This document shows positions 1 to 64,000 of a DNA stretch of 64,000 bases, piece after piece (positions within the stretch are counted from its first letter, which is position 1; the number at the start of each line of letters is the position of its first letter). The position numbers and the translations under genes are program-made. The notes under the pieces are model-generated. The model made no database searches and had not been told where the DNA came from. It was given only the letters and a program-made list of their open reading frames with translations. Origin of the DNA: Selenomonas timonae (GTDB taxonomy: Bacteria > Bacillota > Negativicutes > Selenomonadales > Selenomonadaceae); contig NZ_CP060204.1 of the NCBI RefSeq assembly GCF_014250475.1, positions 1,687,001-1,751,000 of the forward strand, given 5' to 3'.

Positions 1-1059
1 CCGAACCGCAAGCTCTTTGACGTTATGACGAAAGGCTCCGGCGATGCGCGTATGCAGCCGCTCTACTTCCTCATCACTACGGCGGGGACGGATACGCAGT
101 CCATCTGCTACGAGACACACCAGAAAGCAAAGGATATTCTCGAAGGGCGAAAGATTGATCCGACCTTCTATCCCGTGATCTACGGAGCGAAGGAGGATGA
201 GGATTGGACAGACCCGGAGGTCTGGAAACGATCGAATCCGTCGCTCGGGATTACAGTCGGCATCGACAAGGTACAGGCAGCCTGTGACTCTGCACGGCAG
301 AATCCCGCCGAGGAGAACAGCTTCCGTCAGCTGCGTTTGAATCAGTGGGTGAAGCAGTCTGTACGGTGGATGCCGATGGATAAGTGGGATGCGTGCGCCA
401 CACCTGTGGATGCCGAGTCCTTGGAGGGGCGCGTCTGCTACGGCGGTCTTGACCTTTCCTCCACGATGGATATTACGGCATTTGTTCTTGTATTCCCTCC
501 GACGGAGGAAAATGAGCCGTTTGCCGTGCTTCCGTATTTCTGGATTCCCGAGGAGAACATTGACCTGCGTGTGCGGCGTGATCATGTGCCGTATGACGTG
601 TGGGAGAGGCAAGGTTTCCTGCAAACGACAGAGGGAAATGTGGTTCACTACGGATTCATCGAGATGTTCATCGAGAAACTGGGTGAGAAGTACAATATCC
701 GCGAGATTGCCTTCGACCGATGGGGCGCGGTGCAGATGGTGCAGAACCTTGAGGGCATGGGATTCACCGTTGTTCCATTCGGGCAGGGCTTCAAGGATAT
801 GAGCCCGCCGACCAAGGAACTGATGAAGCTGACCTTGGAAAAGACAATAGCGCACGGCGGGCATCCCGTCATGCGCTGGATGGCAGACAACATCTTCATT
901 CGCACCGACCCTGCGGGGAACATCAAGGCAGATAAGGAGAAATCTATGGAGAAGATCGACGGTGTGATCGCACTTATCATGGCACTGGATCGTGCGATCC
1001 GTTGCGGGAATGATACGTCGGAATCGGTGTATGAGAGCCGTGGTGTGTGGGTGTTTTAG
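1..1059 (+). CDS. Phage terminase large subunit (5' partial)
   Basis: This is the motor and nuclease that cuts concatemeric phage DNA and packs it into the prohead. The frame is open from base 1 without a start, so the N-terminal ATPase half lies upstream of the window. The 352 visible residues carry the RNase H-like nuclease: an acidic strand in YGGLDLSST (about 147-155), a second in AFDRWGA, and DGVIALIMALDRA near the C-terminus, the usual place of the third metal-binding acid. It is followed by portal, protease and capsid genes in the standard HK97 order. No small terminase is visible beside it; the only one in the window is 33 kb downstream. Family assignment is firm. Confidence 0.93.
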   Translation, partial: PNRKLFDVMTKGSGDARMQPLYFLITTAGTDTQSICYETHQKAKDILEGRKIDPTFYPVIYGAKEDEDWTDPEVWKRSNPSLGITVGIDKVQAACDSARQNPAEENSFRQLRLNQWVKQSVRWMPMDKWDACATPVDAESLEGRVCYGGLDLSSTMDITAFVLVFPPTEENEPFAVLPYFWIPEENIDLRVRRDHVPYDVWERQGFLQTTEGNVVHYGFIEMFIEKLGEKYNIREIAFDRWGAVQMVQNLEGMGFTVVPFGQGFKDMSPPTKELMKLTLEKTIAHGGHPVMRWMADNIFIRTDPAGNIKADKEKSMEKIDGVIALIMALDRAIRCGNDTSESVYESRGVWVF

Positions 1060-1094
1060 GGCGATCGTATACACTCTTTATCTTCACATATGGC

Positions 1095-1124
1095 CTTGCT
1101 ATTTTGCCGATAGTACGGGAATAT
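1095..1124 (+). repeat. 30-bp repeat with inverted CTAT/ATAG, copy 1
   Basis: This stretch matches 15136-15165 at 27 of 30 positions; the three differences fall in the centre. Both copies carry CTAT, seven bases, ATAG, then TACGGGAATAT. It lies in the gap between the terminase and the next small gene. Spacing does not suit a sigma-A promoter, so it may be a protein-binding or recombination site. Confidence 0.6.
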
Positions 1125-1174
1125 ACACATACCGAAAGGGAAAACCGAAGAACCAAGAAACGGAGGAAAAGAAA

Positions 1175-1501
1175 ATGACGAAGAAGGAAATTGCCGAGAT
1201 CATCGAGAGCAAGGCCGCCGCATACGGATTCGCGATGCAGGAAAACACGATGGGCTGGGCGAACGAAAGCGACCGCGACACCTGCATCCGCATCGAGATT
1301 CGCAAAGAAACGGATTACGAGAAGACGGATTGGGAAGCCCGCAAGGTTTTCCGAGACATCAAAGCCAATGCCAGCATTTGCCAGATGGGTGGAAATCCCA
1401 CGCCGGAGGAGCTTTTGAAAGCCGCCGACGAGATTGCGCGGGGCGCGAAATTCACAGCCGACATCAACAGCATGGGGCTTTCCTGCATCGAAAACTTCTA
1501 A
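1175..1501 (+). CDS. Hypothetical phage protein (108 aa)
   Basis: This small, charged, Lys/Glu-rich protein lies between the terminase and portal genes. I do not recognise its family. The start is the ATG at 1175 because GGAGG at 1162-1166 stands at good distance; the frame is open further upstream but without a ribosome site. The N-terminus (MTKKEIAEII) looks helical and there is no membrane segment. Genes in this position in related phages are often DNA-interacting or virion accessory proteins, but nothing in the sequence proves a role. Confidence 0.75.
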   Translation: MTKKEIAEIIESKAAAYGFAMQENTMGWANESDRDTCIRIEIRKETDYEKTDWEARKVFRDIKANASICQMGGNPTPEELLKAADEIARGAKFTADINSMGLSCIENF

Positions 1502-1600
1502 ACCGAAATGAGGGAGTGCCGCTCGGAAGGGCGGTGCTCTTACTCTCATCATCTTCTGTGGCGAGATTTTTTACATGCCGTTTTGGAAATGGAGGATTCC

Positions 1601-2854
1601 ATGAACCTATTTAGCAAACTCTTCCGTTCGCGGGACAAGCCTACGAATCATCTTGGCGGCTTGTCCTTTTTGTTTGGGCAGACGGCGGCGGGCAAGGCAG
1701 TCAACGAACGGACGGCAATGCAGACGACGGCAGTATACGCCTGTGTCCGCATCCTCGCTGAATCCATCGCAGGACTGCCGCTTCACGTATATAAATACAA
1801 AGGGCAGGGCAAAGAGCGCGTGCCGGAACATCCGCTGTACTTCCTGCTCCACGATGCGCCTAATCCCGAGATGACGAGTTTCGTATTCCGCGAGACACTT
1901 ATGGCACATCTCCTTCTGTGGGGAAATGCCTATGCCCAGATACTTCGGGATGGCAGGGGGCGTGTCCTTGGACTCTATCCGATGCTCCCGGACAAGATGG
2001 ATGTGAGCCGTGACAGCCGTACGGGGGAGCTCTACTACACCTATATGCGAAGCACGGAGGAGAATCCGAATTTTGCGGACAAGGGGCAGATTCGTCTGCG
2101 CCATGAGGATGTTCTGCATATCCCGGGACTCGGCTTCGACGGTCTGGTTGGCTACAGTCCCATCGCTATGGCAAAGAATGCCATCGGCATTGCGCTTGCC
2201 ACAGAGGAATATGGTGCCGCCTTCTTCAAGAATGGGGCGCGTCCGGGCGGTGTTCTGGAACATCCGGGTGTTCTCAAAGACCCGTCAAAGCTCCGTGAGA
2301 GTTGGCACGCCGTCTACGGCGGTACGATGAACACGGGCAGGATTGCCGTCCTTGAGGAAGGCGTGAAGTATCAGCAGATTGCCATACCGCCGGAGGAGGC
2401 GCAGTTCCTTGAGACGAGGAAGTTTCAGATCGACGAGATTGCACGTCTTTACCGTGTGCCGCCGCATATGATCGGAGACTTGGAGAAATCCTCGTTTTCG
2501 AACATCGAGCAGCAGTCCTTGGAGTTCGTGAAGTATACGTTGAATCCGTGGGTTGTGCGCTGGGAGCAGTCGCTTCAAAAAGCACTGCTGACGGACAAGG
2601 AGCGGGCAGATTACTTCATCCGCTTCAATGTGGATGGGCTTCTGCGCGGAGACTACAAGAGCCGCATGGAGGGATATGCCATCGGGCGGCAGAACGGATG
2701 GCTTTCGGCAAATGACATCCGCAGCCTTGAGGACATGAACCCCATCGAAGCGGACGAGGGCGGCGATCTGTACCTCATCAACGGGAATATGACAAAACTG
2801 AGGGACGCAGGGCTGTTTGCCGCTAGGCAGAAGGGAGTAAGTGATGAAACGTAA
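1601..2854 (+). CDS. Phage portal protein, HK97 family
   Basis: The portal forms the dodecameric ring at one capsid vertex through which DNA enters and leaves and to which the tail attaches. The 417-residue length is normal for the HK97 family. The N-terminal stretch with AVYACVRILAESIAGLPLHV and the central RVPPHMIGD segment are typical of portals. The start is ATG 1601, just after GGAGG at 1591-1595, rather than upstream in-frame codons. The 3' end overlaps the protease gene by 11 bases, which suggests coupled translation. Assignment is secure from sequence plus order. Confidence 0.93.
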   Translation: MNLFSKLFRSRDKPTNHLGGLSFLFGQTAAGKAVNERTAMQTTAVYACVRILAESIAGLPLHVYKYKGQGKERVPEHPLYFLLHDAPNPEMTSFVFRETLMAHLLLWGNAYAQILRDGRGRVLGLYPMLPDKMDVSRDSRTGELYYTYMRSTEENPNFADKGQIRLRHEDVLHIPGLGFDGLVGYSPIAMAKNAIGIALATEEYGAAFFKNGARPGGVLEHPGVLKDPSKLRESWHAVYGGTMNTGRIAVLEEGVKYQQIAIPPEEAQFLETRKFQIDEIARLYRVPPHMIGDLEKSSFSNIEQQSLEFVKYTLNPWVVRWEQSLQKALLTDKERADYFIRFNVDGLLRGDYKSRMEGYAIGRQNGWLSANDIRSLEDMNPIEADEGGDLYLINGNMTKLRDAGLFAARQKGVSDET

Positions 2855-3539
2855 ATTTTGGAACTGGGTACGGAACGAGGGGGAGAAGCGTATCTTGCTT
2901 CTGGATGGTGAAATCTCGGACGAAACGTGGTGGGGCGATGAAGTCACACCTCAGATGTTTCGTTCTGAACTGCATGCTGCCGAGGGAGATATTGACCTCT
3001 GGATCAACTCGCCGGGCGGGGACTGCTATGCGGCGGCGCAGATCTACAATATGCTCATGGAGTATAAGGGGAATGTCGCCGTCAAGATTGACGGGATTGC
3101 CGCGTCTGCCGCATCCGTCGTCGCAATGGCAGGAACAACCGTTGAGATGTCACCCGTGGCTACCATTATGATCCACAATCCGATGACCGTCTCCATCGGG
3201 GATACACACGAGATGGAGCGGACAATCACATTCCTTGCCGAGATCAAGGAGAGCATCATCAACGCCTACGAACTCAAAACAGGACTGTCCCGTGCGAAGA
3301 TTTCACGGCTGATGGATGCCGAGACGTGGATGAACGCAAAGAAGGCGGTGGAGCTTGGATTTGCGGATTCCGTCCTCTATGAGAATCGGGAACATCTCAC
3401 AGGCGAGGCGGCAGACGGGCTGATTTTCTCCCGTGCCGCCGTCACGAACTCCCTGCTCTCGAAATTCGGGCAGGGGACACAAACAAATAATGTCGATGCA
3501 GAGCCGCTCAAACGACGGCTCTTTTCTATGTCACATTAA
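2844..3539 (+). CDS. ClpP-like prohead protease
   Basis: This serine protease of the ClpP/crotonase fold trims the capsid scaffold domain during head maturation. The nucleophile Ser lies in GIAASAASVVAMAG (about residues 84-97; Ser88) and the catalytic His in TIMIHNPM (His111), followed by the helix holding the likely Asp region. ATG 2844 is preferred to GTG 2841 because the GGGAG site at 2833-2837 is better spaced for it. The gene overlaps the portal stop and sits directly before the capsid gene, whose product it should process. Length (231 aa) is normal. Confidence 0.93.
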   Translation: MKRKFWNWVRNEGEKRILLLDGEISDETWWGDEVTPQMFRSELHAAEGDIDLWINSPGGDCYAAAQIYNMLMEYKGNVAVKIDGIAASAASVVAMAGTTVEMSPVATIMIHNPMTVSIGDTHEMERTITFLAEIKESIINAYELKTGLSRAKISRLMDAETWMNAKKAVELGFADSVLYENREHLTGEAADGLIFSRAAVTNSLLSKFGQGTQTNNVDAEPLKRRLFSMSH

Positions 3540-3554
3540 CGGAGGGACAAACAC

Positions 3555-4730
3555 ATGGATAAGATCATGGCAATGCGCGAGAAGCGTGCAGAAATGTGGG
3601 AACAGGCAAAGCAGTTTCTGGATTCTCATGAGAAAGACGGGCATCTCACAGCCGAGGATGCCAAAGCATACGAGCAAATGGAGAATGAGGTGCTCGCACT
3701 CGGAAAGGACATCGAGCGCATGGAGCGTCAGGCGATTCTCGATGCGCAGCTGGCAAAGCCAGTAACGGCGGCAATTACCAATCTGCCGGGCGCGGGATTT
3801 GCCGCTGAAAAGACGGGACGTGCAAGCGAGGCATACCGTGCGGCGATGCTGAAGGCTCTTCGCACGAACTTCCGTCAGGTGGAGAACGTCCTGCAGGAGG
3901 GTGTGGATGCAAACGGCGGCTATCTCGTTCCCGAGGAATACGACCAGCGTCTGATCGACGTTCTGAATGAGGAGAACGTCCTGCGTCCGCTTGCAACGAC
4001 GATCACCACGAGTGGGGAGCACAAGATCAATATCGCCGCCACAAAACCTGCGGCTGCGTGGATTGAGGAGGGTGCAGCACTTACCTTCGGGGACGCGACC
4101 TTTGCCCAGATCGTTCTCGACGCGCACAAGCTCCATGTCGCGGTCAAGGTGACGGAGGAACTGCTCTATGACAACGCCTTCAAGCTTGAGAACTACCTCA
4201 TTGAGCAGTTCGGCAAGGCACTCGGCAACGCAGAGGAGGATGCTTTCCTGAACGGCGATGGGACGCACAAGCCGAAGGGGCTTCTCACCTCGGCAAAGAC
4301 ATCCGTCACCACGGCGGCGGCAGACATCAAGGCGGACGAACTCGTGACGCTCGTCTACAGCCTCAAGCGTCCCTACCGCAAGAATGCGTCGTTCATCGTC
4401 AACGATCAGACCCTTGCAAGCATCCGAAAGCTCAAGGACGCGAACGGTGCGTATTTCTGGCAGCCGTCGTACCAGATGGGCGAACCCGACCGTCTGCTCG
4501 GCTACCCCGTCTATTCCTCGGCATATATGCCGAGCATCGCGGCGGGCAAGACCGTCATCGCGTTCGGCGATTACTCCTACTACAACATCGGCGACCGTGG
4601 GACACGTTCCCTGCAGGAACTCAAGGAGCTGTTTGCGGGCAACGGCATGGTCGGCTACGTTATGAAGGAACGTGTGGACGGCAAACTCGTTCTTGAGGAA
4701 GCTGTGCAGACGCTCAAGATGAAGGGCTGA
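3555..4730 (+). CDS. Major capsid protein, HK97 fold
   Basis: This is the main shell protein. Residues 1 to about 95 are a charged, heptad-like helical region (MDKIMAMREKRAEMWEQAKQ), as expected of the delta/scaffold domain removed by the prohead protease. The rest has HK97 capsid features, including GGYLVPEEYDQRLID, the ENVLRPLATTIT segment and ERVDGKLVLEEAVQTLKMK at the C-terminus. ATG 3555 has a GGAGGG site upstream. A hairpin overlapping its stop codon (4726-4759) could reduce read-through into downstream genes, in keeping with the high copy need for capsid. Confident. Confidence 0.95.
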   Translation: MDKIMAMREKRAEMWEQAKQFLDSHEKDGHLTAEDAKAYEQMENEVLALGKDIERMERQAILDAQLAKPVTAAITNLPGAGFAAEKTGRASEAYRAAMLKALRTNFRQVENVLQEGVDANGGYLVPEEYDQRLIDVLNEENVLRPLATTITTSGEHKINIAATKPAAAWIEEGAALTFGDATFAQIVLDAHKLHVAVKVTEELLYDNAFKLENYLIEQFGKALGNAEEDAFLNGDGTHKPKGLLTSAKTSVTTAAADIKADELVTLVYSLKRPYRKNASFIVNDQTLASIRKLKDANGAYFWQPSYQMGEPDRLLGYPVYSSAYMPSIAAGKTVIAFGDYSYYNIGDRGTRSLQELKELFAGNGMVGYVMKERVDGKLVLEEAVQTLKMKG

Positions 4731-4759
4731 TAAATCGTCCACTTATCCATTTTATCAGC
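4726..4759 (+). terminator. Hairpin at the end of the capsid gene (possible attenuator)
   Basis: GCTGATAAA at 4726-4734 pairs perfectly with TTTATCAGC at 4751-4759 across a 16-base loop, and the left arm contains the capsid stop codon. The downstream T content is modest, so partial termination or mRNA stabilisation is more likely than a full stop. The sequence also resembles the ends of the IS5-family copies in this window. Confidence 0.5.
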
Positions 4760-4797
4760 GATTTCATTGGTTTTGCGGCAAGAGGGGAGGTGGTTCT

Positions 4798-5073
4798 ATG
4801 CTTGTGCCGCTTGCAGCAGTCAAGCAGTATCTGCGCATTGACGGGGATGAGGAGGACGATCTCCTCATGCACTTTACTGAAACGGCAGAACAGATTTGTA
4901 CGGCTCTCCTGCGCGTGAAGAAGCTGTCCAAGGTTGAAGATCAGGCAATCGTGCGTGTCGCGGTGCTCTATGCCGTATCCTATCTCTATGAACATCGGGA
5001 GGAAGCGGATCACAGAGGGCTTGCGCTGACGCTGCGCTCGCTTCTCTTCGGTGTGCGGAAGGAGGTCTTTTAG
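4798..5073 (+). CDS. Head-tail connector protein, gp6-like
   Basis: This 91-residue protein matches the pattern of HK97 gp6-type adaptor proteins, small helical proteins that form the first connector ring under the portal. MLVPLAAVKQYLRIDGDEEDD at the start, with the acidic run after LRID, is characteristic. GGGGAGGTGG precedes ATG 4798. It is followed without a gap by the head-closure gene, as usual in this module. The role is inferred from pattern and order, not from catalytic residues. Confidence 0.85.
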   Translation: MLVPLAAVKQYLRIDGDEEDDLLMHFTETAEQICTALLRVKKLSKVEDQAIVRVAVLYAVSYLYEHREEADHRGLALTLRSLLFGVRKEVF

Positions 5074-5412
5074 GTGAGGGTGTCGATGAGCGAACTGCGT
5101 CACCGAATCACTATTCTGCGTCCCGTCACAGATACGGACGATGAGGGGAATATCCTCGTGCAAACAACACAAGAAGTCGGTAAAGCGTGGGCGCTTGTTC
5201 TTCCGTTTGCGACGAAAATCTCGGACGGCTATGCGGAGAAGGTGCAGGAGGTGGATTACCGCATCGTCATTCGTTACCGTGCGGATGTGCGCGTGACCGA
5301 CCTAGTGCAGTGGAATGGGAAGCGGCTCACACCCATTGCGCCGCCCTATCTGCTTGGCGGGAAGAAGCGATGGCTCGTGATGGAATGCAAGGAGTTGGTG
5401 GAAGATGGCTAG
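5074..5412 (+). CDS. Phage head closure protein (SPP1 gp16-like)
   Basis: This 112-residue protein has the sequence style of head-closure (stopper) proteins: SELRHRITILRPV at the N-terminus, the ADVRVTDLVQWNGKRLTP middle and a short beta-rich end. It closes the portal channel after packaging and binds the tail. The start is GTG 5074, directly after the preceding stop and 8 bases from GGAGGT. The 3' end overlaps the next gene by 8 bases. Family assignment rests on motif resemblance and position. Confidence 0.85.
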   Translation: MRVSMSELRHRITILRPVTDTDDEGNILVQTTQEVGKAWALVLPFATKISDGYAEKVQEVDYRIVIRYRADVRVTDLVQWNGKRLTPIAPPYLLGGKKRWLVMECKELVEDG

Positions 5413-5803
5413 ATACCGAGGTTTCGTCTCTGCCGAGAAGATTCTATCGGAACTCGGCGCGGAGGCGACGGCTGCGGCAAAGGCAGCACTTGAGCGCGGC
5501 GCGGACGATGTGGTCGCGGAGGCAAAGAACCGCTGTCCCGTCTATACGGGAACAGATAAGCGCGTGGTCAAAGGTGCGCTGCGGGATTCCATCCACAAAC
5601 GTCTGCGCCGGAAGGACGGCTCTGTTTGGAGGATCGCGGCAGATGCGGAGTCTCAAGATGGCGTTCCCTATGGCGTACTCGTTGAGTTCAGCCCACGCAT
5701 CAACCGTCCGTTTCTCTATCCCGCGCTCGATGCCAAGAAGGACGGGATCCGTTCTGCCATCGTCGATGCCGTAAGGTCTGCCATTCGGAGGAGAGGGAAA
5801 TGA
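5405..5803 (+). CDS. HK97 gp10-like tail completion protein
   Basis: This 132-residue protein belongs to the HK97-gp10 family, which completes the tail end that joins the head. The family signature is the Ala-rich helix ATAAAKAALERGADDVVAEA followed by NRCPVYTGTDKRVVKGALRDS (Pro/Thr-Gly turn, then 'LRDS'), both present here. ATG 5405 lies inside the end of the previous gene, and its own stop overlaps the next start (ATGA), so translation is probably coupled. Length is normal. Confidence 0.88.
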   Translation: MARYRGFVSAEKILSELGAEATAAAKAALERGADDVVAEAKNRCPVYTGTDKRVVKGALRDSIHKRLRRKDGSVWRIAADAESQDGVPYGVLVEFSPRINRPFLYPALDAKKDGIRSAIVDAVRSAIRRRGK

Positions 5804-6162
5804 GTACGGCACGGATGGTGTATCAGGCACTTGTACGCTCAAAGGAGCTGACGCAGCTTCTCGCTCACGGAAAGAAGGGCGTCTACCACGGGCGCAGTCC
5901 CAATGCTGGGACATACCCGATTGTCGTTTACTCCGTTATTTCGGATGTTCCTGCACTCTCAGCAGATGGCACGGAACTGGAACGGCGAATCACGGTGCGC
6001 ATCCACATTCTGACGAAGGACGGACGGTTTCGAGAGATTCATTGCGCTGTGCAGAACGCACTTCTGCCGCTCGGCTTTGTCCGTGCACAGACGCAGGAGA
6101 TTGTCGAGAAAGATATATTCGTGGAGATCACAGATTACAGAACAGCAGTGGAGGGAGAATAA
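5800..6162 (+). CDS. Tail completion/terminator protein (DUF3168-like)
   Basis: This 120-residue protein fits the tail terminator family by length, by its place between gp10-like and major tail genes, and by the pattern of YPIVVYSVISDVPALSADG followed by a beta strand of the VRIHILTKD type. These proteins cap the tail tube. ATG 5800 overlaps the stop of the preceding gene. I cannot point to a single diagnostic residue, so the family name is moderately certain, while a structural tail role is likely. Confidence 0.75.
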   Translation: MSTARMVYQALVRSKELTQLLAHGKKGVYHGRSPNAGTYPIVVYSVISDVPALSADGTELERRITVRIHILTKDGRFREIHCAVQNALLPLGFVRAQTQEIVEKDIFVEITDYRTAVEGE

Positions 6163-6163
6163 A

Positions 6164-6763
6164 ATGCCAAGTCCAACACCAACAGCAAAGCCCGCAGGGA
6201 ATCTGACGAGCGGGCAGTTCATCAACATCCAGAAACTTCATATCGCGAAGATGCTCACCGATGTGGCAGGAGGAGCGGCGACCTACGAAGCTCCGATTCC
6301 GCTCGGAAAACTGCTCCGCAAGGTGGACATCAAGCCACAGACGAATCAAGCGGAGCTTTTTGCCGACGGTCAGTCCGTGGATACGGCGTCGAATACCGCA
6401 TCCTACGATCTGACCTTCGATACCGCCGCGCTTCCTTTGGAATACACGGCGTATCTTCTGGGACACAGTATCGAAAACGGCGTGATGAAGGCGGGCAAGG
6501 ATGACGTTGCGCCGTACTTCGCTGTTCTCTTCCAGTCGGATAAGAGGAACGGGAAGAAGAGATATACCAAGTTCTACAAAGTCCAGTTCCTCGAACCTTC
6601 CGAGAGCGGCAACTCGAAGCAGGAGAGCATTCAGTTCGATACGCCGACGCTCACGGCAAAGGCAATCTACCGTCTCTCGGACGGGCTGTCCTACGCAAAG
6701 GCAGACGAGGAGGCGGCGGGCTTTGCCGCTGAGACTGGGACGAAGTGGTACGAGCAGGTCTGA
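6164..6763 (+). CDS. Major tail (tube) protein
   Basis: This 199-residue protein should be the tube subunit, by position directly before the tail assembly chaperones and by its phi13-type pattern (repeated beta strands, the SVDTASNTASYDLTFDTAALP region and YTKFYKVQFLEPSES). ATG 6164 is chosen over upstream in-frame codons because GGAGGGAG stands just before it. The C-terminal half (TAKAIYRLSDGLSYAKADEE) is typical for siphophage tubes of Firmicutes. Confidence 0.87.
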   Translation: MPSPTPTAKPAGNLTSGQFINIQKLHIAKMLTDVAGGAATYEAPIPLGKLLRKVDIKPQTNQAELFADGQSVDTASNTASYDLTFDTAALPLEYTAYLLGHSIENGVMKAGKDDVAPYFAVLFQSDKRNGKKRYTKFYKVQFLEPSESGNSKQESIQFDTPTLTAKAIYRLSDGLSYAKADEEAAGFAAETGTKWYEQV

Positions 6764-6774
6764 GGGAGGACATG

Positions 6775-7089
6775 ATGGATACACCGAAACTGCATATTGC
6801 GGGCAGGGAGATCACGCCGAACCCTCCGAAGATGAAGGTCTGGCGTGAGTTCCTTGCCTTTTTTGATGCCGACAAACAGGACATGAATCTTGAGGACTTC
6901 TTGGATGCACATGTCCGTCTGATTATCCTCGGCTTCGGCCGGGAGGAAGTGACAAAGGAATCCGTAGAGGAGAATGTAGATGTCGCGGACATCGTACCGT
7001 TGACGCGCTCCCTTTTCCGTTGGATTCAGTCGCTGACCTTCTCCAAACTGGTGAACCTCCCAAACGGGGAGACGGGGAAAGAGGCGTAG
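6775..7089 (+). CDS. Tail assembly chaperone, gpG-like
   Basis: This 104-residue protein lies between tube and tape-measure genes, the place of lambda gpG, which with its frameshifted form gpGT coats the tape measure during tail assembly. The start is one of two adjacent ATGs (6772, 6775); 6775 has better spacing from GGGAGGA at 6764-6770. The acidic helical middle (FDADKQDMNLEDFLDAHVRL) is typical. The 0 frame stops at 7089; a slippery CCCAAAC at 7059-7065 leads into the T frame. Confidence 0.85.
   Translation: MDTPKLHIAGREITPNPPKMKVWREFLAFFDADKQDMNLEDFLDAHVRLIILGFGREEVTKESVEENVDVADIVPLTRSLFRWIQSLTFSKLVNLPNGETGKEA
7059..7065 (+). promoter_or_regulatory. Slippery heptamer for -1 ribosomal frameshift (gpG to gpGT)
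   Basis: CCCAAAC is in correct phase with the gpG frame (C CCA AAC), so both tRNAs can re-pair after a one-base back slip (CCC, AAA). The -1 frame is open from here to 7262. The signal lies 24 bases before the gpG stop, as in other tail chaperone pairs. Confidence 0.8.
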
Positions 7090-7262
7090 TTCTTTCTCCG
7101 TACCAGAATCTACTGCGTTACTACGAGCGGCTGCAGTCTGCTTATGGGTGGACGATGCAGGAAATTGACGCACATGAGATTACGTTCCTGCTCGATCAGC
7201 TTGTGGTAACGGCACTGTGCGAACAGCAGCAATGTGAACGCTATATTGACGACGTGATGTAG
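7065..7262 (+). CDS. gpT extension of tail chaperone (made by -1 frameshift)
   Basis: This frame has no ribosome site of its own and should be translated only as part of a gpG-T fusion: 97 residues of gpG, then 65 residues starting RGDGERG. The T part contains YQNLLRYYERLQSAYGWTMQ and DAHEITFLLDQLV, a helical, aromatic-rich stretch like T domains that contact the tape measure. The fusion would be 162 residues. It ends 13 bases before the tape-measure start. The role is inferred from family knowledge; the frame logic is seen directly. Confidence 0.8.
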   Translation, partial: RGDGERGVVLSPYQNLLRYYERLQSAYGWTMQEIDAHEITFLLDQLVVTALCEQQQCERYIDDVM

Positions 7263-7275
7263 GGAGGGGGATAGA

Positions 7276-9828
7276 GTGGCAAAGCGCGGACAGAAGATTG
7301 ATGAACTCTATCTCGACATCGGTCTCAACATCGCACAGCTGCAGCTGGACTTCGACACGGCGGGCAAGACCGTCTCCGACTCCATTGCACGACTCAACAG
7401 TAAGGCGAATAATATCCATCTGAAACTGGATGCTGACCTCGCGAAACTCGACGGTGTGGGGACGGAACTCGACAAGATCAGGGTACGCCATCAGGCGATC
7501 AACCGCGAGTTGGATATTCAGCGGCAAAAAGAACAGATTCTTGCTGCTGTTTTGCAGTCTGCCAAGAAGAATGACGGCGTGGATAGTGCGTCCTATCGGC
7601 GTGCTGAAAGTAACCTGTTACGTCAGCAACGGACAGTTGCGCAGACCGAAGCCGAGGTGCGAAAGCTGAATCATCGCCTCAAGGAAAGTGCCGTTCTCTC
7701 CGGCACGCTCAGCGGACGTATCTCAGCGGGCATGACGGCGGCACAGGCGGGTATCAAGAATCTAACGAGCGGGTTCAATGTGTTGTCTGCAAAGATGGCC
7801 GCAGTTATGGCTGTTGCGGCAACAGGTGCAGGACTATTCAACATTACAAAAGACGCGATGCTTGCGGGTGAGAACGTCTACAAGCTGACGCAACGACTTC
7901 ACGTCTCTGCGGGGGAAGCCGCTGAACTGGGGCGTATGTTTCAGCTTGCGGATACGGACATCAAGAGCATTATTCCGCTGATTGCACGTCTTGACAAGCA
8001 GGTATCCGCTGCAGGAGAGAGCGGAAATGACACATCTCGCGCACTCTCCCACTTCGGGATCGCACTCAAAGATCAGCAGGGGAATCTCCTCCCACTCAAT
8101 GAGCAGCTGGCGCAGCTTGCCAAGGGATACAAGACCGCAAGCGAAGCGGGAATGGAGGAAGCATATACCGCCGAAGTCCTCGGGGCTCGTGGTGCGGCAC
8201 TCATCCCGATTCTCGAACAATATGAAGACCTTATGACCATTTCCTCGCGCGTCAAGACCACGGGTCTGCTTGACCCGGAACAGGCGCATGAGACCTATCT
8301 CAAATGGCGTGCGATGGAGATGGAAGCGGGGCAGCTGAAACTTGCGCTTGGTGCGGCACTGCTTCCTGTTGCCGAGGAACTCATGCCGGAGATCAATGAC
8401 GGCTTTGAATCTCTGGTTGAAACGATCCGTGACAACAAGGACGAGATCAAGGATGCTGTGCTCGGATGGGGCGAGGCACTCAAGACCGTCGCGGAGCTTG
8501 CAGGCTTTGTCGGCGAGCAGATTCACAAGGTCAATGAACACGCAGAAGCGAATGCGTGGCTCGTAAAGAATCATCCTGTGGCTGCGCCCCTTATCCCGAT
8601 TCCGTTTATCGGCGGCACCGTTCTGGACGCACTCTATGGTGATGAATACAAGCAGTACCAAGAACAGCAGAAACTTGCCAAAGAGAAAGCGGCGGCAGAG
8701 GAGAAGGCGCGTGCCGAGGCGGAGAAGAATGCCAAGGCGCAGGAGCAGAATGCCAAAGCTGCGAAAATCCGTGCGGCGGCTGAGAAAGATGCTGCAAAGA
8801 CGGTCAGTGAATCTGCAAAGGCGACCGCACAACTGACGGACAGCTTATATACACTGACGCATACGGACATCCAGAACAGCCTTCATGCTCTGGATCGCGA
8901 ATCCTTCGAGTTCTTTCAGAAGGGTGCAGATCCTCACCTCATCGACGAATACCGCTTGGCAAAGGAAGCGAAAATCTACGCTGACTTTCAGCGCGACGTT
9001 GTGGACAAGGCGAACGCGCTCTACAAGACGGATCTCCAAAACAAGCTGGACTCCATCGCCCGCGAAGCCGATGCCTTTCGGCAGAAGGGCTTGGACGAGG
9101 TGCAGACGCAGGCGTGGCTCAGTGAGAGCAAAGCACGAGTGATGGAGCAGTGGGAACGGGATGTCGCGTCAAACATAGACGCTATCTGGAAAACCGAGCT
9201 TGAGAATCGTCTTGCTGAGATTGAGCGCGAGAAGGATGCGTGGGTGCAGAAAGGTCTGGACGAGGTCGAAGCGACACGTTGGGCGGAGAAGCAGAAACTC
9301 GATGCCAAGCGTAATGCCGCTCTGGAAGTCCTCCGCTCCCAGAAAGAGGAACTGCAGGTGTTCAAGAAATCCGGGCAGGTCGGGCTGATGGAGTACCTTC
9401 GCAAGAAGAATAAGTTTACGGCAGAGGATCTGGGGCTGACACCGGAGCTTTTGCAGCAGTTCCAGTCCGGGCGCAAATGGGCGATGGAGAATCTGCTGCC
9501 GAATTTCGCTCCCGAGAAGCGTGAGGACAGTTCCCGCATTCGTGTGAATGGGCAGGAGTTCTCGTATGCACAGATGATGGCAGGGCTTGGACAACAGGCG
9601 CAGGTTGTTTCAAGTGGTGGACAAAATACTTCGTATTCTCGTCATGAAGGGCAAACCGCGCCATCCATGACGGACAACCGCCAAATTCACATACAGGTGC
9701 AAATCGAAAACGCTGTCACGGAGGACAACGAGGGGATGTGTATGCTTGCCGACCACGTCGCCGACCGTATTCGACCCGCCGTCGAGAACGCACTTGGAGG
9801 TGATTTCAATTCATATTCACATTGGTGA
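7276..9828 (+). CDS. Phage tail tape measure protein
   Basis: At 850 residues this is the longest gene of the late operon, as expected for the protein that fixes tail length. It has long helical coiled-coil stretches in the first 150 residues (IRVRHQAINRELDIQRQKEQ) and again at about 460-720, a hydrophobic Ala-rich segment near 175-195 (MAAVMAVAATGAGLF), and the 'LTQRLHVSAGEAAELGRMFQ' region common in tape measures. The start is GTG 7276 after GGGAGGGGG. The C-terminal 130 residues are less helical. No peptidase or transglycosylase motif is seen. Confidence 0.93.
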   Translation: MAKRGQKIDELYLDIGLNIAQLQLDFDTAGKTVSDSIARLNSKANNIHLKLDADLAKLDGVGTELDKIRVRHQAINRELDIQRQKEQILAAVLQSAKKNDGVDSASYRRAESNLLRQQRTVAQTEAEVRKLNHRLKESAVLSGTLSGRISAGMTAAQAGIKNLTSGFNVLSAKMAAVMAVAATGAGLFNITKDAMLAGENVYKLTQRLHVSAGEAAELGRMFQLADTDIKSIIPLIARLDKQVSAAGESGNDTSRALSHFGIALKDQQGNLLPLNEQLAQLAKGYKTASEAGMEEAYTAEVLGARGAALIPILEQYEDLMTISSRVKTTGLLDPEQAHETYLKWRAMEMEAGQLKLALGAALLPVAEELMPEINDGFESLVETIRDNKDEIKDAVLGWGEALKTVAELAGFVGEQIHKVNEHAEANAWLVKNHPVAAPLIPIPFIGGTVLDALYGDEYKQYQEQQKLAKEKAAAEEKARAEAEKNAKAQEQNAKAAKIRAAAEKDAAKTVSESAKATAQLTDSLYTLTHTDIQNSLHALDRESFEFFQKGADPHLIDEYRLAKEAKIYADFQRDVVDKANALYKTDLQNKLDSIAREADAFRQKGLDEVQTQAWLSESKARVMEQWERDVASNIDAIWKTELENRLAEIEREKDAWVQKGLDEVEATRWAEKQKLDAKRNAALEVLRSQKEELQVFKKSGQVGLMEYLRKKNKFTAEDLGLTPELLQQFQSGRKWAMENLLPNFAPEKREDSSRIRVNGQEFSYAQMMAGLGQQAQVVSSGGQNTSYSRHEGQTAPSMTDNRQIHIQVQIENAVTEDNEGMCMLADHVADRIRPAVENALGGDFNSYSHW

Positions 9829-10141
9829 GGTTAGAACGCTGAGTGTCGAGAGCTGGCAGATCGTTCCCGATGACCGTCAGCAGCTTTTGGAGATTGTTGG
9901 CGGTGCTGTGGTTCAGGATTTCGGTCATATCCCGGAAGGCGACCGTGTTTCCTGTTCGGTCACGGTCACTGCTGCTGATTGGGAGAAAATCAAAGGCTAC
10001 TGGGACAGCCGCACGATGGTGTCCGTGACCGACGAGGGCGGGAATATCCTGCCCTCCATGCGCGTTGTTGTGAAGTCCTACGAGTATATGGCGCATTTCC
10101 CGAAGGTATATAAACTGTCTTTAGAATTTTGGAGGGTATGA
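9800..10141 (+). CDS. Tail protein, unknown family (start uncertain)
   Basis: This protein of about 110 residues follows the tape measure, usually the place of a distal-tail or tail-tip component. I do not recognise the family; it is beta-rich and ends in a hydrophobic strand (YKLSLEFWRV). The start is odd. The perfect ribosome site GGAGGTGA covers 9796-9803, and the only near GTG (9800) lies inside it. The next in-frame codons at proper distance are ATT (9809, 9815), so an ATT start is plausible. An upstream TTG at 9746 has no ribosome site. Confidence 0.7.
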   Translation: MISIHIHIGEVRTLSVESWQIVPDDRQQLLEIVGGAVVQDFGHIPEGDRVSCSVTVTAADWEKIKGYWDSRTMVSVTDEGGNILPSMRVVVKSYEYMAHFPKVYKLSLEFWRV

Positions 10142-10143
10142 CA

Positions 10144-10557
10144 ATGGCAGAACTGCTGCATATCTATATGAACAATCCAACCGAGGGCGGTAAGGACGGG
10201 ACGGAGGTCAGCTCCGGCACGGAGCTTGCGCCCATCTCCGTCCTCCTCGATGCGGGCAAGGGCGAGCAGAAAGCCGTCAAGTGCGCCGTGCGCTGCGAGA
10301 GCGGCTTCCACATCGACGGAGCTTTGACAATCAAGTTTGTCGGTGATCATGCGGATAAGTGGAAAGCGGCAATCAATAACGGATACACTGCTGAAACGGT
10401 ATTGGAGTCCGCCGAGTGGAAAGACAGTATCTCATTATCCAATGTTGCTGATAAGAATACGATTTTCTGGGTCAAGGCGCTCAGCAGTGCAGATGAGCCG
10501 CCACAGCAGGATACGAGCGTGGACATTCAGGCAGAGGGACTCCTAGTCTCGAATTGA
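10144..10557 (+). CDS. Phage tail protein, hypothetical (137 aa)
   Basis: This 137-residue protein lies within the tail-tip gene run. The N-terminus MAELLHIYMNNPTEGGKDGT and the immunoglobulin-like beta pattern suggest a virion decoration or tail component. ATG 10144 is chosen because GGAGGG at 10131-10136 stands seven bases away, while ATG 10138 would be too close. No catalytic motif is visible. A structural role is inferred from neighbours only. Confidence 0.72.
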   Translation: MAELLHIYMNNPTEGGKDGTEVSSGTELAPISVLLDAGKGEQKAVKCAVRCESGFHIDGALTIKFVGDHADKWKAAINNGYTAETVLESAEWKDSISLSNVADKNTIFWVKALSSADEPPQQDTSVDIQAEGLLVSN

Positions 10558-10567
10558 GGAGGTTCGT

Positions 10568-11476
10568 ATGGCGTTCAAATACATCAATCCGGGCTATGCG
10601 GAGCTACTTTCGGTTCGTGGCGGCACGACGGTGACGGGCGAGCAGTACAGTAAGACGGGCATATCCTTCTGGCAGCCGACTGGTGACAAAGGTCTGACGA
10701 TTTCAGGATTCCCCACAGAGCTTTACGGGAAATTGGATCTGTACTTCAAAGCACCGGAGAATGCAGACAGTGCCAAACTTACCCTTGCGATTGGAGGCTA
10801 CATCATCGTTAGTGCGGAAACGTCCTGGAGCAGGTGGCGCATGAAGGGAAACAACAATAACGATACCATTGCCACTTCCGACAGCATTCGCGTAAATGCA
10901 GTCAATACCTTGTGGTTTCAGGTCAAACCGGGGCAAAACCATGACGGTATCTTTCGGGCGATCCTAAACGAACGTGAGGTTTGCAACAAGCAGGACTGCT
11001 CTTTTTGGTACGCCTACAGTTCCAGTGAAAAGACCATAACGCTTTACAGCAGAACAGAGGACGTCCTTATCTCGAATCTCATCCTCTCGGACGAGGCGAT
11101 TAGTCCGAGAGAGCAGGTCGTTATACTGCCCGTCCAAGCGACGCAGACGAACATGACCGACTGCGGCGACGGAAGCTATGAGGCGACGGCTGCGAATCAG
11201 GAGCTTTTGCAAACAGTCGATGTTGCCGCCTTGTCCACGCAGTATGGTGCGGACTCGCGTGTGACGGGGATTTCCCTCATCGGGAATCCTGCCTATCGCA
11301 CGGCAGAGGGACTGTGTGCTTTGACGGCGATTGAAAAGAGCGGAGGGAATGTTACGGAATACGGCAGACATATCGCCGAACAGAATCCGACATCCACCGT
11401 TATGGACACGCGCACTGTCTCCATGAGGATTGCAGAACTCATGGGGCGGCAGTTTGGATGGAGAGCGGGGACATGA
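10568..11476 (+). CDS. Phage tail tip/fibre-associated protein (302 aa)
   Basis: This 302-residue protein is predominantly beta: the first 180 residues resemble a carbohydrate-binding-like sandwich (GKLDLYFKAPENADSAKLTL; WYAYSSSEKTITLYSR), and the last 100 residues are different and more helical. I see no enzyme motif. The 3' end overlaps the next gene by an ATGA junction. In phages of this layout, proteins here form the baseplate or fibre attachment, so a surface-binding role is possible but unproven. Confidence 0.7.
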   Translation: MAFKYINPGYAELLSVRGGTTVTGEQYSKTGISFWQPTGDKGLTISGFPTELYGKLDLYFKAPENADSAKLTLAIGGYIIVSAETSWSRWRMKGNNNNDTIATSDSIRVNAVNTLWFQVKPGQNHDGIFRAILNEREVCNKQDCSFWYAYSSSEKTITLYSRTEDVLISNLILSDEAISPREQVVILPVQATQTNMTDCGDGSYEATAANQELLQTVDVAALSTQYGADSRVTGISLIGNPAYRTAEGLCALTAIEKSGGNVTEYGRHIAEQNPTSTVMDTRTVSMRIAELMGRQFGWRAGT

Positions 11477-13167
11477 GCATCAAGCTGAAACCCGCCGTCT
11501 GCATCGCATGGCTGCCGATGGGGCGGATTCACCTAAAACCGATTATATACGCCACGGTGATTCCCGTATTCCGTCAATCCGTGCAGGTCAGCGGAGATAC
11601 GTCACGCAGGCTCAATCTATCTTGTTCCGTTCATGCAGATACCCTACGCGATATTCGGATCGTTAAGAAAATCACGGTAACGGGCGACACCGAGCGGCGC
11701 ATTGGTCGCTGTGGTACGGTTCTCGTAGATACGAAACGAACTCTTGTCAAACAATCAGGCATCGTTGCAGACACGAAAATCGAGATTCCTCATACATTGA
11801 CCTACGCAGCGTTTAGAGAGCGCGGCATTCGCTCCTTCTCTGTGACACTTGGTGAACTTACACTCTCAGACACCGTCCAACTCGAAACCGTACATCCGCT
11901 CTCCATCGGCGACAGTGCTCAGGGGCGGGTGATGGATTATGCCTTCCGATTTCTCGTCGAGGAAACGAGTCAGCGCGGCATCGTGCAGTCTGTCAAGGGG
12001 ACGTACAGTAAGGACACCCTCCTCTATACGCCCATCCATATCTACGTCGAGCGGGCGAAGGTGTCGCGCTATGCGGCCGAGATCGCGGCGGCACTTGGTT
12101 TGAAGCTGCATCGTCTGACCGATGATTTCACACCGTCGCAGAACTTCGAGGGGAGTGGAATGACGTACCATGATTTCATCTCCGCTCTCTTCGGATGGAC
12201 GGCAAAACTGCCGCAGCGTCAGATCAATGTGTTCATACGGGGCGACACGCTCCATATCATTCAGCGCGGCATGGAGGAGACTGTCATTGACATCACGCAC
12301 TGGCCGCACGCGCAGCCGACCATTGAGCGGAAACTTCTGCGTTCCGTCTGGCACAGCGCGAACAACAATCACGAGAGCGGGGCGCATAACGAGGAAGATA
12401 CTGCGCCTATCCCTTTCACGGGAACGATTTCATTCAAAGAGATCAGCCGCACATACTCCAATGGATTTCTCGTGCGCGAGACGAATGAGAACGGCTACAG
12501 TACTTATTCCTACGATGGGGAATACCTCGCAGAAAAGCGGACGCACAACGTGGACGGCTCGACCAGCCGCACGGATTACGCATACGCCTCCACAGGTCGC
12601 GACGTTTACCTCTTCAAGGAGTGGGAACGTACCACGGAGGCAGTCCATGACGGAAAGAAGCACACGGAATATGACTGGGAGGATTGGAGTCGTGAGAAGG
12701 GGACGGAGCGCATCACCTACCACGCACCGCTCGGCTACGGATGGTATGCGACTACCGTCTATGTGGACGGTGTGCTTGAAGGAAGCTCCCTCTCGCAGGG
12801 AAAGCCCGGCGGCAAGGCGAGTCAGTTCACCGTCGAGCAGTCGAATCTCAGCCTTGGTGCAAGTTACGCGAGCGATGATGAGCTTCCGTACTCCTCGCTC
12901 ATTGACACGGAGTTTCCCGTTGTGGGTGCAGATTATCTGCGAATGCTGACGAGAGAAATCGAGTGGCTCAATCGCAAGACGCAGGAGACGGTCACCGTGG
13001 AGATTCGCGCACGGATTCGTAGCAGCATTCCCGACATTGACCACATCGTTGATTTCACCGAGCGCATCCGCTTCGAGGGACACGAATACTTCTTGCTGTC
13101 CAATACTGTGGAACTCACGCCGCGTATTCTGCGGCAGACGATCAAGATGGTGAGGTGGTACGGATGA
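11473..13167 (+). CDS. Putative baseplate hub/tail-associated protein
   Basis: This 564-residue protein is probably the tail hub. Residues about 200-290 (SRYAAEIAAALGLKLHRLTD, then GMTYHDFISALFGWTAKLPQ) have the look of hub domains of the gp27/gpD type, and the C-terminal part is long and beta-rich with Thr/Tyr/Asp repeats (YSTYSYDGEYLAEKRTHNVD). ATG 11473 overlaps the preceding stop as ATGA; ATG 11458 is an alternative. The gene after it begins again in an ATGA overlap, so three tail genes are coupled. Exact family not established. Confidence 0.7.
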   Translation: MSIKLKPAVCIAWLPMGRIHLKPIIYATVIPVFRQSVQVSGDTSRRLNLSCSVHADTLRDIRIVKKITVTGDTERRIGRCGTVLVDTKRTLVKQSGIVADTKIEIPHTLTYAAFRERGIRSFSVTLGELTLSDTVQLETVHPLSIGDSAQGRVMDYAFRFLVEETSQRGIVQSVKGTYSKDTLLYTPIHIYVERAKVSRYAAEIAAALGLKLHRLTDDFTPSQNFEGSGMTYHDFISALFGWTAKLPQRQINVFIRGDTLHIIQRGMEETVIDITHWPHAQPTIERKLLRSVWHSANNNHESGAHNEEDTAPIPFTGTISFKEISRTYSNGFLVRETNENGYSTYSYDGEYLAEKRTHNVDGSTSRTDYAYASTGRDVYLFKEWERTTEAVHDGKKHTEYDWEDWSREKGTERITYHAPLGYGWYATTVYVDGVLEGSSLSQGKPGGKASQFTVEQSNLSLGASYASDDELPYSSLIDTEFPVVGADYLRMLTREIEWLNRKTQETVTVEIRARIRSSIPDIDHIVDFTERIRFEGHEYFLLSNTVELTPRILRQTIKMVRWYG

Positions 13168-13385
13168 ACGGCGTTCTGGGGCTTGCAGCGGCGATAAGGG
13201 CAGGGATAAAGAACTCGAAGGTGGTTGAGTCACAGGCACAGCGCGGAAGGATTCAGAATGGACGTGTTCATATCGGCGAGCGCTCCTATCCATTTCGTGC
13301 GGTAGTGGACTGCAATACGTCAGACGGCAGTCTAGTGTGGGTACAGATTTCAAAGGGTGGTACCGCCGTTATCGTGGGAGCGTGA
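13164..13385 (+). CDS. Small phage tail-region protein (73 aa)
   Basis: This 73-residue protein begins in an ATGA overlap with the hub gene and has GAGGTGG upstream. It contains SYPFRAVVDCNTSDGSLVWV and a Gly-rich end (SKGGTAVIVGA), a short beta-barrel-like pattern of the OB/SH3 kind. Family unknown. Its tight coupling suggests it assembles with the hub or the following protein. Confidence 0.65.
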   Translation: MNGVLGLAAAIRAGIKNSKVVESQAQRGRIQNGRVHIGERSYPFRAVVDCNTSDGSLVWVQISKGGTAVIVGA

Positions 13386-13389
13386 GACG

Positions 13390-14463
13390 ATGCACAGGGC
13401 TAGAGTGAAAGCAGTGCGCGGGAATCGGGTGCTTGCCGATGGTACGTGGCTTACCTGCATAGGGAATCGAACGGTTCGTGAGGGAGAGTGGATCTGGACG
13501 GACGGTCGCTGCGTCTACGGGCATGAATCCGAGGGGGGCAGCAGCTACGTTCCGACGAATGTCCTTTCCGGCATACCGCTCCTCCAGATAAAGTGGAAGG
13601 ATCAAAAAAACCAGATGCTCCATTCGTACTACGCAAAAGGAAAGATTCATCCGCTCGGCTTTTCCAAAGAGGATATATGGATGGTCAACAGCAGTAGCCG
13701 CTTTGCGTATGTCTCAGGCTATGGAATGCTCGATGCAGAAATAGATGAACGGGGAAATCTCTATACCCTCGAAGCTGTCAATGCTCTCGTGTTCCCGCTC
13801 ATCGGGGCAGATCAGCGTGACAGTATTCTCTCTGTCAAACGCAACGGAGAGATTATTGCCTCATACGATCTTGTGCCGATGTTTGGTGCTCCCGTCGTAT
13901 CCGGTCCCACTGACCTCTATAGCTGTCAAACAGAAGGCGGGCGGGTGGATAAAGCTGGGAACTTCAAAGTGATGATATGGCACGCAACATCAGAGCATGG
14001 GGGAGACGGAAGCCATGTCAGCACAGACCGATATGTGTTCTTCGACGGTCAGAACATGGAACCTTGGATGGAGAAAACCAAAACAACGTCAAGAGACTCT
14101 GTTACAGGGGAATCTCATACTTCGGAAAGCAGATGGAGCGCACCGGATTACAGTGTCCGCTATCCTCTCCATGATGGAATGTATATGCGCTTTCCTGCAA
14201 ATCTGGATTATCTTATCTCCGGGAAAAGGTATATTTCAAAGATTTACAGTGCAAAGGACGAGCTGCTTATGGAACTGGAAACGAATCCGACTGCCCGTAC
14301 AAGTCTCTGCCCTCTGGGACAGGGGAAATATCTTGTCAGCACAGGCTCGCCCTTATATTTATGGAAAGACGGTCAGTTTACGGAACTGATGCGCGGATGC
14401 TACAACTACCGTCTGCGCAGGATGAGCAATCTCAATAAATGGAAAAAGGCAGGAGGTCTTTGA
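13390..14463 (+). CDS. Tail-tip or fibre protein, unknown (357 aa)
   Basis: This is a 357-residue beta-rich protein at the end of the tail genes. The frame extends to 13357, but ATG 13390 is nearest to the GGGAGC site at 13376. The sequence has repeated Trp/Tyr-Asp-Gly turns as in propeller or fibre proteins (GEWIWTDGRCVYGHES; RYVFFDGQNMEPWME). Being last before the holin, it may be the receptor-binding or a cleaved-tip protein. No lytic motif is visible. Function not recognised. Confidence 0.68.
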   Translation: MHRARVKAVRGNRVLADGTWLTCIGNRTVREGEWIWTDGRCVYGHESEGGSSYVPTNVLSGIPLLQIKWKDQKNQMLHSYYAKGKIHPLGFSKEDIWMVNSSSRFAYVSGYGMLDAEIDERGNLYTLEAVNALVFPLIGADQRDSILSVKRNGEIIASYDLVPMFGAPVVSGPTDLYSCQTEGGRVDKAGNFKVMIWHATSEHGGDGSHVSTDRYVFFDGQNMEPWMEKTKTTSRDSVTGESHTSESRWSAPDYSVRYPLHDGMYMRFPANLDYLISGKRYISKIYSAKDELLMELETNPTARTSLCPLGQGKYLVSTGSPLYLWKDGQFTELMRGCYNYRLRRMSNLNKWKKAGGL

Positions 14464-14858
14464 TGATGGATCAGATTTTGACAATACGCCTCTATGCGGC
14501 AGGCATTGGCATCGTGGTTGGTGAGTTTCTTGGCAGCTTCGACGATCTGCTCTATGCACTTGTCGCATTTGTCGCGACGGACTATGTTACTGGTGTTCTC
14601 CGTGCGATTGTTGAGAAGAAACTGTCGAGCGCCATCGGCTTCAAGGGAATCTGCAAGAAAGTCTGCATCTTCACCCTTGTCGGCGTGGCGAATGTGTTAG
14701 ATGTTCACATCATCGGGAGCGGCTGCGTCCTGCGCTCTGCCGTGATCTTCTTCTACATCTCGAATGAGGGGATCTCGATCATCGAGAACGCAGCGCGGAT
14801 GGGGCTTCCCGTCCCACAGAAATTGCAGGACATGATGCATAGTCTTAAAAATCAGTAA
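14463..14858 (+). CDS. Phage holin (toxin-secretion/phage lysis family)
   Basis: This 131-residue protein has three or four hydrophobic helices (YAAGIGIVVGEFLG; LLYALVAFVATDYVTGVLRA; VCIFTLVGVANVLDVHIIG; SAVIFFYISNEGISIIENA) and the conserved DYVTGVL...GFKGICKK...NEGISIIENA pattern of the phage_holin_4 family. It makes the membrane lesion that releases the endolysin. AGGAGG precedes ATG 14463. The usual amidase does not follow; a terminator does. The only amidase in the window is at 34830, next to the other phage module. Confidence 0.92.
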   Translation: MMDQILTIRLYAAGIGIVVGEFLGSFDDLLYALVAFVATDYVTGVLRAIVEKKLSSAIGFKGICKKVCIFTLVGVANVLDVHIIGSGCVLRSAVIFFYISNEGISIIENAARMGLPVPQKLQDMMHSLKNQ

Positions 14859-14878
14859 GATACATAACAACCTCAACG

Positions 14879-14908
14879 CCCGGCGAATGATCGTCGGGTT
14901 ATTTTTTT
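14879..14908 (+). terminator. Rho-independent terminator after the late operon
   Basis: CCCGGCG (14879-14885) pairs with CGTCGGG (14892-14898), with one G-T pair, across a 6-base loop, and is followed by TTATTTTTTT. It closes the long structural operon right after the holin. Confidence 0.85.
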
Positions 14909-14968
14909 ACTTTTTGGGTGACCAAAAGTGCCGTTTTTGTCTGCTGTTTCATGAAGGGAGATGTTGAG

Positions 14969-15154
14969 ATGAGCAAGGAAGAAGGAATACGGGAAATGAC
15001 GTATCAGATGGTGATGCGTGCTTCATGGAAAATGCTGCAGAGCGGACTTTTGTCAGAGGATGAGTATCTTGCGTTTGAAGCGAAAATGCGCGAGAAATAT
15101 CGCCCCGTCATCGGGCTTCTATTTTCAGATATTGACTTGCTATCGTGCGGATAG
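14969..15154 (+). CDS. Small SHOCT-like protein upstream of recombinase
   Basis: This 61-residue protein has the short-C-terminal-domain pattern (LQSGLLSEDEYLAFEAKMREKYRPVIG): 'G-L-(I/L)-S/T-E-E/D-E-Y' followed by a charged helix. Similar small genes often stand directly before large serine recombinases in Firmicutes prophages and conjugative elements, as here. GGGAG precedes ATG 14969. The last codons overlap the 30-bp repeat at 15136-15165. A regulatory or accessory role in excision is inference only. Confidence 0.7.
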   Translation: MSKEEGIREMTYQMVMRASWKMLQSGLLSEDEYLAFEAKMREKYRPVIGLLFSDIDLLSCG

Positions 15155-15165
15155 TACGGGAATAT
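15136..15165 (+). repeat. 30-bp repeat with inverted CTATC/GATAG, copy 2
   Basis: This is the second copy of the 1095-1124 sequence. Here the inverted arms are five bases (CTATC, GATAG) around GTGCG. It overlaps the stop of the SHOCT-like gene and lies 24 bases before the recombinase ATG, a natural place for autoregulation or for a recombinase-bound site. Confidence 0.6.
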
Positions 15166-15188
15166 GGGAGTGGAAAGGAGGGAGCACC

Positions 15189-16688
15189 ATGAAGATACGA
15201 AGAGTTCAACCAAGCCCTATATTGCAGAAAAAGCTGCGTGTGGCTGCCTACGCCCGCGTCTCTGTGGACACGCTTCACCACTCCCTTGCGGCGCAGGTCA
15301 GTTACTACAGTACACTCATCCAAAAGAACCCCGCATGGGAATATGCCGGCGTGTACGCAGACGAAGGAATCACAGGGACAAGCACTACACACAGAGATGA
15401 GTTCAAGCGGCTGATCGCGGACTGCAACGCTGGGAAGATTGATTTGGTGCTTGTTAAAAGTATCAGCCGTTTTGCCCGTGACACCGTAGATTGCCTTCAT
15501 ACCGTTCGACAGTTGAAAGAGAAGGGGATTGCCGTCCGCTTCGAGCGTGAGAACATTGATTCCACATCCGAAGACGGAGAGCTGCTCTTGACGCTGCTCG
15601 CATCCTTTGCGCAGGAAGAGAGCAGAAGCATCGGCGACAACATTCGGTGGGGCGTACGGAGACGATTCGCACAGGGGATTCCGAACGGGCATAAAGCACC
15701 GTACGGCTACCAATGGGACGGTGAGATGTTTCGCATTATCCCTGCTGAGGGCAAGATCGTCAAGGAGATATTCCGGAGATACCTTGCCGGAGAATCTGCC
15801 TACGCCATCGCCAATACACTTGCGGGGCGCGGAATCACAGGACGGCAGGGGAGACCAATAGAGCAGACCACGGTAAAGGACATCCTCTCCAACATCTCCT
15901 ACACGGGCACAATGGCGCTGCAGAAGAACTACATCAGTGGGGGGCATATCCGCAAACGGAATAAGGGAGAATTGCCTCTTTATCTCGTGGATGGAGTGTT
16001 CGAGCCTCTGGTGTCAAAGGTAGATTTCGACAAGGCACAAGAGATACGGAAACGGAGAGCCGCGCAGTCTAGCAATCGGAATCCTGTTCTTCTTCCGTTT
16101 TCCGGAATGGTGAAATGCGGATGTTGCGGCGGCGGCTTCAGCAGAAGAACTGCCGGGAAGTACAGGCGATGGGGTTGCAACACAAGGGAGCGGAAAGGTA
16201 GGGAATCCTGTGACAGCCGTCCGATCAAGGAAGAGGAGCTTGTGGCTGCGGTTAGAACCGTCATGGAGAAGGATGATTTCGATACTGCGGAACTCAGGCG
16301 CAAGGTGTCCAAGATTGTCATTCACGGTGATCGAATCGACTTCCATCTTGTCAACGGACGCATAAAAAAGATTGCCCGCATCTATAACGGGCAACGCGGC
16401 AGTAATCCCTTTACGAACAAAGTCTACTGTACTTCCTGCGGCAGCAAGTGTGAGCGGGATACATGGATGAAGGGAACTAAGGTGTGGTCTTGCAGTCAGC
16501 CGCGCACAAAATGCCGACTGAAACGGCTGCCCGAATCCGAGCTGAGGGAAGCTGCGGCATCCTTCTTTGGCAATGGCTACGAGGGCAAGATTGTGCAGAA
16601 CGTCGAGCGGATCACCATATCCGATGATACAGTGATTTTCCATTTGAAAGAAGGAGGCGCATACCGATGGCAAAGACAGTGCGGATGA
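15189..16688 (+). CDS. Large serine recombinase (phage integrase), intact
   Basis: This site-specific recombinase should integrate or excise the prophage. It has the resolvase domain (residues about 18-160) with nucleophile Ser25 in AAYARVS, then KSISRFARDTVD and the ASFAQEESRSIGDNIRWG helix. A recombinase domain about 185-290 follows (GKIVKEIFRRYLAGESAYAI), then a zinc-ribbon domain (CGCCGGGFSRRT) and a second CTSCGSKCERDT cluster. At 499 residues the length is normal and the frame intact. GGAG precedes ATG 15189. It overlaps the next, truncated recombinase gene by 22 bases, so the two formed a tandem pair. Confidence 0.93.
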   Translation: MKIRRVQPSPILQKKLRVAAYARVSVDTLHHSLAAQVSYYSTLIQKNPAWEYAGVYADEGITGTSTTHRDEFKRLIADCNAGKIDLVLVKSISRFARDTVDCLHTVRQLKEKGIAVRFERENIDSTSEDGELLLTLLASFAQEESRSIGDNIRWGVRRRFAQGIPNGHKAPYGYQWDGEMFRIIPAEGKIVKEIFRRYLAGESAYAIANTLAGRGITGRQGRPIEQTTVKDILSNISYTGTMALQKNYISGGHIRKRNKGELPLYLVDGVFEPLVSKVDFDKAQEIRKRRAAQSSNRNPVLLPFSGMVKCGCCGGGFSRRTAGKYRRWGCNTRERKGRESCDSRPIKEEELVAAVRTVMEKDDFDTAELRRKVSKIVIHGDRIDFHLVNGRIKKIARIYNGQRGSNPFTNKVYCTSCGSKCERDTWMKGTKVWSCSQPRTKCRLKRLPESELREAAASFFGNGYEGKIVQNVERITISDDTVIFHLKEGGAYRWQRQCG

Positions 16689-17161
16689 TTCCTGCAACTC
16701 CCAGAGTGTTTCGGTCGGAAGTTACGGCAGAACCAAGACGGCGCAGGACGGCAGGATATGCCAGAGTTTCGACCGATCATGAAGAACAGGCTTCCAGTTA
16801 CGAAATGCAGATGGCGCATTACAAGAACTACATCGAGAGCCGTGCAGACTGGGATTTCGTCGGTATGTATTCGGACGAGGGCATCAGCGGCACCAACACA
16901 AAGAAGCGTGACGGCTTCAACCAGATGATCGAGGATGCCCTTGCCGGCAAGATCGACCTCATCATCACAAAGTCCGTCAGCCGTTTCGCGAGAAACACCG
17001 TGGATTCTCTGCAGAATGTCCGTAAGCTCAAGGAAAACGGTGTAGAGATTTACTTCGAAAAAGAGAACATATGGACGTTCGACACGCGCGGAGATGTCTT
17101 ACGCTCCGATTTGATACAATGCAACGATGGGGTCCAATCCGTCAGACCGCTTGGGATATAG
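16667..17161 (+). pseudogene. Second large serine recombinase, N-terminal fragment
   Basis: The start (ATG 16667, AAGGAGG upstream) and the resolvase domain are intact: YARVS with Ser35, DFVGMYSDEGISGTNTKKRD, ITKSVSRFARNTVDSLQNVR and the FEKENIWTFDT segment. At about residue 140 (near 17087) recognisable homology ends, before the expected 'SLAQEESRS' helix, and unrelated codons run to a stop at 17161. A C-terminal half of the same kind of protein stands alone at 36936-37799, about 20 kb away. The product would retain a catalytic domain without DNA-binding domains, so it is probably inactive. Confidence 0.88.
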
Positions 17162-17241
17162 GGGTTCACGATACTGCTGCTCCTAGGCAGTCTTTTCTTT
17201 TGCCCGAAACTCGATGGCGTCGGAGTTGTCGGGGACATACT

Positions 17242-17289
17242 CTATTAACGATGAATACCCTATTAACGATTGCTGGGGGGAATCGTTAA
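17242..17289 (+). repeat. Direct and inverted TTAACGAT repeats upstream of the R-M genes
   Basis: CTATTAACGAT occurs at 17242-17252 and again at 17260-17270. The second is followed by a perfect inverted repeat: TTAACGATT (17263-17271), nine bases, AATCGTTAA (17281-17289). The arrangement looks like an operator set or a protein-bound site. It lies in the 283-base gap between the broken recombinase and the HTH gene. The rest of the gap holds a weak hairpin near 17171 and the promoter at 17375-17403. Confidence 0.6.
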
Positions 17290-17374
17290 GCTAGTATGTC
17301 AATTGTTAAGATAATAAAAAACATATTTAAGCATAATAAAACATCATCAAATATATGAAGACAGATAAAAACCG

Positions 17375-17403
17375 TTGATATTTCAAAAAAAGTTTGCTAT
17401 TCT
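17375..17403 (+). promoter_or_regulatory. Sigma-A type promoter for the restriction-modification genes
   Basis: TTGATA at 17375-17380 and TATTCT at 17398-17403 are separated by 17 bases in an A/T-rich stretch. It lies 42 bases before the HTH start codon. Confidence 0.7.
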
Positions 17404-17444
17404 TGTAGTCGGTAGATGTTTATTGGCTCGTTAGGAGGTGTAAC

Positions 17445-17645
17445 ATGAGCACGGAAGAGCAAGTCAGCGAGAATTGGATAGGATTAGAACAAGCAGCCAT
17501 ACATTTGGGTGTTCGTCCCATAACTGTGCGTGATTGGATAAAGAAGAAAACGGGGATTCCAGCCCACAAAATTGGTAAACTCTGGAAGTTTAAGTTATCC
17601 GAGCTGGACGAATGGGTCAAGAGCGGAAAAAGTGCAATAGATTAA
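17445..17645 (+). CDS. HTH/excisionase-family DNA-binding protein
   Basis: This 66-residue protein is a MerR/excisionase-type winged helix: WIGLEQAAIHLGVRPITVRD with recognition helix, then KIGKLWKFKLSELDEWVKSG, the typical wing plus final helix. AGGAGGTG precedes ATG 17445. It stands 26 bases before the methyltransferase, so it may control expression of the restriction-modification genes; a role in excision of the element is an alternative. The A/T-rich composition differs from the phage genes to the left. Confidence 0.85.
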   Translation: MSTEEQVSENWIGLEQAAIHLGVRPITVRDWIKKKTGIPAHKIGKLWKFKLSELDEWVKSGKSAID

Positions 17646-17671
17646 GGGATAGATAATTTGTGAGGGGAAAT

Positions 17672-18697
17672 ATGGACACATTAGGTGTATTTAACGACAT
17701 AAAGACAAAATTTAAAGAGACTGATTTTGGAATTGATGACTCCGTTATAATATGTGGTGATTCCTTAGAGTTGCTAAGACAAATTCCAGACCATAGCATT
17801 GCGCTGATATTGACTGATCCTCCATATCATTCAACCAGGAAAAAGAACATTATAGGCGATACGAGTTTTTCAAAAGACGAAGATTACATTGACTGGATGC
17901 GTCAATTTGCAATCGAGTGGAAAAGGGTATTAAAGTATAATGGTAGCATTTTTTGCTTTTGTTCCTCAACGATGTCTGCACAATTGCAGATGATGTTCTC
18001 GGACTATTTTAATATACTTTCGGAAATAACGTGGACAAAACCTAATGCTCCAGGGTATGACGGTTGGAAACAAAAAATGAAAAAAGAGTCTTTGCGTCAG
18101 TGGTATCCGCATTCGGAGAAAATACTGTTTCTTGAGGGGGCAGAGGATGGAAATCTTTTCAAGAGTTATTTTGGTAGCCAGCTTACAAAATGGCGTAAAA
18201 CGGCAAAGATGTCCATGAAAGAGTTGGCTGAGATAACTAAATCTTACGGGAAGATAAATCACGGTGGAGCAGTGGCGAATTGGGAAGTAGGCAGAAATAT
18301 TCCGAGCAAAGCGCAATATGATAGATTAAAAGACGCATTAACAGGGGCGGGAGTAAATGGTATACCTGATTATGAGGATATAATACGTCCCTTTAATGTC
18401 TGTAAGGATGTCGAGTTTACCGATGTATGGACATTTGAAAATGTACGGCAGTATAGAGGTAAACATCCTGCCGAAAAACCGATTGACTTACTAGAACACG
18501 CAATTAGTGCGACTACATTTGAGGGGGACATCGTTCTGGACTGTTTCTCTGGTTCCGGCTCCACAGGGGTTGCAGCAACACGTTTAAAGAGACTGAGCAT
18601 ACTCATGGAGATCGACCCCAAGTGGTGCAACTATGCATCAAATAAGCTGAGAGGAGAATATTTCTTCGGGAATGAATTATTAACGAGAGCTCAGTAA
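17672..18697 (+). CDS. Type II DNA methyltransferase (beta class N6-A/N4-C)
   Basis: This 341-residue methyltransferase protects host DNA by modifying a specific site. Motif IV DPPY is at 49-52 and the S-adenosylmethionine motif CFSGSGSTG at 291-299, the order of the beta class. Between them lies a target-recognition part that includes an XRE-like helix-turn-helix (about 170-225, WRKTAKMSMKELAEITKS and VANWEVGRNIPS). ATG 17672 is preferred to GTG 17660 for spacing from GAGGGG. It converges on the BstXI-like nuclease gene across a shared hairpin, making a full R-M pair. Sequence specificity cannot be read off. Confidence 0.88.
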   Translation: MDTLGVFNDIKTKFKETDFGIDDSVIICGDSLELLRQIPDHSIALILTDPPYHSTRKKNIIGDTSFSKDEDYIDWMRQFAIEWKRVLKYNGSIFCFCSSTMSAQLQMMFSDYFNILSEITWTKPNAPGYDGWKQKMKKESLRQWYPHSEKILFLEGAEDGNLFKSYFGSQLTKWRKTAKMSMKELAEITKSYGKINHGGAVANWEVGRNIPSKAQYDRLKDALTGAGVNGIPDYEDIIRPFNVCKDVEFTDVWTFENVRQYRGKHPAEKPIDLLEHAISATTFEGDIVLDCFSGSGSTGVAATRLKRLSILMEIDPKWCNYASNKLRGEYFFGNELLTRAQ

Positions 18698-18702
18698 CAA
18701 CC

Positions 18703-18748
18703 TGCCCCCCAAAAAGTTAGACTTAGAAAATCTAGCTTTTGGGGGGCA
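18703..18748. terminator. Bidirectional terminator between convergent R-M genes (IS-end-like palindrome)
   Basis: TGCCCCCCAAAA (from 18703) pairs with TTTTGGGGGGCA (to 18748), and the inner TAGA/TCTA extends the stem. It is flanked by A and T runs, fitting a terminator for both the methyltransferase and the convergent nuclease gene. The left arm plus GTTAG recurs at 39372-39390 beside IS5 copy 1, so it may instead be the joined ends of a lost insertion sequence. Confidence 0.65.
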
Positions 18749-18784
18749 CTACATATTGTGTACTCGTTTGTTTAATGACAGAGA

Positions 18785-19789
18785 TTAATCCTGATCGATA
18801 AACCCTGCTTTTTTATTGGTCTTCAGTACTGATTGCATCCATGTTAATGTTTGAGCTATTCCCGAATCTTTGACAACTACATTACAGAAATGATGCCCCC
18901 AGCCCAGATTATATGGCTTATGGTTAAATGCACCGAACTTCAGTTCATCAATATGGAAAAGATTAACTTGTGTAACGGTTAGATCTGGGACTTCTCTTCC
19001 CTCAGGTTGCTTCACACGATTGAGAAATTCACGGCCAGAAAGTTCTTTTAGGCATAAAGGGCAAATCGTGTGCCGTTGGCTGTTGATGATACGCATTTCC
19101 ATTAATCTTCCGTAATCAAGAAGACCTTGTTCTTCGCACAACTTAAGTATTCGTTCTTTTCGGGAGAGTGCATCCTCTTTTGTCATTCCGTTTTCGGATG
19201 CTACTTCTACGGCATCATAACAGAGCCAGTATTCTGCCTCAAGTTGCTGACGGCAAGCAGCAATAGTGGCTTGATTGGCATATTCATACAGACGAATCCC
19301 TGCACCTTTGGGGGATTGAGAGGCATATCCAAGGTTTATTTTCTTTGCTTTTTCGGCATCATTTGCTGTAGTTGCCGGTACTCGTGCTACATATTCGCCA
19401 CCAAGAGGCGCTTGCCTACAATTGGCGGCTTTCCATTTGAGCATCTCTGGACTGTGAGAGTCCCAGTCACTTCTCGTTTCGTAAAAGATAAGAGCGTTAT
19501 TTCCGAGAACGAGAGCATTCTCGAAAAGCGTTTTTTGGGGATCTTCCCACGAAAAATACTCCGAAGGGGGAATCAGAACGATATATCCTTTTTCAAATAT
19601 GTTCTCTCTTGCAAGTTTTCTCAAATTACCGTCTTGTATCCATTGATGAAACGGAATCAAGACGGTATTATTTCGCCCTACACGATTTTGATAAATGACA
19701 TCATCGTCTGCTCCACGGGTCTGACCCGTTTTACTAATTTTTCTTTCGAGAAGCTGTGGAAGTTTTGGTAATCGTTTTTTTTGGGTCAT
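18785..19789 (-). CDS. BstXI-like type II restriction endonuclease
   Basis: This 334-residue protein resembles the BstXI restriction endonuclease family. Its C-terminal part has the family's Cys/His cluster: HTICPLCLKELSGREF, then HIDELKFGAFNHKPYNLGWG and HHFCNVVVKDS, an HNH-like metal site with two Cys pairs. The N-terminus NNTVLIPFHQWIQDGN is also typical. The minus-strand GGGAG site is well placed for ATG 19789. It converges with the methyltransferase gene. If it follows BstXI, it would cut an interrupted palindrome, but specificity is not provable here. Confidence 0.75.
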   Translation of the reverse strand: MTQKKRLPKLPQLLERKISKTGQTRGADDDVIYQNRVGRNNTVLIPFHQWIQDGNLRKLARENIFEKGYIVLIPPSEYFSWEDPQKTLFENALVLGNNALIFYETRSDWDSHSPEMLKWKAANCRQAPLGGEYVARVPATTANDAEKAKKINLGYASQSPKGAGIRLYEYANQATIAACRQQLEAEYWLCYDAVEVASENGMTKEDALSRKERILKLCEEQGLLDYGRLMEMRIINSQRHTICPLCLKELSGREFLNRVKQPEGREVPDLTVTQVNLFHIDELKFGAFNHKPYNLGWGHHFCNVVVKDSGIAQTLTWMQSVLKTNKKAGFIDQD

Positions 19790-19853
19790 GGTAATTGCTC
19801 CCTTCTTGGTTGAATAAATGAAACTCTGATTTTGTAAACCCGGCCGCTAAAGC

Positions 19854-20412
19854 TCAATAGAGAAATCTCGCCGTGATGGCCGAATACGGCTTCCATTTCT
19901 GGCATTTCTGTTCCACGGCTTTTCGGCTCGTGTCATCCGTCTTGTACATCCACCGATAGACTTGCAAAAATACACCATCTCCAAAAGGAAGGATATCCAG
20001 GCGATTCAGCCCGAAAATCAGATACATTTTGCCGTCCAACTGCCGATACCACGGATTTTTGTGAGTGCAGCCATAACCTCAGCATCAAATTTATGCGCTA
20101 AATCATCAAGGTTTACATCTCCAGTGATGATAGCATTGGTGAGATTTCGAATATAGGACACTTTCGGTTTTGATGTGCCGATAGATCCGATTTTCTCATC
20201 CGAAAGCATCTCTATTTTACTGGGGGAAATATCTCCATCGCACAAATCCTCCAATCGTGCATATATCTTTTGACTGACCTTCATGAAAAGCATCTGTTCA
20301 ATCATCTCATGCACCGACCGACTATTGCTGTGACCTTTGCCGGCTGCTTATCCTTACGGCATAGATATTGGATGGAGGGAGTGTTCATATCGAGAGTGAT
20401 CAAATCCTGCAT
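19854..20412 (-). pseudogene. AlkA-type 3-methyladenine DNA glycosylase, broken
   Basis: Three frames together spell a base-excision glycosylase of the HhH-GPD superfamily. The start is ATG 20412 (MQDLITLDMN...YLCRKDK). The next segment, from 20314 (HEMIEQML...YARLEDLCDGD), ends in the hairpin LTKIRGIGSWTAK. The third (MYLIFGLNRLDILPFGD), read to 19854, holds the catalytic Asp region. Between the first two a stretch is missing and the frame changes; between the last two a single A lost from the run opposite 20027-20030 shifts the frame. It cannot make a functional enzyme as read. It follows the XRE gene on the same strand. Confidence 0.75.
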
Positions 20413-20416
20413 GAGC

Positions 20417-20620
20417 CTACTCCTTCACGGACTCCATAATATCTTCAATATTGCAATCGAGCGCCACACATATCTTCAGAAGAATGTCTGTGGTGATATT
20501 CTCTCCCTTGCCCAGCTTGGCGATGGAGGCGGGGCTGATGCCCGTTATACGCCTGAGATCCTGCCGATTCATGCCTTTGTCGATCAGGAGCTTCCACAGC
20601 CTGTTATAAGTGATTCGCAT
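20417..20620 (-). CDS. XRE-family transcriptional regulator
   Basis: This 67-residue protein is a bare Cro/CI helix-turn-helix: LIDKGMNRQDLRRITGISPA, then SIAKLGKGENITTDILLKIC and CNIEDIMESV. It is on the minus strand, 12 bases after the ABC-3C ATPase gene and 4 bases before the glycosylase pseudogene. In other Firmicutes this kind of regulator often precedes an AlkA-type gene. It may regulate the operon or be part of the cargo. It is the only Cro/CI-like protein seen in the prophage, so a phage repressor role cannot be excluded. Confidence 0.85.
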   Translation of the reverse strand: MRITYNRLWKLLIDKGMNRQDLRRITGISPASIAKLGKGENITTDILLKICVALDCNIEDIMESVKE

Positions 20621-20632
20621 ATCCGTCTCCGC

Positions 20633-22450
20633 TTACTCTACGCCATGAAGAAAACCGGGACGGCCTTCCGTCAGCCCCTTGGTGAAGGTGATGACATTGG
20701 CTCCTGCTGCCTCATAGTCCAAATCCGGCAGATTCTTGGAATTCTCAATGATAATCAGCTGCCCCTCCTCTTGGTGGTTCATGAAATAGCGAAAGAGTCC
20801 GGAACACATACTTTCCGGCGCAGAATCCGCTACGCCTTGGTCAAGACCAAGAAGGGGCGTGTCAATGATGAGGAAGCCCGGGTAATACTTGCCATGGTGG
20901 GCAAGATAGTGACGGAAGGTGAGTGCAGTTACGCTGTTGACAAAGGACGTATATCCCTGCCCTTCATGGGTAGATTTTTTATGCCCATTAATCTCTATAT
21001 CAAAATCGGAGATGTTGAAATTGGCAACAATAGGCTCTGTCGAATAATTGCATTCACGAAGGATGTCCTTGTAATATTGGTTGATGAGTCTTTTGAAATC
21101 GTCATCAAAATGCTCTCTGGGATGATATTGCAACGCAGATTCCGGCTCGACCGGAGGATTCCTTAAATCTGCCTCCCAGCCGACTGCAAAATCGTCGATT
21201 ACGCTCATCTCGCGCTTTAATTGCAGGAAGTTTTTGTAGTCTGCGAGTGATTTGCGCATCGCCTCTGCTTTAGGACGCAGCTCCTGCTGAATGTGGCACT
21301 CGATGCTGTCCTTCTCGGCATCGAGTTTTGCCATCTCCTCTGACATCCAGTTCATTTCCTCGGCGAGCGACTGTTCTGCTTTCGTCAAATCATTCATCTG
21401 AGCCAATATGCGGGACAGTTCTCCACGGGCAGATTCGATGTAGGTTTCATCATCCTTGGGCGTGAAATGACTTTCGCAAAAGGGGCAGACGGTGTTCTTA
21501 TCGTGAACGCTCCGACTCATCTCGCCGTCGGCAATAAAGGTCAGTCTCTTGATGTCGGCTGTGTACTGGCTCTTGAGGGCGGTGTACCGGGACTTCATCA
21601 GTTCCGCCTCAGTCATTTTCTCCTGCAGTTCGCTGATTTCTTGCACCAGTTCCTGTCGGCGGGAGAGAGCTGCAGAGATCGCAGATTCCGTCTGCTCAAT
21701 CCCTGCAATGAGGGCGGTCATCTGCTGCTCCACATCAATGCCCTGAAACGCCGTCATCTGTTTTTGCAGCACCTTCTTCTTCTCAGAGATGTTGCTGATC
21801 TGCCTGTTCACATATCTTAAAATGGCATTTCGCTCTGCGATTCGGATTTCCTTCTTGGTCTGCTCATCGTGCTCGGGAAAATTGGAGCCGGTCATCAAAA
21901 ACAGCAGGGAAGAGAGAAAGACGGTCTTTTGAATGCTTTCCTTCGGCTCCAACACGGATTCTACCTTGCCGATGTCATTGTTGAGAAAGAGCAGCATGTG
22001 GAGGAAGGTTCGGAGTGTCAGTGGTGCCCGCTTGAAATCGATGTTCTTGATCACCATGCAGGGGACGGGAATCCCCATTGCGCTCAAAAGCAGGTCACTC
22101 AGCACAGGCAAGCCGTTTCTTTGACTCTGACTGTATTTCAGATTGTATTTGTCACTCATCATGCCGGGGATGTTGGTTATCACGTCCACTTGATCCTTGT
22201 GAAATTTACGCGTGATACTGATCGTGCCATCGGCAGCCTGCACCAGAAGTTCCACTTCGTCATAACCAAAAGTCTCGTCTATGGGGAAGTCACCCATTTT
22301 GCCAAGAGCAAAATCAATACACCGAGCAACGGCGGTCTTCCCGGTATTCGACCGCCCACAGATGATGTTCAGACCGGGGGTGAAATCCACGAAAGAGTCG
22401 CGCTTGCCTATGCCTCTTGCCGTGACACGGCTAAAATATATTCCGGCCAT
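20633..22450 (-). CDS. ABC-3C system ATPase (DUF3732)
   Basis: This is a 605-residue SMC/Rad50-like ATPase of the DUF3732 family. Walker A is GRSNTGKT (about residues 32-39). Coiled coils occupy roughly 205-420 with a zinc-hook-like CPFC in the middle (VCPFCESHF). The C-terminal lobe has EGQGYTSFVNSV (signature-like) and the Walker B strand YPGFLIIDTPLLGLD. In ABC-three-component conflict systems such an ATPase is thought to sense invading nucleic acid and act with a middle component and an effector; both are encoded just upstream on the same strand, with a 4-base gap. The exact trigger is unknown. Confidence 0.82.
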   Translation of the reverse strand: MAGIYFSRVTARGIGKRDSFVDFTPGLNIICGRSNTGKTAVARCIDFALGKMGDFPIDETFGYDEVELLVQAADGTISITRKFHKDQVDVITNIPGMMSDKYNLKYSQSQRNGLPVLSDLLLSAMGIPVPCMVIKNIDFKRAPLTLRTFLHMLLFLNNDIGKVESVLEPKESIQKTVFLSSLLFLMTGSNFPEHDEQTKKEIRIAERNAILRYVNRQISNISEKKKVLQKQMTAFQGIDVEQQMTALIAGIEQTESAISAALSRRQELVQEISELQEKMTEAELMKSRYTALKSQYTADIKRLTFIADGEMSRSVHDKNTVCPFCESHFTPKDDETYIESARGELSRILAQMNDLTKAEQSLAEEMNWMSEEMAKLDAEKDSIECHIQQELRPKAEAMRKSLADYKNFLQLKREMSVIDDFAVGWEADLRNPPVEPESALQYHPREHFDDDFKRLINQYYKDILRECNYSTEPIVANFNISDFDIEINGHKKSTHEGQGYTSFVNSVTALTFRHYLAHHGKYYPGFLIIDTPLLGLDQGVADSAPESMCSGLFRYFMNHQEEGQLIIIENSKNLPDLDYEAAGANVITFTKGLTEGRPGFLHGVE

Positions 22451-22454
22451 CCAT

Positions 22455-22904
22455 TTATCTCCTCTTTAGCGCGTCCATCGCCTGTCGCGTAATCTTTGAA
22501 AGCAAAGACGCATCGGATGTTTTTCCAAGCATTCGGTGTGTCTTTTTTACTGTCTCCATATATGCTGCAGCGTATTCGGACTGCATGGATTTCACGAACT
22601 CACGGCCGCGCTCATTCAGTCCGAACAAGAATCCTCCGGGGGAGGGGGCTACAGAGATAAAGCCGTCCAGCACAAGGGATCTCAGTGCGCCGTTTAACTG
22701 CTCCCGCTTGGCGGGGAGTTCACTAAAACTGAACTGGTTTTCGCCGTGCAGGTTTTGTTCTGCCATACCGAAATCCCGTCCATAGACTGTCATAAGGTCA
22801 TACGCCGCGATGCGGTCAATGGTTATGGAACGCGGCTTTACGGCAGAGAGGATGAGCAAAATGCGAAGTGACACCTCAAAGGACGTATTGAACAGTTTAG
22901 GCAT
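22455..22904 (-). CDS. ABC-3C system middle component (MC2-like)
   Basis: This 149-residue winged-helix protein has the pattern of ABC-three-component middle component 2: an N-terminal LFNTSFEVSLRILLILSA, then IDRIAAYDLMTVYGRDFG with 'NLHGENQFSFSE', and a helical tail. It overlaps the effector stop by 8 bases and precedes the ATPase by 4 bases, so all three are co-translated in fixed order. The family role is bridging the ATPase and the effector; here that is inferred from the neighbours and pattern. Confidence 0.78.
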   Translation of the reverse strand: MPKLFNTSFEVSLRILLILSAVKPRSITIDRIAAYDLMTVYGRDFGMAEQNLHGENQFSFSELPAKREQLNGALRSLVLDGFISVAPSPGGFLFGLNERGREFVKSMQSEYAAAYMETVKKTHRMLGKTSDASLLSKITRQAMDALKRR

Positions 22905-23910
22905 CGATGTTCACCCACGATTTGATTCGCTCGTCATCTACCAAGATATGGCAGACGCCCTTCCGTGTTCTGTTCGAGATGAAGCCCTTGATATTGACGA
23001 GGTTCGACTTGGCAAGTTCTGTGCTGGTGATTTTCTTCAATACTTCCTGCAGGCGGACGTAACCAGTCTCATGATTCTCGTCAAAATACACCATCTCGAT
23101 GCCGTCATAGGCGTCATCCTTCAGCGCGTCAAATTGGTGCTCTCCGTCTACGAAGGCATCCCTTACGCTGTGCTGGATGCTTTTGGCATCGAAATATGCC
23201 TCTCTCTGCCGCTTTAAATGCTGCTGCAGATTCTCCGGCAATTCTCCTGCGGTATCGGGGGTGACTTCTCTTTCGAGACGCTCCGAATACACCTCGCAGA
23301 GTGCATTGATATACGGGAGCGTGGCGTCGTTGATGTCCTCGTGAGGCATTAGGGCAGGATGCAGTTTGATGATCTCGCCGCTGAGCAGATAGACCGAGCC
23401 ATTCGCAAATCGGGAGGGGTGAATCGGCACGGCGGGAACAACCTCGCCGACTTCATTCCTTCCTTCAAAGAGATCAATTTGGGCGCCGGGGAGTTTTTGC
23501 AGTTCCGCTTTGATGATGCTGCAGAAAATCTCGGCGCACGTCTCGTCTACATTGTCTGTGGTGCAATCTACCCCGTATTGAGAGAGGTCGGTGCACAGAT
23601 TTTTGCGGGCATCGAAGGGGATATCCGCAGCTGCTTCCAAGAAGCGGCTCTTGTCGAGATTGGCATGAACCGCCCGCAGGACAGATTCCGGGATGTCTCT
23701 CTTTCCCTTGTACATTTTGTAGGCGGCACTTTTCTCAGATTCCTTGCCGAAAGGGTAGTACTTGTCATCATCGTCCAGACCAACCTCGCGAGAAGAGATC
23801 GGTTCCTTCATAAAGAGGGCGAAGAAGTAGGCGCAGAAACTCGGTATTGATTTGTTCTCCGCACCAACGTACTTTCTCATGATCTGTAAAAACAGACTGA
23901 TGGTTAACAC
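22897..23910 (-). CDS. ABC-3C system effector-type protein
   Basis: This 337-residue protein is the first gene of the operon. Its C-terminal end (LAKSNLVNIKGFISNRTRKG, then VCHILVDDERIKSWV) matches the conserved C-terminal domain of ABC-3C proteins. The N-terminal 130 residues (FCAYFFALFMKEPISSREVG; YKMYKGKRDIPESVLRAV) look like a helical HTH-type module; no nuclease motif is evident. I take GTG 23910 as the start, because GGGGGAG is five bases upstream; ATG 23880 lacks a ribosome site. What the effector does to cells or phage DNA is not visible. Confidence 0.72.
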   Translation of the reverse strand: MLTISLFLQIMRKYVGAENKSIPSFCAYFFALFMKEPISSREVGLDDDDKYYPFGKESEKSAAYKMYKGKRDIPESVLRAVHANLDKSRFLEAAADIPFDARKNLCTDLSQYGVDCTTDNVDETCAEIFCSIIKAELQKLPGAQIDLFEGRNEVGEVVPAVPIHPSRFANGSVYLLSGEIIKLHPALMPHEDINDATLPYINALCEVYSERLEREVTPDTAGELPENLQQHLKRQREAYFDAKSIQHSVRDAFVDGEHQFDALKDDAYDGIEMVYFDENHETGYVRLQEVLKKITSTELAKSNLVNIKGFISNRTRKGVCHILVDDERIKSWVNIDA

Positions 23911-23933
23911 AAAACTCCCCCTTCGCGAAAAGT

Positions 23934-23948
23934 GGACAGAGTCTGTCC
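23934..23948. promoter_or_regulatory. 15-bp palindrome before the ABC-3C operon
   Basis: GGACAGAGTCTGTCC is a perfect palindrome with 7-base arms, 24 bases upstream of the proposed effector start. It could be an operator or a short hairpin in the leader. Confidence 0.5.
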
Positions 23949-24044
23949 GCTCCCGTCCACCGGAGTCCAATTTTCGAGGGAGCGGATTTGGTATGCTTTA
24001 CCCGGATGGTGAGAGAACATCATCGCAGATAAAACACAGTTTCT

Positions 24045-24050
24045 ATTATA
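24045..24050 (-). promoter_or_regulatory. Possible -10 box of the ABC-3C operon
   Basis: TATAAT reads on the minus strand at 24050-24045. No good TTGACA box stands 17 bases upstream, so use of this promoter may need an activator. Transcription from here would leave a leader of about 130 bases before the effector start, containing the 15-bp palindrome. Confidence 0.45.
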
Positions 24051-24095
24051 TCAGCAGTGAGGGGGAAAAATCTACATTTTTGTTAATGGAATTTA

Positions 24096-24115
24096 TGTGA
24101 ATGTGAACATTCACA
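24096..24115. promoter_or_regulatory. 20-bp inverted repeat in the early control region (candidate operator)
   Basis: TGTGAATG (24096-24103) and CATTCACA (24108-24115) are perfect 8-base arms around TGAA. It lies in the 425-base gene-free gap between the divergent ABC-3C operon and the phage early genes, just upstream of the minus-strand -10 box. The gap holds no gene that I can see. Confidence 0.55.
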
Positions 24116-24218
24116 AGCCGTAATCGAAAATCTTGTAAATTTCTCAATGCCTTGAGATGGCCATTAGAGGCGGCGGGAACGCACGAAGAGACGAACTGCA
24201 CAAGCAGTATTGGCACTT

Positions 24219-24241
24219 CGGTGTTTCCACCGTGACTTTTT
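24219..24241 (+). terminator. Hairpin with T-run before early genes
   Basis: CGGTG (24219-24223) and CACCG (24228-24232) form a stem with a TTTC loop, followed by TGACTTTTT. It may be a weak terminator or attenuator ahead of the early operon. Confidence 0.45.
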
Positions 24242-24262
24242 GCGCCCATCTTCAAGCGAAAG

Positions 24263-24294
24263 AGGCCGGTGTACATCGCGTGTATCGGCCTTTT
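24263..24294 (+). terminator. Terminator-like hairpin upstream of sigma-like gene
   Basis: AGGCCG (24263-24268) pairs with CGGCCT (24286-24291), and part of the inner sequence can also pair; TTTT follows. It stands 42 bases before the first early gene, so early transcription must start after it or read through it. Confidence 0.5.
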
Positions 24295-24335
24295 GTGTTC
24301 CTGCCGCCCGCATCCAAGGCGGAAAGGACACGACC

Positions 24336-24830
24336 ATGAAAATTGCTCTGTATTACGAAGACAAGATCCATCCGACTGTTTTGGAAGTTCCCGAGGAGGA
24401 ATGCACCGTCATGGTAGAGGCGGACTATCAGGAGAGGCTGAATGCCGCCGAGGACAAGAACGCAGTTCAGCGGCGCACGGCACAGGAGATTTTGGATGCC
24501 GAGGTCAATGCTCCGACTTTCCGTAGGAATCGCACCGAGACGCGTCGCCATATCCACTTGTCTGCCGATGATCTTGACCGCCGGAGAGCGGATGCCATGC
24601 CCGATGTGCCAACGGCTTTGCTCGGCGCGGATTATTCGGAGCTTCATCACGCCATCGCGCAGCTTCGTCCTCAGCAGCGGGAACTTCTGCGGCGCGTGTT
24701 TTGGGAAGGTGTGCGCCAGTCGGAGATTGCACGTCAGGAGGGTGTATTGGAAAGCACCATATCGGAGCGGATGCGGCGCATCTATCAGCGGCTCAAGAAA
24801 TTCTTGCCCGATGGAAAAATTTTTCTCTGA
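24336..24830 (+). CDS. Sigma-70 region 4-like phage regulator
   Basis: This 164-residue protein has a C-terminal sigma-70 region 4 helix-turn-helix: AIAQLRPQQRELLRRVFWEG, then VRQSEIARQEGVLESTISER and RMRRIYQRLKKFL. The N-terminal 90 residues are charged, without a region 2, so it is not a full sigma factor. The start is ATG 24336 with GGAAAGGA upstream. As first gene of the early operon it probably directs or modifies phage transcription. Similar short proteins occur at the head of recombination modules in Firmicutes phages. Confidence 0.8.
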   Translation: MKIALYYEDKIHPTVLEVPEEECTVMVEADYQERLNAAEDKNAVQRRTAQEILDAEVNAPTFRRNRTETRRHIHLSADDLDRRRADAMPDVPTALLGADYSELHHAIAQLRPQQRELLRRVFWEGVRQSEIARQEGVLESTISERMRRIYQRLKKFLPDGKIFL

Positions 24831-24909
24831 AAACCATGAAGTTTTGCGTTACCCGTGGCTCTTAGGTGAAGGGCAACATCAAACCGCCCTTTGGAAAGGA
24901 TGAATCGAG

Positions 24910-25122
24910 ATGAATCACACACTCAACATCAAGGTCTCCAAGGAACGTACCAATGGTGGGATCGTGGCTTGCCGTCGGCTCACGGTGCGGGAGCGTCTGC
25001 TTCGCTTCTTCCTTGGCTGTCCCGTGAAGCTCACGGTGATCGTGCCGGGAGACTCCGTGGACGAGGTAGCCATCTTCGAGAAGAGAAAGGAGAATGCTTA
25101 TGCCGGCACGACCGCTTTATGA
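24910..25122 (+). CDS. Small conserved-type phage protein (70 aa)
   Basis: This 70-residue basic protein begins MNHTLNIKVSKERTNGGIVA and has VRERLLRFFLGCPVKLTVIV, then an acidic-basic end. AAAGGA stands 9 bases before ATG 24910. It overlaps the Gp157 gene by 23 bases. I recognise the type as a recurring small early-gene product but not its function. No Cys motif or membrane helix beyond a short hydrophobic strand. Confidence 0.68.
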   Translation: MNHTLNIKVSKERTNGGIVACRRLTVRERLLRFFLGCPVKLTVIVPGDSVDEVAIFEKRKENAYAGTTAL

Positions 25123-25609
25123 GCTTGCCGCAGGCTTCAATGCACTCTTTGACCTCGTCTTAGATGAAACGATGGACTTGGAACTTTTGGAAGAGGGGCT
25201 GCAGTCCATCGAGTGCGCCCTTGAGGAGAAATGCGCGGGCGGCATCGCGCTCATCAAATCGTTGGAAGCGTATGCGGAGGCATACCGAAAGGAAGAGAAA
25301 CGCTTTGAAGCGCAGCGGCAGATTTTAGAGAACCGCATCAAACGCATCAAGGAGTGGTATCGGCAGAACCTCGATGCGATGGGGAAATCCAAAGTTCCCA
25401 CGAGGTACGGTGTCATGAGCGTTCAGAAGAACGGCGGCAAACAGCCCCTCAAGATTGACGATGCCGCTCTTATCCCGGAGGCATACCTCGTCACTGTGCC
25501 GGCGCATAAGGAAGTGAATCGCGAGGCTCTCTATGAGGCATTAAGCGGCGGCGAGGAAGTCCCCGGCGCACGTTTGGAGCCGAGAGGACGGAGCCTTCGG
25601 ATCAAGTAG
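25100..25609 (+). CDS. Siphovirus Gp157-like protein
   Basis: This 169-residue protein matches the Gp157 family: an N-terminal helical coiled coil (LVLDETMDLELLEEGLQSIE; EAYRKEEKRFEAQRQILENR), then the conserved KSKVPTRYGVMSVQKNGGKQ, and a C-terminal IPEAYLVTVPAHKEVNREAL. The family was linked to phage resistance in Streptococcus thermophilus hosts; its biochemical role is not settled. ATG 25100 has better spacing than 25094. It directly precedes the Sak4-like annealing gene, a usual partner. Confidence 0.87.
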   Translation: MPARPLYELAAGFNALFDLVLDETMDLELLEEGLQSIECALEEKCAGGIALIKSLEAYAEAYRKEEKRFEAQRQILENRIKRIKEWYRQNLDAMGKSKVPTRYGVMSVQKNGGKQPLKIDDAALIPEAYLVTVPAHKEVNREALYEALSGGEEVPGARLEPRGRSLRIK

Positions 25610-25623
25610 GGAGGAAATAGATC

Positions 25624-26625
25624 ATGCTGAACATTACGAAAGGGAAAATTGACCGCGCCCAAAAGGTGGTCATCTACGGGTCTGAGGGAATCGGCAAATC
25701 CGGTATTGCCGCCAAATTCCCCGATCCGCTCTTCATCGACACCGAGGGTGGAACAGCGCACATGGATGTGCGCCGCATTGAGAAACCGCAGTCGTGGGAG
25801 GAAATGATCTCCGTGGTCAAAGAAGTGGCAGCGACCAAGGATTTGTGCAGGACACTGGTGCTGGATACCGCCGATTGGGCAGAGCAGTTGATCGTTAGCT
25901 ACCTCTGCACAAAGTACAAGCAGAACTCCATCGAGTCTTTCGGCTACGGCAAGGGCTATACCTATTTGGGCGAGGAGTTTTCGCGGCTTCTCGTCGCATT
26001 GGATATGGTTCTGACTTCTGGGATCCATGTGGTGGTCACGGCACATGCCAAGATGCGGAAGTTTGAACAGCCGGACGAGATGGGCGCATACGACCGCTGG
26101 GAGATGAAACTCAGCAAGCAGGTAGCGCCGCTTCTCAAGGAGTGGTGCGACATTCTGCTCTTTTGCAACTACCAGACCTTTGTGGTCACCTCGGAGAACA
26201 ACACGCAGAAGGCACAGGGCGGCAAGCGTGTCATGTACACGTCCCATCATCCCGCATGGGACGCAAAGAGCCGTGTGCCGCTGCCGGAAGTCTTGGATCT
26301 GGACTACAAACACATCGCCCATATTTTCTCGCGGGGGCAGACTCCGGCAGCCACAACCGTCACGCAGACGACAAAGCAGGAAGCACCGGCACCGCAGCAG
26401 CAGAACCTGCCGGAGGAAGAAAGCGCTGCCGATGTGTTCCGCAGCATTTTGAAAGAGAAGGGCGTCACCGAGGAGGAGGTGCGGCAGGTGGTCGCCGCCC
26501 GTGGGAAATACTCAGTGGAGACCCCGATTGACGACTATCCCGACGAGTTTTTGTATGGCTACGTCATCCGTTACTGGGATCAGATTTTTGACATCATTCA
26601 GCAGAATCGTAAGGCTGTTGTTTAA
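25624..26625 (+). CDS. Sak4-like single-strand annealing ATPase (AAA_24)
   Basis: This 333-residue RecA-like ATPase has Walker A GSEGIGKS (about residues 20-27), Walker B TLVLDTADWAE and the 'GIHVVVTAHAKMRKFEQPDE' sensor strand. Proteins of this AAA_24/Sak4 type promote DNA annealing and recombination in phages. It is followed by the DUF669 SSB-like gene, its common partner, and by a helicase. The last 100 residues are a low-complexity Gln/Glu/Ala linker and a small helical domain (VFRSILKEKGVTEEEVRQVV). ATG 25624 has GGGAGGAA upstream. Confidence 0.87.
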   Translation: MLNITKGKIDRAQKVVIYGSEGIGKSGIAAKFPDPLFIDTEGGTAHMDVRRIEKPQSWEEMISVVKEVAATKDLCRTLVLDTADWAEQLIVSYLCTKYKQNSIESFGYGKGYTYLGEEFSRLLVALDMVLTSGIHVVVTAHAKMRKFEQPDEMGAYDRWEMKLSKQVAPLLKEWCDILLFCNYQTFVVTSENNTQKAQGGKRVMYTSHHPAWDAKSRVPLPEVLDLDYKHIAHIFSRGQTPAATTVTQTTKQEAPAPQQQNLPEEESAADVFRSILKEKGVTEEEVRQVVAARGKYSVETPIDDYPDEFLYGYVIRYWDQIFDIIQQNRKAVV

Positions 26626-26640
26626 GGGAGGAAATACATC

Positions 26641-27141
26641 ATGGCAGAATTTGTCAACAACAACGTGGGTATGGATTGGACTGACACCATCGAAAGCGAT
26701 GGTCAGGAATTCATCCTCCTGCCCGAGGGGGATTACAACTTCGTGGTGTCCGCTTTTGAGCGGGGGCGTTTTCCGGGGAGCGCCAAGATGCAGGCCTGCA
26801 ACAAGGCTACGCTGACCCTGCAGGTGGAAACGAAGCAGGGCGTCGCCAGTGTCCGCACCGATCTCATTTTGAACCGCCTCGTGGAGTGGCGCATTTCAGC
26901 GTTCTTTCGGTGCATCGGCAGGAAGAAGCACGGCGAGCGGCTGGCGATGAACTGGAACAATCTCGAAGGCGCAAAGGGGCGGGCTCATTTCAGACCCCGC
27001 AAATATACCGACCGGGACGGCAACGAGAGACAGACCAATGATGTGGACCGCTTCTACGATTATGACGAGAAGTTCTTTCCGGTCGAAGACTCTGCAGACT
27101 TCGGCGGGATTCCCGTCAGCCCGGCGGACATTCCGTTCTGA
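26641..27141 (+). CDS. DUF669 single-strand DNA-binding-like protein
   Basis: This 166-residue protein fits the DUF669 family: MDWTDTIESDGQEFILLPEG at the start, GDYNFVVSAFERGRFPGSAK, then IGRKKHGERLAMNWNNLEGA and an acidic tail ending in PADIPF. The acidic C-terminal end resembles that of SSB proteins. In phages with Sak4 or related annealases it replaces the SSB. GGGAGGAA precedes ATG 26641, and the next gene starts within 16 bases. The role is known from gene association rather than detailed enzymology. Confidence 0.87.
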   Translation: MAEFVNNNVGMDWTDTIESDGQEFILLPEGDYNFVVSAFERGRFPGSAKMQACNKATLTLQVETKQGVASVRTDLILNRLVEWRISAFFRCIGRKKHGERLAMNWNNLEGAKGRAHFRPRKYTDRDGNERQTNDVDRFYDYDEKFFPVEDSADFGGIPVSPADIPF

Positions 27142-27156
27142 TGGGAGGACAAGCAA

Positions 27157-28710
27157 GTGGAACTTAGACCGTATCAGGTCGAGGCGAAACAGGCAATCCT
27201 GTCCGAGTGGAGCGAGGGGCGTCGCAAGACACTCCTCGTCCTCTCCACAGGGCTCGGAAAGACGATTGTGTTTTCCTCGGTGACAGAACATCAAGTGAAG
27301 TTGGGACACAGAGTCCTCATCATGGCGCATCGTGGGGAACTTCTCAGCCAAGCCGCTGACAAGCTGAAGATGCTCACGGGACTTGATGCAGCATTTGAGC
27401 AGGGAGAGAACCGCAGCCTCGGCAGTTTCTTTTCCGTGACAGTAGGATCGGTGCAGTCCCTTTGCCAAGAAAAGCGGCTTTCGATGTTTCCGCAGGATTA
27501 TTTTCAGGACATCATCGTGGACGAGGCGCACCACGCACTCTCGGAGAGCTATCAGCGTGTGCTCGCGCATTTTCCGGATGCCAATGTCCTCGGCGTAACG
27601 GCAACACCCGACCGTGGAGACAAGCAGACGCTCGGCACATTTTTTGACTCACAGGCTTACGAGTATTCCATGAGCCGCGCCATCCGGGAGGGGTATCTCT
27701 CTCCCGTCAAGGCGCGGATGATTCCCCTGCAGCTGGATATCAGCAAGGCGGGTATCTCCGGCGGGGATTACAGCGCAGCGGACATCGGCTGCGCGTTGGA
27801 GCCGTATCTTCACCAGATCGCAAACGAAATGGCGCGTTACTGCAGGGGCAGAAAGACCGTGGTGTTCCTGCCGCTCATCGCCACATCGCAGAAATTCTGC
27901 CAGATGTTGAATGATGTCGGCATGAGGGCAGCGGAAGTCAACGGCATGAGTGATGACCGCTCGAAAATCCTTGCAGAGTTCGAGAATGGCATGTATGACG
28001 TGCTATGCAACTCCATGCTCCTTACAGAAGGCTGGGACTGCCCCGCTGTGGACTGCATCGTAATTTTGCGCCCCACCAAAGTGCGGAGCCTCTATCAGCA
28101 GATGGTGGGACGCGGCATGCGGCTCTTTCCGGGCAAGGAGAACTTGCTCCTGTTGGACTTTCTCTGGCTGACGGAGCGTCACGATCTCTGCAGACCATCG
28201 GCTCTCATTGCCAAGGACGCGAACATCGCCGCAATGATGGATGAAAACCTCCGAAATGACGAAGAAGTGGACATTCTCGAAGCCGAAGAGGAGGCAGAGC
28301 GGGACGTGCTGCGTGAACGGGAGGAAGCATTGGCGAGGGAGCTTGCCGCGATGCGGAGCAAGAAGAAAAAGCTGGTAGATCCGATCCAGTATGCGCTTTC
28401 CATCGCCGCTGAGGATCTCACAAGCTACGAACCGACCTTCCCTTGGGAAATGGGACCGCCGTCTGAAAAGCAGCTTGCTTTCCTTGAGAATCGCGGCATC
28501 CTGCCCGACACCGTGGGAAACGCCGGGCTTGCCTCGCTCCTCATCGACCGTCTGAAACGGCGGCAGGAGGAAGGACTCGCCACACCCAAACAGATCCGCT
28601 GCTTGGAGCGTTACGGCTTTCGGCGCGTAGGCACGTGGCAGTTCGATGCAGCCAGTGCTCTGATCTCCCGCTTGGCGATGAATCATTGGCGCGTCCCCCA
28701 GAGGGGATGA
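27157..28710 (+). CDS. DEAD/DEAH-box helicase
   Basis: This 517-residue superfamily 2 helicase unwinds duplex DNA for replication or recombination. It has the Q-like motif LRPYQVEAKQAIL, Walker A STGLGKT (about 30-36), DEAHH (motif II), GVTATPDRGD (motif III), and in lobe 2 VGRGMRLFPGKENLLLLDF (motif VI region, with arginine fingers). A basic-acidic helix near 380-410 and a C-terminal PPSEKQLAFLENRGI domain follow. GTG 27157 is the start, with GGGAGGA upstream. It lies between SSB-like and primase genes, as in many Firmicutes phages. Confidence 0.92.
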   Translation: MELRPYQVEAKQAILSEWSEGRRKTLLVLSTGLGKTIVFSSVTEHQVKLGHRVLIMAHRGELLSQAADKLKMLTGLDAAFEQGENRSLGSFFSVTVGSVQSLCQEKRLSMFPQDYFQDIIVDEAHHALSESYQRVLAHFPDANVLGVTATPDRGDKQTLGTFFDSQAYEYSMSRAIREGYLSPVKARMIPLQLDISKAGISGGDYSAADIGCALEPYLHQIANEMARYCRGRKTVVFLPLIATSQKFCQMLNDVGMRAAEVNGMSDDRSKILAEFENGMYDVLCNSMLLTEGWDCPAVDCIVILRPTKVRSLYQQMVGRGMRLFPGKENLLLLDFLWLTERHDLCRPSALIAKDANIAAMMDENLRNDEEVDILEAEEEAERDVLREREEALARELAAMRSKKKKLVDPIQYALSIAAEDLTSYEPTFPWEMGPPSEKQLAFLENRGILPDTVGNAGLASLLIDRLKRRQEEGLATPKQIRCLERYGFRRVGTWQFDAASALISRLAMNHWRVPQRG

Positions 28711-28749
28711 CGCCGTCCGTATATACACCGTGAAAGGACGTGATTTTTC

Positions 28750-30759
28750 ATGGACAAGAATATCTTGTCGGCTTTGAAGTACATCAACGTTGCGGAGGTT
28801 GACCGCGCCGACTGGATTCAGGTTGGCATGGCACTCAAGGAGGAAGGTTATCCATGCTCCATCTGGGATGATTGGAGTCAGAGAGATCCTCGTTACCATC
28901 CCGGCGAATGCGAAAAGAAGTGGGCGGGCTTTAGCGGCACGGCCACTCCCGTCAAGGGTGGCACGATTGTGCAGCTGGCAAAAGAGCGCGGTTGGACTCC
29001 TTGCGCTGAGGGCGCGATGGCATGGGATGACACCATCGAATATGACGGTAACGACGGCTTCAACGGATTTTCGCCGCCCGATGCGTGGAATCCCGTGCAG
29101 GACTTGATCGACTATCTCTCTCTGCTGTTTGATCCTGCTGACCGAGTGGGCTATGTCACGGGCGACGTATGGCAGGGGGGCGAGGGCAAGTGGCTGCCCA
29201 GTAAGGGCGTGTACGACCGCACGGCAGGGGAGCTGATCGCATCCCTCAAGAAGCACGCCGATGACATCGGAGCAACCGTGGGTGACTGGAAACCGGAGGT
29301 GGGCGGTTGGATTCGGTTCAATCCGCTGGACGGCGAGGGCGTAAAAAACGAGAACGTCACCAAGTACAAGTATGCTTTGGTGGAATCCGATACGCTTCCC
29401 ATCGCCGAGCAGGATGTCTTCTTTCGCAAGCTGGAACTGCCGATTGCAGCTCTGGTGCATAGTGGAGGAAAGAGCCTTCATGCCATAGTGCGTGTGGATG
29501 CCGCTGACTATGAGGAATACCGAAAGCGCGTGGCTTTTCTCTACGACTTCATGGAAAATCAGGGCGTCCCCATCGACAAGCAGAACCGCAATCCCTCACG
29601 GCTTTCCCGGATGCCGGGGCTTACTCGAAACGGCAATCGCCAGTACCTCGCCGCAACGAACATCGGCAGGAAGTCATGGACGGACTGGATGGATTTCGTG
29701 GAGGGCGTGACGGATGAACTTCCACCAATGACCCCACTCTCGGCGTACAAGGATAATCCACCTTTGCTCCCCGAAGAGTTGATCCACGGAATCCTGCGGC
29801 GCGGGCATAAGATGCTCATTTCCGGATCGTCCAAGGCGGGAAAGTCGTTTCTCCTCATGGAGCTTTGCGTCTCCATCGCTGAGGGAATCCCGTGGCTGGG
29901 GTTCACTTGCCGCCAAGGGCGGGTGCTCTATGTCAATCTCGAAATTGATCCGGCAAGCTGCATCACCCGCTTCCTCAAAATTTACGATGCCCTTCATCTG
30001 CCTATAAACAAATCGGAAAACATCGTCATCTGGAACTTGAGAGGCCACGCTGTGCCATTAGACCAGCTTGTGCCCAAACTCGTCCGCCGTGTTCGTGACC
30101 AGCATTTGGATGCCATTGTTATCGATCCCATCTACAAGGTCATCACGGGAGATGAAAACAACGCATCCGAAATGGGGCAGTTCTGCAACCAGTTCGACAA
30201 GATTTGCACGGAGACCGGCTGCTCTGCGATTTACTGCCATCATCACAGCAAGGGCGCGCAGGGGAACAAGCGGGCGATGGACAGGGCTTCCGGCTCCGGC
30301 GTATTTGCCCGCGACCCCGATGCCCAGCTTGACATGATCCAGTTGGAACTCACGGAAGACATCAAGAACAACCTGCGTGACGGTCACGCTACGGCTTGGC
30401 GTTTGGAGTCGAGCCTTCGTGAATTCGAGAACATCGAGCCGGTGAACTTCTGGTTCGAGTATCCCATTCATCGGTTGGACACGAATGGCAATCTTGGTGA
30501 GATGCCCGCACAGGGAACACTGGAGGCGGGACGCATGAAGAACAGCCACGCCAAGACTGCGGAGGCGTGTGCGGAGGAGTTCCGAAACGCTTATCAGGCA
30601 CTCAATATGGACGGAAACGTGACGGTTTCCGACATGATGGGTTATCTCAATGTATCGGACAAAACCGTCTACGCAAGACTCAAAAAACTGGACGGCGAAT
30701 TCATCCTCAAAAAAGGCCGTATCTTAAGGAATGACGGGGCTTCCAAGGATTTTGAGTAA
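28750..30759 (+). CDS. Primase-helicase (PriCT-like plus RepA-type ATPase)
   Basis: This 669-residue replication protein has an N-terminal PriCT-like domain (YINVAEVDRADWIQVGMALK; KWAGFSGTATPVKGGTIVQL). A middle segment (residues about 185-315) resembles an archaeo-eukaryotic primase core (HSGGKSLHAIVRVDAADYEE; RNPSRLSRMPGLTRNGN). A RepA-like ATPase follows, with Walker A GSSKAGKS, Walker B LDAIVIDPIYK and YCHHHSKGAQGN. A wHTH-like end (VSDMMGYLNVSDKTVYARLK) may bind DNA. It is probably the initiator for prophage replication. Length and order are normal for this phage type. Confidence 0.87.
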   Translation: MDKNILSALKYINVAEVDRADWIQVGMALKEEGYPCSIWDDWSQRDPRYHPGECEKKWAGFSGTATPVKGGTIVQLAKERGWTPCAEGAMAWDDTIEYDGNDGFNGFSPPDAWNPVQDLIDYLSLLFDPADRVGYVTGDVWQGGEGKWLPSKGVYDRTAGELIASLKKHADDIGATVGDWKPEVGGWIRFNPLDGEGVKNENVTKYKYALVESDTLPIAEQDVFFRKLELPIAALVHSGGKSLHAIVRVDAADYEEYRKRVAFLYDFMENQGVPIDKQNRNPSRLSRMPGLTRNGNRQYLAATNIGRKSWTDWMDFVEGVTDELPPMTPLSAYKDNPPLLPEELIHGILRRGHKMLISGSSKAGKSFLLMELCVSIAEGIPWLGFTCRQGRVLYVNLEIDPASCITRFLKIYDALHLPINKSENIVIWNLRGHAVPLDQLVPKLVRRVRDQHLDAIVIDPIYKVITGDENNASEMGQFCNQFDKICTETGCSAIYCHHHSKGAQGNKRAMDRASGSGVFARDPDAQLDMIQLELTEDIKNNLRDGHATAWRLESSLREFENIEPVNFWFEYPIHRLDTNGNLGEMPAQGTLEAGRMKNSHAKTAEACAEEFRNAYQALNMDGNVTVSDMMGYLNVSDKTVYARLKKLDGEFILKKGRILRNDGASKDFE

Positions 30760-30806
30760 ATTCTTCTTCTACGCTGTTTATATATACATATAAACAGAAG
30801 AAACGT

Positions 30807-30870
30807 CGTTACCCTCCCAAAGTGGGAAGGACGTACTACGTCCTGTCCTTCCCCTTTGAGGAGAGTAACG
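30807..30870. repeat. Large imperfect hairpin between primase and rusA
   Basis: The arms 30807-30832 and 30845-30870 match at 21 of 26 positions when one is reversed and complemented. The centre holds a second palindrome (GGACGTA, C, TACGTCC). It starts and ends in CGTTAC/GTAACG. It could be a transcript-level structure, a replication signal or a terminator without a T-run. Confidence 0.6.
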
Positions 30871-30915
30871 TGACAAAACAGCCGAGAGGAACCAAAAGAA
30901 AGGCAGGTTTAGAAA

Positions 30916-31383
30916 ATGATATTTTTCCTCGACATCAATCCTCCTACGGCGACCGCGCAGGAGAAATCCGTGCGGATCGTGGGCGGCAGACCGATATTTT
31001 ATGACCCGACTCCCCTAAAGAAGGCAAAGGTGCTTTTGACCGCACATCTGGGGAAACACCGTCCGACCGCACCTCTGGACGGAGCCTTGGAACTTCGCAC
31101 CACATGGCTCTTTCCGATGGGCAAATCCCATAAAAGCGGCGAGTGGCGCACGACCCGCCCGGACACCGACAATCTGCAGAAAATGCTCAAGGACTGCATG
31201 ACCAAGTGCGGCTACTGGGAGGACGATGCCCAAGTCGTGCGGGAGATTGTGGAAAAGCAGTGGGCGGCAGAGCCGGGGATTCACATTGAAATCAAGCAGC
31301 TGGGGATTCAGCGCACATCGAACCGCAATGGGGAAGGCTACAGCGACCCTACAGCAAGAGACGCGCTGAGGCACTGCAAGTAA
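30916..31383 (+). CDS. RusA-family Holliday junction resolvase
   Basis: This 155-residue nuclease resolves recombination intermediates. The metal-binding acids are in RPDTDNLQKMLKD (about residues 77-89) and WEDDAQVV (97-104), the RusA signature, and an N-terminal beta strand (FFLDINPPTATAQ) is also typical. ATG 30916 has only a weak AAAGG upstream. A small frame starting at GTG 30870 (44 codons) overlaps it and could act as a leader for coupled translation. Length fits the family. Confidence 0.92.
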   Translation: MIFFLDINPPTATAQEKSVRIVGGRPIFYDPTPLKKAKVLLTAHLGKHRPTAPLDGALELRTTWLFPMGKSHKSGEWRTTRPDTDNLQKMLKDCMTKCGYWEDDAQVVREIVEKQWAAEPGIHIEIKQLGIQRTSNRNGEGYSDPTARDALRHCK

Positions 31384-31400
31384 GAAAGGAGCAGATCGCT

Positions 31401-31913
31401 ATGAACATGATTTATATTTCCCATCCCTACACGGGAGCTGAAAAAGAGAACCGCAAGGCAGCAGCGGCGATTGCGGCGGAGCTCGCCAGGAAATACCCGC
31501 ATGTCCTGTTCGTCAATCCGCTGGATGCCATGCGGCACTTGAAGGCCGCCAAGATTCCCTACGATACGGTCTTGGAACAGTGCAAGACGCTTCTCGGCAA
31601 ATGCAACGGTTTGATCATGGCAGGAAACTGGAAGGACAGCAACGGCTGCATGGAGGAATATCTGTACGCCGTTCATCATCGGCTGACAATTTGGGAAGGC
31701 ACGGAGGAATTTGACAGCGAGGAAGTCATGCCCCATGATCGATGCGGAACGCACGCGTCTTGCAAAAAATGTATCTGCCCATCCTGCGCCCATCGACTTA
31801 CATGCTGGAACTGCAACGACTGTGTGCAGGAGGCGGGGCAGACTGTTCCCATAGGATATACAGGTGGCGACGTTTGGCAGCCGGGCTGCTCCCGCTACGA
31901 AAAGAAGGGCTGA
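31401..31913 (+). CDS. DUF4406 (deoxyribosyltransferase-like) protein with Cys-rich tail
   Basis: Residues 1 to about 100 match DUF4406, a nucleoside 2-deoxyribosyltransferase-like fold: MIYISHPYTGAEKENRKAAA at the start, VLFVNPLDAMRHLKAA, then KCNGLIMAGNWKDSNGCMEE. Residues about 110-170 add a zinc-finger-like region with many Cys (CGTHASCKKCICPSCAHRL; CWNCNDCVQEA). A role in nucleotide metabolism of infected cells is possible but not shown. AAAGGAG precedes ATG 31401; the gene overlaps none. The fused Cys-rich part is not universal for the family. Confidence 0.82.
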   Translation: MNMIYISHPYTGAEKENRKAAAAIAAELARKYPHVLFVNPLDAMRHLKAAKIPYDTVLEQCKTLLGKCNGLIMAGNWKDSNGCMEEYLYAVHHRLTIWEGTEEFDSEEVMPHDRCGTHASCKKCICPSCAHRLTCWNCNDCVQEAGQTVPIGYTGGDVWQPGCSRYEKKG

Positions 31914-31915
31914 TC

Positions 31916-32326
31916 ATGATGACAGCTAAGGAATATCTGAGCCAGGCATTCAAGATTGACAGAAAAATAGACAGTATGTTGGAACAGTCCGTGCGGCTGC
32001 GCAGCATGGCCACCAAGACCACCACCGTCCTTAGCGATATGCCGGGGAGTGCTACGAAGAATCCGCACAAGCTCTCCGATGTGGTGGTGAAGCTGGTGGA
32101 GCAGGAGGAGGAGATTGATCGTGAGATTGACCGCTTGGTAAGCCTCCGCGCCGAGATCTATGGCGTGATACAGGCTGTGGAGGATATGGATGAGCGGCTG
32201 GTCTTGGAGATGCGCTACATGGGGTATCACACGGTCACGGAGATTGCCAGGCGCATGGAAGTCGGGGAGCGACAGATATACCGCATCCATGAGCGCGGTC
32301 TGCAAAGTGTGGTCGTTCCTTCGTGA
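31916..32326 (+). CDS. DUF1492/ArpU-like late transcription regulator
   Basis: This 136-residue protein has an N-terminal helical coiled coil (YLSQAFKIDRKIDSMLEQSV; VVKLVEQEEEIDREIDRLVS) and a C-terminal HTH (LEMRYMGYHTVTEIARRMEV, then GERQIYRIHERGL), the pattern of DUF1492 and ArpU/RinA-type phage regulators, which switch on late genes. It stands directly before an array of ATGTCA iterons and a promoter, so it very likely acts there. ATG 31916 or 31919 is the start. Assignment by pattern and context. Confidence 0.82.
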   Translation: MMTAKEYLSQAFKIDRKIDSMLEQSVRLRSMATKTTTVLSDMPGSATKNPHKLSDVVVKLVEQEEEIDREIDRLVSLRAEIYGVIQAVEDMDERLVLEMRYMGYHTVTEIARRMEVGERQIYRIHERGLQSVVVPS

Positions 32327-32330
32327 AGAG

Positions 32331-32421
32331 CATGAAATGTCATGAAATGTCAGGGAATGTCATGAAATGTCAAAAAGCGGAAAAATGTCACAAAATGTCA
32401 GTGAATGTCAGGTTGATGTCA
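32331..32421 (+). repeat. ATGTCA iteron array (10-bp period)
   Basis: Eight ATGTCA motifs, most preceded by GAA or AAA, begin at 32337, 32347, 32357, 32367, 32385, 32395, 32405 and 32416. Spacing is 10, 10, 10, 18, 10, 10 and 11, so sites recur on one face of the helix. The last one overlaps the -35 box of a promoter. This is not a CRISPR array, as there are no spacers. Confidence 0.85.
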
Positions 32422-32442
32422 GTACGACCGATGTGATATGAT
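32413..32442 (+). promoter_or_regulatory. Late promoter downstream of iterons
   Basis: TTGATG (32413-32418) and TATGAT (32437-32442) stand 18 bases apart. The final iteron covers the -35 box. It would drive HNH, small terminase, ParB-methylase and, in an intact phage, the late operon. The arrangement suggests activation by the regulator encoded just upstream. Confidence 0.7.
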
Positions 32443-32524
32443 ACACTCAGCAAGAATAGGATATGGAATCAGCCTTCTCGGAGAAGCAATTCTCCGCGAG
32501 GGCTTTTTTGATGGAGGTGAAGCG

Positions 32525-32899
32525 ATGCCGAGAAAGCCGAAGCGACCCTGCCGCATGACGGGCTGTCCGAACCTTACGGATCGAAAAAGCTGCTACTGCG
32601 AGACGCACGAGAAAACGATGCAGAGGCATTATGACCATTTCGCTCGTGGCTACGATCAGCACGAGAGGTACGGCAGCGCGTGGCGCAGGATTCGTGACCG
32701 CTATTTGGCAGCGCATCCACTTTGCGAGTGCTGCAAGGAGCAGGGCAGGTACGTCCTCGCGACGCTTGTGCATCACATTCGACCTCTCGCCGACGGCGGC
32801 ACGCATGACGAGAGCAATTTGATGTCGCTCTGCGTATCCTGTCATGAGCGGATTCATCAGCGCGGCAGAGGCGATGGATACCCCCTAGGGGGCGGTTAA
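32525..32899 (+). CDS. Phage HNH endonuclease
   Basis: This 124-residue protein is an HNH nuclease: zinc ligands in CRMTGCPN...CYCETH and HPLCECCKEQ, then the catalytic core VHHIRPLADGGTHDESNLMS with LCVSCHERIH. HNH proteins beside terminase genes assist packaging cleavage in HK97-like phages. The start is ATG 32525 with GGAGGTG at good distance. It is followed by the small terminase gene. Confident. Confidence 0.92.
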   Translation: MPRKPKRPCRMTGCPNLTDRKSCYCETHEKTMQRHYDHFARGYDQHERYGSAWRRIRDRYLAAHPLCECCKEQGRYVLATLVHHIRPLADGGTHDESNLMSLCVSCHERIHQRGRGDGYPLGGG

Positions 32900-32991
32900 A
32901 TCTCTAAAACCGCGCCATTGCTAGACCGGGGAGGGGGCGTACGCATAAAAACGTCGGTTCAAACGGGGTATTAAGGGAAGGGGACGAAAAG

Positions 32992-33552
32992 ATGGCGCGT
33001 GACGGTACAAATCGCGGAGGACGGCGCATCCGCGCGGGAGATAAGCCCGAAGCACTGGCAGATAAAATCGCGGGCGGGCGAACGGCGCACATCATGGAGT
33101 TTCCCATGACGGAACTGGACGGCACAGACCTTGTGGACGCCGCCGACCTCTATGGTGAGGAGATGCCAACGCCGAGCGAGTTCCTGTCTGCGCGACAGCG
33201 GAACGGAAAGCCGCTCGGTGCGGATGAGATTTTTCGCGAGACGTGGCTGTGGCTCAAGGAGCGCGGTTGTGAGCGGCTTGTGAATCCGCGCCTGATTGAA
33301 AGCTACGCGCAGGCATTTGCCCGCTTCATCCAGTGTGAGGAGGCGATGAGTCAATACGGGCTCATTGGAAAGCATCCGACGACAGGAGGTGCGATTGCAA
33401 GCCCCTTCGTCCAGATGGGACAGGCATTTCAAAAGCAGTCCAATCTGCTCTGGTATGAGATATTCGACATCGTAAAGCAGAACTGCACCACCACATTCGT
33501 CGGCTCTCCGCAGGAGGACCGGATGGAGCGGCTGCTGCGTTCGAGGAAGTAA
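32992..33552 (+). CDS. Phage terminase small subunit, P27 family
   Basis: This 186-residue protein has the P27 type of small terminase: FRETWLWLKERGCERLVNPR, LIESYAQAFARFIQCEEAMS, GLIGKHPTTGGAIASPFVQM and FDIVKQNC. It should recognise packaging sites and hand DNA to the large subunit. Basic N-terminus (MARDGTNRGGRRIRAG). GGAAGGGG precedes ATG 32992. The large subunit that normally follows is not here; the ParB-methylase and then an amidase do, indicating loss or transfer of the late block. Confidence 0.9.
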   Translation: MARDGTNRGGRRIRAGDKPEALADKIAGGRTAHIMEFPMTELDGTDLVDAADLYGEEMPTPSEFLSARQRNGKPLGADEIFRETWLWLKERGCERLVNPRLIESYAQAFARFIQCEEAMSQYGLIGKHPTTGGAIASPFVQMGQAFQKQSNLLWYEIFDIVKQNCTTTFVGSPQEDRMERLLRSRK

Positions 33553-33564
33553 GGAGGGATTCAT

Positions 33565-34830
33565 TTGAACAAAACAACATCGGAGATGAAGCTCGTTCCA
33601 ATCGAGAGGCTCGTCCCGTATGCCAACAATGCACGAACACATTCGCCGGAGCAGATCAATAAGCTGCGCGGCAGTCTGCGTGAGTTTGGATTTGTGAGTC
33701 CCGTCATCATCGACAAGGACTACGGCATTCTCGCAGGACACGGACGTGTTGCAGCGGCGCGGGCAGAGGGCATGGAGAATGTGCCGTGCGTATTCGTCGA
33801 TCATCTGACCGAGGCGCAGAAGAAGGCATACATCCTCGCGGACAACCGTTTCGCACTCGATGCGGGCTGGGACGAGGAAATGCTGCGCGTCGAGATGGAA
33901 GCCTTGCAGGGTATGGACTTTGACATCTCGCTCACGGGCTTTGACGAATCCGAGATTGCCGATCTGCTCTCACTGGATGATGGTGAAGCGCAGGAAGATG
34001 ACTTTGATGTGGAAGCAGAGCTTCAGAGACCTTGCGTCTCTCGCTCTGGTGATGTCTGGCATCTCGGCAAGCATCGTGTTATCTGCGGAGATTCCACGTT
34101 GCCGGAGACGTATGAACGTCTGCTCGGCAGCGAGAAAGTCAATCTCGTCTGCACCGATCCCCCATATATGATCCAGCTTGAAAGCACGTCGGGGAAAATC
34201 AAGAATGACGATCTGAATGACAAGGACGCTTACGACTTCCTGAAATCTGCCTTTATCGCCTTTCACTCGGCGATGGCGACGGACGCATCCATCTACGTTT
34301 TCTACGCAACAGCAAAAGCCCGCATCTTTCATGACGCTTATGAGGATGCGGGCTTTAAAGTTGGCGCAGGTCTAGTGTGGAAGAAAGACCGTCTCGTCCT
34401 CACACGGACGGACTGGAAGTACATCCACGAGCCGATTATCTGGGGCTGGCGGAAGGACGGGCGGCACAGATGGTACGGCGATCAAAAGCAGACTACCGTC
34501 TTTGCATTCGACCGTATCAAGGACTCGAAGAAGGACGGCTGCGGACATCCGTCCTCGAAGCCCGTTCCGCTCATCGCGTATCTCGTCAAGCAGTGTACGC
34601 AGACGAACGGTATCGTTCTCGATGGCTTCCTTGGTTCTGCATCAACGCTCATCGCCTGTGACCAGTTGGGGCGTATCTGCTATGGCGTAGAGCTTGAGCC
34701 GAAGTTCGTGGATGTCGCCGTCGAGCGGTACATCCAGAGCAAGGACGGCAACATCGAAGATGTGTTTTTGGAACGTGATGGTGAGCGCATTCCGTATGCG
34801 GATGTGCCAAGAGTAGAGGAGGTATCGTGA
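33565..34830 (+). CDS. ParB-domain DNA methyltransferase
   Basis: This 421-residue protein joins a ParB/Srx-like domain (residues 10-100; VPIERLVPYANNARTHSPEQ, GILAGHGRVAAARAEGMENV) to a beta-class methyltransferase (DPPY near 198-201; DGFLGSASTLIACDQLG near 352-368). Such phage proteins modify adenine or N4-cytosine in the phage genome. The start is TTG 33565, with AAGGAGGG upstream, and the stop overlaps the next start. It sits between small terminase and amidase; in intact phages of this kind it is next to the large terminase. Confidence 0.9.
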   Translation: MNKTTSEMKLVPIERLVPYANNARTHSPEQINKLRGSLREFGFVSPVIIDKDYGILAGHGRVAAARAEGMENVPCVFVDHLTEAQKKAYILADNRFALDAGWDEEMLRVEMEALQGMDFDISLTGFDESEIADLLSLDDGEAQEDDFDVEAELQRPCVSRSGDVWHLGKHRVICGDSTLPETYERLLGSEKVNLVCTDPPYMIQLESTSGKIKNDDLNDKDAYDFLKSAFIAFHSAMATDASIYVFYATAKARIFHDAYEDAGFKVGAGLVWKKDRLVLTRTDWKYIHEPIIWGWRKDGRHRWYGDQKQTTVFAFDRIKDSKKDGCGHPSSKPVPLIAYLVKQCTQTNGIVLDGFLGSASTLIACDQLGRICYGVELEPKFVDVAVERYIQSKDGNIEDVFLERDGERIPYADVPRVEEVS

Positions 34831-35369
34831 TGCGTTTGTTTTTGAATCCAGGTCATGCCCCGGACGGGAATCCCGACCCCGGCGCGTGCGGCTATGGACT
34901 CCGTGAGTGCGATGTGGCAAAGAACGTCACAGACCTTGTAGCGGGTTATCTCGCTGCCGCAGGTGTCGAGGTGGGCGGCTGTCTGCAATCTGATAGCCTC
35001 CATGAAGTTGTCTCCGCTTCCAATCGTGCGGATGCCGATGTGTTCATCTCTGTTCACTGCAACGCTTGTAACGGCAGTGCGAACGGGACGGAGACGTGGC
35101 ACTACTACGGAAGCACCGAAGGCGAGAAGCTGGCACGCTGCATCCAGAATCAGATCGTGGATGCGATCGGAACTGTGGATCGCGGCGTGAAGGGCGCAAA
35201 GCCCGGTGTTAACGGTCTGTACGTTCTTAGCAACACCGATGCGGTTGCCATACTTGTGGAGCTTGCGTTTATCGACCATGCGGGTGATGCACAGTTGCTC
35301 CGCAGCCGGCAGGATGAATTCGCGCGTGCGATTGCACGCGGAGTAACGGACTATGAAGGAGAGTGCTGA
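34830..35369 (+). CDS. N-acetylmuramoyl-L-alanine amidase (endolysin)
   Basis: This 179-residue Amidase_3 enzyme cuts the bond between muramic acid and the peptide. Zinc ligands are in LNPGHAPDG (His9), GLRECDVAKNV (Glu) and ISVHCNACNG (His), and the catalytic Glu is in VAILVELAFIDH. No signal peptide is seen, as expected for a holin-dependent endolysin. ATG 34830 overlaps the methylase stop and is spaced six bases from AGGAGGT. No cell-wall-binding domain follows. The paired holin of this module is absent; the only holin lies at 14463 in the other phage block. Confidence 0.92.
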   Translation: MRLFLNPGHAPDGNPDPGACGYGLRECDVAKNVTDLVAGYLAAAGVEVGGCLQSDSLHEVVSASNRADADVFISVHCNACNGSANGTETWHYYGSTEGEKLARCIQNQIVDAIGTVDRGVKGAKPGVNGLYVLSNTDAVAILVELAFIDHAGDAQLLRSRQDEFARAIARGVTDYEGEC

Positions 35370-35371
35370 AG

Positions 35372-35653
35372 ATGAAACTGGAACACATTCAAAATGAGTT
35401 GAAGAATCATGTGGGGGATTTCGTGCGGACGGAGGCAAAGGAAGCGACCGTTCTTTGGCTGCACGAGAAAGGACTCCCGGCGGCGTGTGAAGTATCGGCG
35501 GCGTATACGGCGGCACTTCGCGAGAGTGCCGAGAAGGAAACGGGATGGTGCAGATTCCGTGACCGCATCTTCTTGCCGCTTGTCATCGACGGGGCAATCT
35601 GGATGACGGGCAAGATGCTTGAGCGCATGACTTCCCCTCATTCTGTGAAATGA
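35372..35653 (+). CDS. Small phage protein after amidase, unknown (93 aa)
   Basis: This 93-residue protein is amphipathic and charged at the N-terminus (MKLEHIQNELKNHVGDFVRT) and hydrophobic towards the end (FRDRIFLPLVIDGAIWMTGK). It lies between amidase and cytosine methylase, and its stop overlaps the next start (ATGATG). A lysis accessory role is imaginable by position only. GGAGAG precedes ATG 35372. Family not recognised. Confidence 0.65.
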   Translation: MKLEHIQNELKNHVGDFVRTEAKEATVLWLHEKGLPAACEVSAAYTAALRESAEKETGWCRFRDRIFLPLVIDGAIWMTGKMLERMTSPHSVK

Positions 35654-36936
35654 TGACGCTCGGGAGTTTGTTTGACGGGAGTGGAGGATTCACACTCGGT
35701 GCTGTTCTTGCGGGGATTACACCAAAGTGGGCATCGGAGGTTGAGCCGTTCCCGATTCGCGTCACCACGAAGCGGCTTCCTTCCGTCAAACATCTTGGAG
35801 ACATCCATCGGATTCACGGCGATGAGATCGAGCCTGTGGACATCATCACCTTCGGTTCTCCCTGCACGAATCTCAGCATCGCGGGACGGAGGGAGGGGCT
35901 GCATGGGCAGGAGTCCATACTGTTCTTCGAGGCAATTCGTATCGTTCGGGAAATGAGGAGGGGGACGGATGGGAAATATCCGAGATTCATCGTGTGGGAA
36001 AACGTCGCGGGAGCATTCTCAAGTGCCGAGGGGCGTGACTTCCAGTCTGTCCTTACGGAGATCGTCCGCATCAAGGAGCCGCAGGCTCCCGAGGTGCCTT
36101 TGCCTCAAAAGGATGGATGGGCATACGCAGACATTCTTCTGGGAGACGGATGGAGCGTTGCGTACCGGCTCATGGACGCACAGGGCTGGGGAGTTCCACA
36201 GCGTCGGCGCAGAATCTACCTTGTCGCAGATTTTGGAGGATCAAGTGCCGGAGAGATACTATTTGACACCGAAAGCGTGCGTCGGGATCTTGCGCCGTGC
36301 TTCGCTGCGTGGCAAGGCACTGCCAGAGAGTTTGCGGATGGCACTGGAACGGCAAGCGAGAGGGTAAGTGCGGGTTTCTGTACCGAGCATTCCGCACAGA
36401 GCCGCAGCATTGGCTATGCGGAGGAGACATCTCCAACGCTTCGTGCGGGCAGAGTCCCTGCCGTATTTGAATCGCATGGGGCAGACGCGCGGTATAGCGG
36501 ACCCCTTCCTGTTGCGCCGACGGTCTCTCGCCATTACGGCACGGGCGGGAACAATCAGCCGCTTGTATTGAAGGACGTACAAGCATACGGCATCTCGTCA
36601 TTCCAGTCCAACGCTATGCGCTCGGATAACCCAAACTCTGGCATATACGAAACGGAGACGGCGCGGACGATTGACCAAAGCGGCGGGAACCCTGCGTGCT
36701 GTCAGGGCGGCGTTGCCGTTGTTTCCATCCAAGGTTCGATGATCGGACGACAGGAGAAGAACGGCCCGCAGGGAAGCGGCATCGCAGAGAATGTGAGTTT
36801 TACCCTCAACACAGCCGACCGTCATGCGGTCTATGCCATGACCACGGGCTGCCACTCTCATTTTGCAAAGGAGAAATGTCCGACATTGATGGCGCGGGAC
36901 TTCAAAGACCCAACGGTCGTGAATCAGCCGGTCTAA
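35650..36936 (+). CDS. DNA cytosine-5 methyltransferase, 3' truncated
   Basis: This C5-methyltransferase has motif I SLFDGSGGFTLG, the catalytic loop GSPCTNLS (Cys in motif IV, near residue 77), ENV (motif VI) and PQRRRRIYLV (motif VIII). The following recognition region is present, but the last family motifs (the usual RRLTP...QGFP and final GNA...P segments) are missing: the frame ends after LMARDFKDPTVVNQPV, where the sequence passes directly into a serine recombinase gene. At 428 residues it is probably inactive. It shows a deletion or recombination junction near 36930. Confidence 0.85.
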   Translation: MMTLGSLFDGSGGFTLGAVLAGITPKWASEVEPFPIRVTTKRLPSVKHLGDIHRIHGDEIEPVDIITFGSPCTNLSIAGRREGLHGQESILFFEAIRIVREMRRGTDGKYPRFIVWENVAGAFSSAEGRDFQSVLTEIVRIKEPQAPEVPLPQKDGWAYADILLGDGWSVAYRLMDAQGWGVPQRRRRIYLVADFGGSSAGEILFDTESVRRDLAPCFAAWQGTAREFADGTGTASERVSAGFCTEHSAQSRSIGYAEETSPTLRAGRVPAVFESHGADARYSGPLPVAPTVSRHYGTGGNNQPLVLKDVQAYGISSFQSNAMRSDNPNSGIYETETARTIDQSGGNPACCQGGVAVVSIQGSMIGRQEKNGPQGSGIAENVSFTLNTADRHAVYAMTTGCHSHFAKEKCPTLMARDFKDPTVVNQPV

Positions 36937-37799
36937 TTTCCACAGTGCGCTCCATCCTCACAAACGAGAAGTATCGCGGCGATGCGCTGATTCAGAAACA
37001 ATATACGGCAGACTTCTTGGATAAGACGCGACGTAAGAACACGGGCGAGATTCCGCAGTATTATGTGGAAGAGCACCACGAGGCGATTATTCCGCCGGAC
37101 TTATTCGACTTTGTGCAATTGGAGATAAAACGCAGAGAGCAGAACGGGAAGCACAGCGGCGTGAGCATCTTCGCGAACAAAATCAAATGCGGCTGCTGCG
37201 GCGGTTACTACGGGGCGAAAGTGTGGCACTCCACGGATAAGTACCGCAGGATCATCTACCGCTGCAACAAGAAATATGCCCACAAGGAGAAGCCGTGCAG
37301 CACACGGCATTTGACGGAAGAGGAAATCAAACGGATTTTCGTTAAGGCTCTGAACTCCTTGGTGGAAGTCAAAGAGAATGTGATTGCGGAACTCAGATCC
37401 CTGATTAACGGCGTTTGCCAGACAGGGGAGTTGACTGAGGAACACGATAGAACAGAGCAGGAACTCTGCGTTTTGACAGAACGGCTCGAAATGCTGATTC
37501 GTGAGAATGCACGGGTAGCACAGGATCAGACGGAGTATCTGAAACAGGAAAATAAGATTCGTGCACACTATCTGGAAAAGCAGGATCATCTGATGAGGTT
37601 GGACGAGCAAATTGCCGAAAGGGAGAGCAAGAGAAACACCTTGGAGGGCATGATTCAAGTGATATGCGGTATCAACGGGGAGCAGGTTGCGTTTGACGAG
37701 GAGCTATGGAGTGGGCTGCTCGACCACATTGTGGTTAAGGAGGGCGGAGCGGTGATTGTTGTTTTCAAGGGCGGGATTGAGATTGGTGTTGAGGGGTGA
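36936..37799 (+). pseudogene. Large serine recombinase, C-terminal fragment
   Basis: The frame begins to match recombinases at ISTVRSILTNEKYRGDAL and continues with the recombinase domain (YYVEEHHEAIIPPDLFDFVQ), the zinc ribbon (KCGCCGGYYGAKV...CNKKYAHKEKPC) and the coiled-coil end (EHDRTEQELCVLTERLEMLI). The catalytic domain is absent. It is consistent with the missing C-terminal half of the gene that starts at 16667, though about 110 residues between the halves are found nowhere in the window. It ends the prophage region; DUF389 follows. Confidence 0.87.
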
Positions 37800-37857
37800 G
37801 AATATAGGAGAGCTTCCATTCGTCATATTGTATGTTTTGAATATCTCTTTCAAAAAA

Positions 37858-37891
37858 GCATTAGGCAACACGGCGTGTTCTATGGTATAAT
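37858..37891 (+). promoter_or_regulatory. Extended -10 promoter of the DUF389 gene
   Basis: TATAAT at 37886-37891 is preceded by TG with one base between (TGG TATAAT). From CATTAG at 37858 to TTTTC after the -10, the stretch matches the comM upstream region at 27 of 37 positions. No standard -35 box is needed for this type. Confidence 0.65.
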
Positions 37892-37940
37892 TTTCATAAA
37901 TAACCAATATCTTGATATAGGACAAAAGGAGAATATTTGT

Positions 37941-39310
37941 TTGATTTTGGATAAGCTAAAAAAATTTTTGACTTGCATGGAGACATTGCGTCAATACAGG
38001 AAATTACAGAGCGGATCAACGCTGGCGTTCAGTTTCGGGGGACGAATCTCAGTGTCCTGATGCTGGCGATCTTCATTGCCTCCATCGGTCTCAATATGAA
38101 CAGTACGGCAGTCATTATCGGCGCGATGCTGATCTCTCCGCTGATGGGGTCGATCCTTGGGATTGGCTATGGACTTGCTCGTTATGACGGCACATATATC
38201 TGTTCCAGCGCAGGGAGTCTGTTCGCCCAAGTGTTCATTTCGATTGCCACATCGACGCTTTATTTTTCCCTCACACCGATTGATACGCCCTCGTCGGAAC
38301 TACTTGCGCGGACATCGCCGACCATCTGGGACGTTTTGATCGCGGTCTTTGGCGGGCTCGCGGGCATCATCGGTGTAACCCGCAAAGAGGGCGGGAATGT
38401 CATCCCCGGTGTTGCGATTGCGACGGCTCTGATGCCGCCGCTCTGTACCGCAGGATATGGCTTTGCGACGGGCGTGACAGCGTACGCGGTGGGGGCTCTC
38501 TATCTGTTCTTTATCAACAGTTTCTTTATCTGTCTGACGGCATTTGTTGTCCTCAAAATCATTGATGTCCCCTCGAAGATTGCGCGGGATTCTGTCGAGT
38601 TTTCAAGGCAGAAACACTATTTGCTGACCATTGCCATGATTGTCACCTTGCCCAGCTGTTTCTTTGCGTATCAGAGCGTGGAGGAAAATCTGCAGAACGA
38701 GCAGGCAAAGAGTTATATCGAGGAGAATTTCAAAGCACCGCCCCGTCTGGCAATCTCCTATACGTTGGACAACGAGAAGAAAATGCTGACGGTATTTACG
38801 ACTGCCGGAATAGCGGAGGACGACTTGGCGGCATTGACGGAGAAGCTGCATGAAAAGAAACACCTCAGACCATTCCAGCTGGAGGTCTTTTCTGCGGAAA
38901 CGGTGGAAGAGCGGGAAAAGACGGAGGCGATGATCGAGCGCAGGCTCAGCGAGGTTGAAAAAAGAGGCATTCCCACCGTGCAGGAACAGCAGACCGTGAC
39001 CGCACTCAAGTCTGCCCGCGAGGAAAGCGAGAAGCAGAGCACTTACATCTTGGACTGGAATCGTGAGGCGCGCATTGTATTTCCGCAAATCTCCCGCATC
39101 GCCGTCGGGAGTGTGCACGCCCCAGCCCCTGCGGCAGATAAAGTGGCTTCTCTGAGTGAAATGCACATTGCGTTCGTCTATCTTCAAGCTGATCTGGACG
39201 AAGCGGCGCGTACACGTCTGACCGAGTGGCTTTCTGCCAAAGCACAGCGCAGTGTAGAGGTACATTTCCTGCCCGAAGCCCCTGTAGTAGAGGAAAATGA
39301 GGCGACGTAA
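37941..39310 (+). CDS. DUF389 family membrane protein (probable frameshift at N-terminus)
   Basis: This integral membrane protein of the DUF389/TIGR00341 family has about six helices in the first 200 residues (LSVLMLAIFIASIGLNMNST; VIIGAMLISPLMGSILGIG; VIPGVAIATALMPPLCTAGY) and a large soluble C-terminal part. Function in bacteria is not settled. The long frame begins at TTG 37973 (HGDIASIQEI), with no ribosome site there. AGGAG and TTG 37941 open another frame (LILDKLKKFL) whose end would join the long frame if one base were added to the A7/T5 run at 37959-37969. I therefore read one gene from 37941 with a 1-base loss; the visible product from 37973 is 445 aa. Confidence 0.82.
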
Positions 39311-39373
39311 TCAGTGCTTGTGGACGGATTTCGTATGTTGTGAAGAAAAAACACATAGGACTGCATAATGACC

Positions 39374-39390
39374 TGCCCCCCAAAAGTTAG
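39374..39390 (+). repeat. TGCCCCCCAAAAGTTAG, arm of the 18703 palindrome
   Basis: This 17-base sequence equals the left arm of the palindrome at 18703-18748 (which has one more A). Here the other arm is absent; IS5 copy 1 begins at the next base, and its TTAG flank is the end of this arm. It may be the stub of an older insertion-sequence end. Confidence 0.55.
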
Positions 39391-40637
39391 GGAAACGCTG
39401 AAAAATTCTTTTGTTGCACGATTGAGCTCCGAAATATTACAATAGAGGAAGACAGCAACACGACGAGAGAGAGGCAACATCATGGTGCAGCAAACCTTTA
39501 CCGACATGGAGTACGCAAACCGCAAGAGAACAACACGGCGTGAAGCCTTTCTGCAAGCCATGGAATCCATCATTCCTTGGAACGAATGGATGGCGCTCAT
39601 CGCGCCGCACTATATCCAGAAAGAGCGTGGCAGAAAACTGATCCCGCTTGAGACAATGTTGCGTATGTACATCCTGCAGATCCGGTTCGGTCTCTCGGAC
39701 GAGGGAGTCGAGGATGCCATCTATGACAGCTACGCCATGAAACACTTCCTGAAGATCGACTTCTCCAGAGAACAGACACCCGATGCCACGACACTCCTTC
39801 ACTTCCGCCACTTGCTGGAAAAACACGACATCACGCGCAAGATCTTTGATGACGTAAAACAGCGGCTGGACGCCTCGGGGCTCATCATGCACGGCGGTAC
39901 AATCGTTGACGCAACCATCATTCATGCACCGAGTTCGACCAAGAACGCCACGAAGACCCGCGACCCTGAAATGCACTCCGTCAGGAAAGGGAATCAATGG
40001 TTCTTCGGCATGAAGATCCATTCCGGTGCGGATGCCGGAACAGGCTAAGTCCATACGATCACAGCGACCGCCGCCAACGTGCACGACATTGTCCAAGCCC
40101 ATGCGCTGATCCGCGAAGATGATCATTTTTTCTATGGGGATTCAGGGTATCTCGGTGTGGAAAAGCGCACGGAAATCCGAGAGACACCCGCTCTTTCAGA
40201 CGTGGACTACCGCATTGCCCAAAGACTCTCGCAGAACCGCATGACGAAAGAATACAAAGGAATGAATTGGGACAGACAGATCGAGCACGAGAAAACTTCC
40301 ATCCGCTGCAAGGTGGAGCATCCGTTCCTCATTGTGAAGCGGCTGTTCCAAGCGGGCAGGACAAGGTATCGTGGCATCAAGAAGAACCTGCTCCGTTACT
40401 ATCTACTCTTTGCATCGGCGAACCTCGTCATGTGTTTGAGGGCAGGAAGGCAGAGGGCGTTCTGCATGACAATGGGATAAGTGCGCCCTTTTTCCCAAAT
40501 TTCCCGGTGAAACGGGCGATTCGGGGAAGAAAAAGGGGCAATGAGAGCAGTATTGCACGCTCTTTTGTATTGCAATTTGTGAAATTTGTGTCTGCGGATC
40601 AGCTGGCTGTGATTATCCACTATTTATCAGTGATTCC
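39391..40637 (+). mobile_element. IS5-family element, copy 1
   Basis: The ends GGAAACGCTGAAAAATTC (left) and the complement of TTTATCAGTGATTCC (right) are imperfect terminal inverted repeats. The left flank is TTAG and the right flank TTAA; both fit the IS5 YTAR target, but they are not identical, suggesting recombination between copies after insertion. The transposase gene is broken by one stop codon. Confidence 0.85.
39482..40480 (+). pseudogene. IS5-family transposase, one in-frame stop
   Basis: The 333-codon frame encodes a DDE transposase: TIVDATIIHAPSSTKN with the first Asp, YGDSGYLGVEKR with the second, and CKVEHPFLIVKRLF with the Glu. TAA at 40046-40048 replaces the TAC found at the same codon of copy 2. 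Everything else is intact and equal in length to copy 2. ATG 39482 follows GAGAGAGG. It is inactive as read. Confidence 0.9.
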
Positions 40638-40720
40638 TTAAAATAGGGGATAAGGTTTTCTTTAATGTTTGAAGAAGAGAAATAGATATATTTATTATTA
40701 TATTGAGAGGAGTCATTTTG

Positions 40721-42160
40721 ATGGATAGAATCGAACTATCAAAGCATATAAAAAAAGGTGATACACTATATACTCCTTATACCGATCCGGAAGGGCTTGG
40801 ATCTGCGTTAAGTTTATCGAGCTGGTCTCAGAATTGGCTTCCAGAATTTTTATGGATTGGGCTAATTATTCATAAATACGGGAGAAAAATAGGCTTAGAG
40901 AGAATTTATCATATTATTGATGAATTAAACTCATGGTCGATATGTGTTCCTCAGTTTTCGAAAATACTTGACTTAGAGCGAGAAAAAAGAGAGCGTTTTT
41001 GGTCTATCGTCTTAAAATATGTGGATCGTGATGTATTGGCTTCATTTACAATTGTTGTGACACCAGATATAGATGATGTCTTTTATAATTTCTTTTTTGA
41101 TTATTCGATAAATATTGATGAGAGCATTTCTGAACTTTTTACAATAATTAAAGAATGTAGTAAATTTCATGATGAGCTTACAACAGATATATGTTTCGCC
41201 TTGGATTGGTTCTATGTAAAGAGTGGGAGATTACATATTTCAAGTGGAGTAGATCTATTGCCACAGGCATTGACTGCTTATTACAAATATGATCATTCTG
41301 ATGAGATAATGAGGACGTATAGACCTGTAATAAGGTCAACATTTCAAGGGTTATGTAGTATTGATAGTAGTAAAGAATTTTCAAAATTGATATGGGGAAG
41401 ATTGGGAGAAGTATCTGAATGTAATCCATTAATAATACTGTGGGACGGAAGTGAAAAAATGAAATTCTTTGATAAGATAACAAAAGTTATTGATTATATT
41501 GCTGCGACTAATGATGACAAAAAGATGGATGAAAAGTATGCGGTTATAATGGGGCTTACTTGCTATATTTATAAAATTTACAGAGAAATATCAGAAAAAA
41601 AACTTGAGAACAACATAAGCGGAAGGATACTTTTTAGAACTATGGTGGAAAGTTACATAAATTTGAAATATATTATGTTGCAAGAAAAAGAAATTCCTGA
41701 TGTGTATAATAGATTTAAGGCTTATGGACTTGGGAAGTACAAGCTTGTTATGGCCAAGATGAGGGAAGGGAAATATTCTGTTTCTGATGATGCGCAGTTT
41801 CACCAAAGAATCATGGAACTTCTTGTTAATGAGGATATGGACGAAGCATTTGTTAATACTAGTTTTGGATACTTTGACAAAACTCAGATAAACAAAAAAT
41901 TTACTTTGTGTGATGAACTAATGTTGTATGAAATTTACTACGAATATGGAACAAATTTTACTCACGGTTTTTGGGGAGCAATAAGAGAAACTTCAATGCT
42001 TATATGTGACAATCCAGCCCATAATTACCATACTGTCCCTGATTATTATGCCGAACAGAAATTAAGAAGCGTGCAAGATGATTGTGATATGATTATGAGG
42101 AAATTATTTGAACTTATTTCAGGATATATTGAACTTCCGGATTTCTATTATGTTGAGTAA
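40721..42160 (+). CDS. DUF5677-like protein of an A/T-rich two-gene operon
   Basis: This 479-residue protein has a C-terminal part (about 300-470) like DUF5677 proteins: the helix ILFRTMVESYINLKYIM and a later YYEYGTNFTHGFWGAIRETS with conserved His. The N-terminal part is helical and not recognised. DUF5677 genes occur in defence islands, but their activity is unknown. GAGAGGAG precedes ATG 40721. Base composition is much richer in A/T than all neighbours, showing transfer. The gene lies between IS5 copy 1 and an IS5 fragment and is followed after 21 bases by a second gene of the same composition. Confidence 0.78.
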   Translation: MDRIELSKHIKKGDTLYTPYTDPEGLGSALSLSSWSQNWLPEFLWIGLIIHKYGRKIGLERIYHIIDELNSWSICVPQFSKILDLEREKRERFWSIVLKYVDRDVLASFTIVVTPDIDDVFYNFFFDYSINIDESISELFTIIKECSKFHDELTTDICFALDWFYVKSGRLHISSGVDLLPQALTAYYKYDHSDEIMRTYRPVIRSTFQGLCSIDSSKEFSKLIWGRLGEVSECNPLIILWDGSEKMKFFDKITKVIDYIAATNDDKKMDEKYAVIMGLTCYIYKIYREISEKKLENNISGRILFRTMVESYINLKYIMLQEKEIPDVYNRFKAYGLGKYKLVMAKMREGKYSVSDDAQFHQRIMELLVNEDMDEAFVNTSFGYFDKTQINKKFTLCDELMLYEIYYEYGTNFTHGFWGAIRETSMLICDNPAHNYHTVPDYYAEQKLRSVQDDCDMIMRKLFELISGYIELPDFYYVE

Positions 42161-42181
42161 GTTCAGGAGGGAGAAATTAGG

Positions 42182-43264
42182 TTGATCGAAACAAAACCAT
42201 TAAAGAGAATAATGAAGGAATATCTTTCTATTCTTGAAAAATACGAAGACAAAATAGATTGTTTTGAACAAGAAGATATTAAGAGGCTGATAGGAGAAGT
42301 TCGCTTATTTTGGTATCGTCAGAAACGTTATATACGTTATTTTCTTTCAAATATTGATAAAGAGGATAATGTAACATATTTATCAGGGGCTGTAAGATTG
42401 GATATAAAAAATTCTGGTCACAAAGAGTATATTATTGTAAAAGGATGTAAGTTAGTAAATGATCCATTAATGAAAATGACGTCTTTTTATCATGGAACAG
42501 ATGGTGAAATAAATTTTGAAACAGCAAATAGATATTTAAAGGATTGTTTTTCTGATATGCTTGTGCTTTTACGTGAGTATTCTGAAGACTTTTTTGTAAT
42601 TCTATTAGAAACAATAACTACTACAGATAACGACGAATATCATAAGGCGCTTGTTGATGCTGCGGAACAAATGTTATTGTCGTTTTTTTCTAAGCGGTAT
42701 GGTTCTATTGAGGAAATGAAGAATGATAATTCTTCATATGAGGAGTTAGATAACCATTTATACAGCTGGATAAAAGAAAGATTGGTTTTTGATTCTATTG
42801 AAGATAGTAAATTGTCAATAGAAGAAAAATGTAAAAAAGCTCTTAATGCCGAAAAAGAGTATATTCCGTTCATGGAATCGATGAGTGAATCTGATCTATT
42901 TTTTATCTTAGTAATTCAGCATTGCATGGGGGCGATGGCAACATTTAATTGTATGCAGAACTTAAGAATTATGCCATATATTAGGAATGATATTGCTTTT
43001 CAATATTTTGATTTGCTTTTTCATTCAAGTATAAATGGTAAATTTGATATACTCGATTATTTGCAAGTACTTGTACCTTATATATTACAAAAGAAATTTG
43101 ATTTTTCTGAATGGGATTATGAGGAAGTAAAGCAGAAAATGGGTGAAGGCGTTCTTATTGATTATATTCTTGAGAACATAGTAATCGAAGAAGATGGATA
43201 TCCAAGAATTTCTGATATAGTTGAAAAAGCAAAAGATTATATAGAAAAATTGGAAATGAGTTAA
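42182..43264 (+). CDS. Unknown helical protein, second gene of A/T-rich operon
   Basis: This 360-residue protein has no recognised family. It is rich in Lys, Glu, Ile and Tyr, mostly helical (LKRIMKEYLSILEKYEDKID; EEKCKKALNAEKEYIPFMES), with one hydrophobic stretch (SDLFFILVIQHCMGAMATFN). The start is TTG 42182, 11 bases after AGGAGG; ATG 42212 is an alternative. The stop TAA is part of the TTAA flank of the inverted IS5 fragment that starts at 43265, so the original C-terminus may have been longer. It is almost certainly co-transcribed with the DUF5677-like gene. Confidence 0.75.
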   Translation: MIETKPLKRIMKEYLSILEKYEDKIDCFEQEDIKRLIGEVRLFWYRQKRYIRYFLSNIDKEDNVTYLSGAVRLDIKNSGHKEYIIVKGCKLVNDPLMKMTSFYHGTDGEINFETANRYLKDCFSDMLVLLREYSEDFFVILLETITTTDNDEYHKALVDAAEQMLLSFFSKRYGSIEEMKNDNSSYEELDNHLYSWIKERLVFDSIEDSKLSIEEKCKKALNAEKEYIPFMESMSESDLFFILVIQHCMGAMATFNCMQNLRIMPYIRNDIAFQYFDLLFHSSINGKFDILDYLQVLVPYILQKKFDFSEWDYEEVKQKMGEGVLIDYILENIVIEEDGYPRISDIVEKAKDYIEKLEMS

Positions 43265-43334
43265 GGAATCACTGATAAATAGTGGATAATCACGGCCAGC
43301 TGATCCGCAGACACAAACTGCAATACAAAAGAGC
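43265..43334 (-). mobile_element. IS5-family fragment (right end, inverted)
   Basis: GGAATCACTGATAAATAGTG and the following bases are the reverse complement of the right end of the IS5 copies (through the CAATACAAAAGAGCG segment). The rest is missing: IS256 sequence starts at about 43336. TTAA flanks it at 43261-43264. This is a third IS5 copy, cut by the IS256 insertion. Confidence 0.82.
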
Positions 43335-43335
43335 G

Positions 43336-44275
43336 GGGAGTGTATAATAAACTGTGTAAGTAGGAAGACAGCTTAGGAGCACTCCCCGTGAGGGGAAGTC
43401 AAAAACTAAGGAGGAAACCTTATGTCAAAGAGACCCCCACGGCGCGGTGCAACGCTCGCTAAGGCAATTATCGAAGAGTATCAGCCCAAGAGTGTAGAAG
43501 ACATGCAAAACGCCCTCAAAGAAATCTTCGGCCCCATGTTTGAAGCCATGCTCAACGGCGAGATGGAAAACCATCTCGGTTACATGAGCAACGAGCGCAG
43601 CGAAAAGGATACAGCAAATCGCCGCAACGGATATACCCAAAAAGTCCTCAAAACCTCAGCAGGCGAGGTTCCCATCAGCGTCCCAAGAGACCGTGACGGC
43701 TCTTTTACACCGCAAATCGTTCCCAAAAGACAGACGGACGTCTCGTCCATTGAAGGAAAAGTTCTCGCGATGTATGCCAGAGGAATGAGTCAGCGAGACA
43801 TCTCCTCGACCATCGATGACATCTATGGCTTTATGCTCAGTGCTGAGCAAATCTCGCATATTACAGACAGTGTGCTTGATGAGCTGCATGAATGGCAAAA
43901 TCGACCGCTCAAGGCATTTTATCCATTTGTCTTCGTTGACTGTATCTATGTTTCAATGCGCGGTGACAAAGGCGTATCTGATCAAGCGGTATATGTGATC
44001 CTCGGATATGACCTGAAAGGCAAGAAAGACGTTCTAGGGCTATGGATGGGCGATACGGAAAGCAAACATCACTGGATGCAGGTATTTGACGAGATCAAAG
44101 CACGCGGCGTACAGGACATCGGCTTCATATCAATGGACGGAGTGAGCGGCCTGGAAGACGGCGCAAAGTCGATCTTTAAGAACGTCGTGGTACAGCGGTG
44201 CATTGTTCACCTGATACGCAATTCTCTTAAATACGTTCCGAGCAAGGATTACAAGGCATTTACGGCACAACTTAA
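43336..44275 (+). mobile_element. IS256-family element, 3' truncated
   Basis: The left end GGGGAGTGTATAATAAACTG is typical of IS256-family inverted repeats. The transposase frame begins at 43422 and is interrupted at the IS5 copy 2 insertion (TTAA 44272-44275). No matching right inverted repeat is visible after 45514; at most a short piece of the gene continues there. Confidence 0.8.
43422..44275 (+). pseudogene. IS256-family (mutator type) transposase, truncated
   Basis: About 285 codons of an IS256-family transposase remain: AMLNGEMENHLGYMSNERSE, RRNGYTQKVLKTSAGEVPIS (typical 'NRRNGY' start of the family), FVDCIYVSMRGDKGVSDQ with catalytic Asp and DIGFISMDGVSGLEDG with the second. The last catalytic Glu region is missing, as the frame enters IS5 copy 2 after FTAQLK. 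Codons continuing to 44330 belong to the IS5. GGAGGAAA precedes ATG 43422. It is inactive. Confidence 0.88.
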
Positions 44276-45510
44276 GGAAACACTGATAAATTCTTATGTT
44301 GCGCAACTCTGCCTCGAAAGATTACAATAGAGAAAGACAATAAACGATGAGGGAGAGACAAAAATGGTGCAGCAAACATTTACAGACATGGAATAGGCAA
44401 ACCGTAACAGAACAACAAAGCGTGAAGCCTTCCTGGATGCCATGGAATCCATCATCCCTTGGAAAGAATGGATGGAACTCATTGCGCCGTTCTATGTCCA
44501 GAAAGAGCGTGGCAGGAAGTTAATCCCGCTCGAAACGATGCTGCGCATGTATCTCATGCAGAACTGGTTCGGTCTCTCGGACGAGGGAATCGAGGATGCA
44601 ATCTATGACAGCTATGCCATGAAGCGCTTCCTGAAGATCGACTTCTCCATCGAACGGACACCGGATGCTACGACACTCCTGCACTTTCGACACCTGCTGG
44701 AAAAGCATGACATCACCCGCAAGATGTTCGATGACGTGAAAGAGCGGCTGGACGCCGCAGGACTCATCATGCACGGCGGTACAATCGTTGACGCCACCAT
44801 CATCCATGCACCAAGCTCGACCAAGAACGCCACGAAGACCCGCGACCCTGAAATGCACTCCGTCAGGAAAGGGAATCAATGGTTCTTCGGCATGAAGATT
44901 CATTCCGGTACGGATGCGGCAACAGGCTACGTTCATACAATCACAGGGACAGCAGCCAACGTGCATGACATCGTGCAGGCGCACGCATTGATCCGAGCGG
45001 ATGACCACAGCGTCTATGGGGACTCTGGGTATCTCGGCGTGGAAAAGCGCGCAGAACTCCTTGAAGATCCTCATCTATCGAGCGTGGATTACCGTATTGC
45101 GAAAAGACCTTCACAGAACCGCACAACAAAGGCGTATGCAGGAGTCAACTGAGACAAGAAGATCGAACACGAGAAAACTTCCATCCGCTGCAAGGTGGAG
45201 CATCCGTTCCTCATTGTGAAGCGGCTGTTCCAAGCGGGCAGGACAAGGTATCGTGGCATCAAGAAGAACCTGCTCCGTTACTATCTGCTCTTTGCATCGG
45301 CGAACCTCGTCATGTGTTTGAGGGCAGGAAGGCAGAGGGCGTTCTGCATGACAATGGGATAAGTGCGCCCTTTTTCCCAAATTTCCCGGTGAAATGGGCG
45401 ATTCGGGGAAGAAAAAGGGGCAATGAGAGCAGTATTGCACGCTCTTTTGTATTGCAATTTGTGTCTGCGGATCAGCTGGCTGTGATTATCCACTATTTAT
45501 CAGTGATTCC
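44276..45510 (+). mobile_element. IS5-family element, copy 2 (inserted in IS256)
   Basis: The left end GGAAACACTGATAAATTC and the complement of the right end share GGAA-CACTGATAAAT. A 4-base target duplication TTAA flanks it (44272-44275 and 45511-45514), matching the IS5 YTAR rule. It interrupts the IS256 transposase, so it is the youngest event in the island. Its transposase has two stop codons. Confidence 0.9.
44364..45362 (+). pseudogene. IS5-family transposase, two in-frame stops
   Basis: It has the same 333-codon frame as copy 1. TAG at 44394-44396 replaces Tyr at codon 11 and TGA at 45150-45152 replaces Trp (TGG in copy 1). DDE residues are preserved between. Protein sequence differs from copy 1 at many positions, while the last 200 bases are almost identical, which suggests gene conversion or recent exchange of the 3' end between copies. 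Confidence 0.9.
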
Positions 45511-45599
45511 TTAAAAACAATTTATCTGGAAGCAAAAAAGTAAAATACAATTTAACCCATGATTAAACCAACGAGATAAAGCCTTAACGCAATACCACA

Positions 45600-45640
45600 C
45601 ACATATCGTGCTACGGTAACGGAAAAGTTGTCGATATGTG
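45600..45640. repeat. 9-base inverted repeat before comM
   Basis: CACATATCG (45600-45608) and CGATATGTG (45632-45640) are perfect inverted arms with a 23-base spacer. They lie in the 397-base gene-free gap between IS5 copy 2 and comM. The other contents of the gap are a possible IS256 remnant, the terminator at 45640 and the comM promoter. Confidence 0.5.
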
Positions 45641-45684
45641 AGATTCCATTCGCCCTACCTAGCGTTTGGAATCTCTTTTCTTTT
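45640..45684 (+). terminator. Strong hairpin terminator upstream of comM
   Basis: GAGATTCCA (45640-45648) pairs perfectly with TGGAATCTC (45667-45675); an inner CGC/GCG pair extends it, and TTTTCTTTT follows. It probably ended the gene formerly upstream of comM, before the IS island formed. Confidence 0.8.
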
Positions 45685-45692
45685 GCAAAGAA

Positions 45693-45726
45693 TCATTAGC
45701 CATCTTGCCCTATCCTGTGTTATAAT
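45693..45726 (+). promoter_or_regulatory. Extended -10 promoter of comM
   Basis: TATAAT at 45721-45726 with TG at 45718-45719 makes an extended -10. The upstream stretch from CATTAG resembles that of DUF389 (27 of 37 bases). Confidence 0.65.
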
Positions 45727-45759
45727 TTTCTTATATTTGAAACGTAGGAGGGAAGGCCG

Positions 45760-47289
45760 TTGTTTGCAAAGACCTATGGTGCGACGACCCTCGGGATAGA
45801 CGGACGGATTATCGACGTTGAGGTGGATGTGTCTCCGGGGCTTCCGGGCTTTGAGCTGGTCGGGCTTCCCGATACGTCGGTAAAGGAGTCGAAGGAGCGG
45901 GTACGCACTGCCATCCGCAACTCCGGTATTCAACTGCGGCAGGAGCGGGTGACGGTGAATCTTGCACCTGCCGATGTGCGAAAGGACAGCTCTGGGCTTG
46001 ATCTGCCGATTGCCGTCGGACTCCTTGCATCCTACGGTATGGTTCCGGAGGCGGCGGTGCAGAGTGCGCTTTTCTCGGCAGAGCTTTCCCTTGATGGGAA
46101 CTGCCGTCCGATCAGCGGCATTCTCCCGATGGCGATTACGGCGCGTGAGCACGGTCTGACAGAGTTCTACGTTGCACCGTCCAATGCAGATGAGGCACTT
46201 CTTATTGACGGGCTGAAGGTCTATGCGGTCGAGAATCTGGCGCAACTTGTGCGCCATCTGACGGGCACGGAGACGCTGACTCCTGCTGTACCACACCCAA
46301 CAGAGCAGAAAAAGGACGCTGCTTTTACGGATGACTTTGCGGACGTACAGGGGCAGTATCAGGCGAAGCGTGCGCTTGAGATTGCAGCGGCGGGAGGGCA
46401 CAATGTGCTCATGGTCGGCGTGCCCGGCTCGGGCAAGACGATGCTGGCACGTCGGATGCCTTCGATTCTGCCGGAGCTGACGAAGGAAGAAGCCATTGAG
46501 ATCACGAAGATCTATAGCATCTCGGGGCTGCTGGGTAAAGATACAGGGCTTGTGACCACGCGGCCCTTCCGCAGTCCGCACCATACCTCCTCGACGGTGG
46601 CGATGATCGGCGGTGGGAGCATCCCGCGCCCGGGCGAGGTGACACTTGCGCATCATGGCGTGCTCTTTCTGGATGAACTGCCGGAGTTCAGCAAGAAGAC
46701 GCTTGAGGTGCTGCGTGAGCCAATCGAGGATCGTCAGATTACGGTGTCGCGTGCGAACGCGACGCTGACCTTTCCCTCTAGTATCATTTTGGTAGCGGCA
46801 ATGAATCCGTGCCCCTGCGGATTTCACGGAGATAAGGATCATATATGTGAGTGTTCTGCGGGCGAGATCAAGCGATATACACGAAAATTATCAGGGCCGT
46901 TGCTTGACCGTATCGATCTTCATATCCGTGTGTCGCGTGTAACCTATGCGGAGCTTCATGCTACGCGTAAGGCGGAATCCTCTGAATCCATTCGTCAGCG
47001 CGTTGTGGCGGCTCGCATTATTCAACGCGAGCGATTGCAGAGACACGGCCTCTTTTGCAATGCACAGATGAATCACAGTATGATAAAGAAATATTGCCGA
47101 CTGGATAAGGATGCGGAAGCGATACTCGAGGCGGCGTTTCATCAGATTAACCTATCGGCACGCTCGCATGACCGCATTATCAAGGTAGCACGGACGATTG
47201 CCGATCTGGGGCAAAGTACGGCCATCACAGCGGCGCATATTGCGGAGGCAATACAGCTGCGCAGCGATGTCGGTCTGAATATTGATTGA
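45760..47289 (+). CDS. comM: YifB/ComM-family Mg chelatase-like AAA ATPase
   Basis: ComM is a hexameric helicase that promotes branch migration during natural transformation and recombination. The 509-residue protein has an N-terminal S5/Lon-like domain (SPGLPGFELVGLPDTSVKES), Walker A GVPGSGKT (about 219-226), Walker B VLFLDELPEF (near 298-307), a zinc-binding NPCPCGFHGDKDHICEC and the C-terminal Mg-chelatase domain (LSGPLLDRIDLHIRVSRVTY). The start is TTG 45760, with AGGAGGGAAGG upstream. Length is normal; it reads alone, with YqfO-like following. Confidence 0.95.
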   Translation: MFAKTYGATTLGIDGRIIDVEVDVSPGLPGFELVGLPDTSVKESKERVRTAIRNSGIQLRQERVTVNLAPADVRKDSSGLDLPIAVGLLASYGMVPEAAVQSALFSAELSLDGNCRPISGILPMAITAREHGLTEFYVAPSNADEALLIDGLKVYAVENLAQLVRHLTGTETLTPAVPHPTEQKKDAAFTDDFADVQGQYQAKRALEIAAAGGHNVLMVGVPGSGKTMLARRMPSILPELTKEEAIEITKIYSISGLLGKDTGLVTTRPFRSPHHTSSTVAMIGGGSIPRPGEVTLAHHGVLFLDELPEFSKKTLEVLREPIEDRQITVSRANATLTFPSSIILVAAMNPCPCGFHGDKDHICECSAGEIKRYTRKLSGPLLDRIDLHIRVSRVTYAELHATRKAESSESIRQRVVAARIIQRERLQRHGLFCNAQMNHSMIKKYCRLDKDAEAILEAAFHQINLSARSHDRIIKVARTIADLGQSTAITAAHIAEAIQLRSDVGLNID

Positions 47290-47315
47290 ATGCACCCGAA
47301 AACGGAGGACACGTC

Positions 47316-47642
47316 ATGACCACGCAAATAAAATACGTGAAGTTGGAGATATTTATCCCTGAGTCGCATTTGCCCCAGCTGCGGCAGGCGCTCCGTTCGG
47401 TGGGGGCAGGACAGATCGGGAACTATGATAGCTGTCTTGCTTACTCCCGTGTGACGGGTTCATGGCGTCCGCTCGCGGAGGCGTCTCCGTACGAGGGGAC
47501 AATCGGTGAACTCTGCGAGGCGCCGGAACTCAAGGTCGAGCTGCGCGTGGATGCGAATCGGGCAGAGGAGACGCTTGCGGCGATCAGAGCAATACATCCC
47601 TATGAGACGCCGGAGATTTTTGTCATCCCACTTCTGGGATAA
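47316..47642 (+). CDS. YqfO/NIF3-insert-like domain protein
   Basis: This 108-residue protein matches the small YqfO-type domain (CutA-like ferredoxin fold) that in other proteins is inserted in NIF3/YqfO: KLEIFIPESHLPQLRQALRS, GAGQIGNYDSCLAYSRVTGS and AIRAIHPYETPEIFVIPLLG. The standalone form is common in Firmicutes and of uncertain role, perhaps metal or ligand binding. CGGAGG precedes ATG 47316. It lies 26 bases after comM, probably in one operon. Confidence 0.87.
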   Translation: MTTQIKYVKLEIFIPESHLPQLRQALRSVGAGQIGNYDSCLAYSRVTGSWRPLAEASPYEGTIGELCEAPELKVELRVDANRAEETLAAIRAIHPYETPEIFVIPLLG

Positions 47643-47681
47643 AAGCGGGACGTATAGCCGTATATGTTCTTTACATTTTGT

Positions 47682-47690
47682 GATATAATA
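47682..47690 (+). promoter_or_regulatory. Extended -10 promoter of the glycosylation cluster
   Basis: TGATATAAT at 47682-47690 is an extended -10 box; the TTTACA at 47671 is too near to act as -35. It lies about 50 bases before the TTG start at 47740. Confidence 0.6.
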
Positions 47691-47739
47691 AAAAGGTCTT
47701 TGTTCGCAGAGATATTATTACAAAATGGAGGGGCAACAC

Positions 47740-48681
47740 TTGGCTGAAAAAATCCGTCCTGATTTGCTCGCCTTTCTAAAGCCGAATGCCGCACATCTGC
47801 GCATTCTGGTGATTGAGAGTCTGACGTATCTGCATGAGCTGCGCAGGATGTTTCCGCAGGCAGAGCTCTATGTCGTTGCGGCTGAGCCGGACGAGGCGGA
47901 GATTGATGAGCTGTCAGAGGTTCACTGGCAGATTCTGGACTATCTTGTGGTGCCGCTCCCCTATACGCGTGGATTCTTTGACTATATTATTTCGGATCTT
48001 ACCTTTGAGAACGCCGACAATCCGCAGGATATTGCTGCGGGTTTTTCCATGTTTCTCAAGGAGACGGGGGCGCTTCTCACAAGCTTCCGCAATATTCGGC
48101 ATTGGTCTGTGCTCCAAAATCTGATGGAGGGACATTATTACAATATAGTTTCCCGTCTCTACGCCAGACGTGAGTTTGAAAATCTTCTCTATGCCTCGTT
48201 TTATAAAAGTGTCCGCGTGCGTCAGCAGCAGCGTGAAGCGCCGAAAGATCTGATTGAACGTCTCGTGACAGCAGGCTTTGAAAACGAGCAGGATGATCTG
48301 GAGACAGAGTTCTATCTCGTGCGTGCGGATCGTTCCATGCCAGAGCTTTCCCTGCTGAAATCCATGTATACGTCGGCTGAACGTGAGCGCATTGTACGTC
48401 TCATTCATCGGATTGAGTACGATGTGGAGAGTGCGGCATCAGTGTGCGGATTGTGGGATATGGTGGATCGCCTTGCGGTGTTTCCCGCATATCTATCTTC
48501 ATTAGTGCGTGAGACTGTTGTCCATACAGAGTCGTTCTATCAGCGGATATTAGAGGAGGCAAATGGGCGGGGTGATTTTATTTACGAGATGATGGATGCG
48601 AGTGCGATGGAGAGCGTTGATCCGATCGAGCGAGAGTGCTATCGCAGCATGCAGAGAGATATGTCCAATGGAAAGAGATAA
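47740..48681 (+). CDS. Methyltransferase-like protein of a glycosylation cluster
   Basis: This 313-residue protein resembles the class I methyltransferase-like domains often joined or adjacent to glycosyltransferases: DYIISDLTFENADNPQDIAA, ALLTSFRNIRHWSVLQNLME and GHYYNIVSRLYARREFENLL. The usual GxGxG loop is absent (HLRILVIESLTYLHELRRMF instead), so activity is doubtful. TTG 47740 is chosen because the upstream ATG 47725 is itself part of the ribosome site (ATGGAGGGG). Function is inferred from the two glycosyltransferases that follow. Confidence 0.65.
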   Translation: MAEKIRPDLLAFLKPNAAHLRILVIESLTYLHELRRMFPQAELYVVAAEPDEAEIDELSEVHWQILDYLVVPLPYTRGFFDYIISDLTFENADNPQDIAAGFSMFLKETGALLTSFRNIRHWSVLQNLMEGHYYNIVSRLYARREFENLLYASFYKSVRVRQQQREAPKDLIERLVTAGFENEQDDLETEFYLVRADRSMPELSLLKSMYTSAERERIVRLIHRIEYDVESAASVCGLWDMVDRLAVFPAYLSSLVRETVVHTESFYQRILEEANGRGDFIYEMMDASAMESVDPIERECYRSMQRDMSNGKR

Positions 48682-48685
48682 GAAG

Positions 48686-49372
48686 ATGGATCTGGATCGG
48701 AATAGAGTCGCCTTCATCACTTGTGTCAACGATGAGGATGTATACAGTGAGTGTCTTTTGTATTTACAGTCGCTCCATATTCCCGATGGGATGACAGTGG
48801 ATTACGTACCAGTACGGAATGCCGCATCCATGTGTGCAGGCTATAACGAGGGGGTGCGTGCAACAAATGCGAAATACAAGGTATATCTGCATCAGGATGT
48901 GCTCGTCGTCAATAAGAATCTTATCGCGGATCTGCTTTCTATCTTTGCGGACGAGACGGTCGGGCTGATCGGTATGATCGGCTGCCGCAGTCTGCCGCGC
49001 TCGGGTGTCTGGTGGGACGGACTGCGCACGTACGGGCGAGTCCTCCATCACTGCGAGCCTGAGAGCGTTGTGGATTCGCACTGCATGGAGCCGGATGGCG
49101 CATACATCGACGTGGAGGCGGTGGATGGGCTCTTCCTCGCCACGCAGTACGACATCCGCTGGCGGGAGGATCTGTTTACAGGCTGGCATCTCTATGACAC
49201 CTCGATGTGCATGGAGATGCAGCGGCATGATTTTAAAGTGGTTGTACCGAATCAGGAGGAGGACTTCTGGTGCATTCACTGTCCACGCGAGAAGCCGCTC
49301 GCACCTGAGTACAAGCGCTATCAAAAGATTTTCCTGCATGAGTACGGTGCAGAATTACACCCCGAGGTTTGA
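48686..49372 (+). CDS. GT-A type glycosyltransferase
   Basis: This 228-residue protein looks like the Glyco_tranf_2_5 type: RVAFITCVNDEDVYSECLLY at the start, VPVRNAASMCAGYNEGVRAT, KYKVYLHQDVLVVNKNLIAD (with a DxD-like HQD) and VDGLFLATQYDIRWREDLFT. Sugars and acceptor are not visible. ATG 48686, preceded by GGAAAGAG, is chosen; ATG 48668 inside the previous gene is an alternative. It is 4 bases after the methyltransferase-like gene and 30 before the GT41 gene. Confidence 0.77.
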   Translation: MDLDRNRVAFITCVNDEDVYSECLLYLQSLHIPDGMTVDYVPVRNAASMCAGYNEGVRATNAKYKVYLHQDVLVVNKNLIADLLSIFADETVGLIGMIGCRSLPRSGVWWDGLRTYGRVLHHCEPESVVDSHCMEPDGAYIDVEAVDGLFLATQYDIRWREDLFTGWHLYDTSMCMEMQRHDFKVVVPNQEEDFWCIHCPREKPLAPEYKRYQKIFLHEYGAELHPEV

Positions 49373-49402
49373 ATAAATTGTGTGGAAAGGAGGTTTTCGT
49401 TT

Positions 49403-51160
49403 ATGCAGGAACAGCCGCCAAAGGCTGAACACGCGGCGGAGGAAAAGCTCAACTGGCTGAGGCTTGCAACGAAATTCTCTGCCGATGGCGATCTGAAAGG
49501 AATGCGCGCCTGTGCCCAGGAGGTGGATCGCCTGATGGAGGGGGATATTGACGCGATGGCCGTCAATGCCGAAGTGGCGCTCTACAGTGGCCGAATCGAC
49601 GAGGCAGAGGAGCTTGCTGCAAAGGTACTGAGTGTTCAGCCGCGCCATCCGCGTGCCCGCATGGTGCAGGCCGGACTTGCGGCGCTGGAGTTTCGTCTGG
49701 ACGACGAGATACCGCTGCTCGCAGATCTGATTGAGGAACTGAGCTGCAAGGCGAAGGTGCTTGGCGAGGAGGATCTCTCCTACGCAATCTATCATCAGAT
49801 GCTGAAGCGTGCACGCGGATGGCTTGCCGATGCGCTCTACCTGGCGGGAGAGGCAAAGGGGGCGGCTCATGAACTCCTTATGTCCAGTCGTCTTGCGGAT
49901 GAGGCGGATGAAGCAGCGGAGCTCTACAGCAAGTATCTCTTCATGCGCAACTATCGCCATCTCGGAGCGAAAGAGGGGCGGATCAAGGCGGAATACTATG
50001 ACAGTCTCATAGATGTTCAGCCCTATGTGCATGACAATATCGTACGTTCATCGCAGCGAAAACTTCGCATTGGGTATATTTCGCCCGATTTTCGTGAGCA
50101 TGCTGTCTCGTATTTCCTGACGCCTCTGCTGCGTCATTTTGACGGCGAGCAGTTCATGGTGTTCTGCTATGCAACGGGCAGGAGCGATGCCGTGACGGAG
50201 CGTTTCCGCACACGTCGTGTCACATGGCGTGATCTGCGCGGACGCCAGCCGCGGACGGCGGCACGACTCATTGCAGAGGATAAGATTGATGTATTGGTGG
50301 ATTTGTCTGGACATTCGCAAGACAACGCACTGCCGATTATGGCGTACCGTCCTGCTCCTGTTCAGATTTCGGGGATCGGCTATACGAATACGACGGGACT
50401 GCACGTGATTGACTACTTCCTCTCCGATGAGATCTGCATTCCCAAGGGTGACCGCGCGGCAGAGGTCGGTTTTACCGAGCGGATTCTGCGCATGCCGCAC
50501 TCCCACCTCTGCTATGCGCCCGAGGAGATCCGTGCAATGCCTGAGGCGGGGTATGAGACTCCCGTGCGCAGGAACGGCTATGTGACGTTTGGTAGCTTCA
50601 ATAATTTTGCCAAGGTTACGGATGAAATCCTGCTCCTATGGCGTGGAATTCTCGAATCTGTTAAGGGCTCGAAGCTCATTATCAAGGGGAAGATCGCAAG
50701 CATTGACGCAGGGCTCAATTTTGCCAAGCACCGCCTCTCCTTGCTGAACTATGATCTTACACGCGTGGAATTTCGTCCGTATAGTCCGGACTACCTCGAG
50801 CAGTATCGGGACATTGACATCGCGCTCGACACCGCTCCCTATAACGGCGGTCTGACAACGTGCGAAGCGCTCTATATGGGGGTTCCTGTCATCTCGCTGC
50901 GCGGGCGTACGCACGGCTCCCGCTTCGGTGCCTCCATTTTGACAAATGCGGGCGTACGCGAGCTCGTTGCGGAGAACGACATCAACTATGTACGACGCGC
51001 GGTTCAACTTGCAGAGTCGCCAAAGCTGATCGAGGCGTACCATATGGGACTGCGCGCAAATATGAAGCGCTCGCCCCTGATGAACGTACAAGGCTATATG
51101 GAAGACTTGGAAAACCTATATCAGGAAATCTGGGAGAAATTCTGCGCATCGAAAATTTAG
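49403..51160 (+). CDS. TPR-linked GT41 (O-GlcNAc transferase-like) glycosyltransferase
   Basis: This 585-residue protein has N-terminal TPR-like helices (residues about 10-190; AEVALYSGRIDEAEELAAKV) and a GT41 catalytic part: LRIGYISPDFREHAVSYFLT, IDVLVDLSGHSQDNALPIMA, RPAPVQISGIGYTNTTGLHV, YVTFGSFNNFAKVTDEILLL and DTAPYNGGLTTCEALYMGVP. GT41 enzymes add GlcNAc or other sugars to Ser/Thr of proteins. With the two genes before it, a protein glycosylation role (for example flagellin) is likely. AAAGGAGGT precedes ATG 49403. Confident in family. Confidence 0.9.
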   Translation: MQEQPPKAEHAAEEKLNWLRLATKFSADGDLKGMRACAQEVDRLMEGDIDAMAVNAEVALYSGRIDEAEELAAKVLSVQPRHPRARMVQAGLAALEFRLDDEIPLLADLIEELSCKAKVLGEEDLSYAIYHQMLKRARGWLADALYLAGEAKGAAHELLMSSRLADEADEAAELYSKYLFMRNYRHLGAKEGRIKAEYYDSLIDVQPYVHDNIVRSSQRKLRIGYISPDFREHAVSYFLTPLLRHFDGEQFMVFCYATGRSDAVTERFRTRRVTWRDLRGRQPRTAARLIAEDKIDVLVDLSGHSQDNALPIMAYRPAPVQISGIGYTNTTGLHVIDYFLSDEICIPKGDRAAEVGFTERILRMPHSHLCYAPEEIRAMPEAGYETPVRRNGYVTFGSFNNFAKVTDEILLLWRGILESVKGSKLIIKGKIASIDAGLNFAKHRLSLLNYDLTRVEFRPYSPDYLEQYRDIDIALDTAPYNGGLTTCEALYMGVPVISLRGRTHGSRFGASILTNAGVRELVAENDINYVRRAVQLAESPKLIEAYHMGLRANMKRSPLMNVQGYMEDLENLYQEIWEKFCASKI

Positions 51161-51196
51161 ACTTGACGAGATAAATGAACGGAAGGGAGGAGAAGC

Positions 51197-54589
<3,393 letters not shown>

Positions 54590-54597
54590 GGAGCGAT

Positions 54598-55497
54598 ATG
54601 GAAGAACGACTGCAGAAGATCCTCAGCCATGCGGGCGTGGCGTCACGACGAGCAGTAGAGGAAATGATTCGTGCGAGGCGCGTGGCGGTGGACGGTACTG
54701 TTGTGACGGAGCTCGGCGCGAAATACGATGCCGCACAGCACGAGATCACCGTTGATGGTGTACGAATAGGGGCGGAAGAGCAGAAATACTACATCCTCCT
54801 CAACAAACCGCGCGGCTATCTCTCGACAGCACGGGATGATCGGGGACGCAAGACCGTGCTCGACCTCCTGCCCGACTTTTCGGCACGTCTCTATCCCGTG
54901 GGACGATTGGACGCAGATACGGAGGGGCTGCTCCTCATTACGAATGACGGCGCGATGACGCAGGGTCTCCTGCATCCGCGCTTTGAGATCACGAAAACAT
55001 ATCATGCGGAGATTGTCGGGGAAGTCACAGAAGCGGGGCTTGCCCAGCTGCGCCGTGGGATTCTCCTCGAGGACGGCATGACTGCTCCTGCAAGGGTACG
55101 AATCCTCAGGGCAGAGGAAGGACGCACGGTGGTCGAGACGATCATTCACGAAGGGCGCAATCGTCAGGTGCGCCGTATGTTTGCGGCGATTGGCTGCCGT
55201 GTCGTCTCCCTGCGGCGCGTGCGATTCGCGCAGCTGACGCTGAGAGGACTTGCCTGCGGGGCATTCCGTCATCTGACGGCAGAGGAGATTCGGGAGCTTC
55301 GTGAAATTGCGGGGGTGACAGAGCGTGAAAAGAATCATTGTGGTGGGGGCGGGACCTGCCGGCATGATGGCAGCGGCGGCAGCGGCAGAGTGCGGCGGGA
55401 GCGTTCTGCTTCTCGAGAAGATGCCGCGTGTCGGGCGCAAGATGATGATTACGGGAAAGGGACGCTGCAACGTCACAAGCGCAGACGAGATTCCTGA
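54598..55497 (+). CDS. RsuA/RluB-family pseudouridine synthase (C-terminal extension suspect)
   Basis: This enzyme changes a uridine to pseudouridine in ribosomal RNA. An S4 RNA-binding domain (RLQKILSHAGVASRRAVEEM) is followed by the catalytic GRLDADTEGLLLITND with Asp105, and HEGRNRQVRRMFAAIG. The protein should end near residue 240. Instead the frame runs on for 58 unusual residues inside the next gene. If the G5 run at 55311-55315 had four Gs, a TGA at 55316-55318 would end it. So either the run carries a 1-base insertion or the tail is real. Confidence 0.88.
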   Translation: MEERLQKILSHAGVASRRAVEEMIRARRVAVDGTVVTELGAKYDAAQHEITVDGVRIGAEEQKYYILLNKPRGYLSTARDDRGRKTVLDLLPDFSARLYPVGRLDADTEGLLLITNDGAMTQGLLHPRFEITKTYHAEIVGEVTEAGLAQLRRGILLEDGMTAPARVRILRAEEGRTVVETIIHEGRNRQVRRMFAAIGCRVVSLRRVRFAQLTLRGLACGAFRHLTAEEIRELREIAGVTEREKNHCGGGGTCRHDGSGGSGRVRRERSASREDAACRAQDDDYGKGTLQRHKRRRDS

Positions 55498-56581
55498 CAT
55501 CATCAAAAACATTGTGGGCAACGGCAGATTCCTCAACAGCAGTCTGCGCGCCTTTGACAATGTGGATGTCATGGCGTTCTTTGAGCGTCTGGGCGTACCG
55601 CTCAAGACGGAGCGTGGCAATCGTGTCTTTCCCGTGAGCGACCGTGCGCTCGATGTGGTGGATGCTATCGTGCGCCATCTGCACGATCAAAAGGTCGAGA
55701 TTCGGACGAATGCAGCGGTGACGGAACTCATCATCGAGGACGGTCGTGTGTGTGGTGTCCGACTTGCGGACGGCACACAGATCGAGGCGGCTGCCGTGAT
55801 TCTCGCGACGGGCGGCGCCTCCTATCCCGCGACGGGCTCGACGGGTGACGGCTATGCGCTTGCACGTGCGGCGGGGCACACGGTGACGGAGATTTTCCCC
55901 GCGCTTGTCCCGCTCGTGACAAGTGATGCGTGGGTGAAGGATGTGCAGGGGCTCTCGCTGCGCAATGTGCGCGCGACCCTCTACCATGCGGGCAGAAAGG
56001 AACAGGACTTCTTCGGGGAGATGCTCTTCACGCATTTCGGCGTAACGGGTCCCATTATTTTGCAGCTGAGTCGACGCGCGTCGGAACTCCTTGCGGCGGG
56101 ACAGGAGGAGCTCGAGCTGCGGCTGAATCTGAAACCCGCACTGACGCACGAGAAGCTGCGCGAGCGCGTGGAGCGCGACTTTGCAACGTACGAGCGCAAG
56201 CAGCTCCGCAATGCGATGATCGATCTCCTGCCAAAGCGCCTGATCGATCCCGTACTGAATGCGGCAGACCTCTCGCCCGAGCGCTCCGCCCAGCAGGTCT
56301 CCGCCAAGGAGCGGGAACGTCTCGTACACACCTTGCAGGCGCTGGCGTTGCGGGTCACGGGGACGCGTCCCATTGCAGAGGCGATTGTGACGGCGGGCGG
56401 CGTTGCGACGCGAGAGATCGATCCGCGCACAATGGAGTCCAAACTTGTGAAACATCTCTATTTCGTCGGCGAACTGGTCGATGTGGATGCGCATACGGGC
56501 GGCTACAATTTACAGGCGGCGTTTTCGATGGGACATGCCGCCGGTTCTTACAGCGTTTGGAATTTGGAAGGGGACAAGTGA
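55325..56581 (+). CDS. NAD(P)/FAD-dependent oxidoreductase, BaiN/YhiN-like (HI0933 family)
   Basis: This 418-residue flavoprotein has the FAD-binding GAGPAGMMAAAAA near residue 8, GRKMMITGKGRCNVTSADEI (the family signature), ILATGGASYPATGSTGDGYA and a C-terminal LVKHLYFVGELVDVDAHTGG followed by YNLQAAFSMGHAAGSY. GTG 55325 follows GGGGGTGA. It overlaps the extended end of the preceding gene. Related enzymes reduce steroid or unknown substrates; the substrate is not predictable here. Confidence 0.9.
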   Translation: MKRIIVVGAGPAGMMAAAAAAECGGSVLLLEKMPRVGRKMMITGKGRCNVTSADEIPDIIKNIVGNGRFLNSSLRAFDNVDVMAFFERLGVPLKTERGNRVFPVSDRALDVVDAIVRHLHDQKVEIRTNAAVTELIIEDGRVCGVRLADGTQIEAAAVILATGGASYPATGSTGDGYALARAAGHTVTEIFPALVPLVTSDAWVKDVQGLSLRNVRATLYHAGRKEQDFFGEMLFTHFGVTGPIILQLSRRASELLAAGQEELELRLNLKPALTHEKLRERVERDFATYERKQLRNAMIDLLPKRLIDPVLNAADLSPERSAQQVSAKERERLVHTLQALALRVTGTRPIAEAIVTAGGVATREIDPRTMESKLVKHLYFVGELVDVDAHTGGYNLQAAFSMGHAAGSYSVWNLEGDK

Positions 56582-57904
56582 ATGGCAGAGATTCAAACGA
56601 TTGCGCCCGTGCGGCACGGCTGGCAGGGCGAGGTCGAGATTCCGGGCGACAAGTCCATCTCGCACCGCAGCGTCATGTTTGCGGGGCTGGGCAATACGCC
56701 CGTTCATATCAGGAATTTTCTCCATGCGGCGGACTGCCTCTCGACGGTCGGCGTCATGCGCGCGCTCGGCGTGGATGTGGAGTTTTTGAATGAGAACGAG
56801 CTGATCGTTACGGGGAAGGGGCTGCACGGTCTGACCGAGCCGATGACGGTGCTCGATGCGGGCAACTCCGGGACGACTCTGCGCCTCATGATGGGACTGC
56901 TCGCTCCGCAGCCCTTCCTCTCGACATTTTGCGGTGACGCATCGCTGACGCGCCGCCCGATGGGGCGCGTGCTCCTGCCGCTCTCCGCGATGGGCGCACG
57001 AATCTACGGGCGAAATACAAACAACAACCTCCCGCTTACGATTGTACCGACGGGAGAGAAGCTGCGCGGCATCCACTATGAGAGCCCTGTTGCGAGTGCA
57101 CAGGTCAAGTCTGCAATTCTGCTTGCAGGGCTCTATGCTGATGCACCGACTACCGTGACAGAGCCATATGTATCGCGTGACCATACGGAGCAGATGCTCG
57201 CGGGCTTTGGCGTGCGTTTGGAGCGCACAGGGACGAACGTTACTTTATTCCCCGTGGAGGAGGGTGGCTATCGTGCGCCCGAGGAAATCACCGTGCCCGG
57301 GGATATCAGCTCGGCAGCGTACTTCCTCGTCGCAGGTACAATCATCGAGGGCAGCCGACTCCTGCTGAAAAATGTGGGCATCAATCCGACGCGTACGGGC
57401 ATTCTCGACGTACTCACAGAGATGGGCGCTAATATTCAGCTCGAAAACGAGCGCACGAGCGGCGGGGAGCGCGTGGCGGACATCATTGTCGCGTCGGCGT
57501 CCCTGCGCGGCATCTCCTTTGGTGCGGAGATCATGCCGCGCCTCATCGACGAGATTCCCGTGATCGCCGTCGCCGCGCTCTTTGCCGAGGGCGATACCGT
57601 CATCACGGGCGCGGGCGAATTGCGTGTGAAGGAAACCGACCGTCTCCACGCAATCGCCGAGGAGTTTCAAAAGCTCGCGCCCGGCAGCGTCGAGGAGCAG
57701 GAGGACGGGCTCATCATCCACGGAAAAACTGAGATACGTCAGGCGCAGGTCAGCAGCTGGGGCGATCACCGCATGGCAATGTCGCTTGCCGTCCTCGGCG
57801 TGGCGGCGGAGGGCGTTCGGATCGAGGAGCCGGACAGCGTGAATATCTCATATCCGGCATTCTTCTCCGAGATGGAGCGTCTGAGCAAAGGAGGATCTTT
57901 ATGA
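56582..57904 (+). CDS. aroA: 3-phosphoshikimate 1-carboxyvinyltransferase (EPSP synthase)
   Basis: AroA makes EPSP in the shikimate pathway to aromatic amino acids. The 440-residue protein has GDKSISHR (residues 22-29), LDAGNSGTTLRL (90-101), RRPMGRVLLPLSAMGA and the catalytic KETDRLHAI with ELRV before it. ATG 56582 comes directly after the previous stop; the stop overlaps cmk by 4 bases. The order aroA-cmk-plsC is common in Firmicutes. Confidence 0.96.
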   Translation: MAEIQTIAPVRHGWQGEVEIPGDKSISHRSVMFAGLGNTPVHIRNFLHAADCLSTVGVMRALGVDVEFLNENELIVTGKGLHGLTEPMTVLDAGNSGTTLRLMMGLLAPQPFLSTFCGDASLTRRPMGRVLLPLSAMGARIYGRNTNNNLPLTIVPTGEKLRGIHYESPVASAQVKSAILLAGLYADAPTTVTEPYVSRDHTEQMLAGFGVRLERTGTNVTLFPVEEGGYRAPEEITVPGDISSAAYFLVAGTIIEGSRLLLKNVGINPTRTGILDVLTEMGANIQLENERTSGGERVADIIVASASLRGISFGAEIMPRLIDEIPVIAVAALFAEGDTVITGAGELRVKETDRLHAIAEEFQKLAPGSVEEQEDGLIIHGKTEIRQAQVSSWGDHRMAMSLAVLGVAAEGVRIEEPDSVNISYPAFFSEMERLSKGGSL

Positions 57905-58554
57905 AGCGTGTGATTGCGATTGACGGCCCCGCAGGTGCGGGCAAGAGCACCGTCGCCAAGATTGTGGCGGAAAAGCTCGGCTATACCTATATCGACACGG
58001 GCGCGATGTATCGCGGCGTTGCCTGGAAAACCCTGCGGGATGACAAAGAGGCGACCGATGAGGCGATCCTGCGTGCGGTTCACGATATCGACGTGCGCCT
58101 TGCCTGCACGAAGAGTGGTACGCGCGTCACGGTCGACGGCACGGATGTGACCGCTGAGATCCGCACGCCCGAGGTCACGCACATCGTCTCGCGCGTTGCG
58201 GCACTCGGCCCCGTCCGCGAGAAGATGGTGGAGCTGCAGCGCGCGATGGCGGTGGACGGTGCCGTTGTGATGGACGGGCGCGACATCGGGACGAATGTGC
58301 TGCCAAATGCCGACGTGAAGATCTTCCTCACGGCATCCGTGGAGGAACGCGCACGCCGCCGCTATGACGAGATGGTGGCAAAGGGCTATGCCGTTGACTT
58401 TGATGAGCTGAAAGATGAGATTGCATCCCGTGACAAGCAGGACAGCGAGCGCACAATCTCACCTCTGCGGCAGGCGGAGGACGCTGTGCTGCTCGACTCG
58501 ACGGCGCTCTCCATCGACGACGTTGTCGCGCGGATCTTGGAACTATCGGAATAG
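57901..58554 (+). CDS. cmk: Cytidylate kinase
   Basis: Cmk phosphorylates CMP and dCMP. The 217-residue protein has Walker A GPAGAGKST (9-17), YIDTGAMYRGVAWKTL, DGRDIGTNVLPNADVKIFLT and RDKQDSERTISPLRQAEDAV, all typical. AAAGGAGG precedes ATG 57901, which overlaps the aroA stop. plsC follows 11 bases later. Confidence 0.96.
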   Translation: MKRVIAIDGPAGAGKSTVAKIVAEKLGYTYIDTGAMYRGVAWKTLRDDKEATDEAILRAVHDIDVRLACTKSGTRVTVDGTDVTAEIRTPEVTHIVSRVAALGPVREKMVELQRAMAVDGAVVMDGRDIGTNVLPNADVKIFLTASVEERARRRYDEMVAKGYAVDFDELKDEIASRDKQDSERTISPLRQAEDAVLLDSTALSIDDVVARILELSE

Positions 58555-58565
58555 GCGGGGCGGAT

Positions 58566-59168
58566 ATGCTTTACGGATTTTTACAGTATTTCTTCCGATT
58601 GATTTTCTATACCCTTTTCCGCACGCGCGTCTATGGACGTGAGAATATCCCCGCTGAGGGCGCGGTCATCCTCGCTGCAAACCACGCGAGCAATATCGAC
58701 CCGCCGCTCATGGCGAGCCTCATCGAGCGCCCCGTCAGCTACATGGCGAAGATCGAGCTGTTCGAGAATCCGATCTTCGGCGCGGCGATTCGCCGCTGTC
58801 ATGCCTTTCCCGTGAAGCGCGGCGCATCCGACCGCGGCGCGATCAAGGCGGCGGTTACGGTGCTGAAGGAGGGGCGCGTTCTGGGGCTCTTCCCCGAGGG
58901 CACGCGCAGCAAGACGGGCGAGCTGCAAAAGGCGGAGGCGGGCGTCGCTCTCATCGCCGCCATGACGGGCGCACCGATTGTGCCCGTTGCCATTCTGAAC
59001 ACGCATCGCATATTTACAAACGGTGGGCTGATACCGCAGCTGCGCATTATGTACGGCATGCCGATCTCGTTCCACGGCGACCGCAAGAGCAAGGAATCGT
59101 TGGACACCTTCTCCGAGGAGATCATGGCACATATTGCGCAGATGAAGGAAGAACTTGCGCGTAAGTGA
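58566..59168 (+). CDS. plsC: 1-acyl-sn-glycerol-3-phosphate acyltransferase
   Basis: PlsC adds the second acyl chain in phosphatidic acid synthesis. The 200-residue protein has NHASNID (39-45; His40 and Asp45 catalytic), FPVKRGASDRGAIKA and FPEGTRSKTG (109-118) and an N-terminal hydrophobic helix (LQYFFRLIFYTLF) for membrane association. It is one operon with aroA and cmk, and the Wadjet genes start after 20 bases. Confidence 0.95.
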   Translation: MLYGFLQYFFRLIFYTLFRTRVYGRENIPAEGAVILAANHASNIDPPLMASLIERPVSYMAKIELFENPIFGAAIRRCHAFPVKRGASDRGAIKAAVTVLKEGRVLGLFPEGTRSKTGELQKAEAGVALIAAMTGAPIVPVAILNTHRIFTNGGLIPQLRIMYGMPISFHGDRKSKESLDTFSEEIMAHIAQMKEELARK

Positions 59169-59188
59169 ATAGAACGTAAGGTGAGGAA

Positions 59189-60607
59189 ATGGAACTGTTT
59201 GATGTTCTGCCCGAACATTTCTTCGGGCTGTTGGCGGGGAAATGCCGGCGGATCTATGCGGAGGCGGGACTCTGCCTCTACGAGCGGTACCGCCTTGCCC
59301 AGTTCGGCATCGAGCAGGAGATTCTGCGCGATAAATTCCAGGAGCTCATCGAGAGCTGGGCGGAAGCCGGCGTTGCCTACGAGGATGAGGACTTTTCGGC
59401 GAAGGATGCCGGCGCGGAGGAGTCGCGCGCCAAAGCAAATCACATGATCCGCCGCATGAAGGAATTCGGCTGGCTGGACTATGAGCAGCGTGAAAACTTC
59501 AAAATATTTATTTTGCTCCCACATTACAGCAGCCGCTTGTGGGGGCTTTTTGCAAATCTCTGCGAGGGGCGTGCGGTGGAGTACCAGCGCTTTGCCTTTA
59601 CGACCTATCAGGTGCTCTCGGGCGAGGCGGCAAAGGCGCAGCCGAGCATGGCTGTGCTCGAGGCGGAGCGGCTCGCCGAGGAGTTCGTCGAGGAACTGCG
59701 CATTCTGCTGAACAATATCAAGAGCAAGATGGAACAGGTCTCCGCACAGACGAGTCTGCAGGATGTGCTGTCTCATCATTTCGTCGAATATCGGGCGGAC
59801 ATTGTGGATCGCAGCTATCATCGCCTCAAGACCTCGGATCACGTCTCGCGCTATCGTATCCGCATCCTACAGGAAGTGCAGGAGATACGGCAGAACAAGG
59901 AGCGTCTGCGTGCCCTCTGCGACGATGCCGTGCGCCGTCAGCTTGCCGACTCGGTGGAGACTGCGGAATACCGCATGAACGCATCGCTGCAGACGATCGA
60001 GGAGATCTATCGGGGACTCGATGATATGTTTGCCCAGATCGACCGTCGCCACAATCAGTATGTGCGCGCGTCCTACGAGCGTGCGCTGTACTTGCAGCAG
60101 GCGGGCAGTGCTCGAACGGAAAGCATGATTGCGGGCGTTCTCCTCGCCATAGCCGAGGCGCGCGAGGAGGGAAGCGAGGTCGGGGGTCTGGCGCGCCTCT
60201 TCCGTCTGCAAGCAATGGATATGCTCCTACCCTCATCCCGCTATGTACCGCGTAAGAAGCGCATTCTGGAACCGGCTGCGGCCACGCCCGTGCGCAGCAT
60301 TGATGAGGAGCTGCGTGCGCGTGTGCGGCGTGAGAGTGCGGAGCGCGTTGCGCGCGGCATCTCGCGGCAGAAAATCGAGGCGTGGATTCTGGATGTGCTC
60401 GGGCAGCGCGGCTCGATGGAGATCGAGGAGCTGCTGACCATCCTCCGTGAGACGGCGGAGCCCGACCTCCTGCAGCTGCTCTATGTCTATCTCTATGGGC
60501 ACGACGAGCTGGCGAAATACCGGCTGGGCAAGCACAAGGAGATACGCGAGCAGGATACGATACGATACAGCAACCGCACGCTCAGGCGCAGGGAGAAGAG
60601 AAAATGA
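59189..60607 (+). CDS. jetA: Wadjet system protein JetA (DUF5716 type)
   Basis: JetA is the kleisin-like subunit of the Wadjet SMC complex, which extrudes and cleaves circular plasmid DNA. The 472-residue protein has the family N-terminus (MELFDVLPEHFFGLLAGKCR), a helical middle, and a C-terminal winged-helix part (LLQLLYVYLYGHDELAKYRL). It begins 20 bases after plsC and its stop overlaps jetB (ATGA), so a single transcript from aroA through jetC is likely. The DUF5716 form is the non-type-I kind of JetA; type number is my inference. Confidence 0.85.
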   Translation: MELFDVLPEHFFGLLAGKCRRIYAEAGLCLYERYRLAQFGIEQEILRDKFQELIESWAEAGVAYEDEDFSAKDAGAEESRAKANHMIRRMKEFGWLDYEQRENFKIFILLPHYSSRLWGLFANLCEGRAVEYQRFAFTTYQVLSGEAAKAQPSMAVLEAERLAEEFVEELRILLNNIKSKMEQVSAQTSLQDVLSHHFVEYRADIVDRSYHRLKTSDHVSRYRIRILQEVQEIRQNKERLRALCDDAVRRQLADSVETAEYRMNASLQTIEEIYRGLDDMFAQIDRRHNQYVRASYERALYLQQAGSARTESMIAGVLLAIAEAREEGSEVGGLARLFRLQAMDMLLPSSRYVPRKKRILEPAAATPVRSIDEELRARVRRESAERVARGISRQKIEAWILDVLGQRGSMEIEELLTILRETAEPDLLQLLYVYLYGHDELAKYRLGKHKEIREQDTIRYSNRTLRRREKRK

Positions 60608-61203
60608 AGCTGGAACTGCTGAACGAAGAGGAGCGCACACGCATCCGGAGCGTTATACAGTCGCTTTTGGCGTGCAATTTTCTGACGCGCGAACACGATG
60701 CCGCACTCTACATTGCGGCGCGGCGCTACCGCGAGGAGCTTGTGGAGTATTTTCAGGTGATCGGATGGGAGTTCCGCGTGGACGAGCGCTATGAGATTGT
60801 GTGGCTGCTCTCCACGGGGATGGCGCACAGGCGATCCCTGACGTTGGAGGAGAGCATCTGGCTGCTCGTACTGCGGCTCATCTATGAGGAAAAGCGTACA
60901 GGGCTGAGTCTGAGCACATTCCCGATGACCACGCTCGCAGAGATCCGCGCCAAATATCTGGCACTCCATCTGCCAGACCTCAAGAAAACGGCACTGCAGC
61001 GCCTCACACAGCTCTCGAAGCAATACCGCCTCGCAGATGTACTCGATCGGGAGCTGTCCGAGGAGGCACGCATCCGCCTCTTCCACACGCTTGTGCTTGC
61101 CGTCGACGGGGAGGAGCTGTCGGAACTGCACAAGAGACTGGAGATCTATCGGCAGAGAAAGGAGGAGGACGATGAAGAAGCTGCGGAAAATGAAGGTCAT
61201 TAA
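60604..61203 (+). CDS. jetB: Wadjet system protein JetB (DUF4194)
   Basis: JetB is the KITE-like partner of JetA. This 199-residue protein has the DUF4194 pattern: VIQSLLACNFLTREHD, LTLEESIWLLVLRLIYEEKR and a charged acidic C-terminus (RQRKEEDDEEAAENEGH). The start overlaps the jetA stop and the stop lies within jetC, so all three are translationally coupled. Confidence 0.85.
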   Translation: MKLELLNEEERTRIRSVIQSLLACNFLTREHDAALYIAARRYREELVEYFQVIGWEFRVDERYEIVWLLSTGMAHRRSLTLEESIWLLVLRLIYEEKRTGLSLSTFPMTTLAEIRAKYLALHLPDLKKTALQRLTQLSKQYRLADVLDRELSEEARIRLFHTLVLAVDGEELSELHKRLEIYRQRKEEDDEEAAENEGH

Positions 61204-64000
61204 TTGGCATTATTTCGATGAGGACGAGATTTCCTTCGGCTCGGCAACCATGCTCTCGGGGCACAGCGGCGCGGGCAAGTCCACCCTGCTCGACGCCCTG
61301 CAGTACATCTTCATTGGGAGTCAGACGCAGGCGCGGTTCAACGCGGCGGCGACGCAGGAAGCACGGCGGACGCTGCTGCACTATCTGCGCGGCAAGATCA
61401 AGGCAGAAGGGGTACAGTATCTGCGCGCGGATGAATTTACCTCCTACATCGTGCTGGAATTCTATGACGATATAAAAAAGGTTTCCTTTCTTGCAGGATA
61501 TGTGGTCGATGTCTTCCGCGATGATAGTTTGCAGGAGGAATTCTTCCTGCTCGATCGACGTGCCCTCTCGGAGGTCGAGTTTCGTGGGGAGGACGGCGCG
61601 CTCTATACGCGGGAGGCATTTCATCGGCGCTATGCACACGGCAGCAGCGTCTTCGAGACGGGGAAGAAGCAGTGGTAGCGGCGCCTGATGAACCGACTGG
61701 GGCAGCTTTCTGCACGCTTCTTGCCGGCTTTTTCACGCGCGCTCGCCTTTCGCCCCATCAATCAGGTGCGCGATTTTATCTATGAGTACATCCTCCTCCC
61801 GCGCGATCTGAAATTGGACGTCCTGCGCGAGGTGTTCTACTCCTATCAGAAATTCGAGCGCGATCTGCAGGGGCTGCGCGCGCAGAAGCACGAACTGGAA
61901 ACGCTGCAGGAGCACTATGATTCCTTCTGCAAGTGGCGGGATACCGCATGCGAGCAGGAGTTTGTCCTCCTGTCCTACAGGCATATGCGCGAGGCGGAAA
62001 AGCTGGATGCGGGGCGTATGCAGAAAGAGTCCTGCCGCGAACGCGTGGATGAGCTGCAGGTCAGAATGCACGAGCAGGAGCGGCTGTCCGAGCGCAGGAA
62101 TCTTGAGCAGCAGGAGGCATATGCCGCGTGGCAGGGCAATGATACAAAGCGAAGGCGTGACGAACTGCTTGCAGCGCAGAAGGAATGCGAGGAGAAGCAG
62201 CGTGCGCTCAGAGCATCCCATCGACAGCTGCAGCAGAAAATGCTGCGGGAATCCGAGCGAATTGCAGCGCTTGCCGCATATCCTGCGGGCGAATTCTATG
62301 CGCTGCCGGAGGGCGCGGCGGCATCCTTGGGCGAGCTGTCGCAGATACTCACACATGCGGCGGAGGCTGACGTACGGGCGGAGGAGATTGGGCAGCTGCA
62401 AGGGGGGCTGCGCGATGGCGGCACACTGCTCGCTGAGATCGGCGCAGGGATGCAGCGCGGCGCACTCCTCTTGGAACAGGAGCAGACGGCAGCCGGAGCG
62501 AGGCAGGAGGAACTGCGCGCGGAGATCGACGGGCTCAAGCGGCGGCAGCGCAAATACCGCCCCGAGATGACGCGGCTCAAGGAGCTCTTGGAGCAGCGGC
62601 TTGCGGGACGCTCCGGGGTCTATGTGCTCTGCGAGGAGCTGGAGATTCTGGACGAGGAGTGGCGCGATACACTGGAAGGCTATCTGAACACCCAGCGCTT
62701 CGATCTCCTCGTGGATGAGTCTGTCTTTCGTGAGGCGCTGCATATCTATGAGCGTGAAAAGAAGCAGCGCCATTTCGACGGCGTCGGGCTTGTCAATACG
62801 GAGGCAGAGAAAAAGTATCTCGGCGTACAGGAAAACGGATCGCTTGCAGCCCTCCTGCAGGCGAAGAATCCCCTTGCACAGGCGCGCATTGACCATCTGC
62901 TTGGGTCGGTTATGCAGGCTGCGGACGAGCAGGAGATGATAACGTATCGGAGCGCCGCAACCAAGAGCTGTATGTCCTACAAGGGTCTTGTGGCGCGTCA
63001 GATACCACGGCGCTTCTATGAGATCCCGTACATCGGCGCGGGCGCGATTGAGCGTCAGCTAGAGATCCGTCAGCGGGAGTTGGAGGAGGTGCGTCAACGA
63101 CTTGCTGCGCTCGCAGAGGAAGCGCGCCGCATGCAGACATTTGCCGACCTTCTGCACGAGCCTCTGCATCGGTATGGAGATTTTGCCGAGCAGCTGGGCG
63201 TCCTGTCCGAACTCGAAGCCTGCGCAGCGGAGCTGGCGCGGATGGCTGAGGAGCTCTCCGGCATGGATCTCAGCGAGGCGGAGCGCCTGAAAGCCGCCTA
63301 TGAGGAGGCGCGTCAGCGCGCAGAGGAGGCGGCACGCGCATGCAGTGAGACGACGAAGGAGCAGGCCCGTGCCGAGTCTGCGCTCGACCAGGCGGAGCGC
63401 GCACTGCCGCTTCTTGCACGCGCGGAGGAGGAGTCGGGGCAGGCGGTTCGGGCGTGGCGCGATGCCTATCCGGAGCTGTCCGAGGCAGCCGAGGCGCGGC
63501 TTGCCGCTCTCATGCAGGAGGCACACGGCGAGCGCAGCATGGAGGAGCGTCTGCAGAGCTACGAGAGCAGCCGGCGCGGCAACGAGACGCGGCGTGACAA
63601 TATGTGGCAGCAGCTGCTTGTCGCGCGCGAGCGCTACGGGCTGGAACACGGCGATACGGGGCACGTCTATGACCCCGATCATGCCTACTACGCACAGATC
63701 CACGCACGCCTTGCGGCGACGGATATTCCCGCCTTCGAGGAGAAGGCGCGCGAGGCTCTGGCGCAGTCGGAGATGGAGTTCAAGGCGCATTTCATCTTCA
63801 GTATGCGCGAAGCGATCGAGAGTGCGCGGCATGAATTCCGTGACCTGAACTATTCGCTCGATCAATTTCAGTTCCACAAGGATAAATACAGCTTCCTCAT
63901 CACGCCCAGCGCGAAGTACAAGCCGTTTTACGATGCGGTCATGACGGCGGATTGGGAGATGGCGGGCGGGCTCTTTGCGGAGACCGATGCGGCGGCAAAC
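61172..64000 (+). pseudogene. jetC: Wadjet SMC-like ATPase JetC, interrupted by an amber stop (3' partial)
   Basis: JetC is the SMC ATPase that powers loop extrusion. ATG 61172 follows AAAGGAGGAGG; Walker A is GHSGAGKST (30-38). TAG at 61676-61678 (codon 169) stops the frame after TGKKQW. The same frame is then open to the end of the window (RRLMNRLGQLSARFLP..., long coiled coil, LNYSLDQFQFHKDKYSFLIT). Thus one base change, not a frameshift, breaks it. The C-terminal signature and Walker B, and jetD, would lie beyond 64000. Confidence 0.87.

Follow-up and report, generated by a model that had tools for sequence, protein, structure and literature searches.

Two adjacent genes in a 64,000-nucleotide stretch of the Selenomonas timonae chromosome (the window) very probably constitute an intact Aditi anti-phage operon, which was acquired horizontally and became fixed between IS5 and IS256 copies in a defence-rich zone of prophage accretion beside comM. 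The primary description of Aditi is reportedly that of Millman et al. in 2022, and the names DitA and DitB we take to denote the two proteins of this system. A sequence-only reading of the same DNA had suggested a defence or toxin-type system not previously described. The claim of novelty falls, since both proteins match DitA and DitB over their full length, and Aditi is already counted among the described anti-phage systems (PMC10121019), a 2026 review listing it as such with its mechanism given as unknown (PMC12926258). Our literature search likewise found no mechanistic paper on Aditi. The locus itself is ordinary in that a known system lies in a mobile zone rich in defence genes; it contributes a copy, well preserved, of a defence system that has a name but no mechanistic explanation.

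Identity and layout of the gene pair

The PADLOC model for DitA (PDLC03826) matches the first open reading frame at E=6.4e-176 (residues 3-478 of 479), and the model for DitB (PDLC03827) matches the second at E=1.7e-95 (residues 2-358 of 360). The assignment of the first protein to DUF5677, made earlier from the sequence alone, holds: PF18928 matches the ditA product at E=2.6e-17, with 63.8 bits against a gathering score of 27.1, and is found in all nine DitA proteins. It occupies the C-terminal residues 273-431, behind a helical N-terminal part of about residues 1-270 that is unique. The ditB product has no Pfam or NCBIfam family match and no recognised domain; the NCBIfam search returned no match for DitA either, and a PDB sequence search gave none for DitA and two for DitB, both at chance level only. 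Full-length matches for both proteins, the same two-gene make-up and the defence-island setting are all shared with Aditi, from which the pair differs in nothing essential; the present copy is bounded by insertion sequences in a comM prophage zone and its ditB starts with TTG, a start that is conserved in Veillonella.

Both frames are intact and lie on the forward strand, ditA at 40721-42160 (ATG start, stop at 42160, 479 aa) and ditB at 42182-43264 (TTG start, stop at 43264, 360 aa). The gap between them is 21 nt, and a purine-rich ribosome site stands ahead of each start, so that coordinates and start contexts bear out the two-gene operon proposed earlier. The leader of ditA with its ribosome site fills 40642-40720 (forward strand), where homology to the Veillonella locus reaches the IS5 edge. 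The GC content is 0.323 in ditA and 0.292 in ditB, in a window of 0.533, and GC3 is 0.27 and 0.23, compared with about 0.61-0.63 in the flanking comM and DUF389 genes. For this length, the stretch beginning at 40651 is the GC minimum of the whole window (0.311; window mean 0.530, s.d. 0.057). A composition unlike everything around it, as the pair had been described, is therefore correct locally but not throughout, since the BstXI-type restriction-modification genes at 17-20 kb are likewise A/T-rich (GC about 0.40-0.44).

Insertion-sequence bracket and origin of the pair

Upstream of the pair lies a first IS5-type copy (39387-40641, forward strand), the transposase of which is broken by a TAA at 40046-40048. 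The IS5 copy adjoining ditB is reduced to an inverted 75-nt end of the same IS5 type (43261-43335, reverse strand, 97% complementary), which begins at the ditB stop codon. The TTAA flanking this end includes the stop codon TAA, so DitB is not truncated. There follows an IS256-type (Mutator) element (43336-44271, forward strand; PF00872, E=7.9e-81) with a truncated transposase (43422-44271), cut off by a second IS5-type copy (44272-45514, forward strand) that has TTAA on both sides and a broken transposase frame. These coordinates agree with the bracket recognised in the sequence-only reading, namely the first IS5 copy, an inverted IS5 fragment and IS256. Only two near-complete copies of this IS5 exist on the chromosome, and since both of them flank the gene pair, the bracket is unlikely to be coincidental.

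By blastn, positions 40641-43264 are homologous to positions 9920-12544 of the Veillonella denticariosi contig (L002) at 86.5% identity, a block that spans exactly from the upstream IS5 end to the ditB stop codon. The insertion is flanked on the left by a DUF389 gene (37973-39310, forward strand; PF04087) and on the right by comM (45760-47289, forward strand; PF01078/PF13541/PF13335). In one congener (G399) the DUF389 gene adjoins comM and the block is absent, and in another (G408) it adjoins a comM 5' copy; relative to these two genomes, about 39351-45639 is inserted in the window. Given the exact limits of the Veillonella homology and the congener that lacks the block, the pair is recent horizontal cargo, in line with the mobile cargo proposed earlier, and its transfer was probably helped by the IS copies, perhaps as a composite transposon.

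Relatives and possible roles of the two proteins

The association of the two genes withstood comparison across genomes. They are adjacent in seven of eight relatives, from Veillonella to Clostridioides and Streptococcus plasmids (L002, L003, L004, L005, L008/L014, L011 and L012), in all seven with ditA before ditB, at a spacing that runs from about 30 nt to a short overlap. Veillonella denticariosi shares 81% identity with the window for DitA and likewise for DitB; an uncultured Eubacterium, an uncultured Clostridium and Thomasclavelia saccharogumia share 62-65% for DitA and 44-45% for DitB, and more distant relatives are found in genome G262 (33%), on a Clostridioides difficile plasmid (33%) and on a Streptococcus salivarius plasmid (28%). 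With Veillonella left out, divergence is faster in DitB (15-45% identity) than in DitA of the same genomes (27-65%). Comparison of the window with Veillonella gives a dN/dS of 0.21 for ditA and 0.24 for ditB, and both genes are therefore maintained as proteins by purifying selection. The distribution is patchy, with DitA in one of 14 congeners and in 3 of the 398 genomes sampled from the phylum, and no relative was found among viral contigs, phage records or PHROGs. DitB was not found alone as an intact gene; one DitB fragment (genome G397, E=1e-4, four stops) was judged to be noise.

Other defence genes adjoin the pair in several relatives, as would be expected from the earlier proposal, and include CBASS, restriction-modification and DUF262 genes. 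In Veillonella denticariosi a complete CBASS operon (effector-cyclase-E1E2-JAB) ends 0.4 kb before ditA according to PADLOC, which also identifies as neighbours of ditA a type II restriction enzyme and a DUF262 protein (L003), a PDC-S49 gene (L004) and a IIG restriction-modification system (L005). In the window, Lamassu and BstXI-type restriction-modification genes lie 17-23 kb upstream of the pair.

An alignment of nine DitA proteins has 48 invariant columns. The core common to DitA and five single-domain DUF5677 proteins consists of R306-x3-E310, present in all, and H415, present in all but one incomplete sequence; additions specific to DitA are R302, Y335-G-x-G-x2-K341-L, G416-x-W418-G-x2-R422, C429, H434 and H437. 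The single-domain proteins (PF18928) thus resemble the C-terminal domain of DitA in their R-x3-E and distal His, but at about 250-330 aa they are without the 270-aa N-terminal part, and the DitA profile finds them weakly. No clear transmembrane segment indicative of membrane anchoring was detected in either protein (best 19-residue hydropathy 1.2 and 1.6), and AlphaFold models from five-sequence alignments (mean pLDDT 39 for DitA and 46 for DitB) were too poor for fold comparison.

From these conservation patterns we tentatively suggest that the two proteins would act together during phage infection, DitA as an effector whose DUF5677 domain would hold an active or ligand-binding site (R306-x3-E310, H415), and DitB as a sensor or regulator that would detect the infection and control DitA. 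As a result, phage propagation would be blocked, possibly via shutdown of the infected cell. The part of sensor or regulator falls to DitB because of its faster evolution and its absence next to one DitA that is encoded in a prophage. The conserved residues of DitA may instead be structural.

This prophage-borne protein (genome G387, contig L013) is a full-length DitA with 24% identity (PADLOC E=8e-81), and it lies in a prophage with recombination genes, a CI-like repressor and a serine recombinase, all named from their sequence. The DitB profile found no DitB on the 15-kb contig; since in a leave-one-out control it detects all known DitB proteins at E<=1e-31, an overlooked DitB of ordinary divergence is unlikely. 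It is like DitA in its full length but differs in having no DitB on its contig and in its dCTP deaminase and PDC-S25 SIR2 neighbours, and it may work with a different partner or no longer function. One could also speculate, with somewhat less confidence than for the joint action of both proteins, that DitA alone is the Aditi effector through a DUF5677 active site (R306, E310, H415, with the DitA-specific R422 and C429/H434/H437), that DitB is a regulator which can be dispensed with or exchanged, and that the prophage DitA represents an undescribed one-gene variant. The residue list and the DitB-less relative make this division of roles directly testable.

Conserved pairing and defence neighbours support the defence half of the earlier proposal, and no evidence was found for a toxin-antitoxin pair, in which one protein would poison the cell, its partner would neutralise it, and phage infection would upset the balance. 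A single two-gene operon in a mobile location with tight spacing or a small overlap would suit such a pair, but DitA (479 aa) and DitB (360 aa) are both large, neither contains a known toxin or antitoxin domain in Pfam, PADLOC or NCBIfam, a DitA without DitB in G387 is awkward if DitB is the antidote, and no intact DitB was found alone; we consider this reading unlikely. Still less probable is that DitA is a HEPN-type RNase effector, combining Arg and His residues with an all-helical fold, that cleaves RNA upon infection. Many abortive-infection proteins are HEPN proteins, DitA is predicted to be all-helical in a low-confidence model, and Arg, Glu and His are conserved in its DUF5677 domain. 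However, the DitA alignments contain no conserved R-x4-6-H motif, a Pfam HEPN match occurs in none of the nine DitA, and profile-profile comparison with 20 HEPN (PF05168) sequences gave E values of 0.5-0.66, as against 1.8e-8 for single-domain DUF5677 proteins as a positive control; neither motif nor profile links DitA to the HEPN RNase superfamily. That IS activity left the pair behind as neutral or decaying cargo, with some role other than defence, would fit the broken and partly deleted IS copies but is highly improbable in view of the intact frames, the low dN/dS, the conservation of the pair across classes and its defence neighbours.

Further observations on defence genes and comM

The CBASS operon that directly precedes Aditi in Veillonella denticariosi is of the SAVED type and complete (L002, 4783-12544 with Aditi). 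On the G387 contig, the DitA without DitB, a dCTP-deaminase-type defence gene and the PDC-S25 SIR2 gene stand in a row (L013, 7261-13042). The Lamassu system of the window (20633-23970) consists of LmuB (20633-22450, PADLOC E=8e-229) and LmuA (22897-23970), the latter with an ABC-3C CTD6 domain (E=9e-94), and the A/T-richer segment at 17660-19789 encodes a BstXI-type restriction enzyme (PF09552, E=9e-89) and its methyltransferase.

Copies of the 5' part of comM (aa 1-350, about 97% identical) recur in this genome and in those of congeners: at 45640-46805 of the window, at G000:C1:1607177-1608229 and 1655966-1657015, and in L043, L045, L048 and L055. All of them stop at the same point, GCGGCAATGAA, after which comes a conserved left end, CGAAGTAACGTC[AG]ATAACGATACAAT. 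The pattern suggests that serine-integrase prophages have piled up at comM and that every one of them brought a 5' part of its own, by which the gene was made whole again; the window would lie within such an array, and a literature search found no report of stacked comM prophages for this genus. At 35650-37806 of the window, a Dcm-type methyltransferase gene runs into the C-terminal part of a serine integrase; a deletion apparently joined the two, and the junction suggests that the right end of a prophage has collapsed here.
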